NCBI RefSeq assembly: GCF_040807025.1
Contig: NC_090967.1
Coordinates: forward strand, 6,936,001-7,000,000
Direction of reading: 5' to 3'
DNA from: Struthio camelus
Lineage: Eukaryota > Chordata > Aves > Struthioniformes > Struthionidae
Length of the DNA: 64,000 bases
In this document: positions 1-64,000 of the stretch, piece after piece
How positions within the stretch are numbered: the first letter of the stretch is position 1
How the letters are laid out: each line of letters starts with the position of its first letter
The notes under the pieces: model-generated
Told to the model about the DNA's origin: nothing
What the model saw: only the letters and a program-made list of their open reading frames with translations
The model's database searches: none
Position numbers and translations under genes: made by a program

Positions 1-1242
1 AAATAAGAATATATTCTTATCATTTAAGTACACATGAATGACACTGTTTTGTGTGAATAAGAAGTCCAAGTGAGTATTGAGACTCAATATACACTACAGT
101 GTAATTAAGAATGTAAACAATATTTAATTAGTATTATATCCAAGATAATGAATATAAAACAGTTTATTGATTCTGCAAGTTTCACACTTAATTTCTCACT
201 AAATCTTCACTATTACTACTTGTAAATCAAATCACATTCCTGTTGGGCAAGCAAACAGATCAGATCTTGACTGTAGTCTAGGCAAATACTAATCATTGGC
301 TCGTTTCCATTAAATAGTTACCAGTTGTGCTGCAGATCTGCCAGAAGTAATTATCTGCAATATGCTATACTTTTAGCAAAAGCTTGGGGCAGGGAACAAT
401 GCATGATCAAATCAGATGAAAATAAAAGACAGAATAAATCAAAAGAGCTCCTAAAATCATGGAATTAAACATGATGTTTTTAAAGCAGCATTCAAAATGG
501 TTTAATTTTTAAGTGGAAAGACGAAGCTTTTTGTTTGAAGTATGCATTGGATTCTTTCTCTACTGAACTTCACAGTAGTCCTACCAAAAAAAAACAAAAC
601 AAAACACAAAACAAAAACACCCCCAAAGCCTTTGCGATTTCAGTTTCATCACCAGGTATCAGTTTTATTTCTCATTTTTGAACACAGATGGAATAATAGT
701 CAACCCTTTGGAAAGATTTCTAGATGGTATATTCAGTAGCAGTACAGTTAAAGCAATATGTGGCTACATAATTTACCAGTACATGTTGTTCTGAGGACAC
801 TTGACCTTCGTTTGTCAGAGATATTTGGCCACAATAATTAATACAAAACTTAATACAAGAGTTCCATCAAGCAGCTTTGCAAAAACCTTTGCTGTTCTCC
901 TGTGAATTCCATTTCAAGCACATGGAGTGGATGAAGATAACTGGCTTGCAATACACTTGTAATAGCATTATTACATATTTATACATTGTCTTTTACAGGG
1001 AGTTCAGTATGGCAAGACGGAGGAGAGTAATATGCAGCTCCATTACGCAGAATTTAGAGCGAGGACTGAAGATACAATTGTATCTTCAGGTAATACAGCA
1101 TTATAATGATTTGTTACATCTTTTGAAGACTATTTACATACTGACTTTAAAAAAGTAGAAATTACACATTTTGTACAGGTAACCACTTCTCCATTATATA
1201 CATTCAGTGCCACTATAGACTAGAGAAAGTCCCTACCACTAT
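1..1242 (-). other. PWWP3A 3' UTR and downstream flank
   Basis: No gene of its own is visible. On the minus strand an AATAAA lies at 664-669, followed about 35-80 nt downstream by a GU-rich tract (plus-strand positions about 578-632). That combination is expected of a polyadenylation site, so the mRNA probably ends near 640-650. A second AATAAA lies at 163-168. A perfect 24-bp palindrome sits in the 3' UTR at 1066-1089. Everything left of 640 is AT-rich DNA in which I recognise nothing. Confidence 0.6.
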
Positions 1243-4200
1243 TTATTTGCTGTCTTCAGATGCTAGTTCAGTCTTCCACTTTTTCCTTTCTAGAATTTCT
1301 TCATCAAATATTTCTCTCTCCCTGAAAAAGAGACACATTAGAGTTCTGCAATAAAAATAACCCTACTACGTTAAAAGGGTGTAATGTGTTGGTATAACTC
1401 AGCAAGAATCTTCCTCATGTTTAATCATTTCGTTATTTAGAAAGAGAAAGTAGGTCTCACAGAGGAAGGGAGGATACTGACATCCAAGTGCACCTCCTTC
1501 TCTCATACTCATATTTTGCCTTATGAACAGCAAACTGGGAAGTAACAATTCAGAGAAAACACTAAAAATAAGGTACCTTTTGCTCACAGATGGTCCTTTT
1601 ATGTATTTCTCTTCTGCCTTCTTGTAATCTATGTCATCCACAGCAGATATCGCATAAATGATGGCCTACAAAAGGACTTTTAGTTCATTGATACTAGTGA
1701 ACAAAGACTAAACTATAACCACAATGATTTGAAATGGTCTCAGCAGGTGAGTACATTTTTGGAGTAAGATCTTCAACCACTAAAAAAACCTGGATGAAAC
1801 TGCTCATCATGCATTTAAAGCTCTCCAACACAAAGCATAAACTTGCCCTTTAACATACTTAGGAGAACATTTTAACAACTAGATTGAGATACTCTTAATA
1901 ATAATTTTGTTCCTACGGAAGATACTAGTGTTCTAATAGGTCCTAACAAAGACAGTAAGTCTGCAAAAGTATAACTAAAAAACAAACAAGAACCCCAAAA
2001 CCCCACCGAGATCACTTGCCAAAGGAAAAAACTATAGAAGCAACAGAAAAACTTGTAAGTTTTAGAAGCAACAATCAAGATATACTGAAAAGCAATCACA
2101 CTCTCTTTAAAACACCACACTACCTTAAGCCATTAGCGCAGAAAGGAGAAGCTTAAAATCAATATTTAGAATTATACTGGTGCATGTGTTCTCACATATA
2201 ACTGCTATTTTATTAAAATCAAGATATGCAGTACCAGCAGGAAGCTGGTAGTTACTAATATTGGGGCTTCCCTCACCTCCAACATATTTGTTCTCTGATT
2301 ACCAACATATACACATGGTTTAAAAGCCTTCAGCACTGATATTTTAATGCTCTCTGCTCAAGACATATATAGAGATTAAGCACAGTGTCAGACCCTTGAG
2401 CTTAAGGGTCCATGCCTCAAACTGGTGGGTAGGCCTCAATACACTTGTCCTGCTCAAACATCACTCAATTCCTGGAGAACATAACAAGTCAGTAAATGAG
2501 AATCACAACACACTAGTGTTATTTACTTACTTCAGGCAAAAGGACATCTGAAATAAACTTTATTCCATCTCCATTTATTCGATGCAGATTTCCAGTGTCT
2601 ATTTCATGATATACTTCCTTCAAGTAGTTTACCACAAGGTCCAGTTGTTCTTCATCTTCTAAATAAGTTTCAACGCAGGTCACATACTGACTTGAATTCA
2701 GGAATTCTTTCAGCCACCGGGATTGTTTTCTGCTTTTCAAAATAGCCAAAAGATGCTCTTCCGCCCCCTTAGTCTTCACTATAAACTCCACTATCTTTTC
2801 ATTAGCTTTATCCCTAGCAGCCCTTGTTCTGTCAGGAAGCAGTTTCTTGGAGGGCTTGCTAGGTGAAGTTTCTGATGAAGATTCTTCAAGCTCTTCCTCT
2901 GCTACATTTGGAAAGGTCATTTGGACTAAACCTTGAATACCTTCCTTTCTAACTGGATAGCCTGAAAGGAAAGCCACAATCACACATTTTTACATACATG
3001 TAAGATAAGGGGCTTTCTTGATAGGGGGAGAGGTCATTTTTCCTCCTTCCACTACGGAGGAGGAAGGAAAAAATCGTTTTGCCTTAAAAAAAGCAATTGA
3101 GAGTTGAAATTATGATAGGAGCTCTGAAATGAGCTCACTACAACCTGAAGTGACCAATTACTTGATTTAATCCAGCATTTCATCTTTAACAATCAATATT
3201 TACATCGCTTCCTCCATATGGTTTTTGTTGTGGAATGAAAATCCTATGCTATAATTATGCCATGTAGTAACTTGAACAGTATCCACTCACTGGGTCCAAT
3301 ATGTAACTCGACACATTCATCAACATTAGAGCTCAGTTTATCTACTAAAAGGAGAACACAAAAGATAACCTCACCACGAATTCACTTACTGATATCATCA
3401 GCAAAATATTCCAAGAAGGATCCCGTAAAAGAATGACAACCTAAAAAGCCCAAAACAGGGTTATTTATCAGTTTAACTAAGTCTTTGAAACAAAGTCGAT
3501 AGCCTTAATGTTACCATCTTTTTTCTGATCTATATCAGAATGGATGAGGTTGTCCAACTCATGTACTTACCTACTCTAATCCGATAGTCAGAAATCAATT
3601 GAATACACCACTCAATTTCTCGACAGTAAGCTTCTTTGGCTCGGTCCTACAACACAAGAGTCATTTGCCTTTTTTTTTTTAAAAAAAAAAAAAAGTAACC
3701 TACTGACATTTTTGGTCTAGGACATTAACCAGTTGACAAGTGTTAGCTATAATACACTCCTCTGGTAGTGAAAGTTGTATATTATATGAACATCTCCCCC
3801 CTCCACATTTGTATATACTTGTATGCATATCTTACTGGTAATACTTACTATTAAGTCCTGCTTTTCTTCACAATCAAAGTGCTTTAGATTCCTAAGAGAT
3901 ACTGAAAAACTTGATTCAACAAAGAAATACAGTTAGTGAATAAACACAGACGTACAACTTAACTGCCTCTATTCTCTCCAATTCCATCTCTCTCTGAAAA
4001 TTAGGTTTCACAAGCAATTCAACAATGGAGTTTCTAGTAGTTTTAGCTTTCATGACCAGCTAAAACTCAGGAATTTTTATAGCATGAGAAGCACTTGGTT
4101 TTAAGACAAAAGCAAGGGCAAGTCTATATTTTCTGAAATACTATCTTTTTAGAAAGTCTGGCCACCACACATTCAAACAAGTATCCAGCCCTTTTGTTAT

Positions 4201-7200
4201 TCCTCACACAAACGAGGCCAGTTAATTGTTAGCATGAATGCCAGCCTGTTTCCATCCGCAGCACGATAAAGCAAGCGGCTCATACCTGCAAATGCTAGCC
4301 TTAACTGGTTCCCTGCTTTGAGACCAACATTAGTTTTAACTCATGTTGCAATCACTCTGTACTAGGAGGAAAGTATAGAAGGCTGCCCAATAGACACCCA
4401 AGATTCAGAACCGAACCAAAATCCATATTTACCCTTTTGTCTTGTCATTTGTATTCCCTTCTATAAACAGCACATTTGCCTTTTTGTGTTTCCGCTTCAC
4501 TTTTTTTACCTGTTGAAGGGATAAAGTCTCATTAGCGTTCTAGAATCCTAATAACTTTAGGAAGCAGGAATGGTATTTCCATTAATACTATATAATGCAC
4601 CCTGTACATAAGTTATACCAAGATGAAAAATTAACTTTGAACTGGCATGTACAGCAAACTAGAGAAACACCCCAATGGAGCGTTCTCATTAGTCCATATG
4701 GACCTGTCCATTTTTAGTTAGTAACGGAACAGAACAGCTCTAGTGGTACAGGATTTAAAATACTTCAAGCCCAAGTAGCAATCCTCCACTTCAATATAAA
4801 GTATGTGAATCAACTACATTTATTTTTACACATTACAAAAGCACATTCAATTTACCTCTTTACCTTTGTTTTTGCCTCAGTTTCTGCTTTAGGAAACAAG
4901 TATGTTAGAAGTTAGGAAAAGCTCTATTGAAGTTGTTGAATATTTCCAAATCCATACGAGTCAAGAAAGGGCAGAAGACACTCAAAAACTTGGTAAGCTG
5001 TTCCTTATCAGATCTCTTACATTTTCTGAGACAGTAGCAAGTTGTTCTTACCACTGCTGGCCAATACGGATATCTTCGCAATTTGCACCAGACCAAAATC
5101 CCTTCTTCAATTGACTGTGGCTCTACGACTAAAAGAGTGGCAATTGTTTTTCTTTTCCAAAAAAGATGAGACAAGACAATTAACTCCCAACTTGTCAGCT
5201 TCCCTTCACACAAGAAGCATTCCACAGATTTCGCTCCAACACACTTCAAGTAAAGCAAACCTGCCCCACCCCAACTCATGTATTTCAAGTTTGAGCAAAG
5301 CTGGATTCACTTTCTAGAAAGGTTAGGTTCCACGAATGGAAGTTACTACGGCTTACCAACAAATCAGAAGCAGATGTTCTCTAAAAGCACACACTAATCT
5401 CGGGTGAGTAAACCTCAAACAGGTACACTCATGCCTTACCTTGATGTGATAGAATACTAGGAAGTTCTTCATCTTCTTCCTCTTCCTCATCTACCAGAGC
5501 TGAGAGGAGCGACAGGTTCTCTGAGGAACTTATCTTCAAAGACATATCAGAAGATTCCAATCCTGCCAACAGCAGCAAACACCAGCCATTAGAAGCAAAG
5601 GTATAAATGATTAAAACGATCAGCTTCAGACCACATGAGATACGTAAACATGAAAGTTAGCCTACAAAAAACGTGAATTACTGTAACACCAGTCTGATAC
5701 AAACTCTCAACATTCTTCACCTAGGTAAAGACTAACAACTTCCGTTCAGTTGTGCTACTACAAATTCTCCTTCCTAGAGGATCAGAAAGTAGACAGTTCC
5801 TGAAATTACGATGGGAAGCAGCAAATTCATGATAACAGCTAGAAATGAAACAAGACATCTACAAATAAATTCATCACAAAATGCTATAAGCCAGAAAAGG
5901 AGAAGCTCCGCAGCTTAAGCCGTGACTGGGATCATACTTATGCATCAACAGCAAAAGTAAACAAACAAGAAAAGGCTTGCTTCAGGACTCTGTACCAGCC
6001 TGTTCCTTTATAATAACATTATTTCATCTTAATGCTGACCTGCAACATTAACTAGATAGCATCAAAGACAAAATTCCATATGAAATTAGTAAGTCATCCA
6101 GTGACAGGCAAAAAACACCGATAACTATGATTTTTCGGTGCACAACACTAAACAGCTGCAGACAACCTAAATATGGCTTTAGTCTTTTAGCCACTATTAA
6201 AGCAATCACATTTTTTGTTTCCTCAAAACTTAAATAGAAGAATAAACTATTTTAGCATAAAACTACCAACTTCAGAACCTCATCAACCACAACAAAACCT
6301 GCAACTCTTCATCAGGAAGATGAAAAATAATGCTTGGGAATCAAGAGACATGGAATTTCCTCCTCCCCAAGAGGTATGCTCACCTTCATCTTCCTCAAAG
6401 TCAGGCAGCTGGAAGTCATTTACTTTATTATTCCTAAGCATGTGTGAAGTACTCTTGTTTTCCTCCTCTTTAAGCTTAGGGAGGAAACCATCAGAGATAT
6501 TTCCATGGTTTGAAGGCCCAGGTGAAGATTCAGGGCAATTCCTGCATTTCCTTTTTCTGCACGAAGACGCAGTTGCGTTGGTCTCTTGTTCTCTGTGTTT
6601 TAAATTCACTGACTTCTTTCTGTCTAATTTCTTTGCTAGACTTTCACTCTCGTTACTGATGCTGCTCTCCATGTTATCCGAGGCACATTCACAAGAAGAA
6701 TCCAGGACTGTCCTCCTAGGTTGACCTTTGGTGTTTGCCCTTCTTCTGACAGGTACTACTGTGTCAGACTTGCAGGAAATAGACACAGGATTACTTTCTT
6801 CAGTAAGAGGATGCACTTGATCTTCCCGGAAATCATTAATACACGATATGGGTGATCCTGCACCTCTTGGTCTTTTTCTTCCTTGCTTACTTTCCTCCTC
6901 CTTTGGCTTAAGTGAGGATTTATTTTTTGTCTGGGACTTTGGCAGCAGGCCAGGCTTGATTTTTTTCTGCCTTATTAGTGATTTCGATTCTGGCATTTTG
7001 TCATTTTTACTTTTCGGATTTGATGTATTATGCAAGTCCCCAGTCCTACGTTTTGAAGGTTTTGTTCCAGCTTCATGTGCTTTAGTGCCCTCTTCCAAAA
7101 TGAAAGAGTGTTTCCACTTTTGTTTTTTGGTATCAGTTTTCAGGTTGGGGTTATTTTGTTTGTCTCTCTTCTTCTTGGGAGCGTCAAACTCTAACTTTTC

Positions 7201-8818
7201 TTTAGTTAGGAGTGATCGACAAGCAGTTAAGGGGGTAGACGAGAGAGATCTTCTCTTGTTCTTCTGGGATAACTGAGTACTTGGTTCCTCTTCTGAGGGT
7301 GGTACTTGTCTGGGTGAGTCATTCTGATTCAAAATATCTAAGGCAATTTTAAGAGCACGGCGATATTTCAGTTCTTCCACAGCCTCACTAGAATTCTTCC
7401 CCTGATCTGCTGGAAAGGAATAAGCAGTAACCTTTCTTTCTATTTAAGGCATAACAAATCATTATTCATAGTATGGTTTTTGTCCTCAGACAGAACTTCA
7501 TGTTTAAAGCATATTTCATACTTTAAGGCAAAGTATATAGAAAAACAGAAAGTGCAAGCTTCCAATGCATTTTTCTCTTATTTTGATGCAAGCACTCATA
7601 CCTTTCTATTCCATTCCTTCCAATGCACAAAGGGAAAGAGTACAAATAGCTTTGATAATGTCTACTCTCTTTCCAAACCTGATGGAAGGAACAGAAAAGC
7701 AAAACCCCCCAAAATACATAAGTGAGGTATATAAATATTATCCATCAGGTCCTTTGTTTTTGTGCATGTTTAAAAAAAAAAAAGCAAATTTTGACACATC
7801 CTCACCTAAATTAGAGGCAATGTTTTGTATATGCTCTTCCTTCAGTGGTTCAGTATCTGCACAGTTGACTCTAATCCTGAAAATACAGTAATGCTGGTTA
7901 ACATTTTAATGCCATGACAGTTTGATTAAAAGCATAGCGTTGCTTCCTTCTGGCAAGAAAACTTAAGGCATGTCTTCTCCAAAACCCGTGTGCGTGTATG
8001 TATGTGTGTATCTATATCTATATATCTATATCTAAATAAATAATCCAAGATGAATAATGCCTGAGCTAACAGAATATTCTGTATGTCCCACTAGACATAC
8101 TATGTTCAGTTCTAAAAAGGCAATGGGTTTTGGGTTAGCCATCTAATCATTTTGTAAGTCAGCAATCTCAATTCACAGATATTTTCAGATGCAGGGATTA
8201 CAGTATTTTTGTGTATCTAACAATGCAAACATGAGACAACGACAAGGATACTTAACTGTTCCTCCAAGCCAAGTATTTCAACTTTAAAAGATGTCTCCTT
8301 TGCATTAGTAACGGATGGCTTTCTAGGAGCTCCGGTCTTGGACAAAATCTACGTTAGAAAGGAAAAAACATGCATTTAAAGTCTTTGATCCGGTCTGTTA
8401 GACCACAGGATAGATCTGACTTAAAAGTTTTTAACACAAACAGCATATAATGGATCGACGTTCCATAACTTCTGGTTTCATTATCAGCAACTCTACAGGC
8501 TAACCCTTGTTTAGAAATATAAACATATTTACTTAGAGCAGTTGCTTCCAAACAATTAATGTCTATCATTTGGGTAACTTATTTAAAGTTGTTAACAACA
8601 ACTGTGTAGCTCTAAGTAGATCAGCATCTTTGTTGCAGTTTACGTATAAAATCATCAATAGATTAGCTTCTTCTCACAAGCATATTTTTTCTGTTCTTAT
8701 TCTGTTTCTTCCTTTGCTAAGTTACCTCCACAAAACCTTTCTTCAATTGTACACCTATTACCTTTGCTGGCCATAAACGCTTCTTCCACTTGCAAAGCAC
8801 ATACTCTTGATCTGTCAT
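1243..8818 (-). CDS. PWWP3A: PWWP domain-containing DNA repair factor 3A (MUM1/EXPAND1), complete, 13 coding exons
   Basis: Nuclear chromatin protein; the family binds nucleosomes through its PWWP domain and acts with 53BP1 in the DNA-damage response (established knowledge). Coding exons, 5' to 3' on the minus strand: 8762-8818, 8257-8348, 7806-7876, 6384-7409, 5440-5562, 5052-5128, 4433-4509, 3849-3909, 3571-3646, 3390-3440, 2531-2961, 1577-1665, 1243-1321. All introns are GT-AG and phases join to 2310 nt, 769 residues plus stop. The start MTDQEYVLCKWKKRLWPAK matches the family N-terminus. The PWWP domain begins near residue 463 (VWCKLRRYPYWPAVV). Exon 4 encodes a long Lys/Ser-rich linker with basic clusters (KKKRDK, RKRPRG). 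Exon 11 carries the conserved C-terminal region (SSQYVTCVETYLEDE). The end is shorter and different from human (KWKTELASEDSK). Exon 8 must use the weak acceptor at 3910-3911 to stay in frame. Identification is firm. Confidence 0.97.
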
Positions 8819-9397
8819 GACTGTGTTGCATGTAGGAAAGGAAAGTCCCAGAGCGCTCTGAAGAAAGAGACAAAAGATCGAAGAGTTACCCAAAACTTAG
8901 TCTATTTTCAGCCAAGGTCTTCTTTTTAAAGTAATTCAGGACAGAGATGGGATGCACATGGTTATCTCAAAAGCAAAACAGTACACATAACTGATCCGAT
9001 GTTACCTTCACCATGTTCTCCAGAATTAAAATTCTGGCAGAGCAGCCTTTTCTACCAGTCCAACATAAGAAGGTCTTACTGAACTAGTAAGTCTAGAAAA
9101 CACAGCCACAAATAAATAGACAACGCTGCTGAAGTCCTGCACGGTCTGCAGGAGGGCAAAGCAAGTTTCTTTTGTCCGCTGAAGTAACAGGGGGGGAAAG
9201 AAAAAAAAAAAAGTTCACTATTGTCAAAGTCTGACAACTGAGGCCAGCTGTCATAACCTACAACTCAGGCCGCACCAGCTTCCCCGGTGGCTCATCGTTA
9301 CACTTTGAGTGCGTCCGTTACTCAATTTTCCCCGTTTCTTAGTTGCACGATTCAGTCTTTCGGGTCCTTAAGAAGCAAAAAACCTCCAGGTACTCAC

Positions 9398-9440
9398 AAA
9401 GCCGGAGACTAACGCTTCCCTGACACCCGGTGCGGCGGTC
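9398..9440 (-). other. PWWP3A: PWWP3A non-coding 5' exon (predicted)
   Basis: On the minus strand a pyrimidine tract ending in GGCAG (9441-9442 = AG) precedes a 43-nt segment that ends at the strong donor GTGAGTAC (9392-9397). The next exon downstream starts at 8820, two bases before the ATG, so an upstream non-coding exon is required. The placement is an inference from splice signals only. Confidence 0.55.
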
Positions 9441-9516
9441 CTGCCAACGAGAGAGACACCAAAAAAAATTAAAAAAAAAAAAATTAAAAGAAATAATAAA
9501 AAAAAGCAAACGTTAC

Positions 9517-9650
9517 CGCGGCTTTCAGGCGCGAAACTCCGCGGCGGAGGCCTACCGGTCCCGGGAAACGCGCAGCGGCCTAAGGGCGGAGGCGCCCCGC
9601 CGCCCTTCCCGCCCCAACCGCGCAGCGAGGGGCCCGGGCGCCCCCCCGTC
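9517..9650 (-). other. PWWP3A: PWWP3A first non-coding exon (predicted, 5' end uncertain)
   Basis: The minus-strand sequence is GC-rich up to GCCGCG, followed by donor GTAACG (9511-9516) and a T-rich intron that leads to the acceptor at 9441-9442. The right boundary is a guess, set by where the CpG-island promoter motifs begin. Confidence 0.4.
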
Positions 9651-10310
9651 ACCTCACGGCCGGGGGGGGGGAGGGGCCGCCCCGCCCCTTGTTTACCGAG
9701 CGCGAGCGCGAGGCGGACGCCGCCGCCCCGCCGCCTCCCTCCATATCACGCCCGCCGGCCCCGCCCTCCGCCTGCGCCTGCGCCGCCCGCCCCCCCCAGC
9801 GACGGCGCAGCCAATCAGCGGCCTCCGCCCCGACGCCACCGACCAGCCCCTCTCTCCTCTTCCCCTCCCCCCCGCCCCGCGCCGAAACACACCTCCCCGG
9901 AGCGAGCCAATCGGAGCGCCCGCCCCGCCCAGCGCCCCGCCCTCGCCTCCTATTGGAGGGAGGAGGGAAAGCCCCGCCCCCTTCCCTCCCGTGCGCGGCT
10001 TCCTCCTCGCTGAGCTTCCTCAGGGGGAGGGGTCAGCAGTGGCGTCACTCCCCCCCCCACAGGCCGTGACGTCATGGCGCGGTGGCCTCACAGCGCCGCC
10101 CTGCGCAGCGAGGCCGCCAGCGCCGGCGGGTGGCTGCGGCGACGTCACGCCGCGTCGGGAGCCGCCGGGAAGGGGAGAAGGGGCTGTGCGGGGCCCCGCG
10201 TGACGTCACGGGGGCGTGAAGCGTGACGCAAGCGTGACGCGCCGCCAGGCCGCCTTTCCCCCGCAGAAACGGCTGAGGCACCGTCCTGAAAACGCCGTAG
10301 CAGCGCGGCT
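9560..10310. promoter_or_regulatory. CpG-island promoter of PWWP3A with NF-Y and CRE sites
   Basis: This block is extremely CpG-rich and has no TATA box in a position that would matter. CCAAT boxes lie at 9811-9815 and 9907-9911 (plus strand) and 9952-9956 (minus strand), among many CCGCCC/CCCGCC GC boxes. Two full cAMP-response elements TGACGTCA lie at 10067-10074 and 10201-10208, with further GACGTCAC and GCGTCAC half-sites at about 10040 and 10141. This layout is typical of a housekeeping promoter bound by NF-Y, SP1 and ATF/CREB. It could also fire to the right, but I see no coding gene there. Confidence 0.8.
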
Positions 10311-12590
10311 TCGAAGCGCCGGGAACCGGGGGCCCGCAGCAAGCGCCGGCCCCAGCGGGAACGGGAGCGCTAGCAAGTCATTAGAACAGCTTCCGGGGCC
10401 GCTAACGCCCCTCAAAGCAGCGCGTTCCGTCCGATTTACTCCCAGGAGCGCGTTTTTTTTCCCTGCCGCTACGTAGCTGATTCTTGTGGAATAGCGCTTT
10501 GCGGACCTAGCGTACGAGACGTAACTGCTTTTTTTTTTTTTTTTTTTTCTCCTTTGGCCCCCGCTTTCCCTTGGATGCCTTCCGCCGCCGAAGCGCCCTC
10601 GTTGGTCGCCGGCGCCGTCTTCCCCTGGCTCTCGTCCTGCAGGGCTAGCCCTAGTCTGAAGGCCGCCCAAGGTCATTTGGCGTTTTCAAGCGTTGCTCCC
10701 TGCTTTACCGGCGACGGGCGTGCTGAGCGCGCTGGCCTGGTCCTGCAAGGCATTTGAATATATATTTAACGTCAAAGCAATATAAAATGGTCTTTTCCAG
10801 ACCGGGTTTATTAAAGCACACGCTGAAAGGTGAGGTTCTGGCCCCATTAACGCTTTCTCTGAGTTTGAAGGAGAGAGAACGTCACCTGAAAACACTTGCA
10901 GGACCAGCGCGTTCAGCACGTCGTAAGATTCAACCCTATCTGTTAAAAAAAGAGAGGGGAAAACAACTGCCCTTCCTGCAAAACGCCAAGTAGCAGAAAC
11001 AGTCGCCTGCGCTGCTCTCCCATGTTGTTAACGTTTGCTTTCTCCGAAGTGGTATCTTACCATTCATCTCCCCATTTAACGCATGAATGTCAAACGGAGC
11101 ATGTTTCTGAACTCGACCTAATACTTTTCCAAGTAAGAAACTCTTGCGTGTCACATCTCTTCTCTGTGTTTTGCTTTGCAAGCACCCTAAATATAAATGA
11201 GCTCTGTAAGTTATTGATCGGCCCTTATATAGTCTTTATGACTCCTACTTGTGCTATAAAAAAAATCTGCAAGTCTTTGTGTTGTATTTTCCTCCCTGTT
11301 TCTCGGTTTGCAGTTCTAGGTCTGCCAACCAACCCCGTTTAGGCTGAGCTGGGTGTCTATAATTGCAGCCTTTGCCTTAATAACAATTTTTTGTTTGCAG
11401 TTCCTCATTTATCACCTACTGAACGTCCACATCCTGGAAAAACGAGCTTCATTTGCAAGTTCCATTCTTTTCCGGTGGAGATTTTCTTGCCTGGAACACA
11501 TCGTTCTATGCATATGGCCAAAACTGCAAGTGGCGTCAATCACGGTCATTGCCTTAAACGAACAAGGGTCCCGCTGGATTACACGAGCTGAGATCGTGGC
11601 CCGTCCAGCCGCGGACCAACGCACGGGCGTTCTGTAGTCCACAGCGTGTGATATGGCTTTTCCTCACTGATTACTTGTTCTGTATTGAAGTCTGCAAACG
11701 GTTATCGTGTGGCTTGGTAAATAATTGCTTAAACAATTCTTTTCAAGAAGTTGGTCAACGAATTTCGTTAGTCTTAAAAAGCAAACGAAAATCTGTACAA
11801 GCTCATCGTCCTCAGTCAAGAAACGACAGCACCTTTTGCACGTTACAAAGTCTTACGGCACTCTGTGGAAATAGTTGCGTTATTCTTCATTAAATTAAAT
11901 TTGAGGCGTAAATTGTAGCTTAGGATGCAAAGGAGGAGGCCAGGACAGGCAGCGTTCCCGGTTAGTCGTGGTCTTACTGCTCTCACCCAGGCACAGCAAG
12001 ACCGAACAGATGAAACTGGAGCGTAACAAGAGGACAAATTAAACAGAGGTCTCCCATCTCCGGATATTAAAGGAACCGCTGACATGTTTTCTCTCCATAG
12101 GATCGAACAGCTGGGTTCAAATGTATATTAGACAAACCTTGTCTATATATTAGTAAACCTAAAGAGCAGAGCACCTCCCTCCGGCAGTGCGGTCCTTTGA
12201 AAACACACGCCTAGATCTTTCTCATTTTTTTGGTGGGATTCAGCACTGCCAGGGGTTCAACAGGCATCCGCGTTCGCGAGGGGCATCTGGGACTGGGAGC
12301 TTTCATGAACCACGTCCAGAGTCAGAAAAACATTTGGGTTTGGCCTGGGATTGCTATTTGTACAGATAATAAAGCGTCAGTCTAAATGGTTTGTATTTTG
12401 CCACAGGAGTGCCTCAGCGTGTGCTGTCACTCTGCAATTATTTTCTGATGCTCAACTATTTTTTCTTGTAAATTATCCCTTTTTTTTACTACAGGTTTTG
12501 CTGTACAGCGCTGAAGGACACGCTGTATGTTTCATTCATAACTGTTTTGCGAATGCTGCTAATTCCGCAGTGCAGCTCAGGAGGAAAGCC
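10311..12590. other. Intergenic stretch between PWWP3A promoter and CAMK4-like relict
   Basis: The first 450 bases are still CpG-rich. The rest is of mixed composition with AT-rich patches (about 11,640-12,150). I see no coding exon, repeat family or RNA gene. The missing C-terminal exons of the CAMK4-like relict would be expected here, but I could not recognise them. Confidence 0.5.
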
Positions 12591-12635
12591 CTGCAGACCC
12601 ACACGGCCGTCTGGCTGGAGCTACCAGTAAGAGGA
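12591..12635 (-). pseudogene. Possible decayed remnant of the next kinase exon (LQHPWVTG region)
   Basis: The minus strand carries AGCTCCAGCC..CGTGTGGGTCTGCAG, loosely like the nucleotides for QALQHPWVTG in CAMK4. The frame has a stop and there is no donor. The position is right, but the similarity is too weak to be sure. Confidence 0.2.
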
Positions 12636-12758
12636 GAACTGCAGGACTGTGCGACTTTCCCACTTAATGCTCCGTATAAAAGAACCACTTCCCTTCATCT
12701 GCAGGTGGAGAAATTTCGGGCTTGTCCGCATTGGGATACCCAACGCCGGCAAACTCAC

Positions 12759-12886
12759 CAAGGCCTTGGCATTGAGGGAAACCTCGTCCCACCACGGGGA
12801 CACGAACTCATAGTCGCAGGTGAGGATGCAGCCGTACACGTCGTGGTCACCCCCATGGGTCGAAGAAGGGTTCAAAGCCGCAGAAC
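12759..12886 (-). pseudogene. CAMK4-like relict, G-helix exon with a 1-base frameshift
   Basis: The acceptor is CCTTTGCAG and the donor GTGAGT. The frame starts FCGFEPFFDPWG, hits an extra G in a run of five G (about 12852-12856 on the plus strand), and continues in another frame as GDHDVYGCILTCDYEFVSPW then WDEVSLNAKAL. Without that base the length equals human FYDERGDQFMFRRILNCEYY and the exit phase fits. It could be a real frameshift or an assembly error in a short G run. Confidence 0.92.
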
Positions 12887-12934
12887 CTGCAAAGGCGGCA
12901 GGGTGAGAGGAGCGGCGAGCACGGCGCGGCCGTC

Positions 12935-13365
12935 CAGCCCGTTCCCACGCCGCGGCCGTCCAGCCCGTTCCTGTTCCCACGCCGCGGCCGTCCAGCCCAT
13001 TCCCACGCCGCGGCCGTCCAGCCCGTTCCTGTTCCTGCGCCGCGGCCGTCCAGCCCTTCCCCTTCCCGCGCTGCGGCCGTTCATCCCCGTTCCCGCACGT
13101 GGCCGTCCAGCCCTTCCCCTTCCCGCGCTGCGGCCGTTCATCCCCGTTCCCGCACGTGGCCGTCCAGCCCTTCCCCTTCCCGCGCTGCGGCCGTTCATCC
13201 CCGTTCCCGCGCCGTGGCCGTCCAGCCCTTCCCCTTCCCGCGCTGCGGCCGTTCATCCCCGTTCCCGCACGTGGCCGTCCAGCCCTTCCCCTTCCCGCGC
13301 TGCGGCCGTTCATCCCCGTTCCCACACGCGGCCGTCCAGCCCGTTCCCGCGCCGCGGCCGAGGGC
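12935..13365. repeat. 57-bp minisatellite in an intron of the CAMK4-like relict
   Basis: The core unit starts GTGGCCGTCCAGCCC and contains TTCCCGCGCTGCGGCCGTTC. Successive GTGGCC copies at 13099 and 13156 are 57 bp apart. The left part (12935-13050) is a degenerate, shorter version. CpG-rich on both strands and stop-poor, so it creates false reading frames. Confidence 0.9.
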
Positions 13366-13422
13366 GCTGCTGGGACAGGCCGCAGGGAAAGCCGACCGCG
13401 ACGAGGGGATGCAGTTACTCAC

Positions 13423-13498
13423 AGGATGTACGTGATGACGCCCACGGACCATATATGCACTTCAGGGCCGTGCGGACCCCCACGGAGGATTTCAGGGG
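13423..13498 (-). pseudogene. CAMK4-like relict, APE / F-helix exon
   Basis: A 76-bp exon with acceptor CTTTCAG and donor GTGAGT. It reads PEILRGGPHGPEVHIWSVG then VITYIL, against human PEILRGCAYGPEVDMWSVG and IITYIL. The upstream split codon restores the Ala of APE. The near-invariant Asp of the F-helix is His. Confidence 0.92.
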
Positions 13499-14011
13499 CT
13501 GAAAGCACAGTTCGCAGTCAAAATGCCCCCTCCCGGATGGGGGCCAGGCGAGCGCCCGGAGGGACCCCACGCCCCGTTTCCCCCCGCACACACCCCGGGG
13601 ATGGCATTCCCGGCTGCGGGAACGCGGTGGTTCCCGCCGGGATCGCGGGTGCTAGCGCAGGTGCGGGAGGGACACCCGGCCCGACAGCCGGGGCCGGAGC
13701 AGGTCCCCCTTCGCCCCGCGCTGCCGGCCGTCCCCGCAGCGAGCCTCCCGCTGCGGTGCTCGTGCAACCTGCCGCGGAGAAAATTGCCCTCCAGAAATTG
13801 AATAAAAATATAATTTGCTGACAACGCGGCAGTGTGCCGCTACGCAGACAAAGATGAAACCAGCTAAAACCGATTAGCGACGGAGGCAGCGCCGCGCGGC
13901 TCACAGCCGTGCCAGCGACCCGCGGCGCACGGGAACGAAGCGCCCGGGCTGGGGCAGTCCCCGGGAAGCTCCTTGCGCGGCCGCAAGCTCTCCCCAGCGT
14001 TGGCCGCTCAC

Positions 14012-14086
14012 CGCAGCACGCCGGCGTCCCGCAGACGGTTTTCATGGTGTCGTGTTCGCCCGCTGTCTTGGAGAGCCCGAAGTCAC
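14012..14086 (-). pseudogene. CAMK4-like relict, DFG / activation-loop exon
   Basis: It reads DFGLSKTAGEHDTMKTVCGT then PACC, the same length as human DFGLSKIVEHQVLMKTVCGT and PGYC. The activation-loop Thr and the DFG motif are kept and the donor GTGAGC is intact. The acceptor at the phase-correct position reads GG instead of AG. An intact AG lies 17 nt further upstream (14104-14105), but its use would break the frame. Confidence 0.88.
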
Positions 14087-14238
14087 CCGGCAGGGACACG
14101 CGGCTGCGAAAGGGAGGGCGTCCGGGGAAGCCCTAGCGCGGCCCCGAGCTGCCGGCACCCGCTGCGGCCCGAGGAGCGGCGCGGAGGCGCTCGGCGCCGG
14201 CGGGCTGCCAACTTTCCGTGCGCGCTGGGCAAACCTAC

Positions 14239-14329
14239 CGCTTCTAAGGGCCGCGCCGGGGGAAAGGGCCGCGTCGAGCGGGTTCTCCGGCTTCGGGTCG
14301 CGGTGCACGACCCCGTTCTCGTGCCAATA
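14239..14329 (-). pseudogene. CAMK4-like relict, catalytic-loop exon
   Basis: A 91-bp exon after acceptor TGCTCTAG with donor GTAGGT. It reads YWHENGVVHRDPKPENPLDA against human [20 protein letters not shown]. The catalytic Asp, Lys and Asn of HRDxKPEN are still present, but both flanking leucines have become proline, which should disturb the loop. Confidence 0.88.
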
Positions 14330-15079
14330 CTAGAGCAAGAAGGAGGCAATGGGGGAAGGAAGGGAAAGGGAGAGGGAAAGCCTCCGCTTCCCGCGGCCAG
14401 CGCGCCCCCGGGCGCTACCGGCCCTTCCGCTCGCCGCAGCCCCCAAACCCCAGCTACTTCTTCAAAACCGCCCGAGCGCTTGCAGACACCGCCGCCTTGC
14501 ACAAATCGCCGCTTTTTCCGCCGCCAGCACTCTGCGCAGCTTCCCCGGGGGCAGACGAAGGAAATTTTCTCTTATGCGTTTCCATTTTTAAACCCTCCAG
14601 TTGCCATAGAAACTCCCGTTTCCCGCCGGCCCTCAAGGCGGAGAAGCGGTGCCCTTCCCCAGCCGAGCCCGGGTGCTCCTGCCGCTCTTCCGTCCCCTGC
14701 GCGACGGCTGCGGAGGCGGGGGCCGAGCCTGCAAAACGGCCCCGAGACGGGCGCCGAGCGCCGCCGGCCAAGGCTGCGCTGCAGGATGCAGCTTCTCCGC
14801 AGCCGCTTCGGGAGTTTCTCTCCCGAAGGAGGGGATGTCCTGGGGCCGCCGCCGCCACCGGCGGGGACGGTGCTCCCGCGTCGCCGCTCGGCCGGGCCCC
14901 GGCGTGTCCCCCGGGTGCTCCCAGCGCCTCCCAGCCCCGCGAAGCTGCTCTCAGCCCCCCGCCTTGCTGGCAGCCTGCGAGGGGCAGGAGGTGAGCGCGC
15001 CTGCGGTGCATCCCCAGCCCGGCGCTGCGGCAGCTCTCCGTGCGGGATAGCCGATGCTCCGACCCCGGCGGCACCGTAC

Positions 15080-15152
15080 CGCCACGGCTTCCACCATCTG
15101 CTCGACCTCGTGGGCTGCACCCCGCTGGCTGCGGGAACCCCTCTCCACGATC
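15080..15152 (-). pseudogene. CAMK4-like relict, alpha-E region exon
   Basis: A 73-bp exon with acceptor CCTTCCGCAG and donor GTACGG. It reads IVERGSRSQRGAAHEVEQMV then EAVA, against human IVEKGYYSERDAADAVKQIL and EAVA. The entry phase (one base completing Arg) and exit phase 0 equal those of the family. Confidence 0.85.
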
Positions 15153-15899
15153 CTGCGGAAGGCGAGCGCCGAGGCCCTGCCCGGCCGCTCGCCCCCCGCG
15201 CCGGCCAAGGGATGCACGAGCCCCCGGGGAAGGACCGGGACGTGGTCCCAGCTGGGCTCTGGGGTCTCATCCTTGCCCCGCTGGGACGGGGTCCGGACCT
15301 GCATCCCGCGGGATGCAGCGGCGCCGGCGCTCGCTCCGGGGTGCAGGGCAGGGCAAGGGGGGCGACTTACCCCCTTCCGCTGCCCCCCGCGGCGGGCGGG
15401 CTCGGGGCGCCGTAACCTGTCCGAGAGCTCCCCGCCGCCGCCAGCGCCCTCCCCGAGGCCGTCTCGACGCTCTCCTCCGGCTCGGTCCGCGAGGCAGGGC
15501 AGCGGCTGGCCCCCGGCCCGCCCGAGACCCCCGCTGCCCCCGGGGCGGCTGAGCTGGCTGCACCCAGCGGGGCACCCGAACGCCGACCGGGTCGCCCGGG
15601 CCTCGCGGGTCGGCAGCCAGCGGGTTGCCCTCCTCTCCCGTTTTGCCGCTCCTATGGCGGGGGGAAAAGGCGCTCCAAGGCGCTGGGAAGCGGAGACGCG
15701 CGTTGCCTTCCTCCTCCTCGCGTCCCCAGGCGCGTTACCTGCAAGAGGAGCTTACTGCTCCGTAGCCGGGCGAAGCCACCTCTGCCGCCGGCGCCTCCGT
15801 CCTCCCCGCCGACCGGCTCGCGGCTACCGCTGGAAATCGCACCGGGGCTCCCAGGCCGCTCGCATGCTTTTGGAAACGTCCCTCAGACTCTGTTTTGTG

Positions 15900-16400
15900 C
15901 CTCGGGGAGGCAGGAAAGAAACAGCTTTTTTTTTTTTTTTTTTTTAAGATATTATGCAGAGTGGGCCTGTCCGCACGAGCCCTTCGCGCCACTGCAGCAC
16001 ATCGAGAATTAACAGGTCGCTCTTAAAAATACGTCAAAATGCAGTTTTTTAATGGAAAACAGAGAATTTCATGGTTCTTAAGACTTTTGTGACACTGCGA
16101 ATTTCATGGGGCTTTAATCATTGCCTTCCCAGGCTGGGTGACAAGCCGTGATACCCTGCAGGGTGAGAGACACTATGTGGCAGCTTACTGCATTATAATA
16201 ATACACGGAAGCACTATAATTTTCCTATTAACTTCAAAAGTTTACAATCCTATTATCATCTGCTGTTGAGGTCGGTGCTGAATGATAGCAAACGTATAGA
16301 AGGCACCAATGTAAATAATGAAATGGAGTATCTTTAAAAAAAAAAAAAAACACTTGAAGTTGGGAGTGAGCAGAACCCTACAAAAAAATTTAGTGATTGA
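15900..16400. other. AT-rich intronic block within the CAMK4-like relict
   Basis: Stands out from its GC-rich surroundings, with a T-tract at about 15,925-15,945 and an A-tract at about 16,335-16,350. No coding similarity is visible. It may be an old unique non-coding sequence; nothing more can be said. Confidence 0.35.
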
Positions 16401-16514
16401 AATATTAAAACTGTCCAACCTGTTCTGCCTCGGTCTCGCCCGTAGCTCTGCCTTTGCCTGAAGAATAAAGGGCGCAAGGGGAGGGCAGAAATTGAATTTT
16501 CTGTTGCATTTCTG

Positions 16515-16600
16515 CTAATGCATCAGAGAGGATCTCTCCGTAGCTCCGAGTTTGCCATTCTTGTCCCTGATGTGGTTTTCTGTGGTGTCTCTGCAAAAAG
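16515..16600 (-). pseudogene. Possible decayed exon for the ETPTEIS..LFDR region
   Basis: The minus strand has GAGACACCACAGAAA followed by ATCAGG and, further on, an AACTCGG..GGAGAG string. These loosely follow the nucleotides for ETPTEIS and LVTGGE with small gaps. It lies in the interval where this exon must fall. The reading frame is not kept and splice sites are unclear, so this is a weak call. Confidence 0.22.
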
Positions 16601-17807
16601 CCTGAGCGACCGTCCTGGCCTAGGCAGGTCTTTTCCACCCGCGTGTCCTGGCGGGCGGTGGGAAGGGTCTCCAGGGCCGACGCACCCGGGCGCTGAAGCA
16701 GGCCCAGCCCTAGGGACGGCCCCGGCCAAGCCGACCCCGGCGTTTTGGGACAGGGATTTCCCCACATCATCCCACTTACAGGATATTTTCAGCTTCTGTT
16801 GGCTTTTCCTCTTGCAACAAATTCCCTGTGGGCTTGGACAACGGCAGGCAGCACTTCCACTTCGGATCTTCTCCGTAAGACGGGGAGAACGAAGGTTTAT
16901 TGCTCCAAGATCTTTCCCCTGGGCCAGGATCAGAAGGAGCTGTGCCGAGAGTTTTGAGCTATATACTGCAAAAAAATAACAGCGCCAGCACCAGACAGCG
17001 ATAATGCCGATTTCCTGGCAGTGCCTGGGCCGTGAAATCAATCCGTGCGGGCTCCCTCCTCGCAGGAATCGCAGCCCTGCAGAGCCAGCGCGCGGCGGCA
17101 CGGAGGTAGAGCTGCCAGGTGGCTTTTTGTGCTTTTTCTAAAGCTCTGGTGGTCTCCGAGATGCATTTGTAATTTGGCAGCAGAACTAAGCGGCGGGGAA
17201 TAAGCCTTTTTGGCAGCGGGCAGGAAGGAGGGAGCTGGCACGAGGCGGGGGAGCCCCCGCAATCACACCCCTGCAATCACACCCGGGCCGACACGGCGGC
17301 CCCGTCTCTGCTGACACCTTCGGCAATTAGATCCGCTCCCGGGGACTGCAAATTGAGCTGCCGTTATCCGCCGAGCGCTGAGCTGGAGCAACGCCGCCCG
17401 GCCGCGCCGGGGAGCAGAGTCGCCGGCACCTGCGGCCGGTGCTCGCCTTTTATCTTCCCTTGCAGGATTCATTACAGACGGGCAATTTGCTTTGGTGCTC
17501 ATTTCATCTCCTCGATGGAAATTGCTTCCCAAATGGAAATCTCGGGCCAGCAAGCGGGGAGGGTGGCGAAGGGGCCCCGGCCCTCGACGGCAGAGCGGGG
17601 AGCTCAGCCCCCCTCTCCGGTGCTTGGTGCCCTGAGCCGGCGACCAGATGCCCTGAGCGCCTTTAAAAGCATCTGTCCTTGCAGATCCAGCTGCGTTTCC
17701 CCCTTCCCCGACTGACCCGGCGCAGGGCCGGCCGGCAGCAGCCGTGTTTGGGGGGGACCCATTACGGGAACTGGAGCTGCCAGATGAGCCGCAACATCTG
17801 CACTCAC

Positions 17808-17870
17808 GATGTCGGGGTGCGAAAGCCGCAGCAGGACCCCGATCTCCGTCCTCACAATCTTCTTGTCAAT
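17808..17870 (-). pseudogene. CAMK4-like relict, DKKIVRTEIG exon
   Basis: This is a 63-bp exon with acceptor TTTTCAG and donor GTGAGT, phase 0 at both ends. It differs from human CAMK4 at only two of 21 residues (Ile for Val at position 1, Asp for Asn at position 20). This is the best-preserved exon and the anchor for the family call. Confidence 0.93.
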
Positions 17871-18256
17871 CTGAAAAGCAGAGGAGCTGTCACCATCGCT
17901 GCTGGCTCCAGCCCTGCCGCCGAGCACTGTCCCCTGCCCGGCTCCCCCATCTCTCCCAGGACGGATTTTTGCAGCAGCAGCGAAACAGACGCAGCCAAAC
18001 CCCGAGCGGCTGCTCGGGCGGGAGCCTGCTGCACCCCCAGCCCAGACCCTGGCTCGTCTGCCCACAAACGGACCCCGAAACAGCTGGGAAAATGCCCGGC
18101 ATGGGGCTGACGGCACCTTGCCCGTGCCGGTCCCCCCGCGCTGGGCAATGCTGGGTGCTGACCTGCTTTCGGAGGGGAGCAGGTATCGGGGGCTGCGCGG
18201 CACCCCGCTAGCTACCAGCACCCCGCTGGGGCCGCCCTCGCCCCGCGGACACTCAC

Positions 18257-18301
18257 CGTCTTCTCCAGTGTCTGGGCAGCGAGCCGCTCGGGAAGCGAGC
18301 G
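18257..18301 (-). pseudogene. CAMK4-like relict, ATP-lysine exon (shortened)
   Basis: The exon ends RLAAQTLEKT at a perfect donor GTGAGT (18251-18256) in phase 0, as human ALKVLKKT does. The lysine expected from ALKVL is absent or replaced by Gln. About half of the exon (human GATSIVYRCKQKG) is not recognisable, and no good acceptor AG is present; a pyrimidine tract ends in CGG instead. The call rests on position, phase and the short LEKT match. Confidence 0.55.
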
Positions 18302-20233
18302 CCGAGAGGAGGGGAAAACGGGAGCGACTCGAGCGGCTGAACGTGGGAACGGGGATCCCAGGGCACCGCGGAGGCCGGCGGCGCGCGGGACGCCGGCGCG
18401 GACCGCCAGGCAAAGCAGGGCCTGCGCGTTTTCAGAGGAATTTTTTTTCCCCCTCTTGTGTTCAACATTTTCTATGAAATTTTTGTTTTGCCAAAAAATC
18501 ATTTGGAAACAAACGACAGCTGGAGTTTGGCATGGGGAGCGGGGAAAGAGGTAGCTGTCACCCCCTACTCCTACTGCTCCAGAAAACGGGCAGGATGCTT
18601 CAATACAAACCCAAAACGGCATCATTGCTGCGCTATTGCAACGGCAACGCGTCGCCGTGGGAAGAAAAGAGGCGAACGTTTTGCAGCAGCCCCGGCAAAG
18701 CTCTCTCCGAGCCAGGGCGGGGGGGTCACTTTACTGCTAGACCCGATTTCCAATTGCCCTGGACGGTTCGCAGGAAAACAGCAGCGCTTTGCCCTGCTGC
18801 TGGCCTTTCGGCACCCAGCGCCTCCGTGCGGGCGCGTTTCTCCCGGCCGCGGCACCTCTCGCCCTCCCGCCGCTCCGCCTGCCGCTTCTGCCCGGACAGT
18901 TTGCAGCCCGGTTCCTACCGCTAACAGGATCATTTAAAAATCATCAGCTCGGCGCGTGAGAGGCGCTCGGCTTTGCTGGGCGGATAAAAGGCGGCCTTCG
19001 CCCGTGCCCGACCCCGGGAGCAGCCGGAGCCCAGGCCACGCGCAGCCCCGGCCCCGCCGGGACAGCCCGCTCTGCGCCCCGAAAACACCCGCGCTCAACC
19101 TTGACCGCGACGGGAGGAAACTGCGTTTGCTTTACCGACGGACTGGAGAAAGGTCGAACAACGGGCTCTGCCGAGGAAGCCTGGCCCGGCTCCTCAGGCA
19201 AGCGTGAAACGTGCGGTATTGGGACGGGGCGGCTGCGCTTTTCCTTGCGCTGCGAGGAATTATCCCCCCAGCTGCTCGTTTTCTTGTTCAATCCAATTCG
19301 TCTTTGCAACTGATTTCTGCAATATTGCGAAGCCGTCCTTCCCGCACGTGATAAATACCGCTTGCCTCTGCTCGTTTGTCTGATAACGGCCTCGATACCC
19401 TGCCTTATGGATTTCTTTTTGCCTCCCCCCCTTGCTTCCCTTAAATCGAGCTCAGTGATTCAACGCCTGATTAGAAGCGGCGGCGGCGGGCGGCCCGCTC
19501 GGTCGAGAGGCCGTTCCCAAGCCGAAGAGCTGCCACGGGTCGGCCGGGATTTGAGCTCTGCAGTCGCCCCGGGCCCGCAAAGATGCTTTCCGTCTAGTTC
19601 GCGCAGACGCGCAGAGAGGGGCAGGCTGCCGACCGGCGCAGCGCCGGTGCGGCCCCCCTTCCCGACGGGCTCGCCGGAGCCGACAACGCGTGCGCCTTGG
19701 CTGGGCGCTCGCCCGGGCCCCAGACCTCCACCAGCCCGCCTTCGGGGGCAGCACGCGCCCGGGGGCCAGCCAGCCGCCCGGCCCGCGTCCCCCTGTCCCC
19801 GGCGCAGCTCTGCCGGGCAGGCGGGACCAATCCAGACCCGGGAATAACCCCCCCGCCCGGGGGGGGACGTGCCTCCTTCGCCGGGTCCCGCGCTGTGCAA
19901 AGCTCATTGCCAAACTAACTAAAACCCTTGGGCCGATCGGAAAGGAGCCGGGTCTCGCCGTGAGCTCGCTCTCTGCCGGGGGGGGAAACACGCAGCTCCG
20001 GGCACGCGGCAAGCCCAGGCCGCCCCCGCCGAGCCCTCGGCACCCAAAACCTCCGCTGCAGCGTCGCGACGGACCCCGCGCCCCAGCTCATGCTCGGCGT
20101 CTCCATCCATCCATCCCTCCATCCCCGATCGCACCCTGCCCTAGGCGGGACGCGGCCCCCCCACCCCGCGCAAGCACGGCTGCTGCCCCCGCTGCGCGCC
20201 CGACGCCGCGCCGGCCCCGCGGGCAGCCGGTAC

Positions 20234-20325
20234 CTGCCCAGCTCCGGGCCCACGACGTAGAAACCTCCCAGGGCTGCTTCGTGGCGGGACCCGTCGAGCC
20301 AGCATCGCTGCCCGGCTTGGACGAG
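20234..20325 (-). pseudogene. CAMK4-like relict, N-terminal exon
   Basis: The frame reads CWLDGSRHEAALGGF then YVVGPELGR, against human YWIDGSNRDALSDF and FEVESELGR. It ends in a split Arg codon at donor GTACCG (20228-20233), the same place as in CAMK4. No in-frame ATG occurs upstream before a stop codon, so the start is missing or lay in another exon. The left half of the Gly-rich loop (ELGRG) ends here. Confidence 0.7.
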
Positions 20326-21084
20326 GGCGTTTTGGAGGCCGCGGCGAGGGCGCTAATCTCCCGTGCGGCGTTGGAGAGAGGGGGCTCGAACGCGGCTGCT
20401 CCCCGACGCGTGCAGATGGCCCGGACCAAAACCCATCCGGGGGATTATCGAGTGGGGTAAAGTCATTCCCGTCAGGCAGGCAGCGCCTTTTTTTTTTTCC
20501 ATGAAATACCCCTCTGCCTGCCTTCCCTCCCTCTGCTTTTCACACCAGTCCCCCCACAGTCCCTTTTTTCCACCCCGTTACATCCTTCGGCAGAGCCTGG
20601 GCAGGCCGGACCCCGCAGGCAGCGCCCGGGCTGTGCCCCTCGGACCGGCACTGCGGGGCATTTGCACCCCACGTCCTGCACTCGCCTTCCTAAATGTCGG
20701 TCTCGGGAGCGCTCGCAGGCACTCGCTCAGTTCTTGCAACTTGAGTAATATTTGGGTTAGATTTTTTTGGGACCAAAAGCATACCGTTAGCAGCGGCGTC
20801 GCAGTGCAGCAGACGTGCTCCCCTCGGCGCTGCCTCATCCTCGGCGCGGGACGGCTCTGCGGAGAGCCGGCGCGGGTGGCGGGGGCCGCTCCGCACGGGC
20901 AGAGCCAGCAGAAGCAGATGAGCGCCCGCAGCCCCCCAGGCCTCCACGCTGGCCGCGGACCCTCGCAGCAGCCTGGGCCCTGGCGGGGCTCCCAGTGGGG
21001 CGAATCCGGAAGGATTTTGATGCTTTGCTCATCGGCGCAGCGCTCTGCAGCCCCGGGGTGCGGGGACGCGGGGGGACACGAGGG
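20326..21084. other. GC-rich flank between relict kinase and 41-bp minisatellite
   Basis: Holds no gene that I recognise. A short CCATCCATCC tract lies just to its left (about 20,103-20,121). Long open frames entering from the right are caused by the neighbouring minisatellite. Confidence 0.5.
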
Positions 21085-22400
21085 GATGCGAGGGATGCAG
21101 GGAGAGGAGGATGGAGGCACCGGGGGGTGCGGGGGGTGCGGGGAGAGGGGGATGGAGGCACCGGGGGGTGCGGGGGGTGCGGGGAGAGGGGGATGGAGGC
21201 ACCGGGGGGTGCGGGGGGTGCGGGGAGAGGGGGATGGAGGCACCGGGGGGTGCGGGGGGTGCGGGGAGAGGGGGATGGAGGCACCGGGGGGTGCGGGGGG
21301 TGCGGGGAGAGGGGGATGGAGGCACCGGGGGGTGCGGGGGGTGCGGGGAGAGGGGGATGGAGGCACCGGGGGATGCGGGGGGTGCGGGGAGAGGGGGATG
21401 GAGGCACCGGGGGATGCGGGGGATGCGGGGAGAGGGGGATGGAGGCACCGGGGGATGCGGGGGGTGCGGAGAGAGGGGGATGGAGGCACCGGGGGATGCG
21501 GGGGGTGCGGGGAGAGGAGGATGGAGGCACCGGGGGATGCGGGGGGTGCGGGGAGAGGGGGATGGAGGCACCGGGGGATGCGGGGGGTGCGGGGAGAGGG
21601 GGATGGAGGCACCGGGGGATGCGGGGGGTGCGGGGAGAGGGGGATGGAGGCACCGGGGGGTGCGGGGGGTGCGGGGAGAGGGGGATGGAGGCACCGGGGG
21701 ATGCGGGGGGTGCGGGGAGAGGGGGATGGAGGCACCGGGGGGTGCGGGGGGTGCGGGGAGAGGAGGATGGAGGCACCGGGGGATGCGGGGGGTGCGGGGA
21801 GAGGGGGATGGAGGCACCGGGGGGTGCGGGGGGTGCGGGGAGAGGAGGATGGAGGCACCGGGGGATGCGGGGGGTGCGGGGAGAGGGGGATGGAGGCACC
21901 GGGGGATGCGGGGGGTGCGGGGAGAGGGGGATGGAGGCACCGGGGGGTGCGGGGGGTGCGGGGAGAGGGGGATGGAGGCACCGGGGGGTGCGGGGGGTGC
22001 GGGGAGAGGGGGATGGAGGCACCGGGGGGTGCGGGGGGTGCGGGGAGAGGGGGATGGAGGCACCGGGGGGTGCGGGGGGTGCGGGGAGAGGGGGATGGAG
22101 GCACCGGGGGGTGCGGGGGGTGCGGGGAGAGGAGGATGGAGGCACCGGGGGATGCGGGGGGTGCGGGGAGAGGGGGATGGAGGCACCGGGGGATGCGGGG
22201 GGTGCGGGGAGAGGAGGATGGAGGCACCGGGGGATGCGGGGGGTGCGGGGAGAGGGGGATGGAGGCACCGGGGGATGCGGGGGGTGCGGGGAGAGGGGGA
22301 TGGAGGCACCGGGGGATGCGGGGGGTGCGGGGAGAGGGGGATGGAGGCACCGGGGGATGCGGGGGGTGCGGGGAGAGGAGGATGGAGGCACCGGGGGGTG
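21085..22400. repeat. 41-bp G-rich minisatellite, 32 tandem copies
   Basis: The unit is ATGGAGGCACCGGGGG, then (A/G)TGCGGGGGGTGCGGGG, then AGAGGGGG or AGAGGAGG. ATGGAGGCACC occurs from 21111 to 22382, exactly 31 intervals of 41 bp, so no copy has gained or lost a base. Copies differ mainly at two or three A/G positions. Because 41 is not a multiple of 3, three frames on each strand stay open, which produces spurious proteins of 500-900 residues. The plus strand is strongly G-quadruplex-prone. Confidence 0.97.
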
Positions 22401-22519
22401 CGGGACCAGGGATGCCGAGCGCGGGGACCCTCCCAGGCAGCATCACTGCCTGGCGCCGCTTTCCCGGCTGGCTCGGCCGTGCCACCACACGGCACGTCGC
22501 CGTCACTGCACCCGCCAGC

Positions 22520-23090
22520 CCCGGGACGGGCACCGGCACCGGCACCGGGACCCGGAGTCCGCTCCGCGCTGCCCCGAGCGGGCCGAACCGGGCCGAACCG
22601 GGCCGAACCGGGCCGGGCCGGGCGGTTCGCGGCGGCGCCCCCCCGCGCCCCTCGGGCGGCCGCGGGCGGCGGGTCCCGGTGCCGGTGCCGGTGCCGGTCG
22701 CGGGCTCCTGGCAGCGGCGCGGCGGCTCCCGGCGCGGCCGCACGGTGGCGCCGTCGCCCGCCGGATGCGCCCGGGCGGGGTGGGAGTGGGGATGTGGGGG
22801 TGGGAGTGGGGTGGGATGGGGATGTGGGTGGGAGTGGGGTGGGAGTGGGACTGGGGTGGGATGGGGATGTGGGTGGGACTGGGGCGTGGGTGGGGGGTGG
22901 GACTGGGGATGTGGGTGGGATGGTGGTGGGAGTGGGTGTGGGTGGGATTGGGGATGTGGGTGGGACTGGCGTGGGAGTGGGTGTGGGTGGGATTGGGGAT
23001 GTGGGTGGGACTGGCGTGGGAGTGGGACTGGGGTGGGATTGGGGATGGGGTGGGAACGGGGTGGGAATGGGGGAGTGTGACCCCCCCGGC
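22520..23090. repeat. GC-rich simple repeats and G-rich degenerate minisatellite
   Basis: Contains GGCACC tandem units (about 22,527-22,552), four GGGCCGAACC units (about 22,577-22,616), and from 22,780 to 23,075 a degenerate array of GTGGGACTGGGGATGTGGGT-type units about 20-45 bp long. The G runs are short and regularly spaced. Confidence 0.8.
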
Positions 23091-24285
23091 CCAGCCTGGC
23101 AGCGGGGTCAGAGACCTGGGGGCTCTGCGGGGCGCAGACACCCCTCGCCCGGCTACAGTCCCCGGTAAAGACCTGGGAAAATCCAAACCGGAGCCGCCGC
23201 CGCCGGGGACGGGGGCGTCACGCACGGGTGTCCCCGGGCTCGCGGCCGGCGGGGCCGAGGCTTCGCCTCTCCCGCCGCGATGGACTCGAGCCGGCGGCTT
23301 CTCTTGTTCCTACAAGGGAAAGAAATTACTCGCGGGCGGCGGGCGCGCCGGCGGGTCGTGCCGTGCCGCGCCGGGCCCCGCTGATGCTCGCTCTGATATC
23401 GCATATGCAAGACGCGTGCGGGGGGATTTCAATAACACGCTCCATTTCTCGCTCCGTGTTAGCCAGGCGGCTGCGAGCGGGCGCTGCGTCCGGCGGGCCG
23501 CATCCTGCCCCGGCCGCGGGACGGGGACGCTGCTGCATCCGGGGATGCTTTCCACGGACCGGGGTGGGGGGTGCATTGGGGGGGAGAGGGGGTGCATTTT
23601 TTTTTTTAAGCCTTTCGCCCTAACGAGCTTCCTGAGTATTTATTAGAATATTTTACCGTAGGTGGGGGAGGCAACCTCAGGCCTGCTCGATGGAGTCCGG
23701 CTGCAGCTCCCGTTCGAAAGCCGCATCCTTGCAGGGAGCGACCCGCTAGGTGAATGAACTGGCTCGGCCTCCGCTTAGCCGTAGGGCGGCACGGTGGGAG
23801 CCTCGTCTGCGTAGCTGATGTCTGCCGGCCCGTCTGGAGGGCGGCGCGCCGGGAGCGGCCGGGAGGGGGCCGGGGTCCCCCCCCTCTGCCGGGGCGCCGC
23901 CGGGGCTGCAGGGCCGGACGCGGAGCCCGCTCATAGGCAAGAGAGGCAGCGGGGCGGCGAGAGCAGCGGGACGCTCGCCCCGTCCCGGAGCGCCCGGCGC
24001 CCCGGCCGACCTGGCACTCGGAGCAGCCCCGAGGCTGCTCTACGCTGCCGGGTCGGGGCTCCTCGCCTCCCTGCCCGCCGCACCCTCTCCGTCCGCTCGT
24101 CCTGCCCCGGGGGCCACGGCCTCACCTTCCGCTTCTCCCCCTTTGTCCTCTCCTAGCATCTTCCCGGAGAGGCTCCAGGCCGCCGGCACTGGCCTCCCTG
24201 CGCGAGGGAAGCTCCTCCACCTCCCAGTCCTCCCACTTCTCCTCCCTTCCTTGCTCTCTCCCACCCCCCCCCTTTTTTTTTTTTT
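23091..24285. other. GC-rich intergenic DNA
   Basis: CpG-rich, with no exon, RNA gene or repeat family that I can name. It ends in a C/T-rich tract and a T run at about 24,255-24,290. Confidence 0.45.
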
Positions 24286-24289
24286 TTAA

Positions 24290-24500
24290 CAAGAAATGAG
24301 TTGTCTTCCTCCGATGTGACTAAAAGCACTCTGGAAATGTCAGCCACCGCTGGAAAGGGACCCAGATAACATTTAGCTTTAGGTAAGAGAGTAGATTTTC
24401 TCTGCGCTAATTCATATTGATGAGCTGCCGGCTGGCAGGGCGCGCGGCGCCCGTAGCGCTGGCTGATCGCTAGTGAGCGGTGCGGGGAATTGTTTGCGTA
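24290..24500. promoter_or_regulatory. Candidate conserved non-coding element
   Basis: A unique, balanced-composition block inside GC-rich DNA, with CAGATAAC (GATA-type), GCTAATTCATATTGATGAG (homeodomain and POU-like) and TGATCGCTAG motifs. No coding potential is visible. Its look resembles developmental enhancers near EFNA2. Conservation cannot be tested here. Confidence 0.3.
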
Positions 24501-26155
24501 GCGGAGATTGCGGAGCGCTTTCTGCTCCCAGCGGCACCTGCGTCTGCGCTGGTCGCTCCCCGTTCGCTCCTATAAGATGAAGAGTGGAAACGGGAGATGG
24601 TTTATACAGTGCCGAGCCGGAGGGGACGCCGGGGGACGCCGGGGGACGCGTCCTCGGTGCCTTCCCAGGACTCCTGGGTCCCTTCCGACACCTCCCCTTC
24701 CTCCTACCCAGGGCAGCAAAAGGCCGAAAAGCCCCGAAAGCAGCCGGGAGCCCCCCGAAACGCAGCCCCGGGGAGCGTGCCGCCTGTTTTGGCTCCGTTA
24801 TTAGTTTTCAGCCCGTCCTGGGTTTGCGCCAGCTGATGATGAAAAACAAACAAGTAAAGCTCTTCTTCGCCAGAGCGGATCAAGGATTTGGGAACTTTTA
24901 GAGCTTTATTCAGGTTTTGTGTTTCTGAATCATGTTTGCGAACTGGCTGAGCAGCTCCGGAGAGAGTCAGAGCGCAAACACGGGCGGAGGGGGGAAAAAT
25001 ATCTTGTGTCGGGGATTTTAGGGCCTGGAATTAGGGGGAGGAAGGGAAAAAAAATGGGGGGGGGAGGGAGGGAGGGGTGGAAAGGGAAAAAGGCGAAAGG
25101 AGAAAGGAGACAATGGCAGAAGGCACCCCGGGGACTTCCTGAGAGGTTTTAGAAATTCAAAACGCGCCGTAGAGCCTCAAAGCGGTGTCAGTCAGAGCCG
25201 CGGCGCGGGGACGGCTGCGGCCGCGGCCGAACAATGCCGGCTTGTGGGCGGAAGGTGGGAACCGCGGGGCCGCGAGCGGCTCCCGCGCGCCGCGGCCGTT
25301 CCGCTGGGCGAGCGCGCGTTCCGCATGAATCGATTCTGGACAGAGCCGCCCCGTAACCCCCCCCGCCTCGCTGTGACAGCTGGAAGGACGATTCGGCGGC
25401 TGAGTGACAGCGGGCGGAGGACTGACAAGGCGAAAGGCCGCAGGACTTTCCTTTCCTCTTTATTTATTTATTTGCTTCTTTCCTCCCGCCTTTTTCCCCC
25501 CGCCGGTGACTTTTTTGGGGCGAGGGTCGGCCCGTGCGTTCGCCCGTGCTTTCCGCAGCCCCTCAAACTGCCGGAGCTTTTCCGCCTTGTTGCATCGGGA
25601 AGAGCAGCTGCCCCCCCGCCGGCCCCGGGGCTCCCCGCGCCGCGGCCCCCCGTGTCCTGCCCCGAGTTTCTCCGGCCTCGTGCGCCCGCCGAGGCGGCCA
25701 ACGCCGCCGGGGCCGGTTTCGCTTTCACGCCGCCCCGGCCGCCCGCCGCGGCGAGGGCCAAGACGCCCCGAAAACCCTGGCGGGAACCTTTTTGGGGAAA
25801 GGATCAGGGGAAGTAATGGAGCAAGCGATGCGCCCGCACGGGCCGGGGCCGGAGCGGCGTCTGCTCCCAGTGGCTCCCAGTGGCTCCCAGTAGCTCCCCG
25901 ACGCGGGGACACCGCCGGCCGCCGGGCAGCAGCTCCGGCCAGGGCCCCCGAGCCCCGGCGGCCGGCGGTTTGGGTCGCAGCCCTGCGCCCGCCGGGAGGC
26001 AGCGAGCTGGTCTGAGAGCGCATTTAAAGACGACGGCGGCGGCTCGAGACACTTGCGCAGCCCCGGAGCCGACAGGTCCGGGAGTCACGTCCCGGCGGCT
26101 GCTGCGCCGCCCCTGCCCTGCCGCGCTCCTGCCCGCGCGGCTCCCCCGCCTCGTT
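24501..26155. other. GC-rich intergenic DNA
   Basis: Holds three GGGGGACGCC units (about 24,627-24,655) and a long purine stretch with G runs (about 25,045-25,080). I recognise no gene. Confidence 0.45.
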
Positions 26156-26425
26156 AGGTGACCTGCGCGTTATTAATAATCGTGTCAAGAATAAAGAGCG
26201 CTCTTGTCGTCTCTGGATCCTGTTGCTTTCCCGGTCCCCTGCTCCGGTTCCCCCAGCCTGCCCGGGAGGCGAGACGGATAAAGGAAACTAATTAAGGATC
26301 GCCAGCGTCTTCTGTTGGAGCATTTGGGCGCGTTCAGTAGTCAAAGACAAGCGTCTTGTTGCAAGAAAATCAATTTTACAGTTACAGGAGCAGAATAAAT
26401 GGAGGTGGTGCATTAAAGCAGGCGG
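26156..26425. promoter_or_regulatory. Candidate conserved non-coding element
   Basis: AT-rich patches with GTTATTAATAATCGTG, ACTAATTAAGGATCG and AATCAATTTTACAG motifs, typical of homeodomain-bound enhancers, set in GC-rich DNA. The call is by appearance only. Confidence 0.3.
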
Positions 26426-26814
26426 CCGGCCGGGGCGCGGGGCCGGCAGCGCGCCGCCGTTACATCCACGCGGGTCCTCGGCCTCCGGCTCCCGGGCGTC
26501 GAACGCGCGCGCGGCGCCCAACTTAGCGGCTCCCGGGCCGACAGCGTTAACACTGCTTTTCTTCGGCAGGGATTAGGAGAAGATGTAAATCGAGGCGATG
26601 AGGTGGCTCACGGCCCTGCAAGTACCGCGGCTTTGCCCGCGCCCTGCCTGGCACCGGGCTGTCTTTCAGCCAAAGGGGCTGCGCAAACGGGGCTCGGATT
26701 TGCAGACCCGCTGCCCGGAGGGCAGTTTGCAAGCCACCAAGTAGCAGCCCAAAAAACGCCGCCCTGCTCGCGCTGTGACGGGTGCGCGCCCCCGCCGGCC
26801 CCGCTCGTGCCGGG

Positions 26815-27130
26815 AATTCATCATCCCTCCTGCCATGCAAAGCCCGATCTGTATTTCACTTACACCTCCTCTCTCTCTGCAGGCATGTGGCTAAAATCTA
26901 TTGGTTTTGTGCACAGTTTTATTGTTTTTTTAGGGTCAGGAAAATGGTAAAGAAGCCAATTATCCTTGACGGAGGGGGTTAAATGCTCTTCACCCGGCGC
27001 AGCTATCTGCACCGAGCCGGTGGGTCTCATTTGATGGTTGGGAAAGTTATCAGCTGCCTGTAAATAAGGGAGCAGCAGACGGGGGGCCCAAACTAAAATG
27101 ACTTTTATGCTAAACAGCGCTGCTGCATGT
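26815..27130. promoter_or_regulatory. Candidate conserved non-coding element
   Basis: A low-CpG, AT-balanced block including TCTATTGGTTTTGTGCAC and CAGTTTTATTG, flanked by CpG-rich DNA on both sides. It has no convincing open frame. Regulatory function is inferred from composition. Confidence 0.25.
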
Positions 27131-27339
27131 TTGCAGGTGGATAGCGGGTTTCGAGGCCGCACGGCTGCGTCTGGCGGCCCTGCGTCTCGGCGGCCGCAGC
27201 AGCGGTCCGCCCCACCCCGCGTCCCATCGCTTCCCTCTCCCGACGCCCTGCCCCGCGCGGGGGCTGGCGTCTCCCGCCCGCCCCTCGCCGGATGCCATAT
27301 CCCACTTCCCAGCCCCGGCAGGATTTTCTTTTCTTTGCT

Positions 27340-28035
27340 TGTCACACTAGGAAAGTTCCGATCCCTAATCCTCAAATTGTCCCTGGCCGGTTTTACATAC
27401 ATTTCTAAGCTCCTCATAATAGATTTATTTAAAAAAAAAAAAAAAAGAAAGGAAATAAAAACCTCTCTGAGGGTTATTATAGGATATTTTTGTTTTAATT
27501 GAAAGCTCTGGTGCAATGGGCCGGATCCTCATTGGCACAACTCGGCGCGGCCGGCACGGCTCGGAGGGTGAGACCCGTTCCCGCGGGGCCGGATCCGGCT
27601 CACTGCGCCCCTGCTATCCGCCTTCTCGAGCATCCCTGCGGCTTACCCGGCCGGCGCGACGGAGCAAGCGAGGGCGGGAAAATTACGGTCCGCAGTGGGA
27701 TCCGCGTGGCAAAAGACCCTCAGCATCTCTCCCCACACTGGCAAAGGGCTGCAGGAGTTTCCAGCATTGCGTGCACGCTCCCAGGCTGCTCAGCACAGCT
27801 CAGGTGCCCCCCAAAATGAACCAAAATGCAGAGGGACAGAAAAAACCTTCTGCAAAGGTGCTTTCTCCATCGGCATCTGCAGCGCGTTGCCGAGGCCTGG
27901 CCGGCGGCAGCTGCCCTCGTGGATCGCCGTTAATTGCAGTGATTGCTTTTCTGCCAAGCGGCGGCTGGCTGGATTGTCTTGTTTCTCTGTATCAGATTGA
28001 AAATCAATATGGAAGAAAATTGAAAAGTACATATT
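27340..28035. promoter_or_regulatory. Two AT-balanced blocks (about 27,340-27,510 and 27,920-28,035)
   Basis: The left block has an A tract at about 27,430 and TTTTGTTTTAATTG. The right block has GTTAATTGCAGTGATTGC and TTGAAAATCAATATGG. Both contrast with the GC-rich DNA between them. I see no gene. Confidence 0.25.
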
Positions 28036-28609
28036 TGGGGTGATGGAGAGCAGGGTGGGGGGCACCAGGTCCTGCCGGGGTTGTTTGCAGCCGGCGGAGC
28101 AGCGAGCTCCTTGCATCGTCCCCGCCACGCGGCAGAGAAAATTCCCCAGAAAAGAGGGAGCCAGAAGCCGAAAGGGAGCCCGGACTGATCGGCTGATTGC
28201 AAAAGGCAGGATGAGCGCCATGGAGCCCCCCTTTCCCTTCGTTACCATCCATGCCACTCATTTCCCTAACAACCCACCTTGAAAGCGTTTAAGCGCTCAC
28301 CGCCCTGCCGCAGGCACGGCTGCTTGCTGAAGGGTCTGCTGCTCGTCCCCGACCATCTCCTGCCTAGATCAGCCCTGGCCGGGGCTCGGAGCCTTGCGAA
28401 CCTGCTTTGCGGGTGCTTCGAGAGCAGCCGGAGCAGCCCGGCTTGCCGGCACCCCGGCCAGGCGGGCCAGCCTGCTCCCGGCTCTCGGGGCCGCCGGGCA
28501 AGCCGGCGTGGCCTGCAAAGCCCTCGGCGCCGTCCCCTGCCAGGCACGGGGTGCACCGAGGTGCACGGGCTGCAGCACGGCCTGGCCACGGGTGGCCGAG
28601 CCGCGGGGA

Positions 28610-28925
28610 AATGCCTCAACCTTAAACCAACTTAATTAAGTTGCTGCAGTGGTTTCCCAGAGTTTGCTCTTCTGGTTTTTTTTGGAGAGAAGTTGCCTTG
28701 AAACCTGCATTCTCTGTGGTCTGGGGAGAGAGGAAGGTCTCTGGGTGAATTAGCATTTATATAGCTGTGCCTTGCATTTCAAACCCCCTTTATCTCTATT
28801 AGCACCTAATAAAGACAGAGCTTTGCTCTAATTCATAATTATAGCACTGGATGGAAATATTTGTGTTTCTATTCCCTGGGAGTTTGCCTCGAAGACCCTC
28901 AGCCAATTTGGAGTGCGATATCCCC
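28610..28925. promoter_or_regulatory. Candidate conserved non-coding element
   Basis: Dense in homeodomain-type cores: CTTAATTAAGTTGC (palindromic TTAATTAA), GAATTAGCATTTATATAGC, CTATTAGCACCTAATAAAG and CTAATTCATAATTATAGC. No coding exon fits. Among the best enhancer-like blocks in the window. Confidence 0.35.
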
Positions 28926-29114
28926 AGGTTCCCCCTCCGCTCCCGCCGCCCGGGCCCGCCGCGGCGGAGGCGCTCGGTGCCGCACAGGGCAGCGCCGGGG
29001 GTGGCCGGACCTGGCACCCGCCGCCCCGGGGTGGCGCAAACGCCTCGAGCGGGTGCTGGGCGAGGACACCCGGGTTTGCACGTCCTGGCAGCGTCCTGCA
29101 GCGAGGCCACAACT

Positions 29115-29178
29115 GCTTGCACGAGGGGTCGCTTGCACGAGGGGTCGCTTGCACGAGGGGTCGCTTGCACGAGGGGTC
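29115..29178. repeat. 16-bp tandem repeat, four copies
   Basis: Four identical copies of GCTTGCACGAGGGGTC, followed by a partial fifth. A short, perfect array in GC-rich DNA. Confidence 0.95.
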
Positions 29179-30134
29179 GCTTGCAGAGCGCTCTGGCAGG
29201 CCAGGCCAGCAGGGGCGCGGGGAGAAACGCCGCGGGCAGGAGGTTGCCCCGGCTCATCCCTCGCAGCACCCACGCGGCCGGCTGCAGCGGGTGCAGCCGC
29301 AGCCCAGGCGCCAGCGAGACCCGGCTCCGTCGGGGCCGGGGCGCTCCGGGCTGCGCCAGCCGCCGCCGCACTGCAAAAAATGCCTCGTTGTACATTCAGC
29401 GCACTCCCGCGCACAAATGGGTTTAAACTACCTTAAGTGTTTCAGCAGGGAACTGGCGCTCGCGGTGTAACACTGTATTACCGCAGCATTAGGAGTGAAG
29501 TATTGATCCTAATCCCCCGGTTCAAAAATAGGATTATCGGACGGGGAGGGAGGGGGGCTCCGGGCGGGAGGACGCCCCGGCCGCGGGACCCGCGCCAGCC
29601 CGCCGGCCCCGGGGCCATCGGAGGCGCCCGAAACGGGGCTCGTCCCACCTCCCCCGAATCCGTTCCTGGCTGATCGATTGACCGATCGAATAAGCCATCA
29701 CCGTTTCCCAGGCCGGGGGGGCCCTCGCTGCAGCCTTGCTCGTTTTGGCTGTTCTTCTTCTTTCTGCTGCGAGAGCAGCGGGGCAGCCCGGCCGGAGGCA
29801 GCGCGAGGCCGGGGACGGGCGCCCGGCTCTTTTGTGCAAGGACAAGGAGAAAAGGGGCCGGGGGGGGGGGGGCGGGGGGGGTCCGAACGCTGCTCCCGGC
29901 CCAACCCGCCGCCTCATTTCAGCGCTTTTGGGTTTGTTTTTTTTCCCCCCAGTTTTCCCCACGGGCGGCAACCCCGCCTGACCCCGACGCCGGCCCCGGG
30001 GGTCCCCGCCGGCTCCGCTCCCGTCGCGCTCCTAATCGCCGCTTCCTAGGTTTTAATCCCCTCTCTCCTCCCGGCTGGGTTTTCCTCTCCTCCGCTCTCT
30101 CTTCTTCCTTCTCTCCCTTCTCCCCCCCCCCCGC

Positions 30135-30280
30135 AAGACAAATTACCCTTAATGATATGCTGAAGGCCATGACACTCATGTTGTCTCTTTGTCATCCTTC
30201 GCCGTGCAGCGTGAAAAGATAATACAAAATGCGGCACTTATCTGCAATTGCGAGCCAAGACAACTCGCTAATCCCTTAAT
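30135..30280. promoter_or_regulatory. Candidate conserved non-coding element
   Basis: A sharp AT-balanced block with AAATTACCCTTAATGATATG, GAAAAGATAATACAAAATG and CACTTATCTGCAATTG. It mixes homeodomain and GATA-type sites (GATAAT, CTTATC) and is flanked by C and A tracts. Confidence 0.35.
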
Positions 30281-30589
30281 ACCGGCGCGGCGCGGGGCTC
30301 CCGCGGCGGCCGCCGAGACCGCCGCTCCCCGCGCTGCACCCCGGCGCCGCAGAACAAAATAAAACACGATTAAAAACGCAGGAAAAAAAAAAAAACAGCC
30401 CCCCCCCCAAAAAAAACCAAACCCCAACCCTCCATCGGCAAAGCAGCGCAGGCGCGCGGAGCAGCGCCCAACGCCGGCGCGGGGCTCGCGGCCCCGGGGC
30501 CGACCCGCGCGCCCCTCCGGCCTCCTTCCCTTCCCGGCTCTGATTTCCTCCTCCCCGGAGGAGCCCGAAAGCGGTAAACACCCGTTTAT

Positions 30590-30800
30590 TTGTCAGCTGC
30601 ATCCCCGCAGCCTGCAAGGCTGCTGCAAAAGGTGATATATGATTCCAGTCCTCTTCGCGTGCCGATGTCGGGATTAGGAGCCCTACATATTTTATAGAAA
30701 CCTCGACATGATCTTCCTTTATAAATCATTTAAACAGCAGTGTCTTCTCTTGGTGTGTGATATAAAATATTTACTGGAGTGGATGAAGGCTACTCAGCCG
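30590..30800. promoter_or_regulatory. Candidate non-coding element
   Basis: An AT-balanced stretch with ATATATGATTCCAG, CATATTTTATAG and TGATATAAAATATTTACTGG, set between GC-rich segments. Nothing coding is recognised. Confidence 0.22.
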
Positions 30801-31489
30801 TGTTTACCCCCCCGCTTACCAGGCCGGCGGCTACGCTCGACTAGCCGAGCCGGGCGCATCCCGAACCCCGGGCTCCCCCCGTGCCGGGGGCCGCCGTCGC
30901 CCCCGCGAGACCCCCGGCGCGTCCCCGAGAGCCTCCGTGTCCCGGGAGCCCCGGCGCAGCCCGCTTCCCAGGCCATTAGCATTCGTTGCAACTCTTGCCA
31001 TTCGTTACCTGCCGGGGAAATGAAAACGCGTTCTTCCCCCCAGCAGGGAGTTTCCTACGGAGAGCCCCGACTTTGCAACCATTTCTCGGCGCCGCAGCGC
31101 CGGAGAGCATCCCCCCTCGGCCCGGCCCGGCCCGGCGACGTTCCCGTTATCGCGGGCGTTTTGCACCAGGCGCCGGGCGCTCGCTGCGGCCAGCGCAGCC
31201 AACGCGCCGCTCCTGCAATCCGCCCCCCGCGCTGGGCTGCTTGGGGGCGCGGGGCAGGGGGTGCACGGACCGTCCCGGCGGTGCCGCGCCACCCTGTGCG
31301 GGGGATAAGGCCAGGGAGGGATGGGAGAAGCCCGGAGGTGGCAAGCGGGTATAGCCTATATATAGATGGGGAATGTCTATATGTATACATACACATTCCC
31401 CGCTCGCGGCGCATGGGTGCCAAGCTGAGCGCCTGGGGTGGGGATGCTGCAGGCCCCATCGGCGCCCTGGGGCCCAGCGCCCCCTTGTC

Positions 31490-32045
31490 AACCCCATCGC
31501 CATCCCCATCGCCATCGCCATCGCCATCATTATCGCCATCGCCATCCCCATCGCCATCCCCATCGCCATCGCCATCGCCATTGCCATCGCCATCGCCATC
31601 GCCATCCCCATCTCCATCACCATCGCCATCACCATCGCCATCGCCATCCCCATCTCCATCCCCATCCCCATCCCCATCGCCATCGCCATCCTCATAGCCA
31701 TCCCCGTCCCCATCCCTGTCCCCATCGCCATCGCCATCGCCATCACCATCGCCATCGCCATCCCCATCTCCATCCCCATCCCCATCTCCATCACCATCAC
31801 CATCGCCATCGCCATCCCCATCTCCATCCCCATCCCCATCCCCATCGCCATCCCCACCTCCATCGCCATCGCCATCGCCATCCCCATCGCCATCGCCATC
31901 GCCATCCCCGTCCCCATCGCCATCGCCATCGCCATCGCCATCGCCATCGCCATTGCCATCCCCATCCCCGGCCCATCCCCGTCGCCATCGCCATCGCCAT
32001 CCCCATCCCCCTCGCCATCACCATCGCCATCCCCATCCCGCTCCT
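31490..32045. repeat. CCATCG/CCATCC hexamer array
   Basis: About 90 mixed units of CCATCG, CCATCC, CCATCT and CCATCA, with occasional CCGTCC and CCACCT interruptions. Open on both strands, giving false low-complexity proteins (His-Arg or Met-Ala type). Confidence 0.96.
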
Positions 32046-32334
32046 GGCCTTTCCCAGCCCGCCGGCCCCGCTGCCATCCACATCGCGCCTGGGGCTAACG
32101 GGTTTTCGGGGAGGGGAAGGCGCCGTCCGCTTGCCGGGCTGGGGTTAGCGCTCCACCGGTGCCGGAGGGAAGCGCCGAGCGGCGGCAGGCGCCCGCCTAA
32201 CCCAGCCCAAGCGCTGCAAGAGCCATGACTCCAAAAACTACCCAAAGAGCCTAAAACTCACGTTTTCCGGGAGGTTGGCGCGAGCCCGGCGCCCTGCCCC
32301 GCGCTTTCCGCCGCCGCCGCTTCTCCCGGCACGC

Positions 32335-32500
32335 AGACGGCCCTTATTAAAAAGCAGAATTAGGCTTTCCCCCTCTTGCGGCAAACTTGAGAGCCTCGGC
32401 TCAGCTGCCCGAGCCTGAATTCATTAACAGCGGATTGTTCCTATTCGGCTAATTACGCTGCAATATGCATTGAACGGCGGAAATTAACGCGGGCCGCACA
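32335..32500. promoter_or_regulatory. Candidate conserved non-coding element near the EFNA2 3' end
   Basis: Contains AGCAGAATTAGGC, GAATTCATTAACAGCGG, GGCTAATTACGCTGC and AATATGCATTG (octamer-like). Dense TAAT cores in a GC-rich background. Confidence 0.33.
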
Positions 32501-32824
32501 AAAACGCTAGTTAGCGCTCAAAGGAAGGAGCAGGCGGGCGCGCGCGCGACTTCTGTCTTCCCCTCCCCGAAAACCCGGCGCGGCGGCCGTGGCACAGCCG
32601 CCTCCTCCGCCTTCGGCACGGCGCCGCTGGCTCTCCCGGCACGGGCCGGGCTGCGGGAGCAACCAGACGAAGCCTTTTTGGGTTTTTTTTTTTTTTTTTT
32701 GCTTTTTCTTGCACCGCCCCGGCCGCAGAGGGAAACTGAGGCAGCGGCGGGGCCGGAGGCTGCGGCGGCGCCCCGAGACGCCGGCGCCCCGAGTCCCAGC
32801 CCGGGGCGCTGCTCCGCCAGGCCG

Positions 32825-32940
32825 CGTTGCCTCCAATAATTAAGTACTATCAACAATTGCATATTAATTAATTCAATATCCATTATTATTCATTAACGCA
32901 GTAATTAAATCCTGCCCGTAATTAACGTGCTGCCCAGCAG
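32825..32940. promoter_or_regulatory. Candidate conserved non-coding element (TAAT-rich)
   Basis: Very dense homeodomain cores: CCAATAATTAAGTAC, GCATATTAATTAATTC, CATTATTATTCATTAACGC, GTAATTAAATCC and CCGTAATTAACG, more than eight within about 110 bp. Function is inferred. Confidence 0.38.
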
Positions 32941-33024
32941 AGAGGCCTGGCTCGGCAGCCCCTCGGCGCCGGCGTCAGGGCTGCGGCGCCGGCCGCCGCC
33001 GCGGGCACCAGGCAGGTCTCCAAA

Positions 33025-34496
33025 GCAAGGGACTCACGTGACATTTATTTGCATTTTATTATAAAAAAATACAGAATCCAAATCAGGTGGCGATGCGGTT
33101 ACCATCAGGGCGACGGCGGGGAGGAGAGCGGCGCGGCCCCCGGCCCCCCGGCTTCGGCCCCCAGCGTCGCTTAAGCGTTGCTTCCTCGTTCGCTTTTTTT
33201 TCCCTTCATTCTCTCACAGTCGCTGTACACAATATAGATATTTATATATATAATTTATATATATATAAAACACAGACCGATGGCGGCAGCGGGGCCCCAG
33301 CCAGGGCCGGCTGCACGCGACGCTTTCGCTTGCCTTCGGGAACCACGACCTGCTCTGGACACACGGCGGGGACGGGACGGGACGGGACGGGACGGGACCG
33401 GGGGGATGGCAGGGGATGCGAGTTTTTTGTTTTTTTTTTTCCCAACTGTTTTTGTATTTTTTGGATGGTCGAGATGAACTTATTGCAAGATTTCAGCTTC
33501 CTAGTCTAAAAAATAAAATAGAAATAAAATAAACCCTTCCATAAAATTCATTCTCAACAATACATTAAAAAAAAAAAAAGCCCCCAAAGGTCACAGTATA
33601 GCGCCTGCCGGCTGTATTTACAGGAACGGAGCGACCCCGAGTCCGTCGCGGGCTCCGGGAGGGACGGGCAAGGCGCGGGTGCGCCCCGGGAAAGGCGTCC
33701 GTCGGAAGGTTTCGTTTGCCGGCGTCCCGCCGCGCGGCGTCCTTGGGCGGCTCCGGGAGAGCCCGGCGGTCCCCCGCCGAGCGTTAGGGCCGGCAGCGGT
33801 GGGCGGCCCGGCACCCCTCGCCGGTTCGGCCGTCGCCCCCCGCCGCCGTTTCGGGCCAGTCTCAAACCCGATTTCTCTTTTTTTTGAGCGCAGAGGAGGA
33901 GAAGGGAAAAGCAGCTCCCGCGGAGGGGGAGCGCGGCGGCTCGGCTGCCGCCGGCGCCGGGAGGGGATCGAACCCGCAGCGGGGGCCGGCCCGGCGCGGT
34001 CCAGCCGGCGACGTCTCCGGCACAGCCCTCGGCGCCGTCGCGGGCCTCTGCGGCCGGCCGGCTCCCGGCCCGGCTCCCGCCGCCGCCGCCATCCCCGGCG
34101 GCTCAGTCTCTAGCACGGGAAAGCACGGACTGGAACAAAACCCACACAAATAAAAAAATAAAATAATAGATTTAAAAAAAAAAAAAAAAAAACCCTTTCG
34201 AAAAGGACTCTATATTTGGTCTAGAAATGTAAAAAGCAACATCCTACGGGGAGGGCCGAAGCCAGCGGAGCCGCCGCGGCAGCGTCCCAGGCGGCAGCGT
34301 CCGGCGGCGCGCGACCCCGGGCGCCCTCGCGGACCCCCCGCGCCGCAGACGGGCCGAGTCGAGCCCGCCGCCGGCCAGTTCGACGGTTATCCGGGAAACT
34401 CAGGATGGGAGGGGGGAAAAAAAAAAAACCACCACGACCCGGAGGAAAGCGGAGGCCGGCCGGGGCGCTGCCGCCGTCCCCGCGCCGCGCCGGGCG
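33025..34496 (-). other. EFNA2: EFNA2 3' UTR
   Basis: Runs from the stop codon (34497-34499) leftwards to two minus-strand AATAAA signals at 33055-33060 and 33044-33049, so cleavage is expected near 33,020-33,035. It contains TATATA repeats (33,240-33,268), five GGGAC units (33,367-33,398), and A-rich tracts at about 33,500-33,580 and 34,150-34,195. No other gene lies inside. Confidence 0.75.
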
Positions 34497-37400
34497 CTAC
34501 GAGCCCAGCAGAGTCCAGGCGACGGGCACCACGGCGAGCACGGCGTGCGGGACCCTGAGGCTGCAGCACGAGTTGTTGCTGGTGAAAATAGGCTCCGGGG
34601 ACTCGTAGAGGGAGTCGTCTAGGAAAGAGGGAGGAGAGGGAGGCGTGAGCGGGTGCTGAGCGCCGCCGCGGCTGCCCCCGCGCCCCCTCCCGCGCTGCCT
34701 CACCCTCAGCTTTTGCATCCCGCGCTCCTGGCTGCTTTTCCCACGGGGAACCCAGGTAAAACGGCCGAGCGGCGAGGCCCGGGGTTGGGGTCCCGCCGGG
34801 GACGGGGACGGGCGAGCCTGCGGCACGAAGCCCCCCTCCCCGAGCAGCGGCTCCAGCACCTCTCGCGTTACCGCAGCCCTTCCTCTCTGCTGGGCGCCGG
34901 CTCGATAAATCCCGCACAGTGTTAAAATACTAAAAAATAGCATCGGGAGAGACTTCCAACCGCCCCCCCCCCATTATGTCCTAGTCCTGAACCAAACAGA
35001 ATGATTTTTTACAGATGGTTTCATTATACTGAGTTTTATTTTAAAGCCATGCAAATAAAAAAAAAAAAGAAAGACATCCTTTTAAACGGTGACATTTCAC
35101 AGGCACTCAGCCCTTCCCCAGGGAGAGCCGCTGCCATTTGCTAATTACACGTTAACAGGAGAAGAAAATTATTAATTTGTTTTTTTAAATGGCTGAGTTA
35201 TTTGATTCTGAAAAGTAGCCGCTGTGCAGAGATTATCATATATATCTATATATTTTTTTCCCATCAGAAGTACAGCGGCAAACGTGGGCCGCGCGGGAGA
35301 CGTGTCTGCCCCGACGGCGGAGAGCGGGGAGGCGGGCCCGGGGCAGGGGGGGTCCCGCAGAGGGGCGCTTCGGCCAGGGTGCAGGGCCGCCCCCCCCACC
35401 CCCCCCAATCCCCAAAACCCCAGCAGAGGAGACCGGGGAGCCTCGGGGAGCAAGGGTGGGCTCCTTTCCCGCGGGGACGTCTCCCTGCAACCTCGGAGGG
35501 CGAGCAGAGGCCTGGCGTTTTCGGTGCATGTCAGGGGGAGCAGCAAGCGATGGCCGCGGGACCGAACCCCCCCCCCCCCGGCCCCCCGCCGCCGTGCAAG
35601 GGCTCCGGCGCGCGCCCGCGCTTACTTGTCGGCCGAACGTAAACCTTCAGCTTCAAGCAGGGCCGGTCGACCGTGTTAGGGGGAGAAGCAGCTGGAGAGG
35701 GAGAAAAGCAGAGCGACGTGAGCCAAGCAGCGCCCCGAGCCCCGCTCTGCCCCCTCCTTCACCCCCTCCCCGGCTGGCTTTAATATTTCTATTTACTATT
35801 TTGCAACGAGGCGCCCGCTGGGCTCGGGGCCCCCGGCCGCTCGCCCCCTCCGGCCGCCTACAAGCGCGACGGCATCGCCTGCCGGACCGGAGCGGCTCCT
35901 GCCCCGTCTCTGATCAACGCTCCAACCGGTGTCAGAAGCCGCCCGACCCCGGGCGGCGCGTTTCTGCCGAATCGTCCCCGGCTGCATGTCCTGGCTGCAA
36001 AAAAACGTCTGCCGAGGCGGGTTTCACGGCTGCTAGCGGCTCCCGCCACGCGAAGGGGGCGAAAGCGGGACGCTGCTTGCGTCACGCCGCGAGAGCATCG
36101 CGGCGGCCGTGAATGCCGGGGGCGCGGCGGAGGGTCGCCGGGGCCGTTCGAGCAGCCGCTGGAGGGGAACGCTTTGCAATTAAAACGGTGCAAAGCCAGG
36201 AGGGGAGGAGAGGGGGTTAAACAGACGGGGCGAGGGGGGCGAAGGGAGCCGGGCGGGCGGCCGGCGGCGCCGCTGGCCCTGGGACTGAGGCGCTCTGAGA
36301 GCCCGGCGCTCGCGCCGCGCGGGGACCATCCTGCCGGGAGAACGGCCTCGCGCGCTCCTCCTCTTCGGGGTCATCTCAAACGAATGCCACAGCAGCATGA
36401 AACATCCATCGCCAGCCTGCTCGGCCGCGGCCCCCCGGGAAGAGAGCCGGGCAGGGGGCGCATCCCGCGGGCGGCGCGGAGGACGAGCAGGAGGGTGGCC
36501 ACGGGGACCGGCCCGGGGAGGCAGGCGCCTCCGGGTGCTTCGCTGTCAGCCGGCTCCAAAGTTTGGCCCTGCTTCGGAAAAGCCCTTTGCAGCCCAGCGG
36601 GCGAACTGGTGGCCCGTCCTGCTGCAGGGGGACGCGCGGCGGCCCCGGAGGGAAACCCCCGAAAGCATGCGGGGGGATCGTCTAGGGCTGCGGTGCCCCT
36701 CACGCATCCTCCTGCCGGTCACTGCCGAATCACGCAAAACCACCGCGCTACCGGCGCCGCGAAGCGCCTCTGTCGGGCTGGGGAGGGGTTTGCACGACGG
36801 GCACAGCGTGCAAACCGCGCACAGCGTGCAAACCGCGCACAGCGTGCACGATGTGCAAACCACGCACATCGTGCATGATGTGCAAACCCTGCACACTGTG
36901 CAAACCGCGCACACCGTGCACGACACGCACACCGCGCATGACAGGCACACCGCGCACACCGTGCGCGACACGCACACCGCGCGCACCGCCGGAGCGCTGG
37001 GTCCTGGCAGCTTCTGCCCGGTCGCCCGCGCTGCTTTGGGCGGTGAGAGCCGCCGGGCGCCTGGTGCCTCTCCCGTAGCAGGCGAAATGGAGATGAAAGC
37101 ACAGAATAAAAACCATACTCATTGGGAGAGATAAAGGGCGTAATTGCAGTAATTATCTCGGTGGAAGTCCCCTCTCAGCAGGAGAAAAACGTAATATTTG
37201 TATATATGTTTTTAAAGGAACTGCATTTTCTTTTCTCTTTTTTTGGGACTGAAGACGGGGAGGGAGCACTATTGGCGTCCAGGTTAAAGCGGGAGGGGGA
37301 GCGGGACGGCGGCGGCCCCGGCCGGCTCCTGGGCCTCCCGGCAGCCGCCTTCCCCAGGGACCTTTGTTGCACACGTAAGAACAGTTTTGGCACAGCGACG

Positions 37401-38496
37401 CTGGGGGGGGCACAGCCAGCGGCTGCTGCACATCGTCTCGCTCTTTTGTTTTTAATCCCCCCCCTCCTTGCCGTCCTTTCTGCCCCGTGTCGCAGCCAGC
37501 CCGGGAGGGGGTCAAGCGGCGGCGAGACGCCGGCGGGCCGGGGGGCAGCGGGTGCTGCCGCCGGCTCCCGAGCGTGACCCGGCGCCGGGGCGCGGACCCC
37601 GTCTCGCCGCCTGCGAGGTTAATGGCGTCCCAATTTGCCAGCTCGAGGAGGAGGTAATTTCTTTTCTTTCATGTCTGCTAAATGCGGCTCCTCCAAGAGG
37701 CGTAATTTCTCATGTTCCGCATGACGGGAACTCTAACCGGTTTAGCAACGATCAGCTTCACCATTTACTTCGGTGTAATCGCTCCCTAACGACGTTACGA
37801 ATTAAAAAAAAATAAAAAAAATGAAACGGGGGGGGGGGGAGAAGGAGAGGGAGAGAGAGTTGTAGACGCAGTTCTTTCACGAGTGACATTTTACGGGGTG
37901 GGGGGGGGGGAATGGTAATTTAATATAGATAAAAGGAACAAATTAAGTGGGCTGAAAACAGATGCTTTAGGAAAAAGGGGGAGAAATAATAAGAACGACA
38001 GCCAGGCCGGTCAGCTCCCGAGCAGGGCGAGAGGCATCCCTGCCTCCCCGCGACGCTGCCACGTGCTGCTCCTTCACTTTCGTTTTTCCACCCTTTACCG
38101 CCCGTGCGGCGCCCACTGCCTGGTCCCAGCCCCATCAGCCGGTTTTCTTCTTCCTTTTCCCCCCCCCCCCTCGCCCCCCCGGCTCCAAGGGGCTCACACT
38201 CACAGATGTAGTAGTAGTCGTGGCCCGGCCGGAACTCGAAGCCCAGCGAGAAGGGGGTGAAGAGCTGGAACTTCTCCGAGAACTTCAGGGGTCCGCTGGG
38301 GGCGTCGGGCCGGTTGCACTCCCAGCGCTTGAAGCCCTTCTGGCGGTGGTCGCAGGACGCGTGCCCCTCGTAGTTGACCATGTAGAGGACGTAGCGCTCC
38401 ATCCTGTCGGCGGGCACCGGCTCCTCATAGTGCGGGCAGTAGATGTCCAGGTAGTCGTTGATGCTCACCTCCACGGTGTAGTCCCCGCGGTGGAAC
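34497..38496 (-). CDS. EFNA2: Ephrin-A2, coding exons 2, 3 and 4 (exon 1 outside the window)
   Basis: A GPI-anchored ligand for EphA receptors; in chick it is a repulsive cue in the retinotectal map (established). Exons on the minus strand: exon 2 38204-38496 (293 bp), exon 3 35626-35691 (66 bp), exon 4 34497-34618, all with GT-AG borders and matching phases. The exon lengths are those I recall for the ephrin-A family. Exon 2 encodes most of the receptor-binding domain: [34 protein letters not shown] and [20 protein letters not shown], with its conserved cysteines. Exon 3 encodes [20 protein letters not shown]. Exon 4 has the linker and GPI signal: [14 protein letters not shown], then the hydrophobic tail [18 protein letters not shown]. 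The signal peptide and first strand (YAVYWNRSNP) belong to exon 1, which I could not find up to 64,000. No damage is seen. Confidence 0.97.
34619..35625 (-). other. EFNA2 intron 3
   Basis: AT-balanced between about 34,915 and 35,270, with GATTTTTTACAGATGG, GCTAATTACACG and ATTAATTTG motifs that may be regulatory. GC-rich elsewhere, with C runs near 35,395 and 35,570. No exon. Confidence 0.6.
35692..38203 (-). other. EFNA2 intron 2
   Basis: CpG-rich on the left. A GTGCA-type tandem array lies at 36,790-36,990. AT-balanced blocks at about 37,080-37,255 (GGCGTAATTGCAGTAATT) and 37,610-37,800, and poly-G/A tracts near 37,830-37,915. No exon or RNA gene recognised. Confidence 0.6.
36790..36990. 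repeat. GTGCAAACC/GCGCACA tandem array in EFNA2 intron 2
   Basis: Degenerate units of about 9-18 bp built on CGTGCAAACCGCGCACA. Largely alternating purine-pyrimidine, so a Z-DNA-type structure is plausible. No coding role. Confidence 0.85.
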
Positions 38497-38744
38497 CTGC
38501 GGAGCAGAGGGCGGCGTGAGACAGGGGCTGCCGCTGCCCACCGCGAGCCTAAGCCTTGGCTTTAAAATCCTCCCCCCCCCCCGGCACCCCTGCGGCCGAG
38601 CCCCGTGCCTGGCACGACGCTGGGGAAACCGAGGCGCGAGCGGCAGCGGGACGCAGCGCTCCCAAACCGCGGCCCGGGGAGCGAGCCCCCCCCCCGGCGC
38701 GGCGCCCGGCCCCGCTGCCCCCCCCCCCGGCATTACGCTCAGCG

Positions 38745-38960
38745 CCTCGTTGGTTTCAGATTAATGAACCGGCAGCGACACGTGGCGAGAAGCAGCAAAA
38801 AAAAAAAAAAAGAAGAAAAAAAAAGATCACCGTTCCTCGCGATACCATCCAACCTCCGGGCATTAATGCAGACGCGCGCGGCAATCTTATCGCAATTTAC
38901 GGTTTTGGAGCTGATTATCTGAGAGATTAAGGGATTAGCAGGGCTGGAAAAGGACTCCGC
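38745..38960. promoter_or_regulatory. Candidate intronic element next to EFNA2 exon 2
   Basis: Contains GGCATTAATGCAGACG, ATCTTATCGCAATTTACGG and GATTATCTGAGAGATTAAGG, with an A tract at about 38,798-38,824. TAAT and GATA-type cores are frequent. Confidence 0.28.
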
Positions 38961-39619
38961 AGCACGGAGGCAATTCCCGCAATATTCCGCGCGCCGCTCC
39001 CGGGCTGCTGCGGCAGCTCCCCGCACCCTGCCCTACAGCTGCCGTCGGCTGCCGCGTTTGACAAACCCCCCCCGTCAAACCCTCGAGCTCCCCCGGGAGC
39101 CAGCCTGCCCTTTCCTCCCGCCCCCCCAGCTCGAGATGAGTTTTCTTTGCTAATTAATTTGAGGCTCCCGCCGCGCTGCTGCCCCACGAACGGAAAGCCC
39201 GCGAGCGGCGCGGGAAACGGCAGCGGGGCCGCCGCGCTCCTCCCAGCGCTCCCGGCCGGGCTCCGGCCCGCCGTGAGCTGAGGCCAGGGCCCGCAGCACG
39301 GAGAGGACGGGACACGAGCAGCCGGGGGGCAGCTGAGAGCGGGGCTGAGAACGGGGCCAAACTCATCACAGGGGAAAACCCGAGAACGCTCCTCTCGCTC
39401 GCCCCGCGCTTGCTGCAGCGGCCAAAACGCCCCCAAACCGGGCTGCCGAACCCCCCCCCCCGAACCCCACGACGGCTGGGAGCGGACTCGAAAACCACGG
39501 AGGGCCTGGAAAGCGCGGGAGCGAGCGGGGAAGGCTGCTGGCGGCGCGGCGCCGGAGGAGCCCGCGCAGAGCCGCCATCCAGCTCGTTACGTGCTTCGAG
39601 AGCGCTCTGGTCGCACAGG

Positions 39620-40030
39620 GAAAGGCGCTAATTAAGGAGCAGGGTTTTCCTCTCCCTCTCCTTCTCGCTCCGTCTCCGAGTCACTTGTGCCAACCCTGCC
39701 CCCGGCAAGGTAACGTTTTAAAATGTAAAATTAATACAAAGGGCCGCGATTTACTGGGAAACAGTTTTCAAACGCATACAAAACAATAAAAAAAAAAAAT
39801 TTACCCCCTCTCTTCTCTCTCTCCCTTTTATTTGAAAAAATTATTTATTTTAATGATTGTTATTAAAGCGCAAGCAAAGACGATTGTAACAGAAGGGCCC
39901 GCGCTTACCAGGGGAATAATAATAATAATTATATTTTTTGAGGAAAAAAAAACCAAAACAACTAACTCCAAGGGCCTTTGCTGGACTGACAAATTGCTGA
40001 ATTAAAGCTGATTAGCGGTGATAAATGGCA
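39620..40030. promoter_or_regulatory. AT-rich block in EFNA2 intron 1
   Basis: Includes CTAATTAAGGAGC, TTTTAATGATTGTTATTAAAG, an AATAATAATAATAATT microsatellite (about 39,916-39,931) and GAATTAAAGCTGATTAGCGG. Abrupt contrast with the flanks. Enhancer-like by appearance only. Confidence 0.3.
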
Positions 40031-41004
40031 CAGACGGAGGAGCGCGGTGGCGGGGAGGGAGGGGAGGTCTACCCCGCGCCGGCGGGGCGGGGGCGAGGAA
40101 ACCGGCCCGCGGGAGCGTCGCCAGGTCTGCACCCGAGACCGCGCTGAGCTTCCGAAAAAGGACGGACACGCTGCGAAACAAGAGGGCAGCGAAATCAGGG
40201 CTGATTTTTGCTTCTGGGCAGGCGAAGCCAAGGGCTGGCTTTGCAGTCGAGCCGAGGAGATGCCCCGCGTTCGCAGCCCCGCGTTCGCAGGCCGCCTCCC
40301 GGCCGGCCCCCGCGGGGCCCTGGCACCCGGCGCCCCGGCTCGCCGTCCCCCGAGCACCTCGGCGGCTCCCTCGCCCTGCGCCAGCCCTTTGCCGTGCGCT
40401 GTCCCCACGGGCTTTTTTGCAGCTTGCAGAGACCCGGCGGCCGCCTGCGCGCTCCGGGCAGCCGCCGCCTCCGCTCGCCCCGCGCCCCAAAGGCCCCAGG
40501 AAGGGCGACGGGCGAATCCCCGACGTTTCCTGCCGCCTCCCTCGCTGCTGGTGCCGACCCTGCCCGGCTGGCAGCGCCCGCCTCCCGCAGCAGAGCCGCC
40601 CCGCGCCGCAGGGGGCTCCGCCAGCGAAGCCCCGCGAGACGCGTCCGAGGCGGCTCCAAAGCCCCCGGCTCGCGCCGGCTCCCGAGCTTGCGGCGGGCAG
40701 CGGGGAGAGGGGCTGCGCAGGGGCGGCAGAGGGGCTGCTTCGCTCCTCCCGGCGGAGGGGAGACGGGGCCTCGCGAGCTGCCCGAGAACCGGCTGCAAAG
40801 GGGCCCGGCGCCCGCGAGCCGCCCTCCCCCAGCTGCCGGGGGCGCGAGGCAGCAGGTGGAAACTGAAATACTGGGAATCCTGTTTAAATGCAAGGAAAAA
40901 CATGGCTGCTGTCAGGGGGACAGCGCCCGGGACAGCCCACGACGCCCCCCGCGCTGCGGCAGGCCGGGAGCTGCAGGGCTCCCTGCGGCCGGGTGCCCCG
41001 GGAG

Positions 41005-41345
41005 GGCTGCCGTGCTGCACCGTGCCGTGCCATGCTGCACCGCACTGTGCCGTGCTGCACTGCGCTGTGCCATGCTGCACCATGCCATGCTGCACTGCGC
41101 CGTGCCGTGCTGCACCGTGCCGTGCCGTGCTGCACCGCGCCGCGCCGTGCTGCACCGCGCCGCGCCGTGCTGCACCGCGCTGTGCCATGCTGCACCGCGC
41201 TGTGCCATGCTGCACCGTGCCGTGCTGCACCATGCTGTGCCGCACTGTGCCGTGCTGCACCGTGCCGCGCTGCACTGTGCCGCGCTGCACCGTGCCGCGC
41301 TGTGCTGCACCGTGCTATGCCGCGCTGTGCTGCACCGTGCCCACC
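41005..41345. repeat. CYRTG pentamer array (CTGCA/CCGTG/CCATG/CTGTG)
   Basis: The sequence splits into pentamers CTGCA, CCGTG, CCATG, CTGTG and CCGCG in irregular order over about 340 bp. The same pentamers build the larger array at 57,785-58,885. It gives false Cys-rich proteins on the plus strand and His/Gln-rich ones on the minus strand. Confidence 0.93.
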
Positions 41346-42349
41346 CACCCACCTGCCGGGAGGAGCGCGGAGCGGCAGACGGCATCCAGGTGGCTTCGAA
41401 CCGACGAGGATCGGTTTGGGACGGCGGGAGGCGTTAATCGGCCCCTGGGGGCGCCGCGGCAGCGCACGGCCGAGAGGACGGGACGGAGCTGCCCAGCTCG
41501 CCGCCCCGCCGCCACCTGGGCTCGGGCCGGCGCCCGGCCCGCGGGCCCCGCGCTGCCAGGGCGGACGGCACGGCCCGAGCCCACGGGGCCGAGGGCGGGC
41601 GGCCGCGAGCGGGCAGGGGGGCAGCTGCAGCCCCCCGGCTCGGGGGCGCCTTTGTCTCGATCCGTCCCGGATCCGTCCCGGCTGCTCTCCGCTGGCGAAT
41701 CTTTACTTATGTCTCCGTTTCCCCCTGCTGATTCACCCCCCTCCTACAAATATTACATTTCCGCCTGATCAGATATTCCCTCCCGACGGCTTTGCTGAGC
41801 GCTGCAACAAGCGCCTTCCCGAGGCCCGAGCGGTTTTCCAAGGAGCCGCGGCGGCGCCCCGGCCCCCGCTCCGCCGGCTCAGCCCGCCGCCGGGCAGCGA
41901 GGGGAGCCGCGGCCGGGTCCGGCGGCGGGCGCTGGGCTGCTCGGCCCCCCGGCTGCCCGGGGGGACCCGTCTGCAGCCCGGGGACGGGGTCCCGGTGCGG
42001 CTCTCGGACCCCGGCGCCCGCGGGGTGCCAGCGCGTTATCATGCCCGCCCGCTCCTGCAAAGCGCCGAGTCCATCGCCCAGACGATCCCCGCGCGCGTGC
42101 AATGACCTCGCTGCGCTTTTGCAGCAACGCGGGAGGAGCCGTCGGGGCTCGCGAGAGGCCCCAGCTCGGCGACGAGGCAGGGACCCCACCGCAGGGACCC
42201 CGCGCCGCAGCCGAGCCGGCCGTTAACTCGATACCGTTTCGAGTCGCTCGGCTCGCGAAACGTCAAGAGCGTTGTAAGAACCCGCCGCCCCGTGTGATCC
42301 CCGCAGCAACTACCACGAGCCGGGCTCGAACCGCCTAAACGGGGCACGT

Positions 42350-43430
42350 CGCTAACTCATCCGCTTCAAAAGAATAATAATGAAACACCCCCCCCCCCCC
42401 GCACGCCCCGGCGAGCGGCCGCCGCCTGCCCCGCGGAGGGGGGTCCGCAGCCCCCCGCGCCGCCCTCCTCCAAGGACCCCGGCAGCAGGGAGCGCTTTGG
42501 CGGCGGGGGGGCGACGAGGGTCCCCGTCTCGGCTGCGTAAACCTCGCAGCGTCCAGCCGCCGTCGCAGCGGACGGGGGGGAGCGGAGCCGCTGAAGCATC
42601 CACCCGGAGAACGGGGGCAGCCGCGCGCGCGGGGAAGGGTCCTCGGCGGCAGCGCGGTGCCCCGAGACCCCCAACGAACGGGGGGGTTAATGCCTGGCGG
42701 GAGGGGTGGAAATCATCTTGCAACGCTTAAAATAGACGTGAACTCTCGGGCAGCCCGGGGGGCGCTGGGGACGGGACGGGAGGCGAGAACCGGCCCCCGG
42801 CATCGCCGCCCGCCTCGGCCCTTCCCCCTCGGATCGCCGGCACGCGCCGCCCCGCTTCGGCATGACGAGGGCGGAAATCTGTCGGAGTGAAATTGCCTGG
42901 AATAAAACATTAGCGCTGACGAAGGGGCGGCAGCGGGCGCCCCAGCCGCAGCGTTCGGGGCGCGCAGCAGCGCGGCGGGCCGCGGCTCGCGCAAACCCGT
43001 TCGCTGCCGGTTTTGCCCCAGCTCCTTTTAACACCCCAGGAAAACAACCGCCCCGTCCCTTTCCAGGGGTTTTTTTTTTTTTTGGCAACATCACGTGGAA
43101 GAGCTCTCCGCTCGCAGCGGTGGCTCTCGCGCTAACGCCGCCCAAAGCCTGACGGCGGCCGACTTCGCCCCCGCCGCGACGACGCTTTTCCGCGACCCGA
43201 GAGCCCGCACCGCGGCCGCGCGAGGGCGGGAGCCTGCGCCCCGTGCAATGCAATTAGCCCCCGGTGCAATTAGCGCCCGACGGGTCTCAAGGGGAAGCTC
43301 GCAACTCCCGTCTCCACCGAGCGCGGGCGTCTCGCGGCGCCGGCCGGCTCGGCCATCCGCCCTCGCCGGAGTCCGCCAGGATTTTATTGCAAAAACGAGC
43401 TTTCAGCCTCTGCGGCGGCAGAGAGCCGGT
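42350..43430. other. GC-rich intronic DNA
   Basis: CpG-rich with C runs (42,388) and a T run at 43,070-43,085; one ATTAGCGC/AATTAGCCC pair near 43,252-43,278. No gene recognised. Confidence 0.4.
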
Positions 43431-45925
43431 TGAAAACGCGACCTCGGCGCGCTCAAAGTCACAGAGCAGATGAAAGGAGCTGCTCAGCCATCGCCGCGCT
43501 GCTCAAAATCCCAGGATTTTTCAATAGGCTCCCGGCTAGCGAGGCGCCTGGCTCACGATTTCCGAACGCACGACACAATGACACAGAGAAGGATATTTGC
43601 TCCACTTTTGTCAACGCGCTGGATGAAAAGCAGCCCGCCACGAGAGCAGGGCTATTAGCGCAACCAGGCTGATCCTCCGCAGGCTCTCGGCGCCCCGGCT
43701 GCGGGAGATCTCCGCCAAGAGAAAGGTTTAATCGTTGCAGCTCCTATTTGCTGAAGCCAGGCCTGCTCGCCCCGGCACGCTGATTTTTCCCCCCCCTCCC
43801 CATCTAAATGCGGATGCTAACGCGAGGCTGCGAGGACAGCGACGGGGAGCCCCGGAGAGCTGCAACGGGGCGCTGCCGGCCGGAGACGCGCTGCAAACGG
43901 CCCGAGGCCGGTCCCCTCCCCGTCGGCGATGCGGCCACCAGCCCGCCTCCCAAGGGTTAAACAACCCGGATTTGCTCTTTCCCGAGCAGCTCGAAAAGAG
44001 ATATGGATTGCTCTCGCTAAAATACATTGGGGGGGGGGGGGCTCTTCTCTCCCGCAGCCGCTGCTCCGCGGGCTCCTGCCCCAGCGGGGACTTCCCACCG
44101 CCAACGTTCACGCCACTTTTCCCACCCGTGGGACCGGAGCGGACGGGACCTGTCACGGCCCCGGGGGGGGGGATATTTTGGCCACCTGGTTACTAAAACA
44201 GCCGGGCTGCAGGTTAGCTTTCCTTGCTCCGCAGCGCGCGTTGCTCTGCGCGCCGCGGGCGGTGCGGCCGGGCCGGCGCGCAGAACGACGCCTCAAACGC
44301 CGTTTTTCCGGGTCCCCTCGCGAGCGCGGAGCAGGAGCCGCCGCGCCCGGACGCCTGGGCCCCCGTGCCGGCCTGCCCAGCGGGAGCCGGGGACGGGGTT
44401 TAGCTGAGCCACGTGGGTGAAGTGCTTGGAGCGGCCGGAGAGGAAGGCGCCGCAGCAAGGGCGAGCGGTGCTGCTACCCCTCCTACCCGCGAAGGTTTCT
44501 CGAACGTCACCGCGGGCGACGTCCGGCCGAAACGGCGCGCGCCGCTGCACGGCCGCCGCTGTTCCCGCGCCTCCTCCGGCGGCGGCGGCCACCGTGCCCG
44601 GCGCCCCCGGGGAAGGATGCTGCGGAGCGAGGGCACCGAGCCCCTCCGCGGCGCTCCCCAGGCCCGCGGGCAAGGGCGTCTCGGGCCGCCCCTCCGAAAC
44701 GCGGTCTTGGGGGAACCCGCCGCACACACGCCACCTAAATTATTTAATTTCTCCAAACTGCCGCACCTTTATAAATCATTAAAAGCTCCTTTTGATCTGC
44801 GCTAACGAGGTTTCCCGAGCGCACTGGTTGGGAACGGGGTTCGGCGCCAGAGAGCGAATCAGCTAATTAAAAAAAATAAAGAGGGCGCGGGATGGAGCGA
44901 GGCGGGGGGAGGCCGGGCCGGCACCCGCCCCGCGCCCGCCGGGGACTGGGAAAAGCCCCTGGCGGTTCCCTCCTTCCCCCGCGGGAGGGACGGCCGAAGC
45001 GGCGTTTGCATTTCCGCGGCTTTTCCCCCGCCCAAGGAGCCAGCGAACCGAAGGCGCCTAGGGACGAAGAGCGAACGCAAGGAGAGGAGGGAAGGCGGCG
45101 TTAAGCGACGTCCAGCAGAAACCAACTGTGCAACCGGGACACCGGAGCAGGGATTATACTTAGCTCGGCTTTTCCAAGCGTGTGAGCCCTGCGCCCCGCT
45201 GCTGCGGCCGCGTGCGGAAGCGAGCTCTCCCGCCGGCCGCCCGCGCCGGACACCCGCTTCGCGCCCGGGCTGCCGGCCGAGCCCTGCCCTCGCCGGTGGC
45301 CGCACTCTCCCAGCGCCGGGCTGGGGGCAGCCGGGGTCGGGGCGCCGAGCGCCGCTTCGCCGGCCCCGACGGCTTCAACGTCCGCGTTTGTCTCAGCTAC
45401 AGAGCTCCGATCCCGGCTCCGCAGCCAGCGGCTCGATTACCGCTATCTGGGAGGACGGCGACGGCTCCTCGAGACGGGAGGGCGGTTTAGGCTTAATGCT
45501 GTTTGACAGCCCGGCCGCGGCCGAGCTCGGCTCCGGGCGGCGCAGCCGGGGACCGCGGAGGAGCGCGCCAGCGGGTCGAGCGCCGAGGTCCGGAGCTGGG
45601 ACGGGCGCAGCAGCTCCCGGGCACCCGGCACGGCCACGGCTCCCGCAGCATCCAAGTACCAACATCGCCTGCTCCGGTTTGCTGAAAAACGGGTGTTTTG
45701 CCACGTTTTTCACGCTCGTGCAATGCACGGCCTCGAGGGGAAGGCGGGCGAGAACCGGATTTTCACATCATTCTTTTTGTTCGACGCCGGGCCGGTTCGC
45801 GGGGCCGGTGCCGGCGCTCCAGCAGGCTCCGAGGGCTGGCAAGCCGGGTGGCCTCCCGCAGGGCTCGGCCCCTTGCACACCCCGCTGGCTCTGCTGCAAA
45901 CCCAAAGTTCACTTTCTTAAAGAAA

Positions 45926-45948
45926 AAAAAATATATATATATATATAG
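45926..45948. repeat. (AT)n microsatellite
   Basis: An A run leads into about nine AT units, followed by a T run (45,950-45,962). A simple sequence in otherwise GC-rich DNA. Confidence 0.95.
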
Positions 45949-46589
45949 GTTTTTTTTTTTTTGCCCCCCCAACTTTGTCGGCGATGCAAACGCCATCAGG
46001 TGCCCGGGGCTGACGCAGCGAGGCTACGCGAGCGGGGGCAAGGGGAGGGAGGAAAGCCGGTGCGCGCCCGGGAGCCGGCCGGCCGAGCACTGTGGGCATC
46101 GGCATGCAAATCACCCTGCAGGACTGACACCGCTGCCGGCGATTACCTTCCCGAGCTCGAGGTAACTGCTTCCAGCCCGCCGTGCAAAATTTGCGGGGAA
46201 ATCGGTACCAAATCACCACCCAGGGAAACGGGGAGGGGGAACGAGCCAGACAAGGGATATTAGGTCATTGGGTGGCCGGGCCGGTGGCCGGCTTCCCCAT
46301 CCCACCCGGCAGCCGGCTGGAAACGGTGCATCCCGGCCCCCGACGGTCCAGGGCCGGTTCAGCCCTGGTACCGGCGAGGGGTCCGGCGGTCCCGAGGGAG
46401 CCCTGCACCAGCCTCCATCCCCGGGGCAGCGGGAGGCTCCCAGGCTGGTTCAATCTCGCCCCCTTGAGGCTCACTCATCTCGGTTTAAGGACACTTCCCT
46501 TCCTTCTCTTTTGCAACGTGAACGCACCGCGCCGATTAGACGCGGCGGAGCGGGGGCATCCTCCGACGGGCTTTGCCCGTGCTCCCACG

Positions 46590-46925
46590 GGAGACGACTG
46601 TTCCTGTTACCTGGGGCAACGGTGGAAAAATTATGGCTGGCATCTAAATTGCCATCATTATGCTCCAGAGCCAACACTCCCCATTTACACTTTATTGTCA
46701 TCTTTTGCTTTAGGGAGATGCTGAGATATTACAGGACTGGGTGACAGAGTAAGATGAGATGGGACGCATGAGTAGATAGACACATAGATAAATGGGTACA
46801 CCCGGAGCTATTATTTCAGCCTGTTTGCAGATCTAGGGAAAGAGCAGCAATCCACACTCCCCCGGGCTAAGGGTAGACTTTATAACAGAGAAGAAAACAA
46901 AATTTGTTTAAATGCAAACCTAAGC
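46590..46925. promoter_or_regulatory. Candidate conserved non-coding element
   Basis: A low-CpG, unique block with AAATTGCCATCATTATGC, CACTTTATTGTCATC, TAGATAGACACATAGATAAA and GAGCTATTATTTCAGCC. It is among the longest CpG-free stretches of the intron. Confidence 0.33.
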
Positions 46926-48194
46926 CTGCAGAACCTGCGGCACTCGGCGGAAAAGCGCTGGCCGCCCCGGCCGCGCCGCGCACCCGAGCAGCTTCCCGAC
47001 GCGGCGCAGACCGGGACCAAGCGACGGGCGAGCGCAGCAGCGGGCAGCGCCGTGCCCCGAGGAGCCCCTCGCCCCGGCCCAGCTCGCCGCCCTGCGCCGG
47101 GGGCGTCGCAGCCCGCCGCTGCTCCGGCGAGGAGCGAGCCGCCCTCCCGACCCGCCGGGCTCTTCACGCAGAAATAACCCCGAGGCCATCTGCAGCGATC
47201 GATAACGAGGCAGAACCCAATCGGTTCCCGGCGCATCCCATCTCCGTGCGGTCTCGTTCACCCGCAGAAGCACTCAGCCGTGCTCACATCTCAAACGCTC
47301 TCCAGACGACACACGTGTCTTATAAGATGTGCCCCCAACCATACATATTAATTTGGAATCGCGCAGACCAGCTCTGGATGTACGAGACAAAGCGACTTGG
47401 ATGGAAAAACTCTTCTAATGGGGCTTCTATGCCGGGATCGCTGCTCCCGGGAGCTGGCGGCGGCCGTGCCGCGGGGAGGCCGAGCTCGGAGCGGAGGCCT
47501 CGGCTGCGCTGCAGGGCGCCGGGACGCGGGGCCCTGCCTCCCCCCAGCCCCGCTGCACGCGGCGTTTTGCGAGATGAGGCACGGCGTCGTCTCGACCCTG
47601 CTCCCGCCTGCACCCGGGGCGAACGCCCTCGGTCGCGTCCAGAGTCCGGCTCTTCCTTTTGCTCCGCCACCATCCTCCCAAAGCAGGGGAGGAGGGATTC
47701 GCAAAGTTACGCAAAGAAATGGAAAAACCCAATGGGAGAAGTCAAATTTGGGCACTGCTCCTCCTTCGGCATTGCACGCGAAGCGAGGGCTAGCAGGGCC
47801 CGAGGGGGCAGAGCAGAGGAGGAACTGCTGAAGAAACGGGGAAAAGAAGAAATTTCGTCTTTCATATGTTTTCAAAAAAAAAAAAAAGGAGAAAGCCAAC
47901 AAGTTCAAAAAATGAGAAGCTTGTCAGGAAAGGGCCCCCGCGCTGCTTCACCCCCTGCAACACGTGTTCGGGACCAAATTGGAGCAGACAACACCGACCT
48001 TTCAGCAGGAGCCCCGACGGGAGCGCAGCCGGCTTGGGCTGCGAGGGCAGAGCGCAGCCCCGGACGCCGGGCGGGACGGACGGGGAGGGGGGACCGACAT
48101 CCCCGGCTGACGGACGCAGGCCAGACAGGCTCCCCTCTGCCTCGCAGGGCTACGTGCTTTCCAAAAAAGGGGTGGGGAAAAAATAGAAGCAGCA

Positions 48195-48515
48195 GATCTC
48201 AATCAGGAATGTATACTTTTGGCACAAAAATACTCCAGTTCCCACGTGCCAGAGACTTACCGGAAAGCCGCAGGGCTGTCCCTGCGCGAGCTCTCCCGCG
48301 CCGGGCTCCTGCTCCGAGCCGGGGGTCCGGGGGTCCGGCAGCCTCTCGCTAGCCCCTCATCACAGCTCCCTGGAATTGCACCAGCTGCTGCAACTCCCAC
48401 CACTCACCCCTCATTAGCATGCAGGCTCGTTAACCCAGCGCTGAGACTAATCAATACTGCCATTAACAAACTAGCCAGGATTAATGCATTTTAACCCGGC
48501 GGGGGACTGAGGCTA
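48195..48515. promoter_or_regulatory. Candidate conserved non-coding element
   Basis: The right half has CTCATTAGCATGCAGGC, CTCGTTAACCCAGCGC, ACTAATCAATACTGCCATTA, ACAAACTAGCCAGGATTAAT and GGCTATTGGTCG. Dense homeodomain (TAAT, TAATC) and CCAAT cores. Confidence 0.37.
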
Positions 48516-49269
48516 TTGGTCGTTTTTCTACCCACCCCGGCAGGAGGAGTTTGCCCCGTGCCCGCCGGAGGCCGGCTCGCTCCCGCCGCCGCCGCCGCCC
48601 CGTCTAAGCCCAAACGGAGGCCGCCAGGTCGCTCTGGATGCGAGCAGCTTGCAGGCGCTGCCGCCCGGCCCTCGGGTCTCAGCCGGCTCCGGCGCGGCTC
48701 GAGGCGCTTTCCGGGCGCAAAGCGTCTCCGTGCAGCCCCCCAACAGCCGGCTCCGCGCCGAGACCCCGAGCGTCTCACCCCGGCGCTTCCCGCAGCCCCG
48801 CCGGGCGCCGCGGGTCACACCTGCTCTTCAAACGCCGGGATGATGGAGCAGCCCAGCGACGGCTGGCGCCCCGGCATCGCCCCGCGCCCGGACCCCCGAC
48901 CCCCCAGACGGTGTTTCCAGGGCCACTTTGGAGGCGAGCGTTATTTCGAGCGGCGCTAAGAAGAGCCCGTCTCTCCTGGCGCTGCCGCTAAAGGCGGCTT
49001 TTCCTCGCCAGCTCGCGGGCCGCCTGCCACTGCAAGGTGCTCCTGCCCCGCAGGGCATCGCCCGGCCCGCCGAGGCCAAAGCGGGCAAAGGGCAGCGGCC
49101 GGGAGGTGGCTCTGCGGCTCCCCGCCCCGGCCCGAGGGTCCGGCGGCGCCGCACGTGCCCCCGACCCGAAAGCGGGTGCCCAGCGCCGGCGCCCTGCTCC
49201 CCGCCGGGGCAGCAGGAAAGGGCTGTTTCCCCGCAGCCCCCTCCCCTCCGCTCCCTGCCTGCCTCTGAC

Positions 49270-49505
49270 CGCCTCTGGCTAAACAGAGATCAGAAATGTT
49301 AGATCTTTCCTAACATCTCCTGCCAGCGCTGTCAGCGGCCCTCTCCAGAGTACCAGGGCCCTCTGTTATGTAAACACAGCACAGTCGCTGTCAAAGATTA
49401 AAAAAAAGAGGCTCATTTGCACATAAAAGCAGCCTCTGCACTAGTTACGGGCACTGTGGCATGTAAGGAAGACTGTAGGTTAAACTCAATAATAATGCAA
49501 GGCGG
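49270..49505. promoter_or_regulatory. Candidate conserved non-coding element
   Basis: An AT-balanced block with AGAAATGTTAGATC, CTGTTATGTAAACACAGC (forkhead-like GTAAACA) and CTCAATAATAATGC, flanked by CpG-rich DNA. Confidence 0.3.
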
Positions 49506-50054
49506 CGGCGAGCGCCGCCCTCCCTCCCGCAGCCCATCTCCGTGGCCTCGCGCCTGCAGAGGCGGCTGGGCTCAGCAGCGCTGCCGGCGGCGGCGCGGGG
49601 GGACGCGGCGCCCCCGCCCCAGCCCCGCTGGCGTTTCGGGGCTCTCCTGGCCTCCAGCCCCTCGCAGCCCCGGAGCCCTGCCGGAGACGTTCCCGGGCCG
49701 GAACGGCGCGCGAGGAGCCGTTTAATCGCGAACGCAGTGAAACCTCCTGTAGCTGCAGCTCGGTCCCGGGGCGAAGCGCTGCCCCCGGGGCCGCAGGGCT
49801 TCCAACCGCGGCCCGCGCCGGGCCGGGCCGGGGGGCCGCGTCCGTCTGGCTCCAAGGACGGCATCAGGCGTTCGGCCGCGCGGTCGGGATCCGTGCAAAT
49901 CTAATCAGATCAGAAATTCGTCGTCAGCGAGACGGGCGGCTGGGAAGTGTAACGATAATTGCGTTAGCGCCGTCGGTGGCGTTTCCGCCTCGGCCGACGC
50001 GGTTCCTCGAGAGAGGCCAGGGCGCCGGGAAGAGCCGCTGCCCGGCAGCAACGC

Positions 50055-50348
50055 CTGAAGGGGAGAAAAGCAAAACAAAAAAGGGGGGAAAAAAGCAAAA
50101 AAAAAAAGGGGGGGAAAAGGCAAAAAAAAAGGGGGGGGAAAAGGCAAAAAAAAGGGGGGGAAAAAACAAAACAAAAAAGGGGGGAAAAAAGCAAAAAAAA
50201 AGGGGGGGAAAAAGCAAAACAAAAAAGGGGGGAAAAAGCAAAAAAAAAGGGGGGGAAAGGCAAAAAAAAGGGGGGGGGGAAGGCAAAAAAAAGGGGGGGA
50301 AAAAACAAAACAAAAAAGGGGGGAAAAAAGCAAAAAAAAAAGGGGGAG
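50055..50348. repeat. A/G-only polypurine minisatellite
   Basis: Alternating blocks of six to nine A, five to nine G and five or six A, separated by GCAAA or CAAAAC, in units of about 22-27 bp over about 290 bp. Almost pure purine on the plus strand, so triplex or G-quadruplex structures are likely. It creates Lys/Gly-rich and Phe/Pro-rich false frames. Confidence 0.96.
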
Positions 50349-52059
50349 GAAGCCCCCCAGAGCAGAGGGTCTCGGGGGAGGCAGGGGGAAGGCGGCCGGA
50401 CGGCCGGGAAGGGCAGGGCCGAGGCGGCGAAAGGGAGAGCAGGGAGCCCGCTGGGGGCTGCCCCAAGCCAGGACGGGCGCGCGGAGGCTGCGAGCCCGGG
50501 CAGGGCGACGGCCCGCTGCGTGCCTCGGTTTCCCCCGCCGCCGCGGCCCGGGCCCGCAGCACGGCTGGCACCGCCGGAGCATCTTCTCCATCCCCCCCCC
50601 CGCCCGCTAACCGCCCCCCAGCCGGACGCGGGACGCGGGACGCGCTCTGCTTCGCGAGCCGGCGGCGCCGGCGGAAAGGTGCATCCGCTCCGGAGCGGAG
50701 CAGCTCCCAGCGGCGCCCGGCAGTTGCTCTCCCCTGCCTCGCGCCGCTGTTCGTTTCCCATTCCTTCGTCGGCTGCCGCTTTATTTGCACGAGGCGTTTT
50801 TGTCGCAGCCGCTCACTGGGGGAGGTGGGGGGGGGGGCAGCGCGTTTCGCCGGTGACTTTTTAACCTTGCAACGCTTTAATTCGAAGGAAATTTCACGCC
50901 AGCGGCGGGAGCGGTTTGGGAACGTGTTTGCCGACAAGCGCGCCCGCGGTAACTTGCTCGGGAGGGAGGGAGAGGAGCGAGGCCGCGCGGGAGGCGGCCG
51001 CCCGCCCCGGGCACGCGGGGACCCCGAATCCAAAGGAGGACGCGCGACGCCTCTTCCCAGCCCCGAGGCCGACGGGCGGCGCAGCCAAAAGCGCCGTAGT
51101 TTATCACGCCGGCCCCTGACAGCTCCCTTTGACGGGGTCCCACGGCGGGGGGGGGGGGGAGCGGTGCCTTTTGTCTGCCCAGCAATTAATTATTTCCTGG
51201 CTAACGATGAACTCCGGCTTTGCCAAGCAGGTAGCGGCGGAGGCACGAGGCCGGTCGCCCTCGCCGGCACGCGGCTCTGCAGCCCGGGGGCGGCCGGGGG
51301 GCGAGAGGCCGCGCTCGGCACGACCCACGGGGCCGGCCGCGGAGGCAGGAGCCGAGCCGGGAGCCCGGAGCGATGCTCCCCGGCCGGCGGCGCCCCGACG
51401 AGGGGCGAAGCAGGGGGCGCGGGGCGGGCGCCAGCCGGGCGCCTCCGAGCGGGCTGCGCGGCGGCGGCGGGGGCTTCGCTGCGCCAGCCCGCCGCCCCGA
51501 GGAGCTGATAACCGCGTGATAGAGGTCTGCCTTAATGGAGAAAATCCATTTAGGTTCACTCGATACTCTCCCCACAGGCTTTCATTACCCCTCGGGGGTC
51601 CGCGGGCAAGCTGCGAGCCCACATCCAAGCCGTGCCGCGCGCCCGCCTCGCCGCGGCCGCGCCGGAGGGAGGGAAGGGGGCCCGGCACGCGGTGTTTCAG
51701 CCCCGAGCCCGCGGCAGCGGGAGGCAAAAAGCAGCGTCGACGTCCCGCCGGGGTCGGGGGCAGGACCCCGAATCCAGGCGGTGGCCGTGCACGAGCTCGC
51801 TGCTGGCGGCAAGGCGGAAAGCAGCAGGGCTCTCGTCGTCGCTGCCGGCCACGCCGCTCCTCCGGCAGCCTCGCGCGCCTCCGCCCAGGCCGGAAACCGG
51901 CGGCCGCCTCCGTCCCCGCTCTGCGCCCCCCGCCCCGGCCTCTCGCGCAGCCCGCGCCCGACCCGAACGCGCCGCACCGAGGCCGCTCGCGGCGACGCCT
52001 CCCGCGCTGGACCCTCCGCCGGCGCGACGGCGCGGGAAGACGCTAAGGAGCCTGGAACA

Positions 52060-52420
52060 AAAGTAAAATAATTAGCGGGAGCTCCCAGCTTGGCCTCCCG
52101 CTCGCCCCTCCGGTTTAAGGCTAGTTAATAGCTAGTGTTCTCTGGTTAGGCCTGAATGACATGTTCAGCGTTATAATAACCGAGCTATTACTTGCTGTAT
52201 TGATGCATTCCCCCTGCCGGCAGCCTGCTCATCCCGCTCGGCGCAGAGCAGCCGGTTAAAGCTCCTTCAGTCAATATCAGTTCTATTTTTCATTACTCCC
52301 TGGAAATGTGGCTCTTGGAAGCTCATCCGTCATTCAATTACGCCCTGGTTCAGTCCTATCATACACGTGTCATAAAGTTCCTCAGATCTGAACTGCTGTT
52401 AATTTTCTGCGCCGTCCCGA
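52060..52420. promoter_or_regulatory. Candidate conserved non-coding element
   Basis: A long unique block with AAAATAATTAGCGGG, GCTAGTTAATAGCTAGTG, CGTTATAATAACCGAGC, TGTATTGATGCATTC, TCAATATCAGTTC and TCATTCAATTACGCC. It has the look of a deeply conserved forebrain or eye-type enhancer. Confidence 0.4.
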
Positions 52421-52649
52421 GGGGATGCCCGGGACGTGCCTGGAAAGGAAGCAGCGAGCCGAGGGCATGCCGGGTACGAGGGGCGCTTCGGCGAGGCGGG
52501 GGCCGCCGGGCCGGCAGCCCCCGGCACCGCTGGCTTTTTGCCGGCCGGCTGGCGGGCGAGCGCTGGGAAAGGCCCCCTCCCCGCGCCCGGCCCGGGCACC
52601 CGGAGCGCACGACCTTGGCAGCGCGGGCAATTTCTTCCTCCGGCTGGTT

Positions 52650-52855
52650 TATTCTTTTATCAGGTGTTGGTTTAACAGGGCGAGTTTCCCCCGCCTCCCC
52701 CTTCCCCTTTAATCCTATCGGCATCTGTGTTCAGCACGTCCGCACACAGAGTAATCACCTGCCTGGCAGATTTGTCACTTCACCAGATGTAATCGGAGAA
52801 ATTTTGTTTTTTTTTTTTTGAAACCCTCCTTATTTTCTGTTTCTTAGAAGCTGCA
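52650..52855. promoter_or_regulatory. Candidate non-coding element
   Basis: AT-balanced, with TTTAATCCTATCGGC, GAGTAATCACCTGCC (E-box next to TAATC) and CAGATGTAATCGG; ends in a T run. Confidence 0.28.
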
Positions 52856-53429
52856 GCTCCCGGGCAGAGGCCGCTGTCGCAGACGGTACCCGCCCCGCGT
52901 TATTTCTCTCCTAACCCAAGGGCTCCAACCCTTAAAAATACAAGGCGGCACGGTCCCACTCCCCTGCCCAAAGACCCGGGGTTCAGCTTCTCCTGTTTTC
53001 ACCCATTCTGGCAGCCCCGGCTCTCCGCGGCCGGAGGGGAGCAGGAGGCGGCAGCTGTCCCGTCGCTGCCCCTCGCGTGCCACCGGCCGCAGCGTGGGAG
53101 GGACGATGACGCTGCCAACCCGCCGCCCCTCCGCGCACCTCCAGCCCCGACCCGCGCGGAGCCTCCCGCTAAGCCGGGACGGACGCGTGCCGGCGGCCGC
53201 GGCGCGGCGGCCCCCTCCCCATCCCGCCGCCGCCGCCGCGCGCAGGTACTTCCCGCTCGCAGATATAGATCCGTCCGCCCAGACGGCTTCCAAAGTGCTT
53301 CATAAACGCTATCGACCGAGTGGATTAGCACTGCCGTGCAGCTGCCCCCAGGGCAGCAGCGCTGACCCCCCGCTCCGGGACCGCCGGGGACCGCGGCAGG
53401 ACGGCGTGCGCCCCGGACCGCGATCTGCC

Positions 53430-54285
53430 ACCGCGGCAGGGTGCTCTGCACCCTGGACCACCATGCTCACGGCCGTCCCTGCAGCCGCGGCAGGGCAGCG
53501 CGTGTCCCAGACCGCCATGCTCAGGGCTGTCCCTGCAGATGTGGCAGGATGGCATGCACCCCAGACCACGATGCTCACGGCCGTCCCTGCAGCCGCGGCA
53601 GGACAATGTGTGTCCCAGACCACGATGCTCAGGGCTGTCCCTGCAGATGTGGCAGGATGGCGTGCTCCCTGGACCACGATGCCCATGGCCGTCCCTGCAG
53701 CCGCGGCAGGATGGCGCGTGTCCCAGACCGCAATGCTCACGGCCGTCCCTGCACCCATGGCAGGATGGCGTGCTCCCTGGACCACGATGCCCACGGCCAT
53801 CCCTGCAGCCACGGCAGGGTGTTGTGTGCCCTGGACCACGATGCCCACGGCCATCCCTGCAGCCACGGCAGGGTGTTGTGCGCCCTGGACCACGATGCCC
53901 ACGGCCATCCCTGCAGCCACGGCAGGGTGCTGTGCGCCCTGGACCACGATGCCCACGGCCATCCCTGCAGCCACGGCAGGGTGTTGTGCGCCCTGGACCA
54001 CGATGCCCATGGCCATCCCTGCAGCCACGGCAGGGTGTTGTGCGCCCTGGACCACGATGCCCACGGCCATCCCTGCAGCCACGGCAGGGTGTTGTGCGCC
54101 CTGGACCACGATGCTCACGACTGTCCCTGCAGCCGCGGCAGGACAGCGAGCGCCTTGCACCACAATGCTCACGACTGTCCCTGCAGCCGCGGCAGGACAG
54201 CGCATGTCCCAGACCACGATGCTCAGGGCCGTCCCTGCAGCCGCGGCAGGACGGCGCGTGCCCCGGGCCGCGATGCTCATACACC
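53430..54285. repeat. 54-bp minisatellite, about 15 copies
   Basis: The unit runs GACCACGATGCCCACGGCC, ATCCCTGCAGCCACGGCAGG, GTGTTGTGCGCCCTG. Adjacent ACCACGATG copies at 53834 and 53888 are 54 bp apart. Central copies are nearly identical and the outer copies more diverged. Since 54 is a multiple of 3, all six frames can stay open as 18-residue repeats. These are not real proteins. Confidence 0.96.
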
Positions 54286-54469
54286 CCGGGATGCCACCAA
54301 GGCTGTCGCAAGGCCCCCACGAGCAGGCTGCGATCTGCAGCCCTGCCGGAGGGCTGCGCAACGGGAAGAGCCTCCATCCCCGCGGCCTTCCCGGCCAGAT
54401 TTCGCCCGACGTCAGCGTCCAGCCCCAGCCCAGCCAGCCTCAAACTTTCCTTTTTGCTCTCCCTTCAGC

Positions 54470-54700
54470 ACACGAACAAGACTTACCGCTCACTTTCGGG
54501 CATGGCTAATGACTGGCCTAATTGATCTCCGGCGAGCCTCTGCTCCTCTCTGGGTGATCGATGCTGGCACCCATTCAAGGCGCTTCGAAAAGCCATTTCT
54601 CACTCCTTCCCCGCCCCCCGCCCCCTCCTCAGCCCCACTGCAAACGCGCATTGATCAGGGAAAGGATCAATACGATAGACAATAACGAAAGGCGGCTGGG
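54470..54700. promoter_or_regulatory. Candidate non-coding element
   Basis: Contains GCTAATGACTGGCC, TAATTGATCTCCGG, GCATTGATCAGGG, GGATCAATACGATAG and ACAATAACG. Several TTGATC/GATCAA cores in a compact block. Confidence 0.3.
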
Positions 54701-56159
54701 AAGTCCTGCGGGAGGGAGGGGAGCAGAGGGATAGGAGAGCCGGGGAGAACGAGGGGCGCAGCCCCCCGAGCAGCCCCTGGTTCAGCCTGGAGGCACCACC
54801 AGCGAGCTCGGCAGGCGCGCAGGGGCAGGGGCGATCGCCGGCGGCCCCGGCCCAGCCGCCTGGCACAGGAGGTCTCGGCACCTTCTCGAGCCTCCTCCCA
54901 GCACCGGGGAGCTGCCGGTCTCCGGCTGCGCGAGGAGGGGGCCCGGCCCGCGCGGGCTGCGGGAGCCGGCGACGCCGCGCGCCCCCCCCACCCCGGACGC
55001 CCCGGTTGCAGCCGCTGCGCGGGGACCCCGCGCGCCCCAGCCCCTGCCGAGCCGGGGCATGCCGCCGAGGGATGCCGCCTTTTGCACCCGGGCGCCCGCT
55101 GCCCGGCCCCGCGTGCGAGCCAGAGCCGCGGCTCCGGCCCCCGGCCAGCAGCCCCCGGCTCGCCTGCTGCCGGGAGCCGCGCTGGCTTCTCCCCCTCGGC
55201 CGCAGCCTGGCTCGGGGGGCGCCGCTCCTCTCGATGCGATCAGTTAACGGAGGTGGCAAAGGCGGAGCAGGACGGCGATGGAGGGTGCTCCACGGATGGA
55301 GGGAGGCAGGGGGGTCACGGGGCCGACGAACGCACTTATTTCTTTGCCTGTCCCCTCCTTTTTTTTTTTTTTTTTAACCTTCCCCCCTCCTCTCTTCCCT
55401 TCCTTCCTTCCCCCAGCCAAATTTGACCTAATTTGGCGTGATCTATGGGGGTCTCCACTTCACAGGGCACAATGGCACCCCAGCCCCCCCCCCCAGCTCC
55501 TTTCACCGCGGTTTAAGTCTTTTCGCTTTGTCCATTCACTCAGAGACTAATCAGATTAAATCCTTCCCAAAGGTGCTCCCTCCCCCCCCCCCCCCCCGGG
55601 AAGGGGCCTCTTCCCCGGGCAGCTTTCGGCCGGGACCTTCGGCGGCGGGCGGCAGCAGGAGGGAGAGCGGAGCGCCGGGACGCCAGGCAGCGCTCCCCCC
55701 GCTCCTCGGGGAATGCCTCCCCCTTGTCGGCAACGCTTCACGTTTCAAGTCAGGCGAAAGGATCATCTAAGAACAGAAGAAATTTAGTAAAAAGGCTTTT
55801 TTGGGGTTTTTCCCCCCCCCCCACTTTCCGCCCGAGAGGAATTTGCACCAGGCGGAAGCGTTCGCTCCCCAGCAGTCGCCCTTGACCAAACTCCTCGGAG
55901 CGGGACGCGACGGGCGCTTCGGAGGCAGAGGAGGCCCCCGGCGGCCCCGCGCTCCCTCTCTCGCCCAAGCCCTTCAGGCCAACCCGCTCCTGCCCCCGCG
56001 CATCTTGGGGAAGGGACTAAAACCGTCCCGGGGGCACAAAACCAGCGCGAGGGAGAAGGGCGATTCCTGGGCAATAATTCCCCCCCCCCCAACCCCGAAA
56101 CTTCTCAGGCCTTGTCCCGCTCCTCTCCCCAAACGCTGCAGCCCCCCGCCCCTTGCCCG

Positions 56160-56370
56160 AAATTCACAGAACGCGCCCACCAAACTTCCAAAATCGATTG
56201 CAATTCGTTTTGGGCCCAGCTCTACGCACAAATGCATTCGACACGGCCACTCTCCCCCGGCCAGGATTGTATGCAAAGGCAGTTAGGGGTCAATGAATAA
56301 TTCATACTCCGCTGTCTTTCAGAATTATACTGTGGAAAAATAAATCTGAGACTATATAAAAAAAAAAAGA
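56160..56370. promoter_or_regulatory. Candidate non-coding element
   Basis: An AT-balanced stretch with AAAATCGATTGCAATTCG, GTCAATGAATAATTCATAC (palindromic GAATAATTC) and AGAATTATACTG, then an A tract. Confidence 0.28.
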
Positions 56371-57784
56371 GAGAAAGAATAAAGAGCATGGGGGCTGGGG
56401 GGGATGCCGGGGAGGCAGATCGTCCCCCTCCGGCCCGCGCAGGGATGAAAGCGCCCGGCGCGCGAGAACCTTCTCTTCCATTGAACAATCCCGCATTCAG
56501 GTCCGTGCGGAAACCACCTTAAATCCTTCCTGTGCTTTGTTCTGGTCGCCTTTTCACCGCAGTCTTAAGGAGGTGGGGAGAGGTCCGCGGCGTCGGGGCG
56601 GGGGGGAAGGGGTCTTGAGGGGGGTCCCTTTGAAGAAACCCACTCATCCGTTCGGCTGCTTGAGTTCAAGGCGGCGGCGTGCTGGGGCGAGCCGAGGAGA
56701 AGGGAAAGGCTCCGGTCCAAGCCGCCGGCCCGGCGGGGTGCTGGCGTGCCGCGGCCCCGGCCCCGGCTCGGGCAGGCCCGGCAGCACGGCGCCCACGGAC
56801 GAGCCAGGGCCGAGCTCGGCCGAGACCCCGTTCTCCCCCAAAACGGCCCGGGCCGCCCCCGTCCTTCCCCACCGGAGCGGCAGGAGCGGGGCGCTGGCGC
56901 CCGCCGCCCCCGGCCCCGCTCTCCCCAGCCACGGCTCGCCGCGGCCACGTGCTCGCGGCACGATTTGCTAAGAGGGAGCAAAGGAAGCAGGAGTCGCTTT
57001 AATTTGGCTATTTAAAAATAAAGAAATAACACCGGCTTTGAAAGCCTGGAGGGGTCCCAGCGGAGAGACCTCCAGCTCCCCCTTCAAAGGCCGCCTCTGC
57101 TTTCTTCCACCCGTTAGCAGCGCACAAAGGTGCACGAGCACTTTCGTCTCGGTGGAAAGACCTTTTTAATTGGTTCCAGGCAGAAGGTTAAAATCTCTCC
57201 CCTTCCCTGCACACTTTTTTAAGAGGGAAAGAGAAAAAAAAAAAAAAAGGCAGGGGGGGTGGCAGGCGAAAGGGGACGGGGTTCAGGAAGGGAAAGAGGC
57301 AGGAGAGGCCGCGGCGGGGGGGCGACGCTCGCGGGGAAGGGGGGGCGCTGGGGGCCAGGGCGCTCTGCGGGAGCCCGGCAGCACGGGCAGAAACGGCGCT
57401 TTCGAAGGTTTCCGAAGGGATAAAGTGTTTTCCGGAGGGAGCGGGCGGAGGAGGCGTTTCTGGGGCCGGACGAGCAGGGCTCGCCCAGGCGGGGCGCGCA
57501 GGAGGCGTCGAACGCCACGGGCGAACCGGCTCCCGCCCGGCCCTCGCTGCTCCGCGCGGGCCGAGGGCAGCCGCAGCCCCCCGCGCCGGGCGGCACGGCC
57601 CCCTCCGTCCCCGCCCCTGCCCCGAGGGAGGACGGCGGGTCCCCGGGGCGTCCGCCAACCGGCCCCTCGGCCGCCCCTCCGTCCCCCCGTCCCTGCCCCT
57701 CCGGCAGCCGCCGTCCCCCAGGCGCCGGCGTTTCCTTCTGCAACGAGCGGGAGCGGAGAAAGGGCATCAGTGACCGAACCGGGG

Positions 57785-58885
57785 TGCTGTGCCGTGCCAT
57801 GGGCCATGCTGTGCCATGCACCGTGCCGTGTGCCATGCGCTGTGCCATGCACCATGCTGTGCACCGTGCTGTGTGCCGTGCGCTGTGCCGTGCCGTGCCA
57901 TGTGCCATGCCGTGCACCATGCCGTGCCATGTGCTGTGCCATGCACCATGCTGTGCACCGTGCTGTGTGCCGTGCGCTGTGCCGTGCCGTGCCATGCGCT
58001 GTGCCATGCGCTGTGCACCATGCCATGCCATGTGCTGTGCCATGCACCATGCTGTGCACCGTGCTGTGTGCCGTGCGCTGTGCCGTGCCGTGCCATGCGC
58101 TGTGCCATGCGCTGTGCACCATGCCGTGCCATGTGCTGTGCCATGCACCATGCTGTGCACCGTGCTGTGTGCCGTGCGCTGTGCCGTGCCGTGCCATGCG
58201 CTGTGCCATGCGCCGTGCACCATGCCGTGCCATGTGCTGTGCCATGCACCATGCTGTGCACCGTGCTGTGTGCCGTGCGCTGTGCCGTGTCGTGCACTGT
58301 GCCGTGCACCGTGCACCATGCCGTGCCATGTGCTGTGCCATGCACCATGCTGTGCGCCGTGCTGTGTGCCGTGCGCTGTGCCGTGCCATGCCATGCGCTG
58401 TGCCATGCGCTGTGCACCATGCCGTGCCATGTGCTGTGCCGTGCACCATGCTGTGCACCGTGCTGTGTGCCGTGCGCTGTGCCGTGTCGTGCACTGTGCC
58501 GTGCACCGTGCACCATGCCGTGCCATGTGCTGTGCCGTGCACCATGCTGTGCACCGTGCTGTGTGCCGTGCACCATGTGCCATGCCGTGCCGTGTGCCGT
58601 GCCGTGCACCATGCCGTGCCATGTGCTGTGCCGTGCACCATGCCGTGCCGTGTGCTGTGCCGTGCACCGTGCCGTGCCGTGCACCATGCGCTATGCACCA
58701 TGCCGTGCCGTGCGCCGTGCCGTGCCATGCACCGTGCACCATGCCATGCCGTGTGCCGTGCACCATGTGCCATGCCGTGCCGTGTGCCGTGTGCTGTGCC
58801 GTGCACCATGTGCCATGCCGTGCCGTGTGCCGTGCCATACGCCGTGCACCATGCCGTGCCACGCACTGTGCCATGCCGTGCCGCA
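57785..58885. repeat. CYRTG pentamer satellite with a 96/101-bp higher-order unit
   Basis: Built from CCGTG, CCATG, CTGTG and GTGCA-type pentamers. The landmark GTGCTGTGCC recurs at 57931, 58032, 58133, 58234, 58330, 58431 and 58527, giving spacings of 101, 101, 101, 96, 101 and 96 bp. The right end (58,570-58,885) loses the higher order. It has almost no stops, hence the 500-760-residue false frames. Confidence 0.96.
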
Positions 58886-59974
58886 GCCCCTCCTCGCGCG
58901 ATACCCGCAGGGCTCTTCCAGCCCGCTTCAAGGTCAACCTGACGCCGGCTGCGAGCGGCGCGGGCAGCTCGCCGGGGCGGCCGCGGGGCTGGGGCTGCGC
59001 CGTCCGGCCGGGGGCATGGCGGGTGCCGGCCCTTCCCCGCGCGCCGAGCAGCATCGCAGCCGTATCGTTGCCCCGCCGCCACGTGCCGGAAACCGCTTGC
59101 CCCGCGCGCCCTCTCCGCCTCCGTCCGCGCTCGGCCCTGCTCCCACCCCTCCGTCCTTCGCCCTTTCCCCCGCGCTAGCCCCGGGGACACCTTTCTCCCC
59201 CGCGCTTGCAGGGGGCCGGGACCGGCCGGCGGCTGCAGCCGGGCCCAGCAGCCGTTTGCTGCCTTCCCCCGGTGCCTTTTCTGCCTCTCCGACTTCCCCT
59301 CCGACAGGACGATCCCCGGGCGCGTTGCAACGTCAACGGTGATCGGCCTGCTGCCGTGACCGGGGATCGCCTTCAGGCCTCGCAGCAGCCCCGGAGCGGC
59401 ACAGGTTGGCTGGAGGAAAACGGGGGATGGGTAGCCCGGACCCCCGAGTTTTCCGCCTGATTTGAAGGAAGAGAGCGGCTGATTTCTGCCCTCGGTGCTG
59501 CTCCGCTCGCGGCCACGTCCCTGCCCCAGCGCTTCCTCCTCGGCAAACACAGCGTCACCCCCACCCACGAGGGGTTTCGAGGGTTATTTTGTATGTCTGC
59601 TGAGCCGAGCAAAGGGCTGCTCTCCATCACTCCCGGCTCGGCTCCAGCCGAACGCGAACGGCACGCCGGCGCGGGCTGCCAGGGAGGTGCCCCCCCGCCT
59701 GCTCCCGGCACCGCTCCCCTCGCCCCCCTTTGCTGCACGGGCCCCAGCCCCGCTCATCCTGCCACGGGAAAAGCCGCAGCCAGCAAAGGCCCGGCCCGAG
59801 GCTCCGAGAGGCGCTGGGGTCCGACGCCTCGACCCCGCCAGACGCGAGCATCCTCCGGCCGGGCCGCAAGGGCAGAGCTGCAGGTCCCTCTCCGCCGGGG
59901 ACCCAACCAGAAAACCTCAGTGTAACCCCCCTCGGGCTGTCTGAAGCCCACCTGAGCTTCCAAGTCCTGCAGTG

Positions 59975-60130
59975 ACGTGGGAATCTCAGCTACCTTAAAC
60001 AAATGCACTTCGAGTCTTTGCATCATGGAGAAAAGCTTGAAAAGAAACCCCTGGAGAGGAAACAACTCTAGAAAGAAGAAAAATGAAACCACTCCTGCAT
60101 TTTGTATTATTGAAAATCTCACAGTTTGCA
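59975..60130. other. AT-balanced intronic block
   Basis: Contrasts with its CpG-rich flanks. On the plus strand it includes ACAAATGCACTTCGAG and TTTTGTATTATTGAAAATC. No exon is supported; nothing else seen. Confidence 0.3.
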
Positions 60131-61394
60131 AACCAGTCTCTCCACTGGGGGAGACTGGGGCCAGTCGCACTTTGAGAAAGGCACAGAGACTAACGGGGAC
60201 GAAAACCCAGATCCCAGTTCAGCGGCCAACGGAGACACCAGTCCCCCCCCCCACCCCGTGCCGATCCGGCGGCAGGATCGGGGTTTAAGCGGGTTTTTAA
60301 ACGCCTCTGAGCTTGTGGGATGCAGCACGCTGCAGAAGGACAGCGTGTTGTTTTGATCGTTGCATTAGTCCCAGTTTAATTGTCGGGACGTTATTAACTG
60401 CGCGGAGCAGCGGGGACGCTGCCGCCAAACGCCGTCCTGCCTCAAACCCCGCCGACCCCCTCGGCAGAACGGGGCTGGAGACCCAGCGCGCTCACCGCAC
60501 GCCGGCCTCGCTGGAAGCGGCACCGGGGCGCCAACCTCTCCCGCCTCCCGCTCCGCCGGCCGGGCAAAGCCTCTCCCTTCTCCTGGTGCCACCTCTGCTC
60601 ACCCAGCAGCCGCCTTCCTCTTTTCCCGGGGCAGTCTGGCGCTGGCACCGGCAGCCGGCTCGGCGTGGGTCCCGGCCGGCCTCCCTCCTCCTCCTCCTCG
60701 CTCCGCGGCGCAGCCCCGGCCGGGGAGCCCGAGACCGGGGCCCGTGCAAGCCTCCTCCCCGCCAGGCCCCCCTGGGAAATCGCCCGTTTCCGAAGTGGTA
60801 AAAAGGCGCTGCTTCGGCGGGGCCTCGCGGCAGACCCGCGGCGCCCGGCCGCACGCCCAGCGGATGCTCCCGGCCGCGCGCGCCGCGTGCTTTGCCAGCA
60901 GAAGTCAGCGGCGCGGCGGCAAAGGGCCGGCAGAGCGCGGCCCGGCGCCCGCGGCGCGCGGCCAGGCCTCTGCTGCTCTCACGCCTGCCCCTCGGTTTCT
61001 GCCCGCCAAAGACAGGGCTGATGGCAGCGAAACCCCGCCAGCGGAGACCCTCCGGAGCGGCCGCGGCGCGGGAGGCAGCAGAGGCGCTGCTGAGAAGTCA
61101 CCTCGGAGGAAACGACCTGACTAATGGCATACGGGAATCAAGACACCGGAAAACGCCCTCTCCCGCCTGCCAGCAGCTTCCCGGGCAGGTGCGTTTGCAG
61201 CAGCTTCTCTCCGCCGGGGAAAGGCGGGTGGGCGCTCCCTTCTCGCGGCCGGCGGCGGGGACCCCTCCGGATGCGCCCGGCCCCGGGGGATGCTGCGCGC
61301 CGGCGCCCCTCGCCCGGCTGCCTTTAGCGGGTCACAACGCACGGACGTTTAACCGGCGTTCTACCATCGGCCAAAAAGGAGAGTCACAGTATTA

Positions 61395-61515
61395 ATTAAT
61401 CCTCAAAGCACTTTACCGACATTAACTAATTAAGCCTCCCAGCCCCTCGGCGAGGTGGGAAAGGTACCGCTGTCCTCGTTTCGCAGCTGCGGCGACTCGC
61501 CCAAGGGCGCTGCTC
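61395..61515 (-). mobile_element. MIR-type SINE fragment (3' half), very old
   Basis: On the plus strand CAAAGCACTTTACCGACATT, then AACTAATTAAGCCTC, GAGGTGGGAAAGGTACCGCT and GACTCGCCCAAGG follow, with many changes, the reverse complement of the MIR 3' half (CAAAGCGCTTTACAT.., GAGGTAGGTACT.., ACTTGCCCAAGG). An L2 tail shares this sequence and is the alternative. Confidence 0.65.
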
Positions 61516-61759
61516 CCGCTCTCGCCCGGGACCGCGGCCCGACGGGCGCGGAGGGCCCCTGCGGGGGCGAGCGGCGCCCCAATCCCCGCCCGGCCAAACG
61601 GGGAGTCCCACCAAGAATTAAAACAGAAAACCCGGAAGGATTTATTTATCTCTTTCTGTTTTCAAATCGAAAAAAGTCCCCGCGTGGTTTAAGAGCGATT
61701 AGAGGCCCGGCTGGATTATCAGCCGCTGCCTCGATCACGTCGCATCGATCCGGATAATA

Positions 61760-61810
61760 GCAGGCAGTTGTTCAGATACGATATCATAAAGTCGCTTTAA
61801 CTACAGCCAT
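61760..61810. promoter_or_regulatory. Small TA-balanced motif cluster
   Basis: Contains CGATCCGGATAATAGC and CAGATACGATATCATAAAG. A short unique patch; regulatory role speculative. Confidence 0.15.
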
Positions 61811-62329
61811 AAAGCTTCCCCTCGCTGCAGCGCTGCCTGCGCCGCGCCGGGCACCAAACCGCCCCCGGGGCCTCGTCCGCGCCAGCCCCGAGCCCCCCCA
61901 GCGCGCGCCCCGGCTCCTCCGCTCTGTTCTCAGGTTTAGAGCCGGGAAGCCGCCGGCACCAGGAGGGGATGCCGAGCTCCTCGGGCGCCCGGCGGGGACG
62001 GGACGGCGGGGTGATGCCCCTCCAGGCCACCCGGCGCCGGCGGTCGCCCCCGCCGGACACCCAGCCCGCGCCTCCCTGCCCAAATCCCCAGGGCACCCGC
62101 AGAAAGGCTCACTTCCGTCCGTCCCCAGCTAGAAAATACTTTCTTTGACCCCTAACCGAGGAGGGGGGCGAGCGCCCTCCTGCCCCAGCCGCCTGCGGAG
62201 CCGCCGTTCGCTGCAGGGAGGGATTTGGGGCTAAGGCACGTGGTTTTGGCGCGCCGGGCCGGGCGGGGAGGCGGCTCGGCTGGCGGCGCTCCTGCTCCCG
62301 AGGCCGGCCGGCTGGCTCAGCCTCTCCGG

Positions 62330-62400
62330 GGACCGACTGATTGATTCAATACACCCCTTATTTTAACATATGACTTTTCTATCTTTTCCAACCAGTCGCC
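62330..62400. promoter_or_regulatory. Small candidate non-coding element
   Basis: ACTGATTGATTCAATACACC followed by CCTTATTTTAACATATGAC, in GC-rich surroundings. A PBX/HOX-like TGATTGAT core is visible. Confidence 0.25.
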
Positions 62401-62784
62401 CAGGAGCCAGGGGCCCCGGCAGCCGAGGGAGCGCCCGCCGGCCGGCGGGAACCTCCAGCTCTGCCGCGGCCCGCTTCCTCCTCCGCCCCCTCCTCACCCC
62501 GCAGCTCCGGGCGCCCCCCAAGCCCTGCGGGTTTCCAGCCGCGCGAGCGGGGCAGCGAGACGTTGGAGCGACTGGCAGCGGAGCTCAGGGGACTCGGCCG
62601 GACCCTCGCCAAGCGGCGGGCGCCGTTGCCGGACTCGACCCGTGTCCTTTCCGCTCTTTTCGGGAGCGGGTTCCCCGCCGGGCCCACGGCTCCCCCCCGG
62701 GCCTGATTCCTATTCCTGCCACATCCTCCCTGGGCGCCGGGGCCTCCGTGCCCGGCCGGGGAGGGATTTACAGCCGGGAGAGAC

Positions 62785-62980
62785 CTCTCACTTAAACAAA
62801 ATCACTTCTGCAACGCCATCGCTATAAAAACATTAAAACCGTTCGGTCACCAGAAACAGAGTTCATCTCTTTGCCGCTACACCTGGGCCCATAAATCCTC
62901 CCTTTACCAGCCAGCTCGCTCGGGATGATTTACAAGGTGAAACAAATATGAAAATGTTTTTAAAAATGAAAAGCCACCTA
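62785..62980. promoter_or_regulatory. Candidate non-coding element
   Basis: AT-balanced block with GCTATAAAAACATTAAAACC, GATGATTTACAAGG and CAAATATGAAAATG. No coding frame of note. Confidence 0.25.
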
Positions 62981-63365
62981 GCGGGCTGCCCTTGGCTCCC
63001 CACCCGCCCCCCGTCCCAGGCCGGACCCCAGCGGCTGTGCGCGAGGCGCAGGCGCTTCCCGGGCACCCTTCCCGCTTTGAGATTTCCGCCCGCTAATTAG
63101 AGCGTTAACGCTTCCCCCCGGCAGCATCCCCGAGGGTCCCGTCCGAGCCTGCGAAAGCCAGAGCGGCGCCGGGACGGGGCACGGGCAAACGGGGCCGCGG
63201 CCCCCCCCGGGCTGCAGCCGCCGTCCCCCGCTCGGAGCCGCGCGGACCCGGGGAGGGTCCGGCTCCCGCCCCCGCTGGCCGAGCCGCGGCCCCCTCCGTC
63301 CCTCCGCGCGCCCCGCGTATTTTCACTGCTTAATTCAGCCCGGGGCGACGACCCCTCGCCCTGAC

Positions 63366-63482
63366 AGCGGAGAAACTGAGGCTCGCGGAGGGGGAGCGGT
63401 TTGTCTCCGCGCAGCGAGCTGGAAATAGGATCCAGAATTCAGACTCCCAGCTCAGCGTGTTAACCACGCGAGTAGCCCTCCA
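63366..63482 (-). mobile_element. MIR SINE fragment, minus orientation, very old
   Basis: The plus strand reads ACAGCGGAGAAACTGAGGCT, a region ending GCAGCGAGCTGG, then GGATCCAGAATTCAGACTCC, CAGCTCAG and GTGTTAACCAC. This follows the reverse complement of MIR (GATGAGGAAACTGAGGC, CACACAGCTAG, GATTCGAACCCAGG, TGACTCC, CTTAACCAC) at scattered positions along its whole core. It lies about 1.9 kb from the other fragment. Confidence 0.75.
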
Positions 63483-64000
63483 ACTCATCCAAAAGCTTTC
63501 TATTTTAGTTAATAATAAATCATAACATTTTATTGCTTTTATTAACCAGCTTTAAAATCTTCTCCGGAGTCCAGGCTCCGGCTGCCGCGAGCTGCGCCAG
63601 GCGCCGTCCGCCGGCCCCGGTCCTACCTCGCGTTGCGACGCTAGGGAGAAGTCCGCCAAGGCAAAAAAATTTAACAAATAAAGATTTTAGACCTGGACGT
63701 GCCCTGTCTTCTAATGCGGGGCAGAGATCGGGCGCCGGGGCGCCGGGACGCCGCAGAGCCCGAGGAGCCAGCGCGGGAAGGAAGCGGCGAGAGTCAAGGG
63801 TCCAGGGCGGGCCGCAGGCAACGGGGGGGTCGATAAATGGAAACGAGCGTTTAGAAAGGTGCAGCGGGGCCTCGGCAAAGCGGCCTCGCCGCAGCGCACG
63901 CTCCCTCCCGGCTGGGGAACCCAGCACGGAGAGCGGCCGGCGGCTTTTCAAGCCGGACACCGCACGCCAAAGCCCGCGGCCGCCCCGGGCATAACCCGAC

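Follow-up and report, generated by a model that had tools for sequence, protein, structure and literature searches.

The window analyzed here, a 64-kb stretch of ostrich DNA, contains seven clear exons of a CaMKIV-family kinase (e1, e3, and e5–e9), collinear on the minus strand at positions 12759–20330 (Table 1). A preliminary description had placed them between EFNA2 and PWWP3A, and this is borne out in the ostrich genome: both flanks were found, and the gene order along the contig (C26) is APC family, RPS15, DAZAP1, GAMT, NDUFS7, PWWP3A, relict, EFNA2, the APC-family gene being APC2 by its place. Of the at least eight minus-strand exons it claimed, seven are certain and the order was right; the remaining two (e2 and e4) are tentative stubs. 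The peptides it quoted occur in the relict exons, and the minisatellite said to split them was recovered.

Table 1. Features of the kinase relict and its flanks, in window positions
Feature	Position	Strand	Description
Flank, PWWP3A C-terminal exons	1282..5096	-	Found with human query
Relict exon 9	12759..12886	-	128 nt (CAMK4 127); GDHDVYGCILTCDYEFVSPWWDEVSLNAKAL in second frame; E 4.5e-14
Relict exon 9 frame break	12849-12847	-	TGA in first frame; second frame afterwards gives GDHDVYGCILTCDYEFVSPWWDEVSLNAKAL
57/58-bp minisatellite	12920..13363	.	Within e8–e9 intron of relict
Relict exon 8	13423..13498	-	76 nt; APEILRGGPHGPEVHIWSVGVITYIL; E 2.5e-8 with P0139; Pkinase E 6e-5
Relict exon 7	14012..14086	-	75 nt; DFG and activation loop; GG replaces AG before exon; E 1.7e-7
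Relict exon 6	14239..14329	-	91 nt; catalytic loop YWHENGVVHRDPKPEN; E 7.6e-8 with P0139
Relict exon 5	15080..15152	-	73 nt; RIVERGSRSQRGAAHEVEQMVEAVA; E 1.7e-4 with P0139
Tentative exon 4 stub	15417..15436	-	GGELSD; GT donor in expected phase
Relict exon 3	17808..17870	-	63 nt, same as CAMK4; IDKKIVRTEIGVLLRLSHPDI; E 4e-7 with P0139
Tentative exon 2 stub	18257..18283	-	LAAQTLEKT; GT donor in expected phase; Gln at ATP-lysine place
Relict exon 1	20234..20330	-	ACG at orthologs' start site, TPSSKPGS, frame break, WLDGSRHEAALGGFYVVGPELG; GT donor next
Flank, EFNA2 exons	34500..38501	-	Ephrin domain 38196-38501; found with human query

A tblastn search of the window with the crane ortholog (P0139) returned eight pieces representing the seven exons (E 4e-14 to 1.7e-4), all on the minus strand, in collinear order and lying within 12756–20301. 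Any other match reached at best E 0.054 in the window and 0.019 in a 90-kb stretch including the flanks, and the best E in the reversed window was only 0.21. When 11 exons were compared with 200 shuffles each, seven scored above every shuffle; e2 (182/200 equally high), e4 (21/200), e10 (105/200), and e11 (6/200) did not. Downstream of relict exon 9, the search for e10–e11 yielded nothing believable, and a candidate e11 alignment at 9613–9524 was rejected, being of low complexity and equalled by those 6 shuffles. The missing e10–e11 could also reflect a rearranged 3′ end. An absence of kinase similarity in a profile search had been named in advance as grounds for refutation, a test that the relict survives only weakly: in Pfam, three of the seven relict exons, searched singly, matched Pkinase weakly, the best at E 6e-5 and none above the curated cut-off, and the same single-exon searches of PDB gave 0 matches.

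Exon plan and splice phases follow CAMK4 nearly as closely as had been proposed. Five of the six internal exons have the same length in the relict and in ostrich CAMK4 (relict/CAMK4, in nt: e3 63/63, e5 73/73, e6 91/91, e7 75/75, e8 76/76), and the sixth, e9, is off by one (128/127). GT follows all nine pieces, both stubs included, and of the six internal exons only e7 lacks a preceding AG. Exon 1 (E 3.6e-6 with P0139) matches the bird consensus at 18 of 23 residues, and exon 3 does so at 20 of 21.

The preliminary description took the ostrich copy to be dead or dying; it is dead, by several independent lesions: the start codon is gone, the reading frame is broken twice, one splice acceptor is lost, the ATP-lysine exon is eroded, catalytic residues are altered, and the 3′ part is missing. 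The catalytic loop reads HRDPKPEN for HRDLKPEN, the conserved Asp of DMWS has become His, and Lys has become Gln in the tentative e2 stub; DFG and the activation-loop Thr are retained, and no calmodulin-binding exon was found. The features of a functional CaM-dependent kinase (ATP Lys, HRDLKPEN, DFG, activation loop, and calmodulin-binding stretch) are therefore not present together. At 110 sites invariant among 35 intact sequences the relict is altered at 20, and four intact birds differ from the crane protein at 2–10 of 201 sites in total. Relative to the bird consensus, the relict is identical at 154/201 sites, which simulated neutral change over 190 codons fits at ~0.12 per site; rates of 0.1 and 0.15 are compatible as well, but 0.08 and 0.2 are not. 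At bird rates this amounts to tens of millions of years, perhaps 60–100 million, a rough guess biased by the use of recognizable exons alone.

Intact orthologs, "CAMK4-like" or CAMK4L, are present in the database for fowl, duck, Neoaves, turtles, squamates, crocodile, and platypus, and likewise for frogs, coelacanth, ray-finned fish, and cartilaginous fish, as the preliminary description had foreseen. Crocodylus porosus, Anolis carolinensis, Dendropsophus ebraccatus, and Pristiophorus japonicus have entries for both CAMK4 and CAMK4L. Rows were sorted by motif pattern, the first search giving 116/120 CAMK4L, 3 CAMK4, and 1 unclassed, and the other 78/93 CAMK4L, 1 CAMK4, and 14 unclassed; 16 of 303 rows had no class under the pattern. 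Each CAMK4L motif is present in 123 to 161 of the 166 CAMK4L-type rows, many of which are fragments. In the 93-row search, entries from Tetraodon and Salmo trutta bear the label Si:ch73-60h1.1. The expectation that automatic annotation would easily miss the gene needs qualification, since it is held in many other species as "type IV-like". That mammals lost it was too broad a claim: no therian row occurs among the CAMK4L matches listed, and going by these the gene seems to be missing from therians, but platypus keeps it, so that the loss is ascribed to therians and not to mammals. Intact copies retain the kinase core, the activation-loop threonine, and the calmodulin-binding stretch, and on these grounds, by analogy with the family, they are most likely working calcium/calmodulin-dependent kinases that an upstream CaMK kinase activates. 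In PDB, an intact ortholog is matched best by CAMK4 chains (e.g., 2w4o).

We built a tree from 35 intact proteins, chosen out of the 303 returned, plus the relict. It splits CAMK4L from CAMK4 at 100/99 and groups the relict with six bird CAMK4L at 99/99, bearing out the proposal of an old gene that lies beside, and not inside, CAMK4. The relict branch is very long and was placed next to hummingbird, a pairing that is surely branch attraction; a neognath-only CAMK4L clade was not rejected in the AU test (p 0.108). Together with the P0139 search and the intact relatives, these groupings support the original identification as a CAMK4 paralog, and they place the relict, as the CAMK4L ortholog, in a group beside CAMK4. 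That it is a unitary pseudogene, the ostrich ortholog of this old CaMKIV paralog, we hold at a probability of about 0.94; its putative status as sole copy is based on a genome search with a human CAMK4 query (119/459 candidates scored), in which the closest exon-size matches beyond C40/C41 and the window were 60–70% identical.

Sharing its family and exon plan with CAMK4, the relict might be taken for a decayed duplicate, segmental or retro-copied, of the ostrich's own CAMK4. A processed pseudogene was rejected because the relict keeps introns with GT/AG ends, and a duplicate of any kind is scarcely credible: identity is higher with crane CAMK4L (153/201) than with ostrich CAMK4 (126/200), and residues shared with bird CAMK4L, such as VVGPELG, GDFGLSK, FFDP, and ILTCDYEF, are absent from ostrich CAMK4. 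A topology uniting the relict with the CAMK4 of ostrich and quail was rejected (AU p = 0.0007), which disposes of the species-specific duplicate that the preliminary description had named as a refutation, and so was one uniting it with all 14 CAMK4 (p 0.021). It is also very improbable that the locus still works in altered form, as a pseudokinase or truncated product whose frame breaks are assembly errors. Exon lengths and most splice dinucleotides are kept, and most exons have no internal stop; yet such errors cannot jointly explain the 20/110 invariant changes, the ACG start, the lost acceptor, the eroded e2 and e4, and the missing e10–e11. The seven exons hold only one in-frame stop, at the e9 break, but simulation at the fitted divergence gives a 17% chance of no stops, so their scarcity does not speak for use. 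Changes are somewhat rarer at invariant sites than at others (20/110 vs 27/91, p 0.066), and exon-to-exon differences in decay, as a signal of selection, were not significant (p 0.23).

The CAMK4L/CAMK4 split predates the parting of cartilaginous and bony fishes, and the two are most likely copies from the 2R genome duplications, one by EFNA2 and the other on the EFNA5 chromosome; both the tree and the EFNA2/EFNA5 pairing fit. Ostrich CAMK4 (P0001) is intact on C40 at 26.03–26.20 Mb, open over ten exons, and ephrin domains adjoin the relict on C26 and lie at 29.58 Mb on C40. Contig sizes hint that other birds may have CAMK4L among the same neighbors: chromosome-size bird CAMK4L records lie mostly on contigs of 4.9–8.8 Mb (ostrich C26 is 8.0 Mb), with Dryobates (12.4 Mb) and Amazona (32.1 Mb) as exceptions, and bird CAMK4 records are mostly on contigs of 49–178 Mb. 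A different early duplication is an unlikely source, although the trees have no close outgroup and the two tried, distant ostrich kinases with end branches of 9–10 changes per site, were too distant to give a usable root. Against it stand both paralogs in cartilaginous fish, ray-fins, and tetrapods, a CAMK4L branch order that follows the species despite some weak forks (coelacanth with tetrapods 86/68), and the pairing of EFNA2 and EFNA5 with CAMK4L and CAMK4. In the ostrich lineage, CAMK4L would have decayed where it stood, losing its start, frame, one splice site, and catalytic residues; intact CAMK4 may cover its role.

CaMKIV is commonly handled as a one-gene family. Judged from titles and abstracts, we found no paper on a second CaMKIV gene, and in the part of PMC5389105 drawn on here CAMK4 is the only one named. 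A second, old CaMKIV gene is present in vertebrates as far apart as cartilaginous fish, birds, and platypus, and the ostrich carries its fossil. The gene is ancient and little studied, lost in some lineages, and apparently working in many others, sharks, rays, chickens, and platypus among them. Findings on mouse and human CAMK4 consequently cannot be carried over to chicken, frog, or fish without allowing for a paralog, and CAMK4L losses become datable.

Among known genes, CAMK4 (PDB 2w4o; ostrich P0001) is of the same kinase family and exon plan as the relict but forms a separate clade, and its ostrich copy is open where the relict is broken. Nearest in sequence and tree are the orthologous genes that NCBI names "calcium/calmodulin-dependent protein kinase type IV-like" (P0139, P0135, P0190, P0244), whose copies look intact whereas the ostrich copy is broken. 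STK33, as described in PMC4509753, is likewise a CaMK-group kinase; it was lost as a unitary pseudogene near the base of birds, with remnants in neognaths that bear indels and missing exons. It mirrors CAMK4L, being functional in palaeognaths and dead in neognaths, whereas for CAMK4L it is the neognaths that keep an intact gene and the ostrich that has a dead one. If CAMK4L died in the palaeognath ancestor, which we propose only tentatively, the two genes would represent a reciprocal loss within the CaMK group at the deepest divergence among living birds. Were therians to have lost CAMK4L independently, it would also offer a natural knockout series for the second, unstudied CaMKIV of vertebrates, which perhaps acts in motile cilia or neurons.

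We compared the window, C26:6936001–7000000 of the 1.45-Gb ostrich genome, with P0139, an intact crane protein of the CAMK4-like family (CAMK4L), an old paralogue of CAMK4. This identified eight collinear minus-strand pieces with E values from 4e-14 to 1.7e-4, which correspond to exons 1, 3, 5, 6, 7, 8 and 9 of a broken kinase gene, numbered after CAMK4. The best place outside these pieces reached E 0.054, and the reversed window, employed as a control, gave a best E of only 0.21. Stubs of exons 2 and 4, each non-significant alone, lie at their expected positions, and both are followed by a donor of the correct phase. Neither exon 10 nor exon 11 was found on searching from position 12756 down to 3000. 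We read this relict as the dead ostrich orthologue of CAMK4L.

Positions of the relict, of tandem arrays in the window, and of CAMK4 and an ephrin gene elsewhere in the ostrich genome
Feature	Sequence	Position	Strand	Details
Relict kinase gene	window	12759–20330	minus	extent ~7.6 kb
41-bp GC-rich minisatellite	window	21082–22404		32 copies; immediately upstream of relict exon 1
CCATCG hexamer array	window	31494–32037		~91 copies; lies downstream of the final EFNA2 exon identified
54-bp tandem array	window	53431–54279		
Roughly 100/197-bp tandem array	window	57784–58838		
CAMK4	C40	26.03–26.20 Mb		exons found span about 168 kb
Ephrin gene	C40	29.58 Mb		probably EFNA5, by position

Multiple lesions interrupt the relict. 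ACG occupies the place of the start codon, and a frame break in exon 1 separates TPSSKPGS from the conserved WLDGS. The stub of exon 2 encodes Gln at the place of the ATP-binding lysine, with the remainder of that exon unrecognisable, and exon 4 is almost entirely gone. At the exon 7 acceptor GG stands in place of AG, and use of the nearest upstream AG would add 17 nt; exon 9 contains a TGA together with a frame break. No calmodulin-binding exon was found. Among 110 sites invariant across 35 intact CAMK4 and CAMK4L proteins, the relict is altered at 20, including the DMWS Asp and the HRDLKPEN Leu.

An improbable alternative is derivation from CAMK4 itself. The exon plan of the relict is close to that of the ostrich gene: exons 3, 5, 6, 7, 8 and 9 measure 63, 73, 91, 75, 76 and 128 nt, against 63, 73, 91, 75, 76 and 127 nt in ostrich CAMK4. 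Phylogenetic analysis places it elsewhere. In a tree rooted on CAMK4, with the root between CAMK4 and CAMK4L chosen rather than found, CAMK4L forms a clade (100/99) and the relict groups with six bird CAMK4L proteins (99/99). The AU test rejected placing the relict with ostrich and quail CAMK4 (p 0.0007), and likewise with all 14 CAMK4 sequences (p 0.021). Within CAMK4L the branch order is cartilaginous fish, ray-fins, coelacanth, frogs and amniotes, with some forks weak, such as that uniting coelacanth with tetrapods (86/68). The relict branch is 2.1 and a neognath-only clade of bird CAMK4L gave p 0.108; the position of the relict within bird CAMK4L is not to be trusted. An outgroup tree with two distant kinases yielded no usable root.

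The protein spliced from the CAMK4 exons of the ostrich genome matches P0001, the ostrich CAMK4 record, at 100% over its full length. Matching CAMK4 exons and an ephrin gene are present on both C40 and C41, with scores equal or nearly so, a pattern that would fit either a pair of sex chromosomes with little divergence or two haplotypes.

Relatives of the CAMK4L type, assigned by pattern, are widespread. Of the 93 proteins recovered with a 40-residue query containing exon 9, 78 were of this type, and among the best 120 of 7980 matches to P0139 the count was 116, of which 77 hold all five motifs asked for. Named carriers include fowl, duck and many Neoaves; Chelonia, Anolis, Pogona, snakes, Crocodylus porosus and Ornithorhynchus; and frogs, Latimeria, gar, bowfin, Polypterus, teleosts, Callorhinchus and a skate. 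No therian or palaeognath CAMK4L occurs among the name-bearing rows listed, some rows being nameless. Each row is a 90% cluster whose other members are unnamed, so a palaeognath CAMK4L may hide within one. Absence from therians, among the matches listed, is better supported, though not proven, because a therian CAMK4L should outrank the CAMK4 rows near the end of the P0139 list. In two frogs (P0012/P0268 and P0017/P0302), CAMK4 and CAMK4L lie on contigs of equal size and may share one chromosome.

Searching with sequences of neighbouring genes, we found the order on C26 to be an APC-family gene, RPS15, DAZAP1, GAMT, NDUFS7, PWWP3A, the relict and EFNA2. From its place, the APC-family gene is probably APC2, and human 19p13.3 has the same order of these neighbours. 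In human 5q21-22, EFNA5, CAMK4 and APC are near one another. The pairing of the relict and EFNA2 on C26 with CAMK4 and the ephrin gene on C40 is the pattern expected from a 2R block.

In most of the CAMK4L proteins listed, the kinase motifs are retained together with the activation-loop Thr and the calmodulin-binding stretch. A PDB comparison of P0139 gave the CAMK4 chains 9fqr and 2w4o as its best matches. Judged by sequence, CAMK4L would be predicted to function as a calcium/calmodulin-dependent kinase. A Nature 2025 study (PMC11779644) locates CAMK4 to radial spokes 1 and 2 in the axonemes of mammals. CAMK4L may have a similar role. CAMK4L carries automatic database names, and a literature search, with most subscription papers outside its reach, found no paper on it. 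In a published survey of genes absent from birds (PMC4290089), a term search of the main text returned neither CAMK4 nor EFNA2. The nearest precedent is STK33, which is reported to be functional in palaeognaths and a pseudogene in neognaths (PMC4509753).
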